From Paramacrobiotus metropolitanus (taxonomy: Eukaryota; Tardigrada; Eutardigrada; Parachela; Macrobiotidae), in the NCBI RefSeq assembly GCF_019649055.1, contig NW_026570455.1, positions 46,053 through 110,052 of the forward strand: 64,000 nt of DNA. Direction: 5' to 3'. Of the stretch, positions 1-64,000 are shown one piece after another. The stretch's first letter is position 1, and each line of letters starts with the position of its first letter. The notes under the pieces were generated by a model, which did not search any database, was not told the DNA's origin, and saw nothing but the letters and a program-made list of their open reading frames with translations. The position numbers were made by a program, and so were the translations under genes.

Positions 1-2
1 AT

Positions 3-875
3 GCGGTTCTAAAAACTCACGAAAAGTTGCAAGAAGCGGCGTCAATTTGGGAAACAATGACTACCAAACAAAGACAGATTGCACTTAAAGAGCATCTGAC
101 ATTCGGCATGAAACGCCCTACAGTGCTATCGCAGATTGAAGGTTTTGACCTTGTCGAAGGATTTGTGTTGGATATAATGCACCAGTTCGATGAAGGCGTT
201 ACCAAGTACTTACTGGGACAGTTATGTGAACACGACTCTGTCTTACGGCTTCCCAAATCAAAAATTCAACAAATTAACGAGCAATGGCTGTCCGTTGTGA
301 TTCCTGGTCATCACAACCGACCACCACGAGATATTCTTGAGTATAAAAGAATGAAAGCGCATGAATTAAGATTTTTTATGCAGCATGCCGCGCCATTTGT
401 GTTAAAAAACATCTTACCGGAAAACGTTTACAAAGTTTTTTGCCATGCTTCCCGTGTTATTTGGCTGTGCACGAAAGAATCTATCACGACAACTGATATC
501 AACGAACTTCAAACTCAGTGCCATGATTTCTTAAAGTCATTTCAACATTACTTTGGAATTGGCGAGATGAAATATTCTGTCCACTTGATGCAGCATATTC
601 CATACGCGGTTGAACTGTTTGGACCGCTGCATATACTATCGTGCTACGGACCGGAACACAATATTGGCAAGATTTCTCGACGCGTCCTCGCAATGAATAA
701 CACCGCTAAGCATATCATGAACAACTTCAATATGTTAACCACCTGCGCTCTCAAATTAAATGAAGCACGGAATAACAGCACAGCTATTAGTGCGACGCAT
801 CATGCGGTTTCCGCCGTACTCGGACTGTCAAGGTTAAACCATTTATCATATTTTATCATGCTGCGAAATCGCTGA
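3..875 (+). CDS. CACTA-like transposase, 3' part (Transposase_21 end plus DUF4218-like region), cut by window edge
   Basis: The frame is open to the left edge, so the start lies outside the window. An N-terminal stretch with the pattern GFVLDIMHQFDEGV (about residues 45-60) matches the end of the transposase domain of CACTA/EnSpm-type DNA transposons. The region after it carries features typical of DUF4218: EYKRMKAHELRFFM, then MKYSVHLMQHIPYAVELFGPL and the SCYGPEHNIGK block. The protein would cut and move the element's own DNA in the nucleus. The frame stops with TGA at 873-875. The last codons (about 835-875) look unlike the family, and a GT at about 833 could be a donor leading to the downstream piece at 950-1522. 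No terminal repeats are visible. Family assignment rests on motif recognition only. Confidence 0.75.
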   Translation, partial: AVLKTHEKLQEAASIWETMTTKQRQIALKEHLTFGMKRPTVLSQIEGFDLVEGFVLDIMHQFDEGVTKYLLGQLCEHDSVLRLPKSKIQQINEQWLSVVIPGHHNRPPRDILEYKRMKAHELRFFMQHAAPFVLKNILPENVYKVFCHASRVIWLCTKESITTTDINELQTQCHDFLKSFQHYFGIGEMKYSVHLMQHIPYAVELFGPLHILSCYGPEHNIGKISRRVLAMNNTAKHIMNNFNMLTTCALKLNEARNNSTAISATHHAVSAVLGLSRLNHLSYFIMLRNR

Positions 876-949
876 TTAAATTTTTAGCTGATCCAACTTC
901 ATATTTATAATTTTTATGACTGCATTACAGGCTAAAAGTCGTAATTTAA

Positions 950-1522
950 AATTCTATTTCTAACCTACAACGAGGCTGTCTTGGATGTTTTAGAGAAGCC
1001 GAATTTTTGCCGGAAGCTGGAGTATCCGGCGCTCGCTGCACATTTATCGGCAAGGCCACTCCCCTGCCAGTTCATCATACGGTTTATCGCCTACTGCAAG
1101 AGCGTTTACATCGCTCAGCGCCGCAAATGTTTACATTCCAGCGTTGTAAAGTGGAGAATGGTATTTTTGTCCGAACAAGAGAAAGAAACGAAGGTTATTT
1201 GCGGAACGAGTGCATAGTGTGTACGGACGACGGAATTGTTATCGCAGTGGATCACGTGATTGCTGTTGTAGACGACCGCTGCGTGATCATAACCGATTCA
1301 TTCGTATCCGGTCATTTGCTATTACGTAATGATAATTACGGTCCTGTAGCCGGCACACGGGAAGCGAAAATTGACCACATTTTCCCAGCCACGTTGGATG
1401 AACAATCAGACCTAGTGCTTTTCGAGACGAAGTTCATCAGTAAACAGATGGTATTGCTACGCCCACCTAAAGATGGAATGTACATACTTAGCCCGCCATC
1501 AAATCAGTTTAGATTATCGTGA
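950..1522 (+). CDS. Probable second exon / C-terminal part of the CACTA-like transposase
   Basis: This is an open frame of about 190 codons (first in-frame stop upstream at 947), ending with TGA. It lies just downstream of the transposase piece on the same strand. Possible 3' splice sites are the AG at 929-930 (after TGCATTAC) and the AG at 973-974. The protein has alternating hydrophobic strands (ECIVCTDDGIVIAVDHVIAV, then DDRCVIITDSF), as expected for the small beta-rich domain that often follows DUF4218 in animal CACTA-like proteins. Joining it to the upstream piece is inference: the splice sites were not proved, and it could instead be an independent small exon. Confidence 0.5.
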   Translation, partial: NSISNLQRGCLGCFREAEFLPEAGVSGARCTFIGKATPLPVHHTVYRLLQERLHRSAPQMFTFQRCKVENGIFVRTRERNEGYLRNECIVCTDDGIVIAVDHVIAVVDDRCVIITDSFVSGHLLLRNDNYGPVAGTREAKIDHIFPATLDEQSDLVLFETKFISKQMVLLRPPKDGMYILSPPSNQFRLS

Positions 1523-1902
1523 TTAGAATATGCGCAGTCTGAAATTTGGAAATTAATACAGTGCATCGTCTCGTCGTCGTGCATCATCAAGCGCGCTTAA
1601 CGGCAATGTCTTGTTATCTTCGGTAATTACGCTGATTATTATTCTGCTCAAGAATTGCCGATATCCGACATTATTTTCTTGTGCGTATCTTTTTTTGTGT
1701 ACTGCCGATGAATTTGTCGTTAAAACACAAATGTTTAATCTGGTCCAGATAAAGAAGTACTGTGTACACGTTAGGATGTCCGCATGGAACGTGACTTTTG
1801 TGAAACGTTATGCAAAAGTATCTGCCACATCAGTTTTTTCGTGACTCACTCAGCCAGAACGCATAAGTATGTCTGATAACACAGAAACTATTGATAGGGC
1901 TA
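1523..1902. other. No recognisable gene
   Basis: This is AT-rich sequence with short, unconvincing open frames only. Nothing resembles a known family, and no inverted repeats stand out. Confidence 0.5.
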
Positions 1903-2226
1903 AGCATTCTCTTTCTGGTGCGATTCTTAACGTATGGAATTATAAGCCATGAATATTCTTAAACAAGATACACATGTGACCTAAGAAGTGGTTATTCAGA
2001 AGAAAAAGTCGACATTACACAAGTCTGCAATAAAATTGGCTTTCAGGAAGAAGTAGCCGGTTACTTGAACACACATTTTTCAAGCGTGCGACTAAAATTA
2101 AAAATTATATACGGTCGATCAAAGTATTACTTGAATGCATGGGGAATATTCACGGTAACGGGGAACTGATGACTTGGAGAGCCGGTCTTAATTCAGCCAT
2201 CTTCGTACTTCGTACTGCTTGTAGCA
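1903..2226. repeat. Dispersed repeat, copy 1 (partner 24228-24552)
   Basis: About 320 bp line up with 24228-24552 in the same orientation. Shared landmarks include GGTTATTCAGAAGAAAA, ACATTTTTCA followed by GCGTGC, and TATGACTTG/GATGACTTG with GTCTT and CTTCGTACT near the end. Identity is moderate and there are small indels, so the copies are old. No coding capacity is evident. Probably a fragment of an uncharacterised transposable element. Confidence 0.6.
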
Positions 2227-2277
2227 CGTCGTATTACGACGACCGTCGGTCTCCGTGCTGTCTCTGTTTGTTGGCGT

Positions 2278-2849
2278 TTAAGGGAAATGGCCCGGTACAT
2301 GGTGTTAAAAATGGGATGTATACACTAAAACTTTCGCTTTCGCGACTCCAGTTCAATTTTTTGTGATACTATATATCGTTCTAAAGCTAAAGGAGTTGTA
2401 CAGATTGTTCATAAAACCGTTTGCGCGCGCAACATTCGGTTGCTGAGATATGGCTTACTAAAATGGGCGAAACGTTTTAATGGGCAATTTTAAAATGAAT
2501 TTCAAAAATTTTAAAATTCATTCTAAAATGATGGGAAAATGCTATGAACCTGAAATTGGTTCACTTTCGACTTTATGGCCATGTGTCTTTTACAGCAAGG
2601 TTTCAAGAAGAGCGGGTAATAACCCGACTTTTGGTACACAACAATGCATTTGAACTTTTCGCCCATTTTAGTACGCCATATCTCGGCAACCGGACGTTGC
2701 GCGGGCAAACGGTTTTCAGAACAATATATATAAACTATTTAGCTTTCGAATGACATGCAGTAGTACAGAAAATTGATTCGCAGTGCGCGAAAGCGAAAGT
2801 TTTAGTGTATGTATCCCATTTTTGACACCATGTACCGGGACATTTTCCT
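2278..2849. mobile_element. Fold-back TTAA element, subfamily 1, copy with internal deletion
   Basis: The left end starts at TTAA followed by GGGAAATGGCCCGGTACATGG, and the right end (to 2848) is its inverted complement. Beyond the tips the arms also mirror each other: the CTTTCGCTTTCGCG block at about 2335 faces CGCGAAAGCGAAAG at about 2787. The second half of the arm (about 2545-2700) has its mirror partly deleted. The right-hand TTAA is missing; TG follows CATTTTCC. TTAA target sites and lack of coding sequence suggest a piggyBac-dependent non-autonomous element, but this is inferred from the target site alone. Confidence 0.8.
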
Positions 2850-3164
2850 GTCTGCTCTTTGCCAGCTGTTGGCAGCCTGACTGGACACGTTGTCAGCTCA
2901 TCCAGCATCCTCATCAGAGTTTCCACTGTCCAGTTCATGGTGTCGGAGTCCCCCCGGCGGTGCACAATGAATGTGCATTTATCCCAGCCGAATCGCACGT
3001 GGAAACGACCGCTGTCCTCCGTGGCGAGCGTCGCTGTCTGCGAACCGTGAACTCGGCAGCAGCGGGCTTTAAAATAATTATAAATTGAATTATTTCCATG
3101 GCACGATGGCTCATTACCGACGGGAACATCCAGGGTAATCTGCCGGACTTCATGTTGCAGAATC
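2850..3164 (-). pseudogene. Host exon of unknown function, interrupted by the fold-back element
   Basis: Reading leftward from a good 3' splice site (ATATTACAG, exon from 3164), the frame is open through the whole stretch. It includes a very protein-like run with SGRFHVRFGWDKCTF, then MNWTVETLMRMLDELTTC. At 2849 the frame enters the tip of the TTAA element, and the remaining codons down to 2735 are transposon sequence (CPGTWCQKWD...). A weak internal intron (GT at about 3116, AG at about 3040) is possible but would change frame. I do not recognise the family. Either the gene is broken by the insertion, or the element supplies its C-terminus. Confidence 0.45.
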
Positions 3165-3242
3165 CTGTAATATCGACGACCCTTCACGTACTTGGCTTAT
3201 GTGAAGGGGCGCCGAAAATTCAAGACCAGCGAGAAGGGCCAA

Positions 3243-3345
3243 GGACGTAGACGTGTTGTTAGGATCCGCATCCGTGTACTGACATCCTGACAACACGACC
3301 ACGTCCTTTACGTGTTATTAGGATGCCCATGCACGGATGCGCTCA
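3243..3345. repeat. Cluster of short direct and inverted repeats
   Basis: GACGTGTTGTTAGGATCCGC (about 3250) recurs as ACGTGTTATTAGGATGCCC (about 3309). Between them CATCCTGACAACACG is an inverted, imperfect match, so a stem-loop can form. No larger element is recognised. Confidence 0.45.
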
Positions 3346-3543
3346 TCAAAGCCGTCGCGCAGATGAGAGAGCACTGCACTTGTGGATGGCCTTCTCGGCA
3401 CGTTGAGACGGCAGGGTGTACACAGTGACGTGCCACCGGCAACGGCAGGCGCCATTTCGCCACTGGCAAGCGGTAAAACATGACAGTTTTCACAAACGCG
3501 GACATAACAAGAAAGGAGTCTGCCATCTTCAAGAAGTGCCACT
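3318..3543 (-). CDS. Terminal exon with a CxxC...CxxC (zinc-ribbon-like) motif
   Basis: A textbook 3' splice site (TGTTTCTGATTTCAG) precedes 3543. From there 74 codons are open to TAA at 3318-3320, after one base that completes a split codon. The peptide has VALLEDGRLLSCYVRVCENC near its start and LCTPCRLN about 28 residues later, so two CxxC pairs about 24 residues apart could bind one zinc. It ends LRDGFDERIRAWAS. The family is not recognised. No upstream exon could be placed with confidence, because the 3785-4733 element lies just upstream and may sit in the preceding intron. A second reading frame through the same stretch is also open but looks less protein-like. Confidence 0.5.
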
Positions 3544-3784
3544 CTGAAATCAGAAACAGGCGCATTTGTCAACGTTCTGCGTCCGCTAAGAAAACCATAG
3601 AAGTATCACTTCTTAAGAGTGTTATTTGGAGACATTCTTTTGAAGTTCTGAAATAAATTTCATAATTTCTTTGTTTCCATATGCCTTCGTACTGTAGGTT
3701 TCTTAGGGTTACGTACATAGGATTTCTGTTTTCTGATATTATAACTTATAACTGGTTTTATTGGTCAAGCATACTCAGTACAGA

Positions 3785-4733
3785 TACGAGGGTTACTCGG
3801 AAAGTAATGATAATCAGTATCAGTTAATAATCATAAAATTATGCACTGATTTTTTAAAAACTGTAGCATTCATAACTAGATCATAGGGCAATGGCCGTGG
3901 CCATACCGCCTAAGGTTGGCGGCTAGCAAGGCTCTGAACATGGCTGGGTAGCGCTGATTTTTCACTGATCACTGAAAGCGTTGCCTTAATTACTGGCCAG
4001 TTTTCATGATATTATTTTGAAAAATTGATTTGCAGAGAGAAGTGTAGAATTTTTCATGCTGTATTGCCTGTTCTGTCGCCTTAATAAGGACCATTCTTTG
4101 CTGATGTTGCCAGTTGGTTCCAGCGAACTCCCACCGAGCACTCCGTTTTGACAACGGTGCTCAAATTTTGGAATATTTTTTTGAGTTTCCACTTTCGAAA
4201 AGTAATCATAGTCAAAACCCTGATCGAGAAGGATCCTTTTCCGACCCCGAAGCAATAGCAGAGGGTCTAATCATTATGGAAGGAAAGGTGTCGAGAGTGT
4301 GCTGCAGCTGCTTACTGATAACGCAGAAGAAAATGGTTTCTGGCACGGTATCATCCGTGTGGTGCAATATCGCGAAAATCCACAGATAAGCACCCCGTCC
4401 CTGATTTATTTTTTTTCTCGGCCTGGAGTAAAATTATCGTTCCACATTATTTTTCTTAGTTTACCTTAGTCCTTTATCTGTTCCAAATATTTCCTGGCTT
4501 GAAAAATTGTTGCGGGGCAAAAGTTTGAAATTATGAATAACTGGAAGAAAATATCAGTACACCGATCTCTAAGATACCGCCTAATTTCTTTTCGAAAACG
4601 TTTGATGAGTGGCTGTTTAGCTGTTTGCGTTGTATAGAGATTAAGGGACATTGTTTTGAGAAAATACGAGGAAAGCGCTGATGCAATAAAAAATCGTGCG
4701 ATAGTTATCATTACTTTCCGAGTAACCCTCGTA
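3785..4733. mobile_element. Non-autonomous TA-flanked (Tc1/mariner-like) element
   Basis: The ends are perfect 29-base inverted repeats beginning TACGAGGGTTACTCGG and continuing AAAGTAATGATAA. They lie at 3785-3813 and 4705-4733, with TA at both outer ends. The CGAGGGT...AAAGTAATG type of end is common among mariner-like transposons. The roughly 890-bp interior has no intact transposase. Short open frames exist, for example 4114-4389 on the plus strand, but I cannot align them to mariner motifs, so it is either a MITE or a strongly decayed copy. Confidence 0.7.
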
Positions 4734-4786
4734 CATAACAGTTAGCGAAAGAATCACAAAACTACAACAGAAAAATTTCGTGTACT

Positions 4787-4966
4787 TTATCCTGTAGTAT
4801 ATGTCAGAGGATATTCAGTACAGATTGTACAGTACTCTTCGCCATCGTGCAGACAAGGTTCTCTGGAGGAATCAACGTCACTCCACACCTTGTCGCCGTC
4901 AGAGTCCTGAATGTATTCCAGCCAGCCCGCATCCCTCTCCATCCGCACGGCGACCGTATTATGGAA
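4787..4966 (-). CDS. Probable terminal exon, acidic peptide, unknown family
   Basis: An AG (GAGTGAGTGCAG) precedes 4966, and the frame is open for 59 codons to TAA at 4787. The upstream codon in this frame is TGA, so the exon cannot extend further left in the reading direction. The peptide includes RMERDAGWLEYIQDSDGDKV and CLHDGEEYCTICTEYPLT. It is acidic and has a closely spaced cysteine pair. The exon at 5245-5458 lies upstream on the same strand, but its donor phase (1) does not fit this phase-0 acceptor. An extra exon or a different gene model is needed if they belong together. Confidence 0.4.
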   Translation of the reverse strand, partial: FHNTVAVRMERDAGWLEYIQDSDGDKVWSDVDSSREPCLHDGEEYCTICTEYPLTYTTG

Positions 4967-5244
4967 CTGCACTCACTCGCAACCAACAGCCGCCGCAATG
5001 GCGACATTACTAACCGGGAATCCAGCCATGCTAGAATAAGCAACGGCACTACATCTAATGAACAACTACGGTACGAGGTACATCAACATTCGACATCAAC
5101 TGGGAACTAATGCCAAAACAACTGCAGATCAATATATACTGCCCAGCAACAATCAGAAACCATTAACGTTGTAAAACGTTGTAAAAGTTCTTTAGATCTC
5201 GATAACTACACGGTCAAATCACTTGAAACTGGAAACTTGCTTAC

Positions 5245-5458
5245 CAAACACCGTGCATATCAACTGAACCAGGGCCCCAGGCCATACCGCTGCTAAGCTG
5301 TCATAGAACGTCGGTGTGGGTATGGCCAGCTCACAGGGCGTCTGCAGCGCCACCGGAAATGGCGAAAAATGACACATCCGGGCGGTGATCCGGAGTAGCC
5401 ATAATGTTTCCATACATGTCTTTTTTCTCCTGACTTCGGAAACGCCCTGTTCGATGAC
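5245..5458 (-). CDS. Internal exon with strong splice sites, unknown family
   Basis: The exon is bounded by a good acceptor (CAACTGTCTGGCCAG before 5458) and a strong donor (TTTG then GTAAGC at 5244-5239). It is open for 71 codons plus one base. The peptide includes METLWLLRITARMCHFSPF and CELAIPTPTFYDSLAAVWPG. The composition looks like a folded protein and no stop or low-complexity run occurs, but I do not recognise the family. Base composition is more GC-rich than the flanks. Confidence 0.45.
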
Positions 5459-5578
5459 CTGGCCAGACAGTTGTAGTTTTTACAAGAACGCTTTACTAGT
5501 GAAAGAAATGTATAATAAAATTTCTTCCGTACATTTCCATAATTCGGCTATGGCCACACTAGAGCGCTCAGTACATTA

Positions 5579-6376
5579 TTAAGGAAAATGGCCCGGTACA
5601 TGGTGTCATAAATGGGATACATGCACTAAAACTTTCGCTTTCGCGTACTCCGAATCACTTTTTTGTAATACTTTATATCCTTCAAAAGCTAAATGATTTG
5701 TATACATATATAAGTTTTTATTTCACAAAATGCGGTAACATCACAGTTTCAAAACAATAATTCAAAGCAACACATTGTTCGGAAAACTATTTGTATACAT
5801 TGCTCTGAAAACCGTTTACACGCGCAACATCCGGTTGCCGAGATATGCCGTACTAAACTGGGAGAAAAGTTTAAATGCATTGTCGTGTACCAAAAGTCTG
5901 GTTATTACCCGATCTTCTTGAAACTTTGCTGTAAAAGACACATGGACATAAAGTCGAACGTGAACCAATATCATATCCATATATATAGCATTTGTTTCCG
6001 ATTTTAAAATGAATTTCAAAAATTCTAAAATTCGTCTTAAAACCTGAAATTGGTTCACTTTCGACTTTGTGGCCATGTGTCTTTTACAGCAAAGTTTCAA
6101 AAATAACGGGTAATAACCAGGCTTTTGGTACGCGACAATGCATTTAAACTTTTCGCCCATTTTAATTCCTCATATCTCGGCAACCGGATGTTGCGCGCGT
6201 AAACGGTTTCAGAACAATGTGTACAAATCATTCAGCTTTCGAATGACATAACATATAAAGTGTTACAAAATGTTACACATATAGTGTTACAAAATAGTGA
6301 TTCGGAGTGCGCGAAAGCGAAAGTTTTAGTGCATGTATCGCATTTTTGACGCTATGTACCGGGCCATTTTCCTTAA
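5579..6376. mobile_element. Fold-back TTAA element, subfamily 1, full-length reference copy (798 bp)
   Basis: TTAA lies at both ends (5579-5582 and 6373-6376). The tips GGAAAATGGCCCGGTACATG and its inverted complement are followed by long mirrored arms, so nearly the whole element is one imperfect inverted repeat of about 390 bp per arm. The loop region is near 5990-6040. Mirrored landmarks are CTTTCGCTTTCGCG, ATGCATTGTCG with CCAAAAG, and GTTCACTTTCGACTT. No transposase frame is present. A transcript crossing it would fold into a long hairpin. Confidence 0.85.
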
Positions 6377-6437
6377 GTATCACAATGTTGGTACAAGACT
6401 GAGTACCAAAGTTATAGCTTATTTACAGCTTATTTAA

Positions 6438-6546
6438 CATTCCGTGCACGATGACGCATGTTTGTATCGGCGCACGAGTGACGAGACTGCGGTGCAGTCT
6501 AGGCAAACCGCCCGAGCGGCGTTCAAGGGTCCCGCCAGCGTAAAAT
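6438..6546. repeat. Dispersed repeat fragment (partner 24727-24822)
   Basis: Shares CATTCCGTG, then TGTTT..TATCGGC, GAGACTGC.GGTGC and GCGGCGTTCAAGG with 24727-24822. At 24.2-24.8 kb this segment lies next to the repeat that matches 1903-2226, so both fragments probably derive from one longer element. Confidence 0.55.
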
Positions 6547-7638
6547 GCCCCAAGCACCACGTGGCGTCCACGCGCAACATCATCGTGTTTTACGAACAAC
6601 GAGACGTGGTACTTATTCGCTTTAATGTATAACTGGTAGCGGTGTTCGGATCACCGCAATAAGAATCTCTTGACACCTGCATTGATGGGCCTCCTGAACA
6701 AGAACTGTGACTATAAAGGCGGAAATGATCTCCGGCGATGCCGGTATAGTTCAGCCTTGCAGTCGGATCATTCGCTCAGCTACATCCCCCATCATCCCGG
6801 CCATCCGTCTTCGCGATGCGTATCCCCCGGACCGCCAACTGCGGCTGTTCACTCGCAACAAGATTTTATTCAGCACGTGCTGCGCGCTACGACGTTTTCG
6901 CCGAATTAACCAGCAGTAGTATCGATCCGTCGGCGTTTCTCGCTGCTTATCCGACGAGCAATTCTTTCTGTACTGGCACATATGCCGTTTCTCCGCACTA
7001 TCCCTTTAAATTCCAGTTAAGCCGATTCCCAGTTTATTTTCCCAACCTTTTTCCTTGTTTAAGCGTTCTTCATCCACTAGTGGGCCTGGAGAGTTGTTGG
7101 CTAACTGATTATGCTGGTTTCCGAATCGGTAAGTAATTAGTTTAAGAATAATATTAAACTGTTCGTGGAGCGCTCGTCCTGGCTTTGTCTACCTGTTTCC
7201 TGGCAAGTGAGTCGCACTGTGGACTTTATGCAGTATTACGCGCTTTGATGGAAAACAGAAGCATTTTAGTAGTTTTCCAAATATGTTTTGTTTTATTTAA
7301 TAGAAAGGCGCGGCCTTAAATTTCAAAACGTTGGGAGCCGCTATATGTGTTTTAGCACAGTACCTATGGCGGAAAAATTTACTAACCGTGCCGTATTTAA
7401 CATTTTAACACTGGATGTACAAACATATATTGTACTTCCTTATGCTGTCCCGTTACTTCCTCATATGGCGACGTTTACTTCCTTGTATGACGTCATTTCT
7501 TACTTCCGTAGCGGACCGACGATTTTAATTTTGTCTGAATTAGAGGGCCTTTGCTGCGCTCCGGTCGATTAATGAAATCCTAATAGTTTGTAATTTGTAT
7601 CTTACAAGTACCAGGTTCAACTGTATATTCCATTGCAG
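6547..7638. other. Mostly non-coding; one weak coding-like patch
   Basis: A GC-richer patch at 6707-6916 is open in two plus-strand frames (one with FTRNKILFSTCCALRRF) without clear splice sites. A frame at 7288-7572 is open for 94 codons but is hydrophobic and AT-rich. Neither resembles a known family. The stretch ends in a good 3' splice site before the next gene, so part of it may be that gene's 5' leader and first intron. Confidence 0.35.
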
Positions 7639-8614
7639 GTACCATGCCTTTGGGAAAACTTCTTCTTCTCCCTATACACAGGCCGGAATACTCCTTAGAA
7701 TCGGACAGTGGTCTGTATGATCCGTTTGTAGTGGATATACTGGGAGCGTCCGGTGCACTGATGCGTGGGTATGTCTGTGATGTGGACGAGCACGACGTGT
7801 CCGTTAGGCTGGACGCCCACACGGTGCAGCATGCCGCGTATGGTGATGTGTGGAGTGTTAAAGATCCCGATTTCGATGAATCCACGACGGACCTGAACTC
7901 GGGCGATATCGAAGTTCGCATCGACCTCCAGGACAGCGGCGTGGCGGCGTGGACGCCGGCTCGCTTGGTGGACAGCATTCGCTGGGCGGAGACCGAATGG
8001 TACCTCCGTTCATCTCCTGCTGCGACAGTGTGCCTTCGATGCGAAGAAGTCAATTAACTTGCCTGTAGTATGTCGTAACGGGGGGACGGAGGGCGTGGAC
8101 CGCGATCTGTACACCCGATACACAGACACCTTCTTTCTCAACGTGCCTCGTTGGTCGTTCAGTGTTGCCGGCACAACGACAGCGGATTACTCGGCTTCCG
8201 TTCGCCGAATGTTCGAAGTGTGCTGTCCGGAACTGGAGGGCACACAGCTGCATCGTCTGCTGTATGGCTTAAACGCTTTCACAGTCCCCGAGCATCTGCC
8301 GGAGGAATTACATCTGGGCGTTTCTGAGCGTCTCTTTTATGCTGTAAGTAGTCAGTGCTGATCCGCTGCCGTTCTTTCTGCGTCTTTTTTACATTTCGTC
8401 CGCAACCACGGTTACTCCCGCCAAAAACGTAATCAGTGACGTAACGATCAACAATGAACATAGTAATTGTTATAATCTCGCGACATAACACTTGTATTTA
8501 ACTCTTTGTACAAAATGAACTGTTTTACGTACGCAGCAACGGGCTGAACGGTATTAAACGTGGTTGTTAAACTGCCTGCAGGTGGAACAGTCCGCCTCCC
8601 GATACCATTTCTGA
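7639..8614 (+). CDS. Agenet/Tudor-like hypothetical gene with a frameshift; three exons' worth of sequence
   Basis: An acceptor (TTCCATTGCAG) precedes 7639, and an ATG in good context (ACCATGC) lies at 7644. The first frame (7644-8057) encodes PLGKLLLLPIHRPEYSLESD, then GYVCDVDEHDVSVRLDAH, and later AAWTPARLVDSIRW. That pattern resembles small chromatin-binding or RNA-binding Tudor/Agenet folds; this is inference. The +1 frame is open from before 7990 and continues the protein-like sequence (VCRNGGTEGVDRDLYTRYTD) to a perfect donor GCT/GTAAGT at 8343/8344. Acceptor CTGCAG at 8581 then adds GTG...TTC and TGA at 8612-8614, in phase. The switch between frames at about 7990-8055 is too short for an intron, so it is either an inactivating indel or a sequence error. 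Confidence 0.5.
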
Positions 8615-8934
8615 CATCCAGACGGCCATTATGACAGAGTCGCCTCAGCGAAAACTGGTGACCCAAACGCTGCATTTATTACCATTTTTGCAGTAAATGC
8701 GGTAAAAAGACGTTTTATTGTTGTTTTCGTATTTTAATTCTCTTTGACCACTCGTCGTTTTGATGACCATCACAATACATCATTGCTCAAATACTTGTTG
8801 AGATTGATCGTTTGAGCAGTTGGCATATTCTGTACAATTTTTCTCTCAGCTGTTATAAGCGGCAATGGTTAACATGGGAGTGCAAAACGGTTACCATGCG
8901 TGTGAGTCCGACATGGTCATCTCCTGCTTATATA
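8615..8934. other. No recognisable gene
   Basis: AT-rich sequence following the terminator codon of the gene on the left. It may hold that gene's 3' untranslated region. No clear polyadenylation signal or repeat was identified. Confidence 0.4.
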
Positions 8935-9619
8935 TTAAGGGAAGTGGGCCGGTGCATGGTACCAAATTCGTGTACATGCACGAAAAGGTCACTTTCGCGC
9001 ACTCCCAAACACATTTTTGTTTCGTTTTATGTCATTCTGTAGCCAGATGATTGGTATACACGGGCGTGAAAACCGTTTGTGCGCGCAGTATCCGGTTCGG
9101 AAGTTATGGCTGTTAGAAAATTCCAAAAAGTTTAAATGCATTCCCGTGTACCAAAAGTCTCATTATGGACCGATCTATTTCAAATTTTGCACGCAAATGC
9201 ACCTGGCCATGAAGATCGTTTTTACACCGATCCACTGTTCTAGCATGTTTTTCGAATTTGTAAAATGAATTTCAAACATTTTAAAATTCATTTAAAATTT
9301 GAAAAAAGTCATGGAAGTCTGGCTCGGTATGAAAACGATCTTCAGGACCGAGTGCATTTATAGGCACAATCTGAAGGTGATCGGTCCATAATGAGACTTT
9401 TGGCACACCAAAATGCCTTTAAACTTTTTGGAATTTCTAACAGCCATAACTCCCAAAGCGGATGTTGCGCGCACAAACGGTTTTCACGACAGTGTGGACG
9501 AATCATCTGACTACAGAATGGCATAAAACGAAACAAAAACGTGTATGGGAGTGGGCGAATGTGAAAATTTTGGTACATGTACACGAATTTGGTACCATGT
9601 ACCGGGCCACTTCCCTTAA
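8935..9619. mobile_element. Fold-back TTAA element, subfamily 2, full-length copy (685 bp)
   Basis: TTAA at 8935-8938 and 9616-9619. The tips GGGAAGTGGGCCGGTGCATGG and its inverted complement differ from subfamily 1, but the arm plan is the same: an unusual CGCGCACTCCCAAACAC block, AACCGTTTGTGCGCGCA, then a TTTAAATGCATT block. The arms are about 320 bp and mirror each other around an asymmetric spacer at about 9290-9340. There is no transposase. The shared TTAA target and arm layout show common descent with the copies at 2278, 5579 and 12893. Confidence 0.85.
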
Positions 9620-10883
9620 GAGCATCTCCTCCTTCACTGGAAACAAAATTCAAAGCGAAGTCCAAGATGATGCCTTTTGGTTTTCCGTCGCTTATCTTGG
9701 TTTTCGGTCCGAATTTTGTTTCCCATTCCCTGTACACCAACAGCGAAAATGCCTGCATTTCGTGAGGTACAGATACACGGCAGTGATGCTGATTTCCCTT
9801 TCTCATTGAAATATGAGGACGGCAACCCTGTCGGCCGGATGAAAGAGTAAGTGCAAGGCGTGTCGTTGCAGGTGCTAATACAGTACTTCGCCACGTACTG
9901 TAGAGTAATTCTATCACTGTACAGAATATTTTGCGGTACACACGCACATACGTACTGTAAATCTGTGTATATGTAGTAGGAATTCGGGCGAAGTGTGTGC
10001 CATGAACGATTGCCACTACACTGCGTCTAGCACACTGACGTCTATCTCCTTATTTAAGGTCATCATAAAGGAGTATTATTTTTTATAACTTATTTCGATA
10101 TATTGTACGAGTAGTTCATCAACTCGATACCAAAGACATGAACAGTGGAGCGATTTTTCAGCCTTTGGATTTTATTCAAATTTTTTATCATGCGAAAAAA
10201 GAGAAACACGTTGTGGAGAAGCGCAGAAGTACAAACTAGAGTAAAGCATACTTCCGTGCAGTGCGAATCCAGTCATGTGCACCACTCCATGAGTACCGTT
10301 TCCGTCGTTTACGGTACCATTCAAACCCAACCCGAGCTGCTGTTTGGCCGTTCGAGGCTCTCGTATGTTTCGTATGCTTTCTTATGTTTTTGTTCTTTCT
10401 CCAGCTGAGAAGCCACAAGTAGTCCCTTTTTCAGTAAACCCCAACAGGCAGCCGCACACGCTAATACAGTCCACGCTGCAATCATGCACAACCATGTAAT
10501 AATTATTTTATTACTTGAAAATTATCTCTAATTTATTTTGTTGATTCTAAAATTATTGATTATTTATTCCGATTATTTCCAAGCTGAAGATAAAATAATG
10601 CGGGTTTGCAATCGGTGAAAGCGTGGTTCGACCAAACCCGAAAGATTTCATTTCCATTTTTGGAATGAAGAAACCATAACGGGCTCGATAAATCACCGGA
10701 AAAAGTGTTTCCATCAAACACAAAGAATCTCGGAAAGCCTACTGAAACGTTTCTTCTTGCGCTCGTACGGAGAGGGAAAATCCGATAGCTTCAGTGTGCG
10801 CTGGCACAAGGAATTTTCCAGCGCCGTTTCCGCTGCATTGATCGGTTATGGAATCCCGCCTCGCCTCGTGTTTTAACACCAAT
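9620..10883. other. Gene-poor interval, nothing assigned
   Basis: About 1.26 kb. A plus-strand frame at 9577-9809 is partly inside the transposon and is not convincing. The 10145-10408 frame is AT-rich in its first half and matches nothing I know. No splice-bounded exon was found. Confidence 0.4.
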
Positions 10884-11273
10884 CCAGACTTCCATGATTT
10901 TTTTCAAATTTTAAAATTAATTTTAAAATGTTTGAAATTCATTTTACAAATTCGAAAAACATGCTAGAACAGTGGATCGGTGTAAAAACGATGTTCATGG
11001 CCAGGTGTATTTGCGTGCGAAATTTGAAATAGATCGGTCCATAATGAGACTTTTGGTACACGGGAATGCATTTAAACTTTTTGGAATTTTCTAACAGCCA
11101 TAACATCCGAACCGGATATTGCGCGCACAAACGGTTTTCACGCCCGTGAATACCAATCATCTGGCTACAGAATGGCATAAAACGAAACAAAAATGTGTTT
11201 GGGAGTGCGCGAAAGCGAAAGATTTCGCGCATGGACACGAATTTGGTACCATGTACCGGCCCACTTCCCTTAA
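10884..11273. mobile_element. Fold-back TTAA element, subfamily 2, right half only
   Basis: Begins abruptly at CCAGACTTCCATG, a sequence inverted relative to the spacer of the 8935 copy. It then follows the subfamily-2 arm (GATCGGTCCATAATGAGAC, AACGGTTTTCACGCCCGTG) to a perfect tip CCACTTCCC plus TTAA at 11270-11273. The opposite arm is absent. One arm alone with an intact tip fits deletion between arms or breakage at the loop. Confidence 0.8.
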
Positions 11274-12527
11274 CCAGTGTATCGACAAAACAATGTATCA
11301 GCACGGTCAGCTCGCTTAATATAACCCTGCATTGCACAAGTTTATTTTAAACAAATTTTTCAGTGGTTTTCAGTGAAAAGTTGTTGGGACCAAGGCGCGT
11401 TGCGGGTCATTTCGCATCTGTAAGGTAAAGATTACTGCCGCCACTTACCAGGTACTCGTATTATCCGATGCAAGTCATGTCTACTTAAGCAACATTGTTC
11501 CAGATGGGGACAAAATATACCGAAATACGGTATACAATATTAGCGACCCGCATATCTTTCCACAAGCGAAACGACACGGACGTGAAGGAGCGTAAAACAA
11601 CGCTGCCACTTGTATACTTCGTACGGTGTAATGCGATTAATGCGGTATTAGTGTTAGCTAACTACTAAAATTAATCAAAAAGATCTATGACGCATGATTA
11701 TACGGCGCGTCTCCTCGGCAGAAGCGCACAGTAGTCCAGCTTACTTCTTCCATAAGAAATCTCGCCATCGGATGTGTAGCTTCTAGAAGCCACGTGAGTC
11801 TACCATGTCTCCCATAAGCTACGGATCCGAACAAGCTTTGAAGTTTGAACAGATGATACAGATCAGGGTCTGTATCTGTTGACTCTGTTCAGAGCGCACA
11901 CGGATAATTCGGAACAAACATTCCACTGTAGTAAATCACTAGTAACTGCGCAAATCAACTTTTGCGATGGACAAGCACGCACGCTGCACAGTTCCGGAGA
12001 CGTGAATGAGATTGGCTTCCTATAGCTGGAGACAGGCCGATGACGTTCCCGTGTGCAGCACCAGAAAGGAAACGGCTTGAAGTCTATGCATTAGGAAATC
12101 CACGCTGTGCTGTCGTACAGCACGGATAAGAACAGAGATTCCGAGAAGGATATCAAAATAAGAAATAATAATTCCCCGACGACTGGCGCGAACATCTTGC
12201 GACTATAAGCCTTCGTCGATAGATTGTTATTGCATAGCGCTTTATACTGTATATACCGCCGAATGGAGTTCTCCGCAGTTTTCCTTGGTAAATTCGAAGA
12301 ACGTCAATCGGCCCGCAAAAGAGCGCTCAGGTGCCAGAAGGTGCTTCGGCCACGTCACTCGCGCAGTCACGTTATTGACGTTAACCTTGAATCTGGATGG
12401 AAATGAAAGTAACAAGATAACACAAGTTACACAACCAAGACCTGCAAATCGCAGAGGGTTCTGCGGATTGAAGCGCAGTGTGACTGAGTGGTGCTTGCTT
12501 CTCGTAAAGGATAACAATTAGTGAATA
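11274..12527. other. Gene-poor interval, nothing assigned
   Basis: About 1.25 kb. Overlapping open frames at 12224-12521 on both strands show no family resemblance or splice signals. No repeats were recognised by eye. Confidence 0.4.
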
Positions 12528-12668
12528 CTACGGTACTACATCCGGCAGCACAGTTGCAGCACAGAGTACGGTGTACAGCAGATGCTGGATGTACACACGC
12601 TGCTCGATGAGCGTTGCATGCGTGTAGTGAACCTTGATCTGCACAGGATCCAATAAGTTCAGCAGCAT
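12528..12668 (-). CDS. Small protein-like open frame or terminal exon (46 residues)
   Basis: Starting at an ATG (12668-12666), the frame reads MLLNLLDPVQIKVHYTHATL, then IEQRVYIQHLLYTVLCAATV, ending with TAG at 12528. The frame is open a further 12 codons or so upstream to a TGA, so it may be the end of an exon whose acceptor is near CATTTTCCAAG (about 12673). Its amphipathic, low-bias composition looks like real protein, but the family is unknown and the length is short, so chance cannot be excluded. Confidence 0.3.
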   Translation of the reverse strand: MLLNLLDPVQIKVHYTHATLIEQRVYIQHLLYTVLCAATVLPDVVP

Positions 12669-12892
12669 GTCATAAACTTGGAAAATGCCCCGATTGGCTC
12701 ATTGACAGACCGGAGCGCATCTCTTGCCAAGGCATCGTGGGATGACCTTAACAACAACTTTCTGTGCATTAAATGCAAAGGGCGTTGCAAAGGTTTCTTC
12801 CCGGCTAACTCCGAATCTGACGGTGCGGGGAAACTACCCACCCAGCAACGTCTTGAGGCTCCACCAGAGCCACATTTTCTGCTGCAGAATGA

Positions 12893-13266
12893 AGGAATGG
12901 TGTCAAAAATGGGATACATTATACATACACGAAAACGAAAGGTTTCGCGCACTCCGATTCACTTTTTTGTAATACTTTACGTCCGTTTAAAACTAAATTA
13001 TTTGTATATGTACATGGCTCACAAAACCTTTTGCGCGCGCAGCATCCGGTTGCTGAGATATGGCGAACTAAAATGGACGAAGAGTTTAAATGCATTGTTG
13101 TGTACCAAAAGTCTGGTTATCACACGACTTTGCTGCAAAAGGCATATGGCCATAAAGTCGAAAGTGCACAGATTTCAAATTCATAGCATTTTCCCATATT
13201 TAAAAGAAAGAATTTTAAAATTTCTGAAATTCATTTCAAAATCGGAAAAAAATGATTTGAATCACC
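12893..13266. mobile_element. Fold-back TTAA element, subfamily 1, left half only
   Basis: Begins within the arm at GGTGTCAAAAATGGG; the TTAA and the first dozen bases of the tip are missing. It follows the subfamily-1 arm (TTTCGCGCACTCCGATTCAC, GCATCCGGTTGCTGAGATATGG, ATGCATTGTTGTGTACC) and stops near the loop at about 13266. The right arm is absent. Confidence 0.75.
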
Positions 13267-13281
13267 TGTGAGATTTACATT

Positions 13282-13495
13282 TTACCATGAGAACTTTACT
13301 GGAATTAGTGCAATACGGTCCATCAAAAATCGACTGTCACAAAACGGTTTAACGTCTCTGACGACCGGTCGTTCTGGACGGTTGCATACGTACCACAGCA
13401 TTTCACGAAATCCGTCAGGAAACTGCACGAAACTGCTGCCGATATAAGAAGAACGCTTCCTGACACTAAGGAGCAACAAGAACGGAATCAAAACG
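13282..13495 (-). pseudogene. Repeated gene fragment A (related to 17876-17945)
   Basis: The minus-strand frame contains IPFLLLLSVRKRSSYIGSS. The DNA is clearly similar to the plus strand at 17876-17945, whose frame gives TPFSLLISVRKRFSCMDSS. A hydrophobic run followed by a short basic helix could be the last membrane segment and following helix of a divergent GPCR-like receptor, but this is a weak inference. A stop codon lies directly upstream in frame, so the piece looks like a broken exon. Confidence 0.35.
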
Positions 13496-14085
13496 CATTA
13501 TGTACACTGCATAAAAGTACGATGCCAATAAAAAAGTCGATGAGAACCGGAAATGCTGTACAGTATCAGCACCTCCGTCTCCCCATTTGACTCCGTGGAC
13601 TGTTGTCCTTTCGTTCTTGTCAATTTTGTATGATATGATGTGGAGCTGCGTGAAGCTAACTCAGTGTTGATTTCATCGTCATGAGATCTTTCATGGCAAT
13701 GAAAACAATCGGGCCAGACTCCTCGCACAATCACAAACCGGAAGCTGGTATTTGGTTGAATGCTTTGCCTTCCGCTCATGTGGGCGACCTGCCTCATGAT
13801 ATACGCTACACAGATATACATGCCGACCGAACTGCACGCTAAACCTTTATGCCAGATCTCTCTCCTTACACATAGCGCCTACCGCGCATTTTATACTTCA
13901 CAACACACAGCATGACAGCATAGCAGCTAGAACAATCTAGAAGACTACACGATGCTCGCGGCAAACACTCCAAACCACTAGCTGACAAAGCGTCACCAGG
14001 CAAGGTCTCACATAGCATCGTCATGCACATGCGGTATACAACACATTGTGTGTAGATACAGCGTATGCTGTATCTGTATCACACT
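13496..14085. other. Mostly unassigned; one minus-strand open frame
   Basis: A 107-codon minus-strand frame (13498-13821) includes VRGVWPDCFHCHERSHDDE and a Ser/Thr-rich tail. It lies directly upstream (in that strand's sense) of the fragment at 13282-13495 and could belong to the same broken gene, but the frames differ and no splice link was found. The rest is unassigned. Confidence 0.3.
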
Positions 14086-14746
14086 CACGTCGGCAACCTC
14101 CTGGACGACGACACCCTGAAGATATCAGTTGGGCTCAGGCTAGGCGCTGGCATTTGCGAATCACATCCCTGCGCGAAATGTCACAAGCCCGTAGATGTAT
14201 ATGGCCACCACGGACTGTCATGCTCATTTTCCGCTGGATGTCATCCTCGACACGGTGGACTTAGCAGCATTGTGTGCCGATCGTTGGTTTCAGCGGGCGT
14301 CCCAGCAAAACTGGAACTGCGTGGTACGTCCCATACGTCCGGTCGCCGCCCAGACGGACGCACTGCGTTTGCCTGGAAACGCGGCATGTGCTTGGCCTGG
14401 GACGTGACCTGCGTGGATACTGTCGCCGTGTCCCATATAAAGTCTACTTCGGCTACCTGCGCCGGATCCGCAGCAGCGCAGACGGAAGATAAAAAAACCA
14501 AGTTGTATGCATAATTATCTAGGAGGCCCGATACATCTTTGCGCCTTCGAAACTTTTGGACCTTGGGGAAAGTCGGCATCATTTTTAATGAAAGAAATTG
14601 GCAAACGATTACAGCATACTGGTGAGGTTCGCTCATTCGAATTTCTCCGTCAGCGTTTGTCGATTGAAATCCACAGAGGCAACGCAGTCTCCATACTCGG
14701 CACCATGGATGGAGCCGAGAAATTTAAGGAAATACTTTTGTTGTAA
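14086..14746 (+). pseudogene. C-terminal fragment of a non-LTR retrotransposon polyprotein, frameshifted
   Basis: The frame to 14514 carries a block characteristic of the C-terminus of one group of invertebrate non-LTR reverse transcriptase proteins: LDDDTLKISVGLRLG, then CESHPCAKC...GHHGLSC, GRRPDGRTAFAW and AWDV. A different frame from about 14507 continues the same family: FETFGPWGKSASF, then EFLRQRLSIEIHRGNAVS. The change of frame at about 14500-14515 is an inactivating indel. The polymerase part is absent. A second fragment of the same family is at 28538-29358 on the other strand. Confidence 0.75.
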
Positions 14747-14842
14747 TTATTTCTGTTCTCTTTATATTCTGTATCAGTGGAACTGGCTTGCGCTAATAAA
14801 GTAGACTCAGTAGCCAAGTACGAGCGCACACTATAAAAAAAG

Positions 14843-15141
14843 TCAAGCTCGGAGTCTTGTCTTGCTTCTTATGGTCGTACTCGCTGCGCACGCATGACTC
14901 AGATATGCCAGGGAGGCGGAAACGGTTCCTTCATGCTGGCTGCGGATTGCCAGCTCTGTATAGCTCATTGCCTCGTTAGAAGAATCGTAGGAGCTCGCGA
15001 CTTTATCAAGCAGATTATTCTTCTGGCTCTTCGCGAGAGCTACACCAACCAAAAGTCCAAGCAGTAGAAGGATCATCAGCGAGCTTGCAGCACAAACCGC
15101 AAGAGACAGTGATAAGATTATACATATTGTTCTATGACTTC
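14843..15141 (-). CDS. Terminal exon of a membrane protein, unknown family
   Basis: A very good 3' splice site (GTGTTTTTCTCTGGTCTTTATAG) precedes 15141, and the frame is open to TGA at 14843-14845. The peptide has a long hydrophobic stretch (TICIILSLSLAVCAASSL, then MILLLLGLLVGVALA) followed by a polar tail of about 60 residues (KSQKNNLLDKVASSYDSS...). It may therefore be a single-pass membrane protein with its last exon here. An alternative start at the internal ATG (15076) would make the hydrophobic run look like a signal peptide. Upstream exons were not found; the inverted-end element at 15206-15773 lies just upstream, possibly in the intron. Confidence 0.5.
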
Positions 15142-15205
15142 CTATAAAGACCAGAGAAAAACACCTGCATCACACGGAAAAGGGCACATTAGTCAATTTT
15201 GAACA

Positions 15206-15773
15206 TACCGTAATTACCGAATTTGTGGCACCCCCCGCAATAAGCGCACCCCCCGTAATAAGCGCACCGCCGCATTCATGTTCGAAAAATAACCGCACCC
15301 CCCGAAATTACCGCACCCGGTGCGGTAATTAAATGTTAAGTCCAATAAACCGGTAATTACACCGCATTTTGTGTTTTAAAACGTATTTACTTAATCATAT
15401 GTACTCGTAGCTGGGTCATGATCGAAACTTTAACGGGCCATATGTTCGAGTACAATCAAAGATGTAGCAATAAAAACTACCCAGTTACTACTGTGGAAGC
15501 ACTTTATAGGTATCATACTCATATTGCTAGCTAGCCATATACTCGATAACTGAGGCGCTTATTTTCAATAGAGCACGATGCGCTATTGTTTCGAAAAATC
15601 ATGGGACCCTCCGAAATTTACTGTTTTTGAAAAATAAGCGCCCCTTTTAAAATTTATTGTTCGAGAAATAAAGGCACCCCCCGAAATAAGCGCACCTCCC
15701 CGAAATAAGCGCACCTGCTCCATGGTATTCGAACTATTTGCCGCCCAGTGCGGCAAATTCGATAATTACGGTA
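15206..15773. mobile_element. MITE with 25-base inverted ends and internal GCGCACCCCCC repeats
   Basis: The left end TACCGTAATTACCGAATTTG and the right end (inverted TACCGTAATTATCGAATTTG) match at 22-23 of 25 bases, with T-A at the outer edges. Inside, both flanks carry several copies of a short AATAAGCGCACC-CCCC unit (15235-15320 and 15630-15720), interrupted by AT-rich sequence. No coding frame is present. Short repeats of the type 'AATAAGCGC + C-run' occur at the ends of some invertebrate DNA transposons, but I cannot assign the superfamily. Confidence 0.65.
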
Positions 15774-16220
15774 ATTTAAATTTAACAGACTGCAGAATGC
15801 ACATTCATTTGCGTGCGCGTTTCCTAGTGAGTAGCGACCGATGTTGACGAGCCGACGCCCACGCTACCATTTATAATGACCAACCGGCGAGATACGTAGA
15901 ATCCCAACAAATTGTACCCAAGAATCACACAACCACAGGAATCTATTTGCTTGAAAGCATTAACGTCCAGTAATTAATATTTATTACTGGAGTGTACATA
16001 AATTGGTGTTAAATGAAGAATCGTGAAATCAAGTCGAATACTGATGCTGTACAGCATTTTCCCTGGAGTTTCCACCTTACTTCAACTTGGCTGGAATTCA
16101 CTGCAGGAGAAACACGGTGCGTAATATTCCGCTGTACAATACACCGTCGTCCGCTGTGTGGAACTGCTTCTAGGTCTAAGCAGGGCGCAATCCGAGGGAA
16201 ACCGAGAAACGGCTGAAAAA
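15774..16220. other. No recognisable gene
   Basis: AT-rich in the first half. Open frames at 16013-16220 on both strands overlap the tRNA-like sequence or lack splice signals. Nothing was assigned. Confidence 0.4.
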
Positions 16221-16293
16221 GGCGCCGATGGGGGAATCTAGTCCCGGCTATGTCGTTAGATCCGCGTAGGCAGTACCACTGCACCACGGCGCA
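16216..16293 (-). tRNA. tRNA-like sequence (pseudo-tRNA or SINE head) with T5 terminator
   Basis: Reading the minus strand from 16293, a 73-base segment has an A-box match TGGTGCAGTGG at the right distance from the start. It also has a B-box-like GACTAGATTCC (8 of 11 to GGTTCGANTCC) and ends (GCGCCG / CGGCGC) that pair. Five T residues follow at 16220-16216, a typical RNA polymerase III stop. The D and anticodon arms have mismatches, so a functional tRNA is unlikely and no anticodon is assigned. Confidence 0.4.
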
Positions 16294-16424
16294 ATACGTT
16301 GAAACCCTTCGAAAGATTTTGTCGCTGTACGTGAGCCGCTTCTCGCTTCACATGGGGATATTAGGCAGACGAATTGAAGGTGAGCTGCATATTATGCATT
16401 TCCACTGGTAAGCCTATTACTTAC

Positions 16425-16607
16425 GTCCGCGAAATCTCGAAGCTGACTCAGCTTCAAAAGCTGGCGGACATAACAGGTTGACCTTGTACTGTGGATTCCT
16501 TCTGCATCAAGACGAATTGAAGAATGACGCTCGAAGGACGAAACGTACTGATGTGGAAGGCTTCCAACTTTCCTCCTTAAGAACGCATAGCCCCCTGAGC
16601 TACGCAT
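16425..16607 (-). CDS. Possible internal exon with a perfect donor
   Basis: The open minus-strand frame (PHQYVSSFERHSSIRLDAEG, ...VRQLLKLSQLRDFAD) ends at GCGGAC/GTAAGT, an ideal donor at 16425/16424. A weaker AG lies near 16576. The family is unknown. No matching exon was found on either side, so this rests on the donor and frame openness alone. Confidence 0.25.
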
Positions 16608-17241
16608 TTATAATGCGCACAGTGAGAACCCAAAGGAGAAGGCATGTGTCGTTTTAGACTTGGGAGGGAGTCCCGAACGACGCACGCCTGCTCCTTTTGT
16701 AGGGTATCGTACTGAAGTGCAGTGAAATAATCACAATAACTGCTCCATTTCCAAACGGATTCCCCATAATAGCATCACTAATCTCAGGGAGACATAATAC
16801 AGTATTATACTGCAAAAACCAATGCTACACTCGCCGCTGCCAAGATCTTCCGGATTTTAGGATGGTTAGGCACGAAATACACGATGGTGTCGGGATTAAT
16901 ATGAGCCGGAACGTCTCCTGTAAAATGCAAGCAAATGTATTCGTGGTTGTAAAAATATATACATGCCCAATAGCTTCAGTATTATAATCTACCGAGTTCT
17001 TGGCGTATAATTGCATTAGTGATACCAACAAAATAATGCTACGAATAAACTGCATATTTATGCTTTCGCTGATTAACATGTCATCCTACTGTCCTGTTTC
17101 CCTCACTGGGGACCGTGGACGAAGCGGATGAATGAATTTCCGTTTATGACTATGCACAGTATATTACGGTTTATACCGTTGTATCAGTTAAGTTATGAAA
17201 TTAATAGAAGCTAGCAGTTATCAGGTAGAAGTAGTCCAGTC
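16608..17241. other. No recognisable gene
   Basis: AT-rich DNA. The minus-strand frame 16825-17079 is hydrophobic and low in complexity. Nothing was assigned. Confidence 0.4.
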
Positions 17242-17330
17242 TAGTAGACTGAGTCTACTACGAATTCATGTAGTAGAAGCATGTCAAATTCTACTAAATG
17301 CCGAAGTAGTCAGTAGTTATTCGTCTGTTA
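17222..17330. repeat. GTAG/CTAC-rich segment with a perfect 9+1+9 inverted repeat
   Basis: TAGTAGACT at 17242-17250 and AGTCTACTA at 17252-17260 form a perfect stem. The surrounding 100 bases hold many further GTAG or CTAC words in both orientations. Function unknown. Confidence 0.5.
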
Positions 17331-17655
17331 TTCGAGCCAGTGCTTGTTCTTCATGTTGCAGCAGCAAATGAATTCGGAATGATGGTTCCCAGCATTCCGA
17401 CGGCTGTTAATTAGCAGCCCGTCCATCAGCCAGCAGAGTAAGTACGGTAGCCGTGCAGGTAGAGAATGATGAGTGCTGCAACATTCGCCATTTTCCAACT
17501 ACACTGCTACCGTATTTCCGGTGTATATGTATATCCAAATCTGGTATGCTATTCGGGTATAATTCTGTTTTGAATGTCCGCTATAGTTCTTGTCCGATCA
17601 GCATTAAGAAGAGCCCCGCAGCAGGCCAGCCTTCGCCGCGTTCCGCGATGAACAC

Positions 17656-17713
17656 GCCGGTCCGTTCCGCTTGCGTCCAACCACGCGGCGGGGCGCAAGC
17701 GGAACGGACCGGC
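17656..17713. repeat. GC-rich perfect hairpin, 20-base arms, 18-base loop
   Basis: GCCGGTCCGTTCCGCTTGCG at 17656-17675 is exactly inverted at 17694-17713. The loop is TCCAACCACGCGGCGGGG. The local GC content is far above the flanks. It could be a structured RNA element, a transposon end pair or a recombination by-product. Confidence 0.75.
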
Positions 17714-17875
17714 GAAAGAATGTACTGTATCTCCACACACTTGTGCGGGAAGTAACCATGGCCCTTCCACATCCGGTGCGAAGCAGATCGACGCACCCTT
17801 TATTATTCGTGACACTGAGACCTCTTTTATTTGTATCTTCTTGTGCTGAGTTTGATGCACTGTATATTATGTATG

Positions 17876-17945
17876 TTGACTCCGTTCTCGTTGCTCATTA
17901 GTGTTAGAAAGCGATTTTCTTGTATGGACAGCAGTCCTCTGACGG
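17876..17945 (+). repeat. Repeated gene fragment B (partner 13282-13495, opposite strand)
   Basis: About 70 bases match the minus strand near 13430-13495 (shared CTCCGTTCT-GTTGCTC, AGTGT, AGAAAGCG, and GACAGCAG/GGCAGCAG). Its frame reads LTPFSLLISVRKRFSCMDSS and stays open to 18067. Similarity fades after about 17945. Confidence 0.4.
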
Positions 17946-18326
17946 ATTTGAAAGGTACAGTATATATATGCCAACAAGATGTCGTTTTCGGCAGATCTTG
18001 CATCGCGGACCGTCTCATACCATCAAGTAATTGCAGCCTATCAGCGCGGGCTTGTTTGTTATGTTAATTGGCTATTGCCTGAATAAAAATTTCCACAGTG
18101 AAAAAAAAGTAATCGCATCCAAAAGCGAAACATGGCAGGCACAGTTATGTACAAGGGCAGTGCAACACAAAGGCCACAAAAGAATAATTTTTACAGCTGA
18201 CAACTATTCCAGTCGATGGTTCGACAGAGGGGCGCAATGCGCATTGTGCACAGTTTTACTTTTACTTTTGCCGGTCACATATGTTAACAATATAGCACAT
18301 ATTATGTAACTTAACATCACTCCATT

Positions 18327-18355
18327 GCTAACCATATATGGTTAGCTTATATAAG
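18327..18355. repeat. Two abutting perfect palindromes
   Basis: GCTAACCATATATGGTTAGC (18327-18346, 20 bases, perfect) touches CTTATATAAG (18346-18355). This lies in an AT-rich region with no gene evident. Confidence 0.6.
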
Positions 18356-19364
18356 TTAACCGAATAGCTACGAACTACTTAGCTTAGTTACTGAGTACAT
18401 CTGATAATACAGTATAACCAAGATTGTTATTGAAATCAATCCGGCGCCGTGCCACAATTATACAGCATTCATCGGCGTTTCGGAAGTAAGCTCTCAAAAA
18501 TCGATTAGAATTTCGAAGAATTGCGAGGAACTGGAATTCGTTTGAACCGGTATTGTAAACCGGCACACGATATTGCCGGTGTTGCACACCGACAGCTTAA
18601 TGACGACTTTTGCTGACCGACTAAATGTGGACCCGACGATTTGTTGTAACGACAAATCCCTGAACGACCGTCTGCCGAACACCGACAAGTTGCTGACGAC
18701 ATTTTGTTGACTTGAAAAACCTAAGCTTAAGAAAAAGCGCTATTAACGTGAGAAAACTCAAAAACCAGCGTATCGAAAGGAATGGTGTCGTCGTCGATGT
18801 CGGCCGGACATCTCAGCAGTGCGTTGTGCCAGACTCCTCCATCAAGCAATGCGGTATTGCCAGCCCAGGCGAAGGCCAATCGGGGACTGCATGGACACGG
18901 GGCGCCCAGATATAGGAGTTCTACTGTTGTGACAAGCCGTGGAATATTTGATGTTCTTCGTGAATAAGGATAAGTGATAGTGCCGAATCGTGCCCGGCTT
19001 GGCTACTCAATAAACAATCGATCAATCACGTACCAGTGCTACCTGATATGTAATTATGACGTGTAGACCGGCGTTGTCAAGCAGTCCTGAAGAGCGGCGG
19101 AAGAGGAGCAGCCAGAATGACTTTGGCGGCGTGTGCTCTTTATTAATGCGTACACGTGTATCTACTCGTACTCTGTTTTAACTCCATATTCGCACAACTG
19201 TTTTTTCACAGAACGGACATATCACATACGTATGCCAACCATATGTACATCCCGAATGAGCCGGTCTACCCTACTGGAAACAAGGCGTTTTACCATGATG
19301 GCGGATGATTAGTGTATAGCTGGAATTATCCCGCGCTGTACTGCGTTGTCCCGTCAATCAGTAG
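18356..19364. other. No recognisable gene
   Basis: About 1 kb. The patch at 18545-18710 is rich in repeated CCGACA and TGACGA-type words. A GC-rich patch at 18780-18920 is open on the plus strand but lacks family resemblance or good splice sites. Confidence 0.35.
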
Positions 19365-19398
19365 GTCTACCGCGGTAGACGCACGGACCGACGGGGAA

Positions 19399-19496
19399 AT
19401 GCAGCCCAGCCCTGAAAGAGGACGACAGCGTTCCGGCGGGTGCACTTGGTCGCCGTGTCGGTGCCCTGATGTACGACGGCGGCATGAGAGGCTCCG
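19399..19496 (+). CDS. Possible first coding exon with perfect donor
   Basis: An ATG at 19399 in acceptable context (GGGAAATGC) opens a frame of 32 codons and two bases (MQPSPERGRQRSGGCTW...). It ends at TCCG/GTAAGTG (19496/19497), an excellent donor. The peptide is Arg/Cys/Pro-rich. The next exon could not be located. The evidence is only donor quality and frame. Confidence 0.25.
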
Positions 19497-20420
19497 GTAA
19501 GTGTAGAGTGTATAGACCAACACCGGCACACCAGTAGTCAGTTAATGGATGGATAGGGTGTCGTCTATTAGCTGCTGGGCGGTCCGTTCAACATTCATCT
19601 GCTACTTGCCGTTCACAGCGGCAACGATTCTCCGCTTGACTGCTCCACTGCTTTTTGTACAGTTCGCCGGTGTGGTTCCGCAATCACAAGGGTGAAAAAT
19701 TTAAATGTGGTAAAAACTGGAATTGTATTTTAAACGTACTGGTTCAATGCAGCGCATATTTCCTTACTGTGTATGATTCTAACGCGTTGCTGAGAGGTAC
19801 AGCTATCTGTAGAAGTGCCGGCACACTGTGCGGAATGTTGTTTATGGGTTGGCAACCCATAAACAACATTCCGCACTATTTTACGAATTACAATACAAGA
19901 CAGCACGTGAATACGAATGCGTGCAATAATAACAATATTAAGTTTGGAAATAATGCGTGGGAATGCCATGAGTGTGTTATGTACGGTCCCTTCTCGTGCT
20001 CATTTGAATGTATTTCTGTTAGCGATGCTCGTCTCCGTACATACTGCAAATAAAGTATATGTAATACAAGATGTATTGTATAAGTATTTTATTGACCCGT
20101 TGCACAAGCTAAACGCCATTTACACTTGAATCTGAGACACCAATTACAAGACATTAATACGATGTATTACAAGACGTCAACTGACTGTGTACAAAGTCCG
20201 GGTGGGAAAATCAGGCAAATGTTCAGATTGGAACTTCAAAAGAATTTATATTAGTGCGCACTTGTATCGGTACTATTCGCCAGCGTTGAATCATTTCGCT
20301 CAATTTCCCGCTTCCAGTTTCTAGTTCTATAGATACACACGTGTGCATATCGTCGACTATTCACTGAATAACAGAATTTCTGGAGACAGGCAAGGAATGC
20401 AAGCTAATTAAGAGTTGACG
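19497..20420. other. Unassigned interval apart from the palindrome at 19828-19876
   Basis: A plus-strand frame at 19655-20053 runs through the palindrome and is not convincing. A short phrase CCGCTTGACTGCTCCACTG (19634-19652) recurs at about 27721, pointing to a small dispersed repeat. Nothing else was seen. Confidence 0.35.
19828..19876. repeat. 49-base perfect palindrome (24-base arms, one central base)
   Basis: The left arm starts GTGCGGAATGTTG and ends TTTATGGGTTG. The right arm from 19853 is its exact inverted complement, and the single unpaired centre is G19852. Such a perfect small palindrome with almost no spacer is prone to extrusion and deletion, so its persistence suggests it is young or selected. 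Confidence 0.85.
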
Positions 20421-20592
20421 CTATCGCTGAGCTAAAACTCTGACGTTATGACTGTCGGTGTCGTTCTGGCAGTGAGCGGCATAAATCTGCCGCGCCGATT
20501 CCCGGATGGTCTCCACGGCCTCCGCGCCACAGTATGCCGCCATTTTGGCGCCGGCTGGACCGCTCACATCTTCGATTCCCGCCGCGTTAACG
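20421..20592 (-). CDS. Terminal exon of a small Cys-containing protein, paralogous to the secreted gene at 22741-23588
   Basis: A strong 3' splice site (GCGTTTCTACTGCAG) precedes 20592. After one base that completes a split codon, 56 codons are open to TAG at 20421. The peptide VNAAGIEDVSG... contains MAAYCGAEAVETIRESARQI and YAAHCQND. It aligns with exon 2 of the gene at 22741-23588: MA-x-x-C at the start, then x-x-H-C followed by a charged D-containing tail, with a four-residue gap between the two cysteines. No upstream exon of this copy is visible; the retrotransposon at 20886-22391 lies directly upstream. It is probably a broken or expanded-intron paralogue. Confidence 0.55.
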
Positions 20593-20885
20593 CTGCAGTA
20601 GAAACGCGGGAATATCAGCATAAATTAGACCTGTGCAGTTATTTTTAACTATTTAACTTAACGCTAGTTAGTTTTATTCGAGTTCTCCAGTTTGCTTAGA
20701 ACCCAGTTTTCAGTAACGTATAACTCGACCGGAGCGTAGCGAAGGTCCTCTAATTCAGCGCCAATGCAAAATTGTCTCTGTGTCCGTTACGAAAGGTCAT
20801 TTCAAAAATATTGCTGGCTGGTTATGTTGCTATGTTAAAATTGAGGATAATTTTAATGTTAAGGGCGCTACTGGTAGGCCGTTAA

Positions 20886-22391
20886 AAATTAATTATTTTG
20901 CTTAAAATTTTGTTTAACGACTGTTTGAAAAATAGTGTATTCCCCAGTGTCTGGAAAAAGTATTTTATAACCCCGATTGCAAAACAGGCTACTGATCAGA
21001 CTAATCCTGCAAACTGGCGGCCCGTTGCGATGCTACATCCTTTGTCGAAATTGTTTGAGAAATGCATCTGCAAAATTCTGGAATCTCAAATTGGTGGTTT
21101 TACCGAAAGACAGTTTGCTTACCGCCCGAAGCATTCAACTGAGCTGCTTTTAATTTTATTTTGTCAGAACTTAGCTGATGCAGTAGCTCGCGGTAAGCGT
21201 GTCGATGTCGTTTTTCTGGACTGTAGCAAGGCTTTCGACAAAGTTGACCACTCAACTTTGTTAGAAAAACTATCTAAGCTTAAAGTTTCGTCCGATATTG
21301 TAGAACTGATTGGCAGCTACCTGTGTAATAGATTTCAGTCTGTTGTTGTGAATAACCATAAGTCAGCTTTCCTACCGGCAACCAGTGGAGTTCCACAGGG
21401 ATCGCGCCTTGGTCCTGTAGCGTTTATCAGTTTGCTCAATGACCTTCCTGCTGTGTGTATTCATGGCAGTGAAATTCTGATATTTGCGGATGACGTGATG
21501 GCGTACAAAATTATTGAATCTGACCTAGATGAGATAGCGTTTCAGAAGGATCTGGATGCCGTTACCGAATGGGCTGGCATCCATCGTTTGACTTTTAATG
21601 CAAAGAAATCGGTATGTGTTAAGTTTTTGTCTCGTTCGAAGTCACCGCAGTCGTATCAGGTAAATGGAGAGAGCATACCGATAGTTGATTCAACGAAGTA
21701 TTTGGGCATTTATCTTGAACGCAGTCATAAATGGAAGTTGCAATGTGAGAACGTGTCTAGCAGAATGCTGAAGCGGTTGAGGTATCTAAATACATTATTT
21801 CGTGCTCGAGATGTGTCGGCACGTTGTGTTTTATATACCAGTCTTGTTCTCTCCGTGTCTGATTACTGTGCGTCCGTAACGTTTTCTACTCAAAAAAGTT
21901 TAATCGATGATGTAGAAAGCGTGCAAAAGAGGTTTGTTAAATCACTACAGCTTAAAAGCGGCAGCAACCACTACATTGACAGACTGAAAGAACTATCATG
22001 GGAACCGATTGTACGGCGGAATCTGAAGCGTAGCCTACGGCTGACCTATAAATTTGTCTACAACCTAATTCCTTATGGCCACAAATTGTTTTGTAAAGAT
22101 ACTGCTGTGCGTTCTGGTGTTGCAGGTGGAACGCGTCACCAAAGGAGGATGGCTAAACACCCCTGCCGGATTATAGCCACTGGATCAACATTTTGCGGTC
22201 ACAAACTGCCACCCTCGGACAGATCATTCACATATCGGATGGCAAGGATTTGGAACGATCTGCGGATTCCAGCTGAAGCTTATCAAAGCCTCGGTAGATT
22301 TGCGACAGCTTTAAATGATGTCGACTGGAAGTGCGTACCATCACTAAAAAAGTTTTACCATGCTGACCATGTGTCTTTAATCCAAATGTAG
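20886..22391 (+). CDS. Reverse transcriptase of a non-LTR retrotransposon
   Basis: This is a 1.5-kb intact frame (stop at 20883 upstream, TAG at 22389) encoding most of an RNA-dependent DNA polymerase that would copy the element's own transcript at a nicked chromosomal site. Counting from 20898, the palm motifs are all present: DVVFLDCSKAFDKVDH (104-118, first catalytic Asp at 108), SGVPQGSRLGP (163-173) and FADD (196-199, catalytic Asp pair). The thumb and C-terminal region typical of the jockey/CR1/Rex group follows (SVSDYCASVTF, VQKRF). No true start codon is present because the fingers and endonuclease are truncated. The lack of stops over 500 codons suggests a young insertion. Confidence 0.93.
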   Translation, partial: KLIILLKILFNDCLKNSVFPSVWKKYFITPIAKQATDQTNPANWRPVAMLHPLSKLFEKCICKILESQIGGFTERQFAYRPKHSTELLLILFCQNLADAVARGKRVDVVFLDCSKAFDKVDHSTLLEKLSKLKVSSDIVELIGSYLCNRFQSVVVNNHKSAFLPATSGVPQGSRLGPVAFISLLNDLPAVCIHGSEILIFADDVMAYKIIESDLDEIAFQKDLDAVTEWAGIHRLTFNAKKSVCVKFLSRSKSPQSYQVNGESIPIVDSTKYLGIYLERSHKWKLQCENVSSRMLKRLRYLNTLFRARDVSARCVLYTSLVLSVSDYCASVTFSTQKSLIDDVESVQKRFVKSLQLKSGSNHYIDRLKELSWEPIVRRNLKRSLRLTYKFVYNLIPYGHKLFCKDTAVRSGVAGGTRHQRRMAKHPCRIIATGSTFCGHKLPPSDRSFTYRMARIWNDLRIPAEAYQSLGRFATALNDVDWKCVPSLKKFYHADHVSLIQM

Positions 22392-22530
22392 AAGTGAACT
22401 TTTCTTTTCCTGTTCTTTCTGTTGTGGCTATTTGTGCTTTACTTCTGTCTGCTTATGACGAGTCTGCTGCCTCGAATTGGGTTTTGACCCAGATTGTGTG
22501 CGGACGTTAAAGAACATTAAACATTAATTA
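20886..22530 (+). mobile_element. 5'-truncated non-LTR retrotransposon (jockey/CR1-like group)
   Basis: Contains the reverse transcriptase frame at 20886-22391 and a short 3' untranslated region ending in an AT-rich tail (TTAAAGAACATTAAACATTAA, about 22507-22528). The endonuclease and ORF1 are missing, as is usual for 5' truncation during target-primed insertion. A 14-base word GACCGGAGCGTAGC at 20729-20742 recurs inverted at 22557-22570 outside the element; its meaning is unclear. Target-site duplications were not identified. Confidence 0.8.
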
Positions 22531-22740
22531 GTTATCACTCGCCCAAGCGAAGAGCTGCTACGCTCCGGTCTTCCAATGCACGCCAACGTGCATTTTTCTA
22601 GTCGTATTGTATATGCAAAGTGCCAACGTATGATCGTGCAATTTCTCCAGTCTGACCAGCATTTAAAAAGACTACCAACAGCCGAATCGGTATACGTATG
22701 TATTTATATTCGGATATTGGTTACGGTTGGCCGGCGCAAC

Positions 22741-23588
22741 CTACTGGCAGTATTCCACGCGACCGCACACCGGATGGCTGTTGACCGGGATGTCGTCTGG
22801 ATAACTGTTTACCGGGACGTCGTCCACCTCGTCCCTAGCCGCCGCTTCCGCGGCCCGGCGGAAGGACTGCTGCAACTTGGGGTCGTGCTGGCGGCAGTGA
22901 CTGACCGCGCGAAAGTACCGGACCGGCGCGATGGTGGTCGCGCAGAGACGGGCCATGGCGATTTTCTTCTCGGAGTCGTACCATCCACTGGGATTGTCAG
23001 GGAGGAATTCCGGGCAGCTGGCCAGCAGGTCACGGACGCAGTATCCGGTGTTGTTGGAGTATCTGCAAAGCACGCGCGTGTCCTATCAGGAAGCTGAGGA
23101 AACATTGCCATTGAATTATTATTATTATTATTACTATTATTATTGCCGAACAACAGCAGCCGAACTCACCAGTAACCAGGCTAGTGGAAACTGTTATTTG
23201 GTTATTTTGAAAATTGTATCCTTGTGTTTGACTGGATATCATGAGATGAAAGTTACCCAACTAAAGAATCGAAGCCAAGACACAATCTTAAATCCAGCCG
23301 TACTACCACCACAGGCCACGGACAGCTAGATTAACATAAGTAACAGAAAATACGGCCGATAAAAAAAGTAATGTTAACCAACCGGCAAAAGGCTTCGCCC
23401 ACAGGCTGGTATTCTCGCAGGATCTCTGCGGTCAGCGGCCACGGGATGCTCAAACTCATTAAGCGATCCACGGTTAGATGCTCCTGCTTTTCGTACTCTT
23501 GACAATGGGCGGCTAGTTCCTCGCAGTCCAGACTACAGACGATGCGGGCACACAACGCCCAGGCCAACAACGTTATTTGTCTAAACAT
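22741..23588 (-). CDS. Two-exon secreted cysteine-rich protein (175 residues)
   Basis: Exon 1 spans 23588-23383 and exon 2 spans 23062-22741, with a 320-bp intron. The donor CCG/GTTGGT and acceptor TTTGCAG join in exact phase (CG + A gives Arg69), and the stop is TAG. Residues 1-20 (MFRQITLLAWALCARIVCSL) are a signal peptide, so the protein should be exported. The mature part has cysteines at 22, 29, 68, 77, 85, 109 and 125 plus two near the C-terminus (VCGRVEYCQ). Spacing such as C-x6-C...FC-x8-C-x7-C recalls small helical secreted families such as DUF19 or insect 27-kDa haemolymph proteins, but I cannot assign it. One N-glycosylation sequon (NNT) is present. The terminal exon at 20421-20592 looks paralogous. 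Confidence 0.7.
23115..23144. repeat. ATT trinucleotide microsatellite in the intron of the secreted gene
   Basis: Ten ATT-type units with one ACT interruption. They lie just inside the intron, about 50 bases from the 3' splice site of exon 2. Confidence 0.85.
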
Positions 23589-24227
23589 TTCACGATCTAG
23601 AGTTTACGCCTTTATGAGTATACCATAATATCCTGGCTGGCATAAGAATGGTTAGGTTGTTGAAAGTGTGCGGTTGAATTACGGGTGTCACGGTGAACGC
23701 ATGCTCACCAGACTCTTTCCTTCTGCTCTGTAGGTACGCAGGTCTGAACCGTGTATGGTGGCAGGCTTGGCTACAGCCAGGCGATAAAAATGCTTGGCAC
23801 AACCGGAAAAGAACTAATCATTCTTGAACATAATTCATTCCCAACCAGTTATCGATCGTCTAACGCAGCATTACTGTAGTATGCCACGATACAGTACGAT
23901 GCTGTGCTATGTTAACAGTCAGGATATGCTCGATTTATTCGGCGGTAGGGTCAAAGGGACCGGTTTTGTGGCTTTTCGACTAGGACGAGGAATTTGGTTG
24001 ACATTGATGCACTCGTTGTGCTGGAAAAATTGAGAACCTATTCGCAATTTTTATCCGTTGCGGTGCAATGATCACTCTGCATAATGTATATGCAGTTTCT
24101 CGTCGATTCTCGCCTCGATGCAGACCCTGTCTGCGATATGCTCGAGTTATACTCGTACTTTCTGCTGACACGATGGAAATTAACGAGACTGTTGACTGGA
24201 CTTACTGCATGTTGAAAGTAATCATGC
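23589..24227. other. Upstream region of the secreted gene; no other gene seen
   Basis: This would hold the promoter of the minus-strand secreted gene. AT-rich words such as CATAAAGG lie just upstream, but no decisive TATA box or initiator can be called. Open frames here lack features. Confidence 0.35.
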
Positions 24228-24822
24228 TGTAATCTTTCTGCTGCGTTTCGTTTCCTAACACATAGAATTTGGTCATGAACATTCCTGAACAAAAATACAC
24301 AGGTGACCAAGGAAGTTTTACGGGAAAATGGTTATTCAGAAGAAAACGTCGGCATTCAACAAGTGTGCCACAAAGTCAGCCTTCACGCCGAAGTCGCCCG
24401 TCACTTGACCAAACATTTTTCACGCGTGCCACGAAATTAAACATGACAGACGATACAGTGCATAAATGAATTAACTAAACTGCTGGATTATTCACAATAA
24501 TGGGAATTTATGACTTGAGCCGTCTTCGTACTGATATTTCGTGCAGTATGTGTTATAGGTGCTGCAAATTCAAGCACCATGATCTAAATGTCGCTAACTG
24601 TTTCGCATGGTTCGATTACACCAAAAGTTCAATTAGGCATTTTTTGTGTGTGGTTAAAACGTAATTATTTCCTTGTCCGACGCAGCTCGCCGCAGTTGTT
24701 CTCTGTGGCAATAGGCGCGTCGTTAGCATTCCGTGTGGTGACTGTTTTTATCGGCAAACGAGACTGCTGGTGCTGTTTAGGCAAATAGCACCAGCGGCGT
24801 TCAAGGTCCCACAGGCGTAAAC
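24228..24822. repeat. Dispersed repeat, composite copy (matches 1903-2226 and 6438-6546)
   Basis: The first part (24228-24552) aligns with 1903-2226 and the last part (24727-24822) aligns with 6438-6546. The intervening 175 bases are found only here. The copy therefore shows that the two shorter repeats on the left belong to one element of at least 595 bp. No coding frame and no clear terminal repeats. Confidence 0.6.
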
Positions 24823-26173
24823 ATTAATACAGCAGCCGATGCAACCGTTGTACGGCACCGTACCGGCGCCAGCCGACCCAACCAAGTTGGACAATAATAA
24901 ATAATGAAGAACAAATAAAAAATTATTAATACGAGTATTAGTAAAGTAAGTAATCATGTATTGTGATAATACTTCGCTGTTGTTACGCCGGCATGCGCAC
25001 AGCGGTCATTTGGTAGGCGATTATGTTTATGAGCTTTATTGCTAAACGTGTTGGTGCATGTGATGCGTTGCATTACGGCTTGTTTAACTGTGTGTGTGTG
25101 TGCATGGATGAGCACGTTACGGCTTTGGCCAGAACGCTTGACAATGTAAGGGATTTGTTCTCATGTTTTCTTGTCATCGTGAAAGTTACCGAAACTTTCT
25201 AGAATTGTTGCAACACGTTTATATTAACCAGGGCCCCGTTACCGCATGTAAATTCAGAAAATTCTGATCTTTTGCAGAAAGACCTCCGGATCGCGTTCTT
25301 CCCCATACATCTTTATTATTTCAAATACTACACATTCAGATGTCAAACTTCTACTGCAAAAATGTTTTCGTTGCGGCATTATCATATTGCAAATATTAAC
25401 AGAGCCATAAATCTGACAATGTACAGCCGCAAGGTGCATGCGACCTTTAGGTACATCCACAGCGTGGCACCGGCAATAGTCATGGCTGCCGCGTGCATGA
25501 CGACTTCCGGTTGTCGTCGTCCAGACAACTGTGTTCACAACCTCTCACTCGCTTCCCAAGATTGTGCACACTGCACAATCCTTCGCTTGGTGCACTACTC
25601 GCGCGCGCACGACTTCTCTATCGTTTCATGTTGGCACATTTTACCTTCTACCATTATGGGCAGAAGTAAGAGAAATCTTTCTCTCCCATCTACAGTATAA
25701 TTTCGCACCAAAGTTTAGCCGATTACATTGTAGCATTGCATCCAGATTTAACCACTAATCAAGGAAAGTGGATCGATACGCCGATGCCGGCACGGTGGCA
25801 GTCCAGCCCACATCGAACAAACTACAGCCGCTGCTATATTCGAGAAGCCCCTGTTTTACAACGCGGCCAGACAGCGTCGGTCTTTCTGTCTTTCTCAGAA
25901 ATGCTATGGCGCGATACCAACTACGACACTATCGGTTTAGCACTCTATCTCAAACTGTTGGGAATATGGGGATGGCATAACTAGCTACGAAGTAGATCAG
26001 CAACAAGACTAGAACTGTTGGAACTCAGGAATTCCTCTGCAAACACGAGGAATATAAATTATAAGAAGGTGCATTTATACTTACCTATCTTCACGCTAGA
26101 TGGTAGCAGAAGCGTCAGTAGAATCCATCAACCAGGCGATACTGGGCATGAAGAATGAAAAAGTGACGGTTTG
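24823..26173. other. No gene assigned
   Basis: About 1.35 kb. The plus-strand frame 25272-25700 and minus-strand frame 25254-25538 overlap and neither has splice sites or motifs. A short TG run at 25091-25102 is the only simple repeat. Confidence 0.35.
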
Positions 26174-26213
26174 TAAAATACGTAAACCTCCATACGGAGG
26201 TTAACGTATTTTA
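26174..26213. repeat. Hairpin with 18-base arms and a four-base loop
   Basis: TAAAATACGTAAACCTCC faces GGAGGTTAACGTATTTTA across the loop ATAC, with one mismatch. AGAGGTTTTAC follows, partly repeating the arm. It could be a small structured RNA or a remnant of a mobile element end. Confidence 0.7.
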
Positions 26214-26486
26214 GAGGTTTTACTGTATATCAACATCTACAGTAATGATCGCACTCTAGCCTCTGTTCTAGAAATGAGTGCTATCGTTCGCTGCTTTAAT
26301 TTGAATAGTTTGTACACGTAGTCACTGCTATGGTCTCCGACACGGAAACTAACTATCTGTATAGCTTCTCACGGGAAACATACCCAATTTTAATGGACAG
26401 CCCAATGCAATATCCTGTCGCACACAGACAGATGAAAAAAAGAGGTAAAGGTCACAGCGTGTGCCTTAATTAACGCGGGCCGTTGC

Positions 26487-26753
26487 TCATGCCGCCAGGT
26501 TGTTTGTGGAAATGTCTTGAAGAACTTGACGAAGACCGACCAGCACACCATGTTGACACCGGTGGTCACGTTCCTCCGGGCGCAGGTGATCGTAGCCACC
26601 TCCGGTGGGTGACAGGTTTCCGGCGCCCCTGGTGTCGTCCAGGGATCGTCGGAGGTCGCCTAGGTCGTCGAGGGTGCTTCTGAGATCGCCGGATTCACGC
26701 AGATTTACGTACGGCAGTCGCGGCAGTTGGCTCGGTCTTGGACCTCTAGACAT
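26487..26753 (-). CDS. Small hypothetical open frame, charged, possibly frameshifted
   Basis: From an ATG at 26753 in good context (AGAATG) the frame encodes 88 residues (SRGPRPSQLPRLPYVNLRES, then repeated RS-LDD: RSTLDDLGDLRRSLDDTRG). After the GAGNLSPTGG block a second frame on the same strand looks more protein-like (ITCARRNVTTGVNMVCW SVFVKFF), so a one-base indel or an unseen splice is possible. The DNA is GC-rich compared with the flanks. No family is recognised. Confidence 0.3.
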   Translation of the reverse strand: MSRGPRPSQLPRLPYVNLRESGDLRSTLDDLGDLRRSLDDTRGAGNLSPTGGGYDHLRPEERDHRCQHGVLVGLRQVLQDISTNNLAA

Positions 26754-26800
26754 TCTTACGACTACGCGTTACATGTCAGTGTTTACAAAGCAGGAGTTAT

Positions 26801-26873
26801 GGGAGTTGTTTAGCAGTGGTTAGCGTCTGCGTTTCGGAGGTCTCCGTTGTTCAATGACCTTCACATGGTAACC
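26801..26873 (+). repeat. Degenerate tRNA-derived sequence (SINE-like relic)
   Basis: An A-box-like TAGCAGTGGTTAGCGTC is followed about 30 bases later by a B-box-like TTGTTCAATGACC. This is the spacing of an internal polymerase III promoter in tRNA-derived SINEs. The acceptor stem does not close well and no tail is visible. Confidence 0.3.
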
Positions 26874-28537
26874 AAATACTTCCGGTTGGAGATGCAGCTT
26901 CTACTTATGCGTCGTGCAGCCCGGCAGTTGTCAGAGGCACGCCGTCCACCAAGGTGGATGCCGTTATACAGTATAACGCCGTCCACCTGGCCAGCCGGGA
27001 GGGCAACTGAGGAATCGCCGTTCGCACGGTGTCAATGCCTTCACTTCACGCCTTATCTGTACAGAACGCCGTGTCGCCGCCCGGCACGTTGGCCGAGGTC
27101 GTATACAGGACATATTACGGCATCCGCGGATGAAATCCAGGACAGCAGCCGGACGGAAGCGGAAGGTGTCGCCGTACTGGTTGAACAACGATTTAATTGC
27201 CATCCCTTCGTGCTATACATACAGACGTAGTTAAGTACAGATACAATAAGAAAGCATCTCTCTCCGTTTTTGAACAACGGACATTCAGTATCGCTGATGC
27301 ACATAAACAACTATTATTATCCTCACTATACCCTCACTATTTTATTAATATTGTCCTCACTATTTTGTGAGGGTATTATTCCGGTGCGCGACGTAATCCA
27401 GCGTTTGGTGTCAAGATACATATATCCAGATAAAATGAACAATAAAAGCTCGGCAAACTGCCGGTACGCAAAGCACTCACTGCTCAGAATAATGCTGTTC
27501 TCGGGAAGCTCGGAGATATGTATAAACGGTAGTGCGGTAAGCCATCGCGATCGCTGGCCAGCTGGTGAAGGGCGAGAGAATTCATTTGTACACTTGCCGA
27601 TTTTCGTTAGCGTTACGAATACATATTTCTCCCATAGCCATAATATACGCACTTTCCCGGCATACGCTCTGCACTCTGCAGATTGTAGTCCACAACTGCC
27701 AGTAGCCAGTCTCGCCGTTGTCCGCTTGACTGCTCCACTGTTGTCCCTCTTTCCCAGTAACCCATAACGGCATAAATTAAAGGGTCCAGTTCACTTCCCT
27801 AACGGTTAGTTTAATCAGCGGAGCACACTCACTGGAACGTCTGTCCCTGGCAACCGGCTAGTTTTGTGGATCATACTCGTAAATGGATCGCAGGTTGCTC
27901 TGATTAACTGGCGGATCGAATAATGGAAGAGATTACGGAAAGGTAGGGCGTCCGCTTTTTTTACGGTGGAGGAAACAGTTTCGCCGGACGACCATTCTGT
28001 ACTGCTGAGCTCATAACATTAACGCTCCACAGCGTGCCGGCCCTCTCAGACTCCGTATGCGGCAGTCTAGAGTAGGGAAAATTAGCGATCCGCGACAGAT
28101 TGCTCGGATCTGCAGCCATTTTTAGCTCATTCCGTCTGAGTGGGTGTGAACCGGCTGACACGAATGCAAGACAGTGTATAATGTACTGTGCGATAACTCC
28201 CGTTGCGGTGGCAGTTGAGCTGTGTCTGTAATAGTGAAGACCGTCCAGACATCTTCTCGGAGAGCAGACTGAAAGTAATGGAGCAATCTTTGAACTTATC
28301 TCCTGTCTGTCCGATGTTTTTCAAGATTTTAATTAATAAAATTTACGTTTTTTAAACTTTATTAATTTGATTTGCAGTTGTAAGCCGGTTGTTACAAATT
28401 GATTAACCATTGTAGGCAATTTCAAATTTATTAGAGTGCGACAAATTACTAATGGAATCAGTGTACTTACCAATATGTTTTAATCATATAAACAAGACCA
28501 CAGCAAAGCTGCCAAGAAAAACAACATCGGGTACAAA
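26874..28537. other. Gene-poor interval with one GC-rich coding-like patch
   Basis: The patch at 26900-27200 has open frames on both strands. On the minus strand one reads FRFRPAAVLDFIRGC after a possible acceptor (TTGTTCAACCAG). No consistent gene model emerges. The 165-codon plus-strand frame at 27270-27767 crosses AT-rich sequence and has no domain. The remainder is unassigned. Confidence 0.35.
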
Positions 28538-29358
28538 TCATTCCCGATCAGCCAATCTAAAAGCTAAAAAAACATCTTCGCTGTCTCTCATGTCACTAAA
28601 TGTTCCGAGGACAGACACTGCACTTCCACGTTGTATCTCAATACTGATTCTCTGACGCAAAAACTCTCCCGACCGAGGGTTACGACTACATTCGCAAATC
28701 TTTCTGGACAATGCCTTGAAAAATTTCTTTGTGCGCGGTCCGAAAGTTCCCGTAGTTTCAAATGCCAAGGGTTGCACTATGTATCGATCCGCCAGTCCAT
28801 CGTATTTCTCAAGCTTCCGATTCTCTCTTTTTTCCGCTGCACTTCCTGGAACACGTGATGTCTGGCCAATGTAGGTTTGGGCAAACGTGCCGGCAACAGT
28901 AACGTCTCAAACCAGCGGTTTCCCATTGCGCCAAGGAAAAGCGGTTACGCCGTCCGGCCGTTTGCCATCTCCTCTATCCAGTCCCGGTGGTTCAAGCGTC
29001 GACGGCACTCTGGCGGAATTTAGGGCCCGTTTTGTCGCGGCGTTCAGCACGGCATGAGTACCGTGTCTTCCTTTGGCCAGCTTACATACAAGCCCATGAT
29101 GACCGAGACTGTCTACTGTGACTCCGCAGCGACATACGTGTTGCTGGCATACTAGGGCTCCCAATCGTCGAGCCACGGCTATGCGTAAATGGGCATCTTC
29201 CAATAAGTTACCAAAAATTGAGACTGGTAATGCAGCAAGCCATGCCCGCGATTCCGATGAAGATGCAGCCAACAAACGAGCTGAGGTAATTACGTCGGCC
29301 TTCTCCATCATGCGGGTCGCTGTCCTGGTGTGCTGCACTGCTGTCCAAGCAGACTGGA
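28538..29358 (-). pseudogene. C-terminal fragment of a non-LTR retrotransposon polyprotein with a nonsense codon
   Basis: Same family as 14086-14746. Reading from 29358 the frame gives AWTAVQHTRTATRMMEKAD, LGHHGLVC, KRPDGVTAFPW and GKPLV. It then meets TGA where the family has Trp before DVT. The same frame continues after it (GSAAEKRENRKLEKYDGLAD, FETTGTFGPRT, EFLRQRISIEIQRGSAVSVL) to about 28540. So the piece is otherwise collinear and only one nonsense change is obvious. The polymerase domain is absent. Its 5' side abuts the gypsy fragment near 29350-29360. Confidence 0.8.
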
Positions 29359-30372
29359 ACTGGCGGTTACTATGGCGAATTCATCCGTGACCTTGCAACA
29401 CGTTCCGCTCCTCTGCACGTCCTGACATGCAAAGAAATGCCGTACTTATGGACCTCCGAGCACGAGAAAATTTTCCAGGAACCGAAGACCTGCCTCACGT
29501 CCAACCCGTTACTAGCTCACCTCGACCGCGACTTACCTCATGTAGTCGAAACGGACGCTTCCGGACTGGGAATGGGCGCCGTACTCCATCAGATTGAACC
29601 CGGCGGATCGAAATGCGTTGTCGCCCATGCGAGTCAATCCTTGTCCAAAAAAAATTACAGTGCAACAGAACAAGAGCTCCTGGCCGTTGTGTGGGCCTTG
29701 GACAAATTTCGCCCCTACACCGGCGACCCTAACCGACCGTTCGAGATCGTCACAGACCACAATGCTTTGAAAGGCCCGTTAAACGCCAAAAACCCTACCG
29801 GACGACATGCCAGATGAATTCTGCGGCTACGCCAGTACAATTTTACGATCGGCTACATACCCGGAAAAGAAAATGTAGTTGCGGACTGCCTCTCTAGATA
29901 TCCTTTTAACTGTCAAGTTACTCCTAAATGTCAACAATTCTCAACGCCACTATTCAACATTACCACGACTAATCTCAAGAAAGAGCAAATCAATGACCCA
30001 TTCTGCCAAAAAATAATCAACATCCTCAAAGGACCTACCCACACTCAAACATATCGTTATCGCCGTGTGCGATTTACCCTCATCTCGGATCTTCTCTACC
30101 GAATCGCCTACCGCAACGACAAAATGACTTTTCTACTGGTAGTACCGAAGACTATGCACGCCGAAGTATTTAAGAACGCGCATGACTTTTCCGGCCATTT
30201 TGGTCAAGAAAAGACATACTACAATTTACGAAATCGTTATTACTGGCCTGGAATAATTGAATCCGTATCCCGTCACCTCACGTCCTGTATTCCATGCAAC
30301 GTTAAAAAGCCACCATTGTTATACAGGGTTCTACTAGTAAATGAGAATACGCGGATGATACTAAATATTTCA
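29359..30372 (+). pseudogene. Ty3/gypsy pol fragment: RT end, RNase H, integrase zinc finger
   Basis: The frame opens at GGYYGEFIRDLATRSAPLHV, the conserved end of a Ty3/gypsy reverse transcriptase. It continues with RNase H (VETDASGLGMGAVLHQ with its catalytic Asp, TEQELLAVVWAL with the Glu, VTDHNALK with another Asp). TGA at 29815-29817 replaces the family's Trp in the R-W-I-L-R-L motif. The frame resumes at once (FTIGYIPGKENVVADCLSR) into the integrase HHCC finger (H..D..SGHFG ... YYWPG ... SCIPC, about 30170-30300). The integrase core is missing: the frame leaves gypsy sequence at about 30320 and runs into satellite DNA. No LTR is visible. Confidence 0.85.
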
Positions 30373-33251
30373 CTCAGCTCTCTTCAAAGATTACGTTTCT
30401 AGATTTCCCTGACCCCTCTAATGATTTGAAATGAACACCAGCTTGTTCTTTAGGGCCAAAGAAGATTTCGAAATCTGGAGCGAAACATCCGGATGTTTCA
30501 AAAATATTGTTGTTGCTATTCGATTTTTGGGAATATCAGGGAAGAAACTGCTGACGGATTAAACAAAATGTCGTCAGATATAGTTAGCTCATCATTTAGA
30601 ACAAAAACAAAATTATTTATTTTCCTTGTCAATTTGTCACCTGTCTGTCAATTTGTCAGGCGCCTTTCAAATTGTCATTCAACCTGTAAACTTTGTTCAG
30701 CTCTCTTCAAGAATTACGTTTCTAGATTCCTTTGACGTATGTATTAGATTCCGTAAGCTCTTAAGCTAAAAAGGATTAAAGAAAATCTGTAAGCTCTTAA
30801 GCCAAAAAGGATTGTGAAATCTGTCGCGAAACATCCGGATGTTTCAAAAAGACTGTTGTTGGCACTCGATTTTTGGGAATATCATTGAAGAAACTGCTGA
30901 CGGATTAAATAAAAACTCGTCAAATATGATTAGCTTATCATTTAGAACAAAAACAAAATTATTTATTTTCCTTGTCAATTTGTCACCTGTCTGTCAATTT
31001 GTCAGGCGCCTTTCAAATTGTCATTCAACCTGTAAACTTTGTTCAGCTCTCTTCAAGAATTACGTTTCTAGATTCCTTTGACGTATGTATTAGATTCCGT
31101 AAGCTCTTAAGCTAAAAAGGATTAAAGAAAATCTGTAAGCTCTTAAGCCAAAAAGGATTGTAAAATCTGTCGCGAAACATCCGGATGTTTCAAAAAGACT
31201 GTTGTTGGCACTCGATTTTTGGGAATATCATTGAAGAAACTGCTGACGGATTAAATAAAAACTCGTCAAATATGATTAGCTTATCATTTAGAACAAAAAC
31301 AAAATTATTTATTTTCCTTGTCAATTTGTCACCTGTCTGTCAATTTGTCAGGCGCCTTTCAAATTGTCATTCAACCTGTAAACTTTGTTCAGCTCTCTCC
31401 AAGAATTACGTTTCTAGATTCCTTTGACGTATGTATTAGATTCCGTAAGCTCTTAAGCTAAAAGGATTAAAGAAAATCTGTAAGCTCTTAAGCCAAAAGG
31501 ATTGTGAAATCTGTCGCGAAACATCCGGATGTTTCAAAAGACTGTTGTTGGCACTCGATTTTTGGGAATATCATTGAAGAAACTGCTGACGGATTAAATA
31601 AAAACTCGTCAAATATGATTAGCTTATCATTTAGAACAAAACAAAATTATTTATTTTCCTTGTCAATTTGTCACCTGTCTGTCAATTTGTCAGGCGCCTT
31701 TCAAATTGTCATTCAACCTGTAAACTTTGTTCAGCTCTCTTCAAGAATTACGTTTCTAGATTCCTTTGACGTATGTATTAGATTCCGTAAGCTCTTAAGC
31801 TAAAAAGGATTAAAGAAAATCTGTAAGCTCTTAAGCCAAAAAGGATTGTAAAATCTGTCGCGAAACATCCGGATGTTTCAAAAAGACTGTTGTTGGCACT
31901 CGATTCTTGGGAATATCATTGAAGAAACTGCTGACGGATTAAATAAAAACTCGTCAAATATGATTAGCTTATCATTTAGAACAGAAACAAAATTATTTTT
32001 TTTCCTTGTCAATTTGTCACCTGTCTGTCAATTTGTCAGGCGCCTTTCAAATTGTCATTCAACCTGTAAACTTTGTTCAGCTCTCTTCAAGAATTACGTT
32101 CCTAGATTTCTTTGACGTATTTATTAGATTCCGTAAGCTCTTAAGCTAAAAAGGATTAAAGAATATCAGCAAGCTCCTAAGCCAAAAAGGATTTTGAATT
32201 CTGTCGCAAAACATCCTGATGTTTCAAAAAGACTGTTGTTGCCACTCGATTTTTAGGAATATCATTGAAGAAACTGCTGACGGATTAAATTTAAACTCGT
32301 CAAATATGATTAGCTTATCATTTAGAACAAAAACAAAATAATTTATTTTTCTTGTCAATTTGTCACCCGTCTGTCAATTTGTCAAGCGCCTTTCAAATTG
32401 TCATTCAACTTATAAACTTCGCTCAGCTCTCTTCACAGATTACGTTCGTAGATTCCTTTGACGTATTTATTAGATTCCGTTAGCTCTTAAGCTAAAAAGG
32501 ATGAAAGAAAATCAGTAAGCTCTTAAGCCAAAAAGGATTTCTGAAATCTGTCGCGAAACATCCGAAGGTTTCAAAAAGGCTGTTGTCGCCACTCAATTTT
32601 TTGGAATATCAGGGCAGCAACTGCTGACGGATTTAAGAAAAGATCGTCAAATTTAATTAGCTTATCATTTAGAACAAAAACAAAATTATTTATTTTCCTT
32701 GTCAATTTGTCACCTGTCTGTCAATTTGTCAGGCGCTTTTCAAATTGTCATTCAACCTGTAAACTTTGTTCAGCTCTCTTCAAGAATTACGTTTCTAGAT
32801 TCCTTTGACGTATGTATTAGATTCCGTAAGCTCTTAAGCTAAAAAGGATTAAAGAAAATCTGTAAGCTCTTAAGCCAAAAAGGATTGTGAAATCTGTCGC
32901 GAAACATCCGGATGTTTCAAAAAGACTGTTGTTGCCACTCGATTTTTTGGAATATCATTAAAGAAACTGCTGACGGAATAAATAAAAACTCGTCAAATAT
33001 GTTTAGCTTATCATTTAGAAGAAAAACAAAATAATTTATTTTTCTTGTCAATTTGTCACCTGTCTGTCAATTGGTCAGGCGCTTTCCTGATTCAACCTGT
33101 AAACTCCGCTCAGCTCTCTTTAAAGATTACGTTCCCAGATTCCTTTGACGTATTTATTGGATTCCGTAAGCTTTTAAGCTAGAAAGGATTAAAGAAAATC
33201 AGTAAGCTCTTAAGCCAAAAAAGATTTTGAAATCTGTCGCGAAATATCCGG
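30373..33251. repeat. Satellite zone 1: array edge, mainly class A monomers
   Basis: The first monomer (30373-30492) is partial and its linker (ATTTGAAATGAACACCAGC...) is a strongly diverged class B linker. Five very similar class A monomers follow at about 30493, 30839, 31185, 31529 and 31873. From about 32219 monomers become more diverged (for example CATCCTGATG instead of CATCCGGATG, and a monomer with a gap in the CAAATTGTCATT segment near 33080). Confidence 0.85.
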
Positions 33252-36200
33252 ATGTTTCAAAAAGACTGTTGTTGCCACTCGATTTTTGGGAATATCATTG
33301 AAGAAACTGCTGACGGATTAAATAAAAACTCGTCAAATATGATTAGCTTATCATTTAGAACAGAAACAAAATTATTTATTTTCCTTGTCAATTTGTCACC
33401 TGTCTGTCAATTTGTCAAGCGCCTTTTAAATTGTCATTCAACCTATAAACTTCGCTCAGCTTTCTTCACAGATTACGTTCGTAGATTCCTTTGACGTATT
33501 TAGTGTTTTGAAACAAAAACCAGTAGGTTCCTTTATGCTAAAAAGGATTTCTGAAATCTGTCGCAAAACATCCGGAGGTTTCAAAAAAGGGCTGTCGTCG
33601 CCACTCGATTTTTTGGAATATCAGGCAGCAACTGCTGACGGATTAAACATAAGATCGTCAAATTTAACCAGCTTATCATTTAGAACAAAAACAAAGTTAT
33701 TTATTTTCCTTGTCATTTTGTCACCTGTCTGTCAATTTGTCAGGCGCCTTTCAAATTGTCATTCTACCTGTAAACTTTGCTCAGCTCCCTTCAAAGATTA
33801 CGTTCCTAGCTTCTTTTGACGTATTTATTAGATTCAGTAAGCTCTTAAGCTAAAAAGGATTAAAGAACATCAGTAAGCTCTTAGGCCAAAAAGGATTTTG
33901 AAATCTGTCGCGAAATATCCGGATGTTTCAAAAAGACTGTTGTTGCCACTCGATTTCTGGGAATATCATTGAAGAAACTGCTGACGGATTAAATAAAAAC
34001 TCGTCAAATATGATTAGCTTATCATTTAGAACAGAAACAAAATTATTTATTTTCCTTGTCAATTTGTCACCTGTCTGTCAATTTGTCAAGCGCCTTTTAA
34101 ATTGTCATTCAACCTATAAACTTCGCTCAGCTTTCTTCACAGATTACGTTCGTAGATTCCTTTGACGTATTTAGTGTTTTGAAACAAAAACCAGTAGGTT
34201 CCTTTATGCTAAAAAGGATTTCTGAAATCTGTCGCAAAACATCCGGAGGTTTCAAAAAGAATGTTGTCGCCACTCGATTTTTTGGAATATCAGGCAGCAA
34301 CTGCTGACGGAATAAAGAAAAGATCGTCAAATTTAACTAGCTTATCATTTAGAACAAAAACAAAATTATTTATTTTCTTTGTCAATTTGTCACCCGTCTG
34401 TCAATTTGCCAAGCGCCTTTCAAGTTGTCATTCAACCTGTAAACTTTGCTCAGCTCTCTTCAAAGATTACGTTCCTAGATTCCTTTGACGTATTTATTAG
34501 ATTCCGTAAGCTCTTAAACTAAAAAGGATTAAAGAAAATCAGTAAGCTCTTAAGCCTAAAAAGGATTTCTGAAATCTGTCGCAAAACATCCGGAGGTTTC
34601 AAAAAAGGGCTGTCGTCGCCACTCGATTTTTTGGAATATCAGGCAGCAACTGCTGACGGATTAAACATAAGATCGTCAAACTTAACCAGCTTATCATTTA
34701 GAACAAAAACAAAGTTATTTATTTTCCTTGTCAATTTGTCACCTGTCTGTCAATTTGTCAGGCGCCTTTCAAATTGTCATTCTACCTGTAAACTTTGCTC
34801 AGCTCCCTTCAAAGATTACGTTCCTAGACTCCTTTGACGTAGTTATTAGATTCAGTAAGCTCTTAAGCTAAAAGGATTAAAGAACATCAGTAAGCTCTTA
34901 GGCCAAAAGGATTTTGAAATCTGTCGCGAAACATCCGGATGTTTCAAAAAGACTGTTGTTGCCACTCGATTTTTGGGAATATCATTGAAGAAACTGCTGA
35001 CGGATTAAATAAAAACTCGTCAAATATGATTAGCTTATCATTTAGAACAGAAACAAAATTATTTATTTTCCTTGTCAATTTGTCACCTGTCTGTCAATTT
35101 GGCAAGCGCCTTTTAAATTGTCATTCAACCTATAAACTTCGCTCAGCTTTCTTCACAGATTACGTTCGTAGATTCCTTTGACGTATTTAGTGTTTTGAAA
35201 CAAAAACCAGTAGGTTCCTTTATGCTAAAAAGGATTTCTGAAATCTGTCGCAAAACATCCGGAGGTTTCAAAAAGAATGTTGTCGCCACTCGATTTTTTG
35301 GAATATCAGGCAGCAACTGCTGACGGATTAAAGAAAAGATCGTCAAATTTAACTAGCTTATCATTTAGAACAAAAACAAAATTATTTATTTTCTTTGTCA
35401 ATTTGTCACCCGTCTGTCAATTTGTCAAGCGCCTTTCAAATTGTCATTCAACCTGTAAACTTTGCTCAGCTCTCTTCAAAGATTACGTTCCTAGATTCCT
35501 TTGACGTATTTATTAGATTCCGTAAGCTCTTAAACTAAAAAGGATTAAAGAAAATCAGTAAGCTCTTAAGCCAAAAAAGATTTTGTAATCTGTCGCGAAA
35601 CATCCGGATGTTTCAAAAAGAATGTTGTCGCCACTCGATTTTTTGGAATATCAGGCAGCAACTGCTGACGGATTAAAGAAAAGATCGTCAAATTTAACTA
35701 GCTTATCATTTAGAACAAAAACAAAATTATTTATTTTTCTTGTCAATTTGTCACCCGTCTGTCAATTTGTCAGGCGCCTTTCAAATTGTCATTCAACCTG
35801 TAAACTCTGCTCAGCTCTCTTCAAAGATTACGTTCCTAGATTCCTTTGATGTATTTATTGGATTCCGTAAGCTCTTAAGCTAAAAAGGATTAAAGAGAAT
35901 CAGTAAGCTCTTAAGCCAAAAAGGATTTTGAAATATGTCGCGAAACATCCGGATGTTTCAAAAAGAATGTTGTCGCCACTCGATTTTTTGGAATATCAGG
36001 GCAGCAACTGCTGACGGATTAAAGAAAAGATCGTCAAATTTAACTAGCTTATCATTTAGAACAAAAACAAAATTATTTATTTTCCTTGTCAATTTGTCAC
36101 CTGTCTGTCAATTTGTCAGGCGCCTTTCAAATTGTCATTCTACCTGTAAACTTTGCTCAGCTCCCTTCAAAGATTACGTTCCTAGCTTCCTTTTGACGTA

Positions 36201-39200
36201 TTTATTAGATTCCGGTAAGCTCTTAAGCTAAAAGGATTAAAGAACATCAGTAAGCTCTTAGGCCAAAAGGATTTTGAAATCTGTCGCGAAACATCCGGAT
36301 GTTTCAAAAGACTGTTGTTGCCACTCGATTATTGGGAACATCATTGAAGAAACTGCTGACAGATTAAACAAAAGATCGTCAAATATGATTAGCTTATCAT
36401 TTAGAACAGAAACAAAATTATTTATTTTCCTTGTCAATTTGTCACCTGTCTGTCAATTTGTCAAGCGCCTTTTAAATTGTCATTCAACCTATAAACTTCG
36501 CTCAGCTTTCTTCACAGATTACGTTCGTAGATTCCTTTGACGTATTTAGTGTTTTGAAACAAAAACCAGTAGGTTCCTTTATGCTAAAAAGGATTTCTGA
36601 AATCTGTCGCAAAACATCCGGAGGTTTCAAAAAGGGCTGTCGTCGCCACTCGATTTTTTGGAATATCAGGCAGCAACTGCTGACGGATTAAACATAAGAT
36701 CGTCAAATTTAACCAGCTTATCATTTAGAACAAAAACAAAGTTACTTATTTTCCTTGTCATTTTGTCACCTGTCTGTCAATTTGTCAGGCGCCTTTCAAA
36801 TTGTCATTCAACCTGTAAACTTTGCTCAGCTCTCTTCAAAGATTACGTTCCTAGATTCTTTTGACGTATTTATTAGATTCCGTAAGTTCTTAAGCTAAAA
36901 GGATTAAAGAAAATCAGTAAGCTCTTAAGCCAAAAAGGATTTTGAAATCTGTCGCGAAACATCCGGATGTTTCAAAAAGACTGTTGTTGCCACTCGATTT
37001 TTGGGAATATCATTGAAGAAACTGCTGACGGATTAAATAAAAACTCGTCAAATATGATTAGCTTATCATTTAGAACAAAAACAAAATTATTTATTTTCCT
37101 TGTCAATTTGTCACCCGTCTGTCAATTTGTCAAGCGCCTTTCAAATTGTCATTCAACCTATAAACTTCGCTCAGCTCTCTTCACAGATTACGTTCGTAGA
37201 TTCCTTTGACGTATTTAGTGTTTTGAAATAAAAACCAGTAGGTTCCTTTATGCTAAAAAGGATTTCTGAAATCTGTCGCAAAACATCCGGAGGTTTCAAA
37301 AAGACTGTTGTCGCCACTCGATTTTTTGGAATATCAGGCAGCAACTGCTGACGGATTAAAGAAAAGATCGTCAAATTTAACTAGCTTATCATTTAGAACA
37401 AAAACAAAATTATTTATTTTCTTTGTCAATTTGTCACCCGTCTGTCAATTTGCCAAGCGCCTTTCAAGTTGTCATTCAACCTGTAAACTTTGCTCAGCTC
37501 TCTTCAAAGATTACGTTCCTAGATTCCTTTGACGTATTTATTAGATTCCGTAAGCTCTTAAACTAAAAAGGATTAAAGAAAATCAGTAAGCTCTTAAGCC
37601 TAAAAAGGATTTCTGAAATCTGTCGCAAAACATCCGGAGGTTTCAAAAAAGGGCTGTCGTCGCCACTCGATTTTTTGGAATATCAGGCAGCAACTGCTGA
37701 CGGATTAAACATAAGATCGTCAAATTTAACCAGCTTATCATTTAGAACAAAAACAAAGTTATTTATTTTCCTTGTCAATTTGTCACCTGTCTGTCAATTT
37801 GTCAGGCGCCTTTCAAATTGTCATTCTACCTGTAAACTTTGCTCAGCTCCCTTCAAAGATTACGTTCCTAGCTTCTTTTGACGTATTTATTAGATTCAGT
37901 AAGCTCTTAAGCTAAAAAGGATTAAAGAACATCAGTAAGCTCTTAGGCCAAAAGGATTTTGAAATCTGTCGCGAAATATCCGGATGTTTCAAAAGACTGT
38001 TGTTGCCACTCGATTTTTGGGAATATCAGGCAGAAACTGCTGACGGATTAAATAAAAATCGTCAAATATGATTAGCTTATCATTTAGAACAGAAACAAAA
38101 TAATTTATTTTTCTTGTCAATTTGTCACCTGTCTGTCAATTTGTCAAGCGCCTTTCAAATTGTCATTCAACCTATAAACTTCGCTCAGCTCTCTTCACAG
38201 ATTACGTTCGTAGATTCCTTTGACGTATTCAGTGTTTTGAAACAAAAACCAGTAGGTTCTTTTATGCTAAAAAGGATTTCTGAAATCTGTCGCGAAACAT
38301 CCGGAGGTTTCAAAAGAATGTTGTCGCCACTCGATTTTTTGGAATATCAGGCAGCAACTGCTGACGGATTAAAGAAAAGATCGTCAAATTTAATTAGCTT
38401 ATCATTTAGAACAAAAACAAAATTATTTATTTTTCTTGTCAATTTGTCACCCGTCTGTCAATTTGTCAAGCGCCTTTCAAATTGTCATTCAACCTGTAAA
38501 CTTTGCTCAGCTCTCTTCAAAGATTACGTTCCTAGATTCCTTTGACGTATTTATTAGATTCCGTAAGCTCTTAAGCTAAAAAGGATTAAAGAAAATCAGT
38601 AAGCTCTTAAGCCAAAAAAGATTTTGTAATCTGTCGCGAAACATCCGGATGTTTCAAAAAGAATGTTGTCGCCACTCGATTTTTTGGAATATCAGGCAGC
38701 AACTGCTGACGGATTAAAGAAAAGATCGTCAAATTTAACCAGCTTATCATTTAGAACAAAAACAAAGTTATTTATTTTCCTTGTCAATTTGTCACCTGTC
38801 TGTCAATTTGTCAGGCGCCTTTCAAATTGTCATTCAACCTGTAAACTTTGCTCAGCTCTCTTCAAAGATTACGTTCCTAGATTCCTTTGACGTATTTATT
38901 AGATTCCGTAAGCTCTTAAGCTAAAAAGGGTTAAAGAAAATCAGCAAGCTCTTAAGCCAAAAGGATTTTGAAATCTGTCGCGAAACATCCGGATGTTTCA
39001 AAGAATATTGTCGCCACTCGATTTTTTGGAATATCAGGCAGCAACTGCTGACGGATTAAACAAAAGATCGTCAAATTTAATTAGCTTATCATTTAGAACA
39101 AAAACAAAATTATTTATTTTCCTTGTCAATTTGTCACCTGTCTGTCAATTTGTCAGGCGCCTTTCAAATTGTCATTCAACCTGTAAACTTTGCTCAGCTC

Positions 39201-39341
39201 TCTTCAAAGATTACGTTCCTAGATTCCTTTGACGTATTTATTAGATTCCGTAAGCTCTTAAGCTAAAAAGGATTAAAGAAAATCAGTAAGCTCTTAAGCC
39301 AAAAAGGATTTTGAAATCTGTCGCGAAACATCCGGATGTTT
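33252..39341. repeat. Satellite zone 2: two copies of a nine-monomer higher-order repeat of about 3,045 bp
   Basis: Class B linkers occur at about 33505, 34173, 35189, 36546, 37217, 38227 and 39585. The intervals are about 668, 1016, 1357, 671, 1010 and 1358, that is 2, 3, 4, 2, 3, 4 monomers. Diagnostic variants repeat with the same period: the AAACATAAGATCG variant at 33613/36658 and 34631/37675, and the AAAGAATGTTGTCGCC variant at 35277/38318 and 35622/38663. Three B (324) plus six A (346) predict 3,048 bp, agreeing with the observed spacing. Confidence 0.85.
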
Positions 39342-42300
39342 CAAAAAGACTGTTGTTGCCACTCGATTTTTAGGAATATCATTGAAGAAACTGCTGACGG
39401 AATAAATTAAAACTCGTCGAATATAATTAGCTTATCATTTAGAACAGAAACAAAATTATTTATTTTCCTTGTCAATTTGTCACCTGTCTGTCAATTTGTC
39501 AAGCGCCTTTTAAATTGTCATTCAACCTGTAAACTTCGCTCAGCTCTCTTCACAGATTACGTTCGTAGATTCCTTTGACGTATTTAGTGTTTTGAAACAA
39601 ATACCAGTAGGTTCCTTTATGCTAAAAAGGATTTCTGAAATCTGTCGCAAAACATCCGGAGGTTTCAAAAAGAATGTTGTCGCCACTCGATTTTTTGGAA
39701 TATCAGGCAGCAACTGCTGACGGATTAAAGAAAAGATCGTCAAATTTAACTAGCTTATCATTTAGAACAAAAACAAAATTATTTATTTTCTTTGTCAATT
39801 TGTCACCCGTCTGTCAATTTGCCAAGCGCCTTTCAAGTTGTCATTCAACCTGTAAACTTTGCTCAGCTCTCTTCAAAGATTACGTTCCTAGATTCCTTTG
39901 ACGTATTTATTAGATTCCGTAAGCTCTTAAGCTAAAAAGGATTAAAGAAAATCAGTAAGCTCTTAAGCCAAAAAGGATTTTGAAATCTGTCGCGAAACAT
40001 CCGGATGTTTCAAAAAGGCTGTTGTCGCCACTCGATTTTTTGGAATATCAGGCAGCAACTGCTGACGGATTAAAGAAAAGATCGTCAAATTTAACCAGCT
40101 TATCATTTAGAACAAAAACAAAGTTATTTATTTTCCTTGTCAATTTGTCACCTGTCTGTCAATTTGTCAGGCGCCTTTCAAATTGTCATTCAACCTGTAA
40201 ACTCTGCTCAGCTCTCTTCAAAGATTACGTTCCTAGATTCCTTTGATGTATTTATTGGATTCCATAAGCTCTTAAGCTAAAAAGGATTAAAGAGAATCAG
40301 TAAGCTCTTAAGCCAAAAAGGATTTTGAAATATGTCGCGAAACATCCGGATGTTTCAAAAAGACTGTTGTCGCCACTCGATTTTTTGGAATATCAGGGCA
40401 GCAACTGCTGACGGATTAAACAAAAGATCGTCAAATTTAATTAGCTTATCATTTAGAACAAAAACAAAATTATTTATTTTCCTTGTCAATTTGTCACCCG
40501 TCTGTCAATTTGTCAAGCGCCTTTTAAATTGTCATTCAACCTGTAAACTTTGCTCAGCTCTCTTCAAAGATTACGTTCGTAGATTCCTTTGACGTATTTA
40601 GTGTTTTGAAACAAAACCAATAGATTCCTTTATGCTAAAGGGATTTCTGAAATCTGTCGCGAAACATCCGGAGGTTTCAAAAGACTGTCGTCGCCACTCG
40701 ATTTTTTGGAATATCAGGCAGCAACTGCTGACGGATTAAACAAAAGATCGTCAAATTTAACCAGCTTATCATTTAGAACAAAAACAAAATTATTTATTTT
40801 CCTTGTCATTTGTCACCTGTCTGTCAATTTGTCAGGCGCCTTTCAAATTGTCATTCAACCTGTAAACTTTGCTCAGCTCTCTCAAAGATTACGTTCCTAG
40901 ATTCCTTTGACGTATTTATTAGATTCCGTAAGCTCTTAAGCTAAAAAGGATTTAAGAAAATCAGTAAGCTCTTAAGCCAGAAAGGATTTTGAAATCTGTC
41001 GCGAAACATCCGGATGTTTCAAAAAGACTGTTGTTGCCACTCGATTTTTAGGAATATCATTGAAGAAACTGCTGACGGATTAAATAAAAACTCGTCAAAT
41101 ATGATTAGCTTATCATTTAGAACAAAAACAAAATTATTTATTTTCCTTGTCAATTTGTCACCTGTCTGTCAATTTGTCAGGCGCCTTTCAAATTGTCTTT
41201 CAACCTGTAAACTTTGCTCAGCTCTCCTCACAGATTACGTTCGTAGATTCCTTTGACGTATTTAGTGTTTTGAAACAAAACCAGTAGATTCCTTTATGCT
41301 AAAAGGATTTCTGAAATCTGTCGCGAAACATCCGGAGGTTTCAAAAAGGGCTGTCGTCGCCACTCGATTTTTTGGAATATCAGGCAGCAACTGCTGACGG
41401 ATTAAACATAAGATCGTCAAATTTAACCAGCTTATCAGTTAGAACAAAAACAAAGTTACTTATTTTCCTTGTCATTTTGTCACCTGTCTGTCAATTTGTC
41501 AGGCGCCTTTCAAATTGTCTTTCAACCTGTAAACTTTGCTCAGCTCTCCTCAAAGATTACGTCCCTAGATTCCTTTGACGTAGTTATTAGATTCCGTAAG
41601 CTCTTAAGCTAAAAAGGATTTAAGAAAATCAGTAAGCTCTTAAGCCAGAAAGGATTTTGAAATCTGTCGCGAAACATCCGGATGTTTCAAAAAGACTGTT
41701 GTTGCCACTCGATTTTTAGGAATATCATTGAAGAAACTGCTGACGGAATAAATTAAAACTCGTCAAATATAGTTAGCTTATCATTTAGAACAAAAACAAA
41801 ATTATTTATTTTCCTTGTCAATTTGTCACCCGTCTGTCAATTTGTCAAGCGCCTTTCAAATTGTCGTTCAACCTATAAACTTCGCTCAGCTCTCTTCACA
41901 GATTACGTTCGTAGATTCCTTTGACGTATTTAGTGTTTTGAAATAAAAACCAGTAGGTTCCTTTATGCTAAAAAGGATTTCTGAAATCTGTCGCAAAACA
42001 TCCGGAGGTTTCAAAAAGGGCTGTCGTCGCCACTCGATTTTTTGGAATATCAGGCAGCAACTGCTGACGGATTAAACATAAGATCGTCAAATTTAACCAG
42101 CTTATCATTTAGAACAAAAACAAAGTTATTTATTTTCCTTGTCAATTTGTCACCTGTCTGTCAATTTGTCAGGCGCCTTTCAAATTGTCATTCTACCTGT
42201 AAACTTTGCTCAGCTCCCTTCAAAGATTACGTCCCTAGATTCCTTTGACGTAGTTATTAGATTCCGTAAGCTCTTAAGCTAAAAAGGATTTAAGAAAATC

Positions 42301-42900
42301 AGTAAGCTCTTAAGCCAAAAAGATTTTGAAATCTGTCGCGAAACATCCGGATGTTTCAAAAAGAATGTTGTCGCCACTCGATTTTTTGGAATATCAGGCA
42401 GCAACTGCTGACGGATTAAACAAAAGATCGTCAAATTTAATCAGCTTATCATTTAGAACAAAAACAAAGTTATTTATTTTCCTTGTCAATTTGTCACCTG
42501 TCTGTCAATTTGTCAGGCGCCTTTCAAATTGTCATTCAACCTGTAAACTTTGCTCAGCTCTCTTCAAGGATTACGTTCCTAGATTCCTTTGACGTATATT
42601 TTAAATTCCGTAGGCTCTTAAGCTAAAAAGGATTAAAGAAAATCAGTTAGCTCTTAAGCCAAAAAGGATTTTGAAATCTTTCGCGAAACATCCGGATGTT
42701 TCAAAAAGACTGTTGTCGCCACTCGATTTTTTGGAATATCAGGCAGCAACTGCTGACGGATTAAAGAAAAGATCGTCAAATTTAACCAGCTTATCATTTA
42801 GAACAAAAACAAAGTTATTTATTTTCCTTGTCAATTTGTCACCTGTCTGTCAATTTGTCAGGCGCCTTTCAAATTGTCATTCAACCTGTAAACTTTGCTC
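39342..42900. repeat. Satellite zone 3: irregular A/B alternation
   Basis: Class B linkers at about 39585, 40598, 41264, 41934 and 42940 give intervals of 3, 2, 2 and 3 monomers, breaking the 2-3-4 pattern of zone 2. Several variants of zone 2 reappear here (for example ATATGTCGCGAAAC at 35935 and 40332), so the zone is probably a rearranged derivative. Confidence 0.75.
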
Positions 42901-45900
42901 AGCTCTCTTCAAGGATTACGTTCGTAGATTCCTTTGACGTATTTATTGTTTTGAAACAAAAACCAGTAGGTTCCTTTATGCTAAAAAGGATTTCTGAAAT
43001 CTGTCGCGAAACATCCGGAGGTTTCAAAAGGCTGTTGTCGCCACTCGATTTTTGGAATATCAGGGCAGCTACTGCTGACGGATTAAACAAAAGATCGTCA
43101 AATTTAATCAGCTTATCATTTAGAACAAAAACAGAATTATTTATTTTCCTTGTCAGTTTGTCACCTGTCTGTCAATTTGTCAGGCGCCTTTCAAATTGTC
43201 GTTCAACCTGTAAACTTTGCTCAGCTCTCTTCAAGGATTACGTTCGTAGATTCCTTTGACGTATTTAGTGTTTTGAAACAAAACCAGTAGGTTCCTTTAT
43301 GCTAAAAAGATTTCTGACATCTGTCGCGAAACATCCGGAGGTTTCAAAAGGCTGTTGTCGCCACTCGATTTTTTGGAATATCAGGGCAGCAACTGCTGAC
43401 GGATTAAGCAAAAATCGTCAAATTTAATCAGCTTATCATTTAGAACAAAACAGAATTATTTATTTTCCTTGTCAATTTGTCACCTGTCTGTCAATTTGTC
43501 AGGCGCCTTTCAAATTGTCATTCAACCTGTAAACTTTGCTCAGCTCTCTTCAAGGATTACGTTCGTAGATTCCTTTGACGTATTTAGTGTTTTGAAACAA
43601 AACCAGTAGGTTCCTTTATGCTAAAAAGGATTTCTGACATCTGTCGCGAAACATCCGGAGGTTTCAAAAAGACTGTTGCCGCCACTCGATTTTTTGGAAT
43701 ATCAGGGCAGCAACTGCTGACGGATTAAACAAAAGATCGTCAAATTTAATCAGCTTATCATTTAGAACAAAAACAAAATTATTTATTTTCCTTGTCAATT
43801 TGTCACCTGTCTGTCAATTTGTCAGGCGCCTTTCAAATTGTCATTCAACCTGTAAACTTTGCTCAGCTCTCTTCAAGGATTACGTTCGTAGATTCCTTTG
43901 ACGTATTTATTGTTTTGAAACGAAAACCAGTAGGTTCCTTTATGCTAAAAAGGATTTCTGACATCTGTCGCGAAACATCCGGAGGTTTCAAAAAGACTGT
44001 TGCCGCCACTCGATTTTTTGGAATATCAGGGCAGCAACTGCTGACGGATTAAACAAAAGATCGTCAAATTTAATCAGCTTATCATTTAGAACAAAAACAA
44101 AATTATTTATTTTCCTTGTCAATTTGTCACCTGTCTGTCAATTTGTCAGGCGCCTTTCAAATTGTCATTCAACCTGTAAACTTTGCTCAGCTCTCTTCAA
44201 GGATTACGTTCGTAGATTCCTTTGACGTATTTAGTGTTTTGAAACAAAACCAGTAGGTTCCTTTATGCTAAAAGGATTTCTGAAATCTGTCGCGAAACAT
44301 CCGGAGGTTTCAAAAGGCTGTTGTCGCCACTCGATTTTTTGGAATATCAGGGCAGCAACTGCTGACGGATTAAACAAAAATCGTCAAATTTAATCAGCTT
44401 ATCATTTAGAACAAAAACAGAATTATTTGTTTTCCTTGTCAATTTGTCACCTGTCTGTCAATTTGTCAGGCGCCTTTCAAATTGTCATTCAACCTGTAAA
44501 CTTTGCTCAGCTCTCTTCAAGGATTACGTTCGTAGATTCCTTTGACGTATTTAGTGTTTTGAAACAAAACCAGTAGGTTCCTTTATGCTAAAAGAATTTC
44601 TGACATCTGTCGCGAAACATCCGGAGGTTTCAAAAAGACTGTTGCCGCCACTCGATTTTTTGGAATATCAGGGCAGCAACTGCTGACGGATTAAACAAAA
44701 GATCGTCAAATTTAATCAGGTTATCATTTAGAACAAAAACAGAATTATTTATTTTCCTTGTCAGTTTGTCACCTGTCTGTCAATTTGTCAGGCGCCTTTC
44801 AAATTGTCATTCAACCTGTAAACTTGCTCAGCTCTCTTCAAGGATTACGTTTGTAGATTCCTTTGACGTATTTAGTGTTTTGAATTTTGAAACAAAAACC
44901 AGTTTTGGAATATCAGGGCAGCAACTGCTGACGGATTAAACAAAAGATCGTCAAATTTAATCAGCTTATCATTTAGAACAAAAACAGAATTATTTGTTTT
45001 CCTTGTCAGTTTGTCACCTGTCTGTCAATTTGTCAGGCGCCTTTCAAATTTTCATTCAACCTGTAAACTTTGCTCAGCTCTCTTCAAGGATTACGTTCGT
45101 AGATTCCTCTGACGTATTTAGTGTTTTGAAACAAAAACCAGTAGGTTCCTTTATGCTAAAAAGGATTTCTGACATCTGTCGCGAAACATCCGGAGGTTTC
45201 AAAAAGACTGTTGCCGCCACTCGATTTTTTGGAATATCAGGGCAGCAACTGCTGACGGATTAAACAAAAGATCGTCAAATTTAATCAGCTTATCATTTAG
45301 AACAAAAACAGAATTATTTATTTTTCTTGTCAGTTTGTCACCTGTCTGTCAATTTGTCAGGCGCCTTTCAAATTGTCATTCAACCTGTAAACTTTGCTCA
45401 GCTCTCTTCAAGGATTACGTTCGTAGATTCCTCTGACGTATTTAGTGTTTTGAAACAAAAACCAGTAGGTTCCTTTATGCTAAAAAGGATTTCTGACATC
45501 TGTCGCGAAACATCCGGAGGTTTTAAAAAGACTGTTGCCGCCACTCGATTTTTTGGAATATCAGGGCAGCAACTGCTGACGGATTAAACAAAAGATCGTC
45601 AAATTTAATCAGCTTATCATTTTGAACAAAAACAAAGTTATTTATTTTCCTTGTCAATTTGTCACCTGTCTGTCAATTTGTCAGGCGCCTTTCAAATTGT
45701 CATTCAACCTGTAAACTTTGCTCAGCTCTCTTCAAGGATTACGTTCGTAGATTCCTTTGACTTATTTAGTGTTTTGAAACAAAAACCAGTAGGTTCCTTT
45801 ATGCTAAAAAGGATTTCTGACATCTGTCGCGAAACATCCGGAGGTTTCAAAAAGACTGTTGCCGCCACTCGATTTTTTGGAATATCAGGGCAGCAACTGC

Positions 45901-48900
45901 TGACGGATTAAACAAAAGATCGTCAAATTTAATCAGCTTATCATTTAGAACAAAAACAGAATTATTTATTTTCCTTGTCAGTTTGTCACCTGTCTGTCAA
46001 TTTGTCAGGCGCCTTTCAAATTGTCATTCAACCTGTAAACTTTGCTCAGCTCTCTTCAAGGATTACGTTTGTAGATTCCTTTGACGTATTTAGTGTTTTG
46101 AAACAAAACCAGTAGGTTCCTTTATGCTAAAAGGATTTCTGAAATCTGTCGCGAAACATCCGGAGGTTTCAAAAAGACTGTTGTCGCCACTCGATTTTTT
46201 GGAATATCAGGGCAGCAACTGCTGACGGATTAAACAAAAGATCGTCAAATTTAATCAGCTTATCATTTAGAACAAAAACAAAATTATTTATTTTCCTTGT
46301 CAATTTGTCACCTGTCTGTCAATTTGTCAGGCGCCTTTCAAATTGTCATTCAACCTGTAAACTTTGCTCAGCTCTCTTCAAGGATTACGTTCGTAGATTC
46401 CTTTGACGTATTTAGTGTTTTGAAACAAAAACCAGTAGGTTCCTTTATGCTAAAAAGGATTTCTGACATCTGTCGCGAAACATCCGGAGGTTTCAAAAAG
46501 ACTGTTGCCGCCACTCGATTTTTTGGAATATCAGGGCAGCAACTGCTGACGGATTAAACATAAGATCGTCAAATTTAATCAGCTTATCATTTAGAACAAA
46601 AACAAAGTTATTTATTTTCCTTGTCAATTTGTCACCTGTCTGTCAATTTGTCAGGCGCCTTTCAAATTGTCATTCAACCTGTAAACTTTGCTCAGCTCTC
46701 TTCAAGGATTACGTTCGTAGATTCCTTTGACGTATTTAGTGTTTTGAAACAAAAACCAGTAGGTTCCTTTATGCTAAAAAGGATTTCTGACATCTGTCGC
46801 GAAACATCCGGAGGTTTCAAAAAGACTGTTGCCGCCACTCGATTTTTTGGAATATCAGGGCAGCAACTGCTGACGGATTAAACATAAGATCGTCAAATTT
46901 AATCAGCTTATCATTTAGAACAAAAACAGAATTATTTATTTTCCTTGTCAGTTTGTCACCTGTCTGTCAATTTGTCAGGCGCCTTTCAAATTGTCATTCA
47001 ACCTGTAAACTTTGCTCAGCTCTCTTCAAGGATTACGTTCGTAGATTCCTTTGACGTATTTAGTGTTTTGAAACAAAACCAGTAGGTTCCTTTATGCTAA
47101 AAGGATTTCTGACATCTGTCGCGAAACATCCGGAGGTTTCAAAAAGACTGTTGCCGCCACTCGATTTTTTGGAATATCAGGGCAGCAACTGCTGACGGAT
47201 TAAACAAAAGATCGTCAAATTTAATCAGCTTATCATTTAGAACAAAAACAGAATTATTTATTTCCCTTGTCAGTTTGTCACCTGTCTGTCAATTTGTCAG
47301 GCGCCTTTCAAATTGTCATTCAACCTGTAAACTTTGCTCAGCTCTCTTCAAGGATTACGTTCGTAGATTCCTTTGACGTATTTAGTGTTTTGAAACAAAA
47401 CCAGTAGGTTCCTTTATGCTAAAAGGATTTCTGACATCTGTCGCGAAACATCCGGAGGTTTCAAAAGACTGTTGCCGCCACTCGATTTTTTTGGAATATC
47501 AGGGCAGCAACTGCTGACGGATTAAACAAAAGATCGTCAAATTTAATCAGCTTATCATTTAGAACAAAAACAAAATTATTTATTTTCCTTGTCAATTTGT
47601 CACCTGTCTGTCAATTTGTCAGGCGCCTTTCAAATTGTCATTCAACCTGTAAACCTTGCTCAGCTCTCTTCAAGGATTACGTTCGTAGATTCCTTTGACG
47701 TATTTAGTGTTTTGAAACAAAACCAGTAGGTTCCTTTATGCTAAAAGGATTTCTGACATCTGTCGCGAAACATCCGGAGGTTTCAAAAGACTGTTGCCGC
47801 CACTCGATTTTTTTGGAATATCAGGGCAGCAACTGCTGACGGATTAAACAAAAGATCGTCAAATTTAATCAGCTTATCATTTAGAACAAAAACAAAATTA
47901 TTTATTTTCCTTGTCAATTTGTCACCTGTCTGTCAATTTGTCAGGCGCCTTTCAAATTGTCATTCAACCTGTAAACTTTGCTCAGCTCTCTTCAAGGATT
48001 ACGTTCGTAGATTCCTTTGACGTATTTAGTGTTTTGAAACAAAACCAGTAGGTTCCTTTATGCTAAAAGGATTTCTGACATCTGTCGCGAAACATCCGGA
48101 GGTTTTAAAAGACTGTTGCCGCCACTCGATTTTTTTGGAATATCAGGGCAGCAACTGCTGACGGATTAAACAAAAGATCGTCAAATTTAATCAGCTTATC
48201 ATTTAGAACAAAAACAAAGTTATTTATTTTCCTTGTCAATTTGTCACCTGTCTGTCAATTTGTCAGGCGCCTTTCAAATTGTCATTCAACCTGTAAACTT
48301 TGCTCAGCTCTCTTCAAGGATTACGTTCGTAGATTCCTTTGACGTATTTAGTGTTTTGAAACAAAAACCAGTAGGTTCCTTTATGCTGAAAAGGATTTCT
48401 GAAATCTGTCGCGAAACATCCGGAGGTTTCAAAAGGCTGTTGTCGCCACTCGATTTTTTGGAATATCAGGGCAGCAACTGCTGACGGATTAAGCAAAAAT
48501 CGTCAAATTTAATCAGCTTATCATTTAGAACAAAAACAGAATTATTTATTTTCCTTGTCAATTTGTCACCTGTCTGTCAATTTGTCAGGCGCCTTTCAAA
48601 TTGTCATTCAACCTGTAAACTTTGCTCAGCTCTCTTCAAGGATTACGTTCGTAGATTCCTTTGACGTATTTAGTGTTTTGAAACAAAAACCAGTAGGTTC
48701 CTTTATGCTGAAAAGGATTTCTGAAATCTGTCGCGAAACATCCGGAGGTTTCAAAAGGCTGTTGTCGCCACTCGATTTTTTTGAATATCAGGGCAGCAAC
48801 TGCTGACGGATTAAGCAAAAATCGTCAAATTTAATCAGCTTATCATTTAGAACAAAAACAAAATTATTTATTTTCCTTGTCAATTTGTCACCTGTCTGTC

Positions 48901-51900
48901 AATTTGTCAGGCGCCTTTCAAATTGTCATTCAACCTGTAAACTTTGCTCAGCTCTCTTCAAGGATTACGTTCGTAGATTCCTTTGACGTATTTATTGTTT
49001 TGAAACAAAACCAGTAGGTTCCTTTATGCTAAAAGGATTTCTGACATCTGTCGCGAAACATCCGGAGGTTTCAAAAGACTGTTGCCGCCACTCGATTTTT
49101 GGAATATCAGGGCAGCAACTGCTGACGGATTAAACAAAAGATCGTCAAATTTAATCAGCTTATCATTTAGAACAAAACAGAATTATTTATTTCCCTTGTC
49201 AGTTTGTCACCTGTCTGTCAATTTGTCAGGCGCCTTTCAAATTGTCATTCAACCTGTAAACTTTGCTCAGCTCTCTTCAAGGATTACGTTCGTAGATTCC
49301 TTTGAAGTATTTAGTGTTTTGAAACAAAAACCAGTAGGTTCCTTTATGCTAAAAAAGGATTTCTGACATCTGTCGCGAAACATCCGGAGGTTTCAAAAGA
49401 CTGTTGCCGCCACTCGATTTTTTGAATATCAGGGCAGCAACTGCTGACGGATTAAACAAAAGATCGTCAAATTTAATCAGCTTATCATTTAGAACAAAAA
49501 CAAAGTTATTTATTTTCCTTGTCAATTTGTCACCTGTCTGTCAATTTGTCAGGCGCCTTTCAAATTGTCATTCAACCTGTAAACTTTGCTCAGCTCTCTT
49601 CAAGGATTACGTTCGTAGATTCCTTTGACGTATTTAGTGTTTTGAAACAAAAACCAGTAGGTTCCTTTATGCTAAAAAGGATTTCTGACATCTGTCGCGA
49701 AACATCCGGAGGTTTCAAAAAGACTGTTGCCGCTACTCGATTTTTTGGAGTATCAGGGCAGCAACTGCTGACGGATTAAACATAAGATCGTCACATTTAA
49801 TCAGCTTATCATTTAGAACAAAAACAGAATTATTTATTTTCCTTGTCAGTTTGTCACCTGTCTGTCAATTTGTCAGGCGCCTTTCAAATTGTCATTCAAC
49901 CTGTAAACTTTGCTCAGCTCTCTTCAAGGATTACGTTCGTAGATTCCTTTGACGTATTTAGTGTTTTGAAACAAAAACCAGTAGGTTCCTTTATGCTAAA
50001 AAGGATTTCTGACATCTGTCGCGAAACATCCGGAGGTTTCAAAAAGACTGTTGCCGCCACTCGATTTTTTGGAATATCAGGGCAGCAACTGCTGACGGAT
50101 TAAACAAAAGATCGTCAAATTTAATCAGCTTATCATTTAGAACAAAAACAGAATTATTTATTTCCCTTGTCAGTTTGTCACCTGTCTGTCAATTTGTCAG
50201 GCGCCTTTCAAATTGTCATTCAACCTGTAAACTTTGCTCAGCTCTCTTCAAGGATTACGTTCGTAGATTCTTTTGACGTATTTAGTGTTTTGAAACAAAA
50301 CCAGTAGGTTCCTTTATGCTAAAAGGATTTCTGACATCTGTCGCGAAACATCCGGAGGTTTCAAAAGACTGTTGCCGCCACTCGATTTTTTTGAATATCA
50401 GTGCAGCAACTGCTGACGGATTAAACATAAGATCGTCAAATTTAATGAGCTTATCATTTAAACAAAAACAGAATTATTTATTTTCCTTGTCAATTTGTCA
50501 CCTGTCTGTCAATTTGTCAGGCGCCTTTCAAATTGTCATTCAACCTGTAAACTTTGCTCAGCTCTCTTCAAGGATTACGTTCGTAGATTCCTTTGACGTA
50601 TTTAGTGTTTTGAAAAAAAAACCAGTAGGTTCCTTTATGCTAAAAGGATTTCTGACATCTGTCGCGAAAAACATCCGGAGGTTTCAAAAGACTGTTGCCG
50701 CCACTCGATTTTTTGGAATATCAGGGCAGCAACTGCTGACGGATTAAACAAAAGATCGTCAAATTTAATCAGCTTATCATTTAGAACAAAAACAAAATTA
50801 TTTATTTTCCTTGTCAATTTGTCACCTGTCTGTCAATTTGTCAGGCGCCTTTCAAATTGTCATTCAACCTGTAAACTTTGCTCAGCTCTCTTCAAGGATT
50901 ACGTTCGTAGATTCTTTTGACGTATTTAGTGTTTTGAAACAAAACCAGTAGGTTCCTTTATGCTAAAAGGATTTCTGACATCTGTCGCGAAACATCCGGA
51001 GGTTTCAAAAGACTGTTGCCGCCACTCGATTTTTGGAATATCAGGGCAGCAACTGCTGACGGATTAAACAAAAGATCGTCAAATTTAATCAGCTTATCAT
51101 TTAGAACAAAAACAGAATTATTTATTTTCCTTGTCAGTTTGTCACCTGTCTGTCAATTTGTCAGGCGCCTTTCAAATTGTCATTCAACCTGTAAACTTTG
51201 CTCAGCTCTCTTCAAGGATTACGTTCGTAGATTCCTTTGACGTATTTAGTGTTTTGAAACAAAAACCAGTAGGTTCCTTTATGCTAAAAAGGATTTCTGA
51301 CATCTGTCGCGAAACATCCGGAGGTTTCAAAAAGACTGTTGCCGCCACTCGATTTTTTGGAATATCAGGGCAGCAACTGCTGACGGATTAAACAAAAGAT
51401 CGTCAAATTTAATCAGCTTATCATTTAGAACAAAAACAGAATTATTTATTTTCCTTGTCAATTTGTCACCTGTCTGTCAATTTGTCAGGCGCCTTTCAAA
51501 TTGTCATTCAACCTGTAAACTTTGCTCAGCTCTCTTCAAGGATTACGTTCGTAGATTCCTTTGACGTATTTAGTGTTTTGAAACAAAAACCAGTAGGTTC
51601 CTTTATGCTAAAAAGGATTTCTGACATCTGTCGCGAAACATCCGGAGGTTTCAAAAAGGCTGTTGCCGCCACTCGATTTTTTGGAATATCAGGGCAGCAA
51701 CTGCTGACGGATTAAACATAAGATCGTCAAATTTAATCAGCTTATCATTTAGAACAAAACAAAGTTATTTATTTTCCTTGTCAATTTGTCACCTGTCTGT
51801 CAATTTGTCAGGCGCCTTTCAAATTGTCATTCAACCTGTAAACTTTGCTCAGCTCTCTTCAAGGATTACGTTCGTAGATTCCTTTGACGTATTTAGTGTT

Positions 51901-52850
51901 TTGAAACAAAACCAGTAGGTTCCTTTATGCTAAAAGGATTTCTGACATCTGTCGCGAAACATCCGGAGGTTTCAAAAGACTGTTGCCGCCACTCGATTTT
52001 TTGGAATATCAGGGCAGCAACTGCTGACGGATTAAAAAAAAGATCGTCAAATTTAATTAGCTTATCATTTAGAACAAAAACAAAATTATTTATTTTCCTT
52101 GTCAATTTGTCACCTGTCTGTCAATTTGTCAGGCGCCTTTCAAATTGTCATTCAACCTGTAAACTTTGCTCAGCTCTCTTCAAGGATTACGTTCATGATT
52201 CCTTTGACGTATTTAGTGTTTTGAAACAAAACCAGTAGGTTCCTTTATGCTAAAAAGGATTTCTGACATCTGTCGCGAAACATCCGGAGGTTTCAAAAGA
52301 CTGTTGCCGCCACTCGATTTTTTGGAATATCAGGGCAGCAACTGCTGACGGATTAAACAAAAGATCGTCAAATTTAATCAGCTTATCATTTAGAACAAAA
52401 ACAGAATTATTTATTTTCCTTGTCAATTTGTCACCTGTCTGTCAATTTGTCAGGCGCCTTTCAAATTGTCATTCAACCTGTAAACTTTGCTCAGCTCTCT
52501 TCAAGGATTACGTTCGTAGATTCCTTTGACGTATTTAGTGTTTTGAAACAAAAACCAGTAGGTTCCTTTATGCTAAAAAGGATTTCTGACATCTGTCGCG
52601 AAACATCCGGAGGTTTCAAAAAGGCTGTTGCCGCCACTCGATTTTTTGGAATATCGGGGCAGCAACTGCTGACGGATTAAACAAAAGATCGTTAAATTCA
52701 ATTAGCTTATCATTTAGAACAAAAACAGAATTATTTATTTTCCTTGTCAATTTGTCACCTGTCTGTCAATTTGTCAGGCGCCTTTCAAATTGTCATTCAA
52801 CCTGTAAACTTTGCTCAGCTCTCTTCAAGGATTACGGTCCTAGATTCCTT
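42901..52850. repeat. Satellite zone 4: nearly pure class B block, about 31 monomers
   Basis: Every linker in this zone is of the GTGTTTTGAAACAAAACC type, and spacing is 322-324 bp apart from one shortened monomer near 44900. Monomers are very alike; most differences are one-base changes in A or T runs and a few shared variants (GTTGCCGCC versus GTTGTCGCC, ACAGAATT versus ACAAAATT). This indicates recent amplification of single B monomers or short blocks. Confidence 0.85.
44880..44935. repeat. Deletion scar inside one satellite monomer
   Basis: After GTGTTTTGAATTTTGAAACA the monomer jumps from AAAACCAG directly to TTTTGGAATATCAGGG. The distance between the flanking CCTGTCTGTC motifs is 245 bp instead of 324, so about 79 bp are missing net, with seven bases added upstream. 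Confidence 0.85.
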
Positions 52851-55800
52851 TGACGTATATTTTAGATTCCGTAAGCTCTTAAGCTAAAAGGATTAAAGAA
52901 AATCAGTAAGCTCTTAAGCCAAAAAGGATTTCTGAAATCTGTCGCGAAACATCCGGAGGTTTCAAAAGGCTGTTGTCGCCACTCGATTTTTTAGAATATC
53001 AGGGCAGCAACTGCTGACGGATTAAACAAAAGGACGTCAAATTCATTAAGCTTATCATTTAGAACAAAAACAAAATTATTGATTTTCCTTGTCAATTTGT
53101 CACCTGTCTGTCAATTTGTCAGGCGCCTTTCAAGTTGTCATTCAACCTGTAAACTTTGCTGAGCTCTCTTCAAGGATTACGTTGCAGATTCCTTTGACGT
53201 ATTTATTGTTTTGAAACAAAACCAGTAGGTTCCTTTATGCTAAAAGGATTTCTGAAATCTGTCGCGAAACATCCGGAGGTTTCAAAAGGCTGTTGTCGCC
53301 ACTCGATTTTTTGAATATCAGGGCAGCAACTGCTGACGGATTAAACAAAAGATCGTCAAATTTAATCAGCTTATCATTTAGAACAAAAACAAATTATTTA
53401 TTTTCCTTGTCAATTTGTCACCTGTCTGTCAATTTGTCAGGCGCCTTTCAAATTGTCATTCAACCTGTAAACTTTGCTCAGCTCTCTTCAAGGATTACGT
53501 TCTAGATTCCTTTGACGTATATTTTTAGATTCCTTTGACGTATATTCCGTAAGTTCTGCTTAAAAGGATTAAAGAAAATCAGTAAGCTCTTAAGCCAAAA
53601 AGGATTTCTGAAATCTGTCGCGAAACATCCGGAGGTTTCAAAAGGCTGTTGTCGCCACTCGACTTTTTGGAATATCAGGGCAGCAACTGCTGACGGATTA
53701 AACAAAAGATCGTCAAATTTAATCAGCTTATCATTTAGAACAAAAACAGAATTATTTATTTTCCTTGTCAATTTGTCACCTGTCTGTCAATTTGTCAGGC
53801 GCCTTTCAAATTGTCATTCAACCTGTAAACTTTGCTCAGCTCTCTTCAAGGATTACGTTCGTAGATTCCTTTGACGTATTTAGTGTTTTGAAACAAAAAC
53901 CAGTAGGTTCCTTTATGCTAAAAAGGATTTCTGAAATCTGTCGCGAAACATCCGGAGGTTTCAAAAGGCTGTTGTCGCCACTCGATTTTTTGGAATATCA
54001 GGGCAGCAACTGCTGACGGATTAAGCAAAAATCGTCAAATTTAATCAGCTTATCATTTAGAACAAAAACAGAATTATTTATTTTCCTTGTCAATTTGTCA
54101 CCTGTCTGTCAATTTGTCAGGCGCCTTTCAAATTGTCATTCAACCTGTAAACTTTGCTCAGCTCTCTTCAAGGATTACGTTCCTAGATTCCTTTGACGTA
54201 TTTATTGGATTCCGTAAGCTCTTAAGCCAAAAGGATTAAAGAAAATCAGCAAGCTCTAAGCCAAAAGGATTTTGAAATCTGTCGCGAAACATCCGGTGTT
54301 TCAAAAGGCTGTTGTCGCCACTCGATTTTTTGGAATATCAGGGCAACTGCTGACGGATTAAACAAAAGATCGTCAAATTTAATCAGCTTATCATTTAGAA
54401 CAAAAACAGAATTATTTATTTTCCTTGTCAATTTGTCACCTGTCTGTCAATTTGTCAGGCGCCTTTCAAATTGTCATTCAACCTGTAAACTTTGCTCAGC
54501 TCTCTTCAAGGATTACGTTCCTAGATTCCTTTGACGTATTTTTAGATTCCGTGCTTTAAGCTAAAAAAGGATTAAAGAAAATCAGTAAGCTCTTAAGCCA
54601 AAAAGGATTTCTGAGATCTGTCGCGAAACATCCGGAGGTTTCAAAAAGGCTGTTGTCGCCACTCGATTTTTTGGAATATCAGGGCAGCAACTGCTGACGG
54701 ATTAAACAAAAGATCGTCAAATTTAATCAGCTTATCATTTAGAACAAAAACAAAGTTATTTATTTTCCTTGTCAATTTGTCACCTGTCTGTCAATTTGTC
54801 AGGCGCCTTTCAAATTGTCATTCAACCTGTAAACTTTGCTCAGCTCTCTTCAAGGATTACGTTCCTAGATTCCTTTGACGTATATTTTAAATTCCGTAGG
54901 CTCTTAAGCTAAAAAGGATTAAAGAAAATCAGTTAGCTCTTAAGCCAAAAAGGATTTTGAAATCTTTCGCGAAACATCCGGATGTTTCAAAAAGACTGTT
55001 GTCGCCACTCGATTTTTTGGAATATCAGAGCAGCAACTGCTGACGGATTAAAGAAAAGATCGTCAAATTCAATTAGCTTATCTTTTAGAACAAAAACAAA
55101 AATTATTTATTTTCCTTGTCAATTTGTCACCTGTCTGTCAATTTGTCAGGCGCCTTTCAAATTGTCATACAACCTGTAAACTTTGCTCAGCTCTTTTCAA
55201 GGATTACGTTTGTAGATTCCTTTGACGTATTTATTGTTTTGAAACAAAAACCAGTAGGTTCCTTTATGCTAAAAAGGATTTCTGAAATCTGTCGCGAAAC
55301 ATCCGGAGGTTTCAAAAAGGCTTTTGTCGCCACTCGATTTTTTGGAATATCAGCGCAGCAACTGCTGACGGATTAAAGAAACGATCGTCAAATTCAATTA
55401 GTTTATCTTTTAAAACCAAAACAAAATTATTTATTTTCCTTGTCAATTTGTCACCTGTCTGTCAATTTGTCAGGCGCCTTTCAAATTGTCATTCAACCTG
55501 TAAACTTTGCTCAGCTCTCTTCAAAGGATTACGTTCCTAGATTCCTTTGACGTATATTTTAGACTCCGTAAGCTCTTAAGCTAAAAAGGATTAAAGAAAA
55601 TCAGTAAGCTCTTAAGCCAAAAAGGATTTCTGAAATCTGTCGCGAAACATCCGGAGGTTTCAAAAGGCTGTTGTCGCCACTCGATTTTTTGGAATATCAG
55701 GGCAGCAACTGCTGACGGATTAAACAAAAGATCGTCAAATTTAATCAGCTTATCATTTAGAACAAAAACAAAATTATTTATTTTCCTTGTCAATTTGTCA

Positions 55801-58800
55801 CCTGTCTGTCAATTTGTCAGGCGCCTTTCAAATTGTCATTCAACCTGTAAACTTTGCTCAGCTCTCTTCAAGGATTACGTTCCTAGATTCCTTTGACGTA
55901 TATTTTAAATTCCGTAGGCTCTTAAGCTCAAAAGGATTAAAGAAAATCAGCAAGCTCTTAAGCCAAAAAGGATTTTGAAATCTGTCGCGAAACATCCGGA
56001 GGTTTCAAAAAGGCTGTTGTCGCCACTCGATTTTTTGGAATATCAGGGCAGCAACTGCTGACGGATTAAACAAAAGATCGTCAAATTTAATCAGCTTATC
56101 ATTTAGAACAAAAACAAAGTTATTTATTTTCCTTGTCAATTTGTCACCTGTCTGTCAATTTGTCAGGCGCCTTTCAAATTGTCATTCAACCTGTAAACTT
56201 TGCTCAGCTCTCTTCAAGGATTACGTTCCTAGATTCTTTTGACGTATTTTAGATTCCGTAAGCTTTGCCAAAAGGATTAAAGAAAATCAGTGCTCTGGCC
56301 AAAAGGATTTCTGAAATCTGTCGCGAAACATCCGGAGGTTTCAAAAAGGCTGTTGTCGCCACTCGATTTTTTGGAATATCAGGGCAGCAACTGCTGACGG
56401 ATTAAAGAAAAGATCGTCAAATTCAATTAGCTTATCTTTTAGAACAAAAACAAAATTATTTATTTTCCTTGTCAATTTGTCACCTGTCTGTCAATTTGTC
56501 AGGCGCCTTTCAAATTGTCATTCAACCTGTAAACTTTGCTCAGCTCTCTTCAAGGATTACGTTCCTAGATTCCTTTGACGTATATTTTAAATTCCGTAAG
56601 CTCTTAAGCTAAAAAGGATTAAAGAAAATCAGTAAGCTCTTAAGCCAAAAAGGATTTCTGAAATCTGTCGCGAAACATCCGGAGGTTTCAAAAGGCTGTT
56701 GTCGCCACTCGATTTTTTTGGAATATCAGAGCAGCAACTGCTGATGGATTAAACGAAAAGATCGTCAAATTTAATTAGCTTATCTTTTGGAACAAAAACA
56801 AAATTATTTATTTTCTTGTCAATTTGTCACCTGTCTGTCAATTTGTCAGGCGCCTTTCAAATTGTCATTCAACCTGTAAACTTTGCTCAGCTCTTTTCAA
56901 GGATTACGTTCGTAGATTCCTTTGACGTATTTATTGTTTTGAAACAAAAACCAGTAGGTTCCTTTATGCTAAAAAGGATTTCTGAAATCTGTCGCGAAAC
57001 ATCCGGAGGTTTCAAAAAGGCTGTTGTCGCCACTCGATTTTTTGGAATATCAGGGCAGCAACTGCTGACGGATTAAAAACAGATCGTCAAATTCAATTAG
57101 CTTATCTTTTAGAAACAAAAACAAAATTATTTATTTTCCTTGTCAATTTGTCACCTGTCTGTCAATTTGTCAGGCGCCTTTCAAATTGTCATTCAACCTG
57201 TAAACTTTGCTCAGCTCTCTTCAAGGATTACGTTCCTAGATTCCTTTGACGTATATTTTAGATTCCGTAAGCTCTTAAGCTGAAAAGGATTAAAGAAAAT
57301 CAGTTAGCTCTTAAGCCAAAAAGGATTTCTGAAATCTGTCGCGAAACATCCGGAGGTTTCAAAAGGCTGTTGTCGCCACTCGATTTTTTGGAATATCAGG
57401 GCAGCAACTGCTGACGGATTAAACAAAAGATCGTCAAATTTAATCAGCTTATCATTTAGAACAAAACAGAATTATTTATTTTCCTTGTCAATTTGTCACC
57501 TGTCTGTCAATTTGTCAGGCGCCTTTCAAATTGTCATTCAACCTGTAAACTTTGCTCAGCTCTCTTCAAGGATTACGTTCGTAGATTCCTTTGACGTATT
57601 TTTAGATTCCGTAAGCTCTGCTTAAAAAGGATTAAAGAAAATCAGTAAGTTCTTAAGCCAAAAAGGATTTCTGAAATCTGTCGCGAAACATCCGGAGGTT
57701 TCAAAAGGCTGTTGTCGCCACTCGATTTTTTGAATCAGGGCAGCAACTGCTGACGGATTAAACAAAAGATCGTCAAATTTAATTAGCTTATCATTTAGAA
57801 CAAAAACAAAATTATTTATTTTCCTTGTCAATTTGTCACCTGTCTGTCAATTTGTCAGGCGCCTTTCAAATTGTCATTCAACCTGTAAACTTTGCTCAGC
57901 TCTCTTCAAGGATTACGTTCGTAGATTCCTTTGACGTATTTAGTGTTTTGAAACAAAAACCAGTAGGTTCTTTATGCTAAAAAGGATTTCTGAAATCTGT
58001 CGCGAAACATCCGGAGGTTTCAAAAGGCTGTTGTCGCCACTCGATTTTTTGGAATATCAGGGCAGCAACTGCTGACGGATTAAAGAAAAGATCGTCAAAT
58101 TCAATTAGCTTATCTTTTAAAACAAAAACAAAATTATTTATTTTCCTTGTCAATTTGTCACCTGTCTGTCAATTTGTCAGGCGCCTTTCAAATTGTCATT
58201 CAACCTGTAAACTTTGCTCAGCTCTCTTCAGGATTACGTTCTGTAGATTCCTTTGACGTATTTAGTGTTTTGAAACAAACCAGTAGGTTCCTTTATGCTA
58301 AAAAGGATTTCTGAAATCTGTCGCGAAACATCCGGAGGTTTCAAAAGGCTGTTGTCGCCACTCGATTTTTTGAATATCAGCAACTGCTGACGGATTAAAC
58401 AAAAGATCGTCAAATTTAATTAGTTTATCATTTGCAGAACAAAAACAAAATTATTTATTTTCCTTGTCAATTTGTCACCTGTCTGTCAATTTGTCAGGCG
58501 CCTTTCAAATTGTCATTCAACCTGTAAACTTTGCTCAGCTCTCTTCAAGGATTACGTCTAGATTCCTTTGACGTATTTATTGATTCCGTAAGCTCTTAAG
58601 CTAAGGATTAAAGAAAATCAGTAAGCTCCAAGCCAAAAGGATTTTGAAATCTGTCGCGAAACATCCGGAGGTTTCAAAAAGGCTGTTGTCGCCACTCGAT
58701 TTTTTGGAATATCAGGGCAGCAACTGCTGACGGATTAAGCAAAAATCGTCAAATTTAATCAGCTTATCATTTAGAACAAAAACAGAATTATTTATTTTCC

Positions 58801-61800
58801 TTGTCAATTTGTCACCTGTCTGTCAATTTGTCAGGCGCCTTTCAAATTGTCATTCAACCTGTAAACTTTGCTCAGCTCTCTTCAAGGATTACGGTCAAAG
58901 ATTCCTCTGACGATTATTTTAGATTCCGTAAGCTATTAAGCTAAAAAGGATTAAAGAAAATCAGTAAGCTCTTAAGCCAAAAAGGATTTCTGAGATCTGT
59001 CGCGAAACATCCGGAGGTTTCAAAAGGCTGTTGTCGCCACCGATTTTTTGGAATATCAGGGCAGCAACCGCTGACGGATTAAACAAAAGATCGTCAAATT
59101 TAATTAGCTTATCATTTAGAACAAAACAAAATTATTTATTTTCCTTGTCAATTTGTCACCTGTCTGTCAATTTGTCAGGCGCCTTTCAAATTGTCATTCA
59201 ACCTGTAAACTTTGCTCAGCTCTCTTCAAGGATTACGTTCTAGATTCCTTTGACGTATTTATTATTCCGTGTTTTAAGCAAAAACAAAGAAAATCAGTAA
59301 GTCTTTAAGCCAAAAGGATTTTTGAAATCTGTCGCGAAACATCCGGAGGTTTCAAAAGGCTGTTGTCGCCACTCGATTTTTTGGAATATCAGGGCAGCAA
59401 CTGCTGACGGATTGAAACAAAAGATCGTCAAATTCTAATTAGCTTATCATTTCAGAACAAAAACAAAATTATTTATTTTCCTTGTCAATTTGTCACCTGT
59501 CTGTCAATTTGTCAGGCGCCTTTCAAATTGTCATTCAACCTGTAAACTTTGCTCAGCTCTTCAAGGATTACGTTCCTAGATTCCTTTGACGTATATTTTA
59601 GATTCCGTAAGCTCTAAGCCAAAAAGGATTAAAGAAAATCAGTAAGCTCTAAGCCAAAAAGGATTTTGAAATCTGTCGCGAAACATCCGGAGGTTTCAAA
59701 AGGCTGTTGTCGCCACTCGATTTTTTTGAATATCAGCAGCAACTGCTGACGGATTAAACAAAAGATCGTCAAATTTAATCAGCTTATCATTTAGAACAAA
59801 ACAAAAGTTATTTATTTTCCTTGTCAATTTGTCACCTGTCTGTCAATTTGTCAGGCGCCTTTCAAATTGTCATTCAACCTGTAAACTTTGCTCAGCTCTC
59901 TTCAAGGATTACGTTCCTAGATTCCTTTGACGTATATTTTAAATTCGTAGGCTCTTAAGCCAAAAAAGGATTAAAGAAAATCAGTTAGCTCTTAAGCCAA
60001 AAGGATTTTGAAATCTGTCGCGAAACATCCGAGGTTTCAAAAGACTGTTGTCGCCACTCGATTTTTTTGGAATATCAGGGCAGCAACTGCTGACGGATTA
60101 AACAAAAGATCGTCAAATTTAATTAGCTTATCATTTAGAACAAAACAAAATTATTTATTTTCCTTGTCAATTTGTCACCTGTCTGTCAATTTGTCAGGCG
60201 CCTTCAAATTGTCATTCAACCTGTAAACTTTGCTCAGCTCTCTTCAAGGATTACGTTCTAGATTCCTTTGACGTATTTATTGATTCCGTAAGCTCTTAAG
60301 CAAAAAGGATTAAAGAAAATCAGTAAGCCTTGCCAAAAAGGATTTTTGAAATCTGTCGCGAAACATCCGGAGGTTTCAAAAGGCTGTTGTCGCCACTCGA
60401 TTTTTTTGAATATCAGGCAGCAACTGCTGGACGGATTAAAAGCAAAAGATCGTCAAATTTAACTGCTTATCATTTCAGAAACAAAAACAAAATTATTTAT
60501 TTTCCTTGTCAATTTGTCACCTGTCTGTCAATTTGTCAGGCGCCTTTCAAATTGTCATTCAACCTGTAAACTTTGCTCAGCTCTCTTCAGGATTACGTTC
60601 GTAGATTCCTTTGACGTATTTTATTCCGTGTTATTAAGCCAAAAAGGATTAAAGAAAATCAGTAAGCTCTTAAGCCAAAAGGATTTCTGAAATCTGTCGC
60701 GAAACATCCGGAGGTTTCAAAAGGCTGTTGTCGCCACTCGATTTTTTTGAATATCAGGGCAGCAACTGCTGACGGATTAAGCAAAAATCGTCAAATTTAA
60801 TCAGCTTATCATTTAGAACAAAAAACAAAATTATTTATTTTCCTTGTCAATTTGTCACCTGTCTGTCAATTTGTCAGGCGCCTTTCAAATTGTCATTCAA
60901 CCTGTAAACTTTGCTCAGCTCTCTTCAAGGATTACGTTCCTAGATTCCTTTGACGTATATTTTAGATTCCGTAGGCTCTAAGCTAAAAAAGGATTAAAGA
61001 AAATCAGTAGCTCTAAGCCAAAAAAGGATTTTGAATCTGTCGCGAAACATCCGATGTTTCAAAAGACTGTTGTCGCCACTCGATTTTTTTGGAATATCAG
61101 GGCAGCAACTGCTGACGGATTAAAGAAAAGATCGTCAAATTCAATTAGCTTATCTTTAGAACAACAAAACAAAATTATTTATTTTCCTTGTCAATTTGTC
61201 ACCTGTCTGTCAATTTGTCAGGCGCCTTTCAAATTGTCATTCAACCTGTAAACTTTGCTCAGCTCTTTCAAAGGATTACGTTTGTAGATTCCTTTGACGT
61301 ATTTATTGTTTTGAAACAAAACCAGTAGGTTCCTTTATGCTAAAAAAGGATTTCTGAAATCTGTCGCGAAACATCCGAGGTTTCAAAAAGGCTTTGTCGC
61401 CACTGATTTTTTGGAATATCAGCGCAGCAACCGCTGACGGATTAAAGAAACGTCAAATTCAATTAGCTTATTCTTTGAAACAAAAACAAAATTATTTATT
61501 TTCCTTGTCAATTTGTCACCTGTCTGTCAATTTGTCAGGCGCCTTTCAAATTGTCATTCAACCTGTAAACTTTGCTCAGCTCTCTTCAAGGATTACGTTC
61601 CTAGATTCCTTGACGTATATTTTAGATTCCGTAGGCTCTGCTTAAAAAGGATTAAAGAAAATCAGTTAGCTCTTAAGCCAAAAAGGATTTTGAAATCTGT
61701 CGCGAAACATCCGGAGGTTTCAAAAGACTGTTGTCGCCACTGATTTTTTTGGAATATCAGGGCAGCAACTGCTGACGGATTAAAGAAAGATCGTCAAATT

Positions 61801-64000
61801 CAATTAGCTTATCTTTTAAAACAAAAACAAAATTATTTATTTTCCTTGTCAATTTGTCACCTGTCTGTCAATTTGTCAGGCGCCTTTCAAATTGTCATTC
61901 AACCTGTAAACTTTGCTCAGCTCTCTTCAAGGATTACGGTCCTAGATTCCTTTGACGTATATTTTAGATTCCGTAAGCTCAGTTTAAAAGGATTAAAGAA
62001 AATCAGTGTTCTAAGCCAAAAGGATTTCTGAAATCTGTCGCGAAACATCCGGAGGTTTCAAAAGGCTGTTGTCGCCACTCGATTTTTTGGAATATCAGGG
62101 CAGCCACTGCTGACGGATTAAACAAAAGATCGTCAAATTTAATCAGCTTATCATTTAGAACAAAAACAAAATTATTTATTTTCCTTGTCAATTTGTCACC
62201 TGTCTGTCAATTTGTCAGGCGCCTTTCAAAATTGTCGTTCAACCTGCAAACTTTGCTCAGCTCTCTTCAGGGATTACGTTCGTAGATTCCTTTTGACGTA
62301 TTTAGTGTTTTAAACAAACCAGTAGGTCTTTTACAGCAAAAGGATTTCTGAAATCTGTCGCGAAACATCCGGAGGTTTCAAAAAGGCTGTTGTCGCCACT
62401 CGATTTTTTGGAATATCAGCGCAGCAACTGCTGACGGATTAAAGAAACGATCGTCAAATTCAATTAGCTTATCTTTTAAAACAAAAACAAAATTATTTAT
62501 TTTCCTTGTCAATTTGTCACCTGTCTGTCAATTTGTCAGGCGCCTTTCAAAATTGTCGTTCAACCTGCAAACTTTGCTCAGCTCTCTTCAAGGATTACGT
62601 TCGTAGATTCCTTTGACGTATTTAGTGTTTTGAAACAAAAACCAGTAGGTTCCTTTATGCTAAAAAGGATTTCTGAAATCTGTCGCGAAACATCCGAGGT
62701 TTCAAAAGGCTGTCGCCACTGATTTTTTGGAATATCGGGCAGCAACTGCTGACGGATTAAAGAAACGATCGTCAAATTCAATTAGCTTATCTTTTAAAAC
62801 AAAAACAAGTTATTTATTTTCCTTGTCAATTTGTCACCTGTCTGTCAATTTGTCAGGCGCCTTTCAAATTGTCATTCAACCTGTAAACTTTGCTCAGCTC
62901 TCTTCAAGGATTACGGTCCTAGATTCCTTTGACGTATATTTTAGATTCCGTAAGCTCTTAAGCTTAAAAGGATTAAAGAAAATCAGTAAGCTCTTAAGCC
63001 AAAAAGGATTTCTGAAATCTGTCGCGAAACATCCGGAGGTTTCAAAAGGCTGTTGTCGCCACTCGATTTTTTGGAATATCAGGGCAGCCACTGCTGACGG
63101 ATTAAACAAAAGATCGTCAAATTTAATCAGCTTATCATTTAGAACAAAAACAAAATTATTTATTTTCCTTGTCAATTTGTCACCTGTCTGTCAATTTGTC
63201 AGGCGCCTTTCAAAATTGTCGTTCAACCTGCAAACTTTGCTCAGCTCTCTTCAGGGATTACGTTCGTAGATTCCTTTGACGTATTTAGTGTTTTGAAACA
63301 AAAACCAGTAGGTTCCTTTATGCTAAAAAGGATTTCTGAAATCTGTCGCGAAACATCCGGAGGTTTCAAAAAGGCTGTTGTCGCCACTCGATTTTTTGGA
63401 ATATCAGCGCAGCAACTGCTGACGGATTAAAGAAACGATCGTCAAATTCAATTAGCTTATCTTTTAAAACAAAAACAAAATTATTTATTTTCCTTGTCAA
63501 TTTGTCACCTGTCTGTCAATTTGTCAGGCGCCTTTCAAAATTGTCGTTCAACCTGCAAACTTTGCTCAGCTCTCTTCAGGGATTACGTTCGTAGATTCCT
63601 TTGACGTATTTAGTGTTTTGGAAACAAAACCACAGTAGGTTCTTTTATGCTAAAAAGGATTTCTGAAATCTGTCGCGAAACATCCGGAGGTTTCAAAAAG
63701 GCTGTTGTCGCCACTCGATTTTTTGGAATATCGGGGCAGCAACTGCTGACGGATTAAACAAAAGATCGTCAAATTTAATCAGCTTATCATTTAGAACAAA
63801 ACAAAGTTATTTATTTTCCTTGTCAATTTGTCACCTGTCTGTCAATTTGTCAGGGCGCTCTTCAAAATTGTCATTCAACCTGTAAACTTTGCTCAGCTCT
63901 CTTCAAGGATTACGTTCCATTCCTTTGACGTATATTTTAAATTCCGTAGGCTCTGCTAAAAAAAGGATTAAAGAAAATCAGTTAGCTCTTAAGCCAAAAA
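52851..64000. repeat. Satellite zone 5: mixed A/B monomers with many small indels
   Basis: Class A-type linkers return, many shortened (TTAGATTCCGTGCTTTAAGC, GTAAGCTTTGCC), and one- to four-base gaps become frequent outside the core. The core from TTATTTTCCTTGTC to AACCTGTAAACTTTG stays almost unchanged. At 53503-53545 the segment TAGATTCCTTTGACGTATAT is duplicated in tandem. The array continues past the window. Confidence 0.8.

Follow-up and report, generated by a model that had tools for sequence, protein, structure and literature searches.

Two nine-monomer blocks in a tardigrade satellite array appear to be one tandem duplication

A satellite array occupies the right part of the 64,000-nucleotide stretch of Paramacrobiotus metropolitanus DNA analysed here (the window). 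Its monomers fall into two classes, A and B, whose order over two runs of nine monomers raises the question of whether the array is built from a nine-monomer higher-order repeat (HOR) or acquired this order in another way.

Array and monomer classes

One hundred similar monomers were found head to tail on one strand, with no anchor on the other, as is characteristic of satellite DNA (Table 1). Class A monomers are 345 bp and class B monomers 323 bp long, within an overall range of 323-346 bp. The right end of the array is also the end of the contig, as the final base of the window is the last of the 110052 bases of contig C235. An Rfam search of the window gave no match, nor did exact searches for the telomere patterns TTAGG, TTAGGG, TTAGGC and GATGGGTTTT. 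A search for the COX1 family was likewise negative, and an 18S stretch on contig C184 appears to be metazoan. Four frames of 143-180 aa lie within the array.

Table 1. Coordinates of the array, its domains and examples of its conserved motifs (window positions; x = AX, a = AY, B = BY)
Feature	Position	Strand	Basis
Satellite array, 100 complete monomers (cut 30586-63780)	30455..64000	+	TRF, anchors, monomer extraction
A-only domain m0-m7 (7 AX, 1 AY)	30586..33344	+	monomer classing
First nine-monomer block m8-m16, B x B a x B a a x, 3,046 bp	33345..36390	+	classes, identities, haplotypes
32-bp box example, two TGTCAATTTGTCA 13-mers 19 bp apart	33386..33417	+	letters checked, conservation from alignment
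Perfect 18-bp palindrome example GAAACATCCGGATGTTTC, in 20/100 monomers, all class A	34928..34945	+	letters checked, counted
Second nine-monomer block m17-m25, B x B a a B a a x, 3,038 bp	36391..39428	+	classes, identities, haplotypes
Mixed A/B stretch m26-m35, B gaps 3,2,2,3, without nine-step order	39429..42787	+	classes, identities
B domain m36-m66 (mean identity 0.974), 30 B plus a shortened monomer at 44718	42788..52703	+	monomer classing
Second mixed domain m67-m99, 22 AY, 11 BY, no AX, without 2-3-4 order	52704..63780	+	monomer classing

Finer typing of the 100 monomers gave 14 AX, 34 AY, 51 BY and one unclassed monomer, and the BX type was absent. Mean identity between pairs of the same type was 0.963 for BY, 0.955 for AX, 0.959 for ATTY and 0.948 for AY. 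Among m8-m35, every AX monomer (7/7) was followed by a B monomer (P 0.0011 when AX/AY labels were shuffled). The B monomers of the mixed block were m8, 10, 13, 17, 19, 22, 26, 29, 31 and 33, followed by m36, giving gaps of 2, 3, 4, 2, 3, 4, 3, 2, 2 and 3. Monomer classing therefore bore out the initial annotation in placing B linkers at intervals of 2, 3, 4, 2, 3 and 4 monomers at 33.3-39.4 kb.

Likeness of the two nine-monomer blocks

Monomers nine apart in m8-m16 and m17-m25 were 0.9969, 0.9682, 0.9783, 0.9971, 0.9652, 0.969, 0.9884, 0.9507 and 0.9397 identical, with a mean of 0.973. None of 5000 permutations, which held the A/B class fixed but not the finer type, reached a value as high. 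The next nine lag-9 pairs (m17-m25 against m26-m34) had a mean identity of 0.923. Three of the nine pairs (m8/m17, m11/m20, m14/m23) were reciprocal best matches among same-class monomers of m8-m35; m15/m24 and m16/m25 ranked only 5th to 7th. Six of the eight type-matched pairs exceeded the mean of their own type, the two below it being m16/m25 (AX) and m15/m24 (against ATTY). The blocks differ by approximately 2.4%. A-A pairs differ by 6.4% and pairs matched for finer type by 3.7-5.2%; set against the latter, the lag-9 excess is smaller than the A-A figure implies.

At the level of single bases, 70 differences were counted in 2,900 bases at 33.4-36.3 kb (2.4 per 100), and counts rose to 7-12 per 100 bases at 32.9-33.3 kb and to 12 at 36.3-36.4 kb. 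The limits of the block were not sharp everywhere, with counts of 2-19 farther left and 1-18 farther right. Haplotypes matched at 8 of 9 positions, m9/m18 being read on three markers, and the single type mismatch was m12 (AX) against m21 (AY). Only three ACGY monomers occur among m0-m35, and each block holds one at the shared place (m11, m20).

Over the whole mixed block the lag-9 signal was weaker (P 0.0054), and 29% of permutations matched it when any lag between 1 and 15 was allowed. The expectation that monomers nine apart should be more alike thus held for the nine pairs of m8-m25 but faded over the block as a whole. Lag 13 even outscored lag 9 there (mean z 1.07 over 6 pairs compared to 0.62 over 15 pairs), and m26-m28 were 0.977-0.988 identical to m13-m15. 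Fifty-seven 17-mers had exactly two occurrences in the array, both of them within 33-40 kb; 32 of these lay at lag 9, in two runs (34541-34571 and 35570-35602), and 19 lay at lag 12. The private variants said to recur with a period of about 3,041-3,046 bp were not private: 25-mers around 33613, 34631, 35277 and 35622 had 18, 18, 7 and 7 occurrences across the array, a count that would miss variants lying slightly beyond the 25-mer, and the two 25-mers of the 35277/38318 pair differed from each other.

Origin of the blocks and of the A/B mosaic

Only two copies of the nine-monomer block were present among the 100 assembled monomers. No third copy was found on either side, as m0-m7 contain no B monomer, only class A, and the classes of m26-m34 depart from those of m17-m25 at 3 of 9 positions. 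Within class, the nine named pairs are more alike, as in a higher-order repeat, but among the assembled monomers there was no homogenised tandem unit beyond one duplication. The nine-monomer unit proposed initially is therefore real as a related pair, and the label of higher-order repeat is too strong. The two blocks appear to be one tandem duplication, patchily overwritten, and not a propagated higher-order repeat. We consider it probable that a nine-monomer segment (approximately 3.04 kb) of a mosaic array was duplicated once in tandem through out-of-register exchange and later overwritten in patches.

By this account, exchanges between AX-type and BY-type repeats would have produced the mosaic: breakpoints in the long region shared by A and B, which contains the 32-bp box, would give AX-BY neighbours, and breakpoints between the linker and the mid region would give AY recombinants. 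An out-of-register exchange, presumably an unequal one, would then have duplicated the segment, and conversion or small exchanges may have overwritten parts of it afterwards, if the events occurred in this order. Clustering of the differences between blocks was mild (variance to mean 1.58) and therefore does not prove conversion, and the lag-13 likeness together with the lag-12 17-mers requires further exchanges. Side-by-side copying of a block is ordinary satellite behaviour. A second multi-monomer self-match occurs in the array (53920-56249 against 55619-57941, 96.1%), and shared 20-mers in related arrays of this genome have long periods (3323 bp in C56, 4979 bp in C51 and 1654 bp in C19).

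As the contig ends inside the array, further copies beyond the assembly are possible, and a true higher-order repeat would have the nine-monomer unit recur many times in the unassembled remainder. Composite units do occur in related arrays (a 495-bp unit in 9.5 copies in C19, a 647-bp dimer period in C175). We nevertheless regard this as improbable, as the assembled 100 monomers hold two copies, close to the array's left end and approximately 24 kb before the contig end, and neighbouring and farther domains lack the order. Primate alpha-satellite HORs recur many times with 1-2% divergence. They share with this array a head-to-tail satellite with multi-monomer units from segmental duplication; here, in contrast, the unit is present twice, with 2.4% divergence, and the window consensuses showed no CENP-B box.

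Unequal exchange is supported as a single duplication, but not as the source of a higher-order repeat array or of stepwise A addition, in which successive local duplications would have added A monomers to give B-A, B-A-A and B-A-A-A. The A count does climb 1, 2, 3 within the unit, and in the BAAA train (ATTY, ATTY, AX) the two inserted monomers are both ATTY. However, adjacent A-A pairs (n=8) had a mean identity of 0.934, compared to 0.936 over every A-A pair in the block, and adjacent ATTY pairs (n=4) averaged 0.956, compared to 0.960 for the 24 other ATTY pairs, ATTY being the commonest inserted type. Across the three trains the A monomers are distinct haplotypes, each in a set place: the BA train carries AX, and the insert of the BAA train belongs to a different haplotype (ACGY, then AX in the first block and AY in the second). 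Beyond the two blocks, the gaps are 3, 2, 2 and 3. Stepwise growth is therefore very unlikely. It is possible that an old A doubling was erased by later divergence.

A false duplication introduced by assembly of a hard repeat could be suspected of a satellite contig that terminates inside its array, yet the 70 base changes and one changed monomer type that separate the copies leave this explanation highly implausible. The A/B order alone is weak evidence of a nine-monomer repeat, since shuffling the gaps gave an immediate repeat of some gap triple in 10% of cases and shuffling the letters did so in 3.7% (the exact 2-3-4-2-3-4 in 0.006% of letter shuffles), but a chance order without any segmental copy is contradicted by the base-level likeness, the four-marker order and the drop in divergence along the block, and can practically be dismissed.

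Conserved blocks in related satellites

Related satellite arrays were found on seven further contigs of the genome (C24, C78, C75, C175, C56, C19 and C51), several of them with multi-unit periods; C51 is known from box matches and periods, without a consensus. Two conserved blocks occur in the same order in all six related consensuses. The first, a 32-bp box, is a direct repeat of two TGTCAATTTGTCA; the second is the palindrome AAACATCCGGATGTTT, with a longest form of 18 bp, which in class B is disrupted at a single base. Outside these blocks, identity to the two window consensuses was 90-91% for C24, 77-79% for C78 and 53-61% for C75, C175, C56 and C19, the last four being 83-94% like the window inside the blocks; these values are descriptive only because the blocks were picked on the same alignment, and the column shuffle serves as the test. 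With six of the eight consensuses, the best 18-bp window was the palindrome (P 0.0004) and the best 32-bp window was the box (0/5000). Other window sizes gave weaker results, with P 0.08 for the palindrome in 32-bp windows and P 0.008 and 0.057 for the box in 18-bp windows. By these shuffles, short blocks have been kept among diverged satellites of one genome.

Within arrays, variation in box and palindrome was below the outside level in 8 of 8 comparisons. It was extreme only for the window array's box, where 0.7% of windows had so low a value (6%-34% in the other seven comparisons), so that within-array constraint is support and not proof. Intervals outside 280-370 bp, including false second matches 19 bp off, had been removed, leaving 60/66 for C75, 53/79 for C175 and 13/13 for C24. 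Folding of single-stranded DNA at 30700-30790 (without the palindrome) and 33540-33600 (broken form) showed nothing unusual.

The 17-bp CENP-B box consensus was used for matching. Its best match in each of the two window consensuses was 11/17, compared to means of 10.5 and 10.6 after shuffling, and the CENP-B core pattern was absent from all eight consensuses. C56 matched at 13/17, compared to no more than 12 across 200 shuffles.

The two blocks, which are unusually well conserved, may be protein-binding sites. A more specific proposal, which we hold only tentatively and think rather unlikely, is that box and palindrome form a putative two-part protein-binding module, similar in working to the CENP-B box but unrelated in sequence. 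Such a module would be kept in centromeric or heterochromatic satellites while the rest diverges, and intact palindromes (part of class A) and broken ones (class B) would alternate as bound and unbound units.

The boxed satellite of the window resembles the satellite DNAs of Meloidogyne chitwoodi and M. fallax, which carry conserved Box 1 and Box 2 (PMC3694981). There, diverged satellites within one genome likewise retain two short blocks, and simple and composite (HOR) arrays coexist. The Meloidogyne monomers are 169-180 bp, Box 1 is described as CENP-B-box-like, and the HOR recurs as a tandem unit (PMC3694981). In the present genome, the monomers are 323-346 bp, with 495-bp composites elsewhere; one conserved block is a direct repeat and the other a palindrome; and the nine-monomer block occurs twice. 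Among the matches listed, no description of this satellite was found in open-access literature on boxed or palindromic satellites, invertebrate HORs and tardigrade satellites, and the exact motif strings retrieved no satellite paper by title.

The nine-monomer block may capture, in readable form, the first step to a higher-order repeat, and the A/B and X/Y markers of this single segmental copy show where exchanges fell. Should the conserved blocks bind protein, sequence-dependent selection on satellites could be tested directly with them, in an animal in whose array no CENP-B box was found.

Domains and monomer types of the array

The assembly comprises 169.8 Mb in 533 contigs, and the window spans bases 46053-110052 of the 110,052-base contig C235, its final base being the contig end. 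One satellite array fills the window from about 30,455 onward. Left of it, frames at 20898-22391 and 29437-29817 matched reverse transcriptase domains in a family search (PF00078, and the RNase H-like domains of reverse transcriptases PF17919 and PF17917). Monomers were defined by cutting between consecutive AGCTTATCATTTAGAA anchors, four of which had to be placed by a looser search; the anchor search found none on the opposite strand of the array. By linker, 48 of the 100 complete monomers (m0-m99, left to right) belong to class A (about 345 bp) and 51 to class B (about 323 bp); the remaining one (44718-44962) is shortened to 245 bp, with neither linker and no recognisable palindrome. The mid region served as a second marker, with forms X and Y, giving 14 AX, 34 AY, 51 BY, no BX and one unclassed monomer. 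Two markers were added: T versus C ahead of the palindrome, and T versus G within it. Mean between-monomer identity was 97.4% in the B domain compared with 93.8% in the A-only domain, and the B domain is perhaps the newer expansion.

Array domains (by linker class), marker strings of the two nine-monomer blocks ('?', marker not read by pattern) and related satellites on other contigs
Feature	Monomers	Coordinates	Description
A-only domain	m0-m7
First mixed domain	m8-m35
B domain	m36-m66	42788-52703	includes shortened monomer
Second mixed domain	m67-m99
Block 1	m8-m16		BCGY, AT?X, BCGY, ACGY, ATTX, BCGY, ATTY, ATTY, ATTX
Block 2	m17-m25		BCGY, ATTX, BCGY, ACGY, AT?Y, BCGY, ATTY, ATTY, ATTX
C24 satellite			346-bp unit
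C78 satellite			323-bp unit
C75 and C175 satellites			324-bp unit
C56 and C19 satellites			~495-bp unit
C51 satellite			known from box matches and periods only

The nine-monomer block and its copy number

Gaps between B monomers in the first mixed domain were 2,3,4,2,3,4,3,2,2,3. Shuffling these gaps gave an immediately repeated triple in 10% of cases; by itself the order is weak evidence, and identity decides. The nine pairs of monomers nine apart (lag 9) that link blocks 1 and 2 had a mean identity of 0.973, compared with 0.923 for the following nine; of 5000 permutations keeping A/B class, 0 attained the value of the pairs linking the blocks. Three of these pairs were reciprocal best pairs inside m8-m35, and two ranked just 5th to 7th. 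Over the whole first mixed domain lag 9 gave P = 0.0054; its score was equalled at some lag from 1 to 15 in 29% of permutations and exceeded by lag 13, on six pairs. Aligned base by base, the blocks differed at 70 of 2,900 bases (33.4-36.3 kb). The lag-9 excess is partly due to finer type: because pairs sharing one are already alike (mean identity BY 0.963, AX 0.955, AY 0.948), the 2.4% should fairly be set beside about 4-5% rather than beside the 6.4% of A-A pairs in general. The left flank (32.9-33.3 kb) held 7-12 differences per 100 bases and the adjoining 100 bases on the right held 12; further out the counts were uneven, with some stretches low. The interval 33252-39341 in the initial annotation is consistent with these limits.

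That annotation described a higher-order repeat, and its observation was right in substance. The label itself was dropped, as there are only two copies: upstream monomers are class A throughout, and m26-m34 mismatch m17-m25 in A/B class at three of nine positions. With no further copy on either side, the nine-monomer block is therefore best read as a single tandem duplication. Four supposed private variants proved common to other monomers, their 25-mers being counted 18, 18, 7 and 7 times. Among 57 17-mers occurring exactly twice, with both sites in 33-40 kb, 32 were at lag 9, where they formed two runs; another 19 were at lag 12.

Markers agreed between the blocks at eight of nine positions, m9/m18 on the three markers read. 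The last A of a train was AX in five of the six trains of both blocks (the sixth, m21, is AY), and A monomers between train ends were of two other kinds. Every AX monomer of m8-m35 was followed by B (7/7; P = 0.0011, labels shuffled), and two of ten B monomers were preceded by AY. The unit therefore reads better as AX-BY pairs separated by none, one or two AY monomers.

Proposed origin of the block

The mechanism of the nine-monomer block is ordinary. AX and BY repeats would exchange out of register; a breakpoint in the long region common to both would create AX-BY neighbours, and one between linker and mid region would yield ACGY or ATTY. A later exchange would duplicate nine monomers, with conversion or small exchanges afterwards. 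These last events are suggested by the patchiness of the identity and by monomers whose best partner lies at lag 3 or 13; clustering of differences was mild (variance to mean 1.58). An ancient doubling of neighbouring A monomers, blurred by subsequent change, is possible. The stepwise addition of A monomers initially proposed found no support, adjacent A-A pairs (n = 8) being 0.934 alike versus 0.936 for all A-A pairs and, within the ATTY type, 0.956 (n = 4) versus 0.960 for other pairs (n = 24). The duplicated block looks unexceptional, because shared 20-mers have long periods in the related arrays of C56 (3323 bp), C51 (4979 bp) and C19 (1654 bp).

Related arrays and two conserved blocks

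The arrays on C235 and C51 run to the contig end and C75 matches lie within 3 kb of one, which is what assembly breaks at satellite arrays would produce. Box spacings in C51 and C56 were near 172, 323 and 345 bp, and the C19 unit is 495 bp; the C56, C51 and C19 arrays (L008, L013, L014, L015, L018) suggest a mosaic of half- and full-length units. One C24 monomer (array L006, 3889-3931) contains a short inverted copy (gctagcaacgtaatct) of directly adjoining sequence, which probably accounts for one 365-bp spacing in that array.

The otherwise diverged satellites of the window, C24, C78, C75, C175, C56 and C19 have two short conserved blocks in common, a 32-bp direct repeat (the box) and a palindrome of 16-18 bp. 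Two consensuses from the window were aligned with six from other contigs; those of the window matched C75, C175, C56 and C19 at 53-61% outside the two blocks and 83-94% inside. The box pattern TGTCAATTTGTCANCYGTMTGTCAATTTGTCA was matched by seven of the eight, its first half being worn in C19. The palindrome was perfect over 18 bp in three (window A, C75, C175) and over the inner 16 bp in three (C78, C56, C19), with one breaking base in two (window B, C24). When the columns of six consensuses were shuffled, the palindrome, as best 18-bp window, had P = 0.0004, and 0 of 5000 shuffles equalled the box as best 32-bp window; the other window sizes gave P values of 0.08 for the palindrome and 0.008 and 0.057 for the box. 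Within the window the palindrome is not strictly kept, since most monomers are one or two edits off: it was perfect in 20 of the 48 class A monomers and in none of the 51 of class B, and all others except the shortened one were that close. Within-array variation was lower in the blocks than elsewhere in 8/8 comparisons, and extreme in one.

Across the assembly, the exact 18-bp palindrome occurred at 158 places (reversed control, 0) and the box pattern gave 276 and 101 matches on the two strands (control, 0); locations are those among the matches listed, about 100 for each. No CENP-B box was found in the window satellite family, and no paper with these box or palindrome motifs was found in the literature searched. 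The closest parallel found in that literature was Meloidogyne, with its boxed satellites and HORs (PMC3694981); the present pair of blocks consists of a direct repeat and a palindrome. The lead worth pursuing is this pair of shared blocks.
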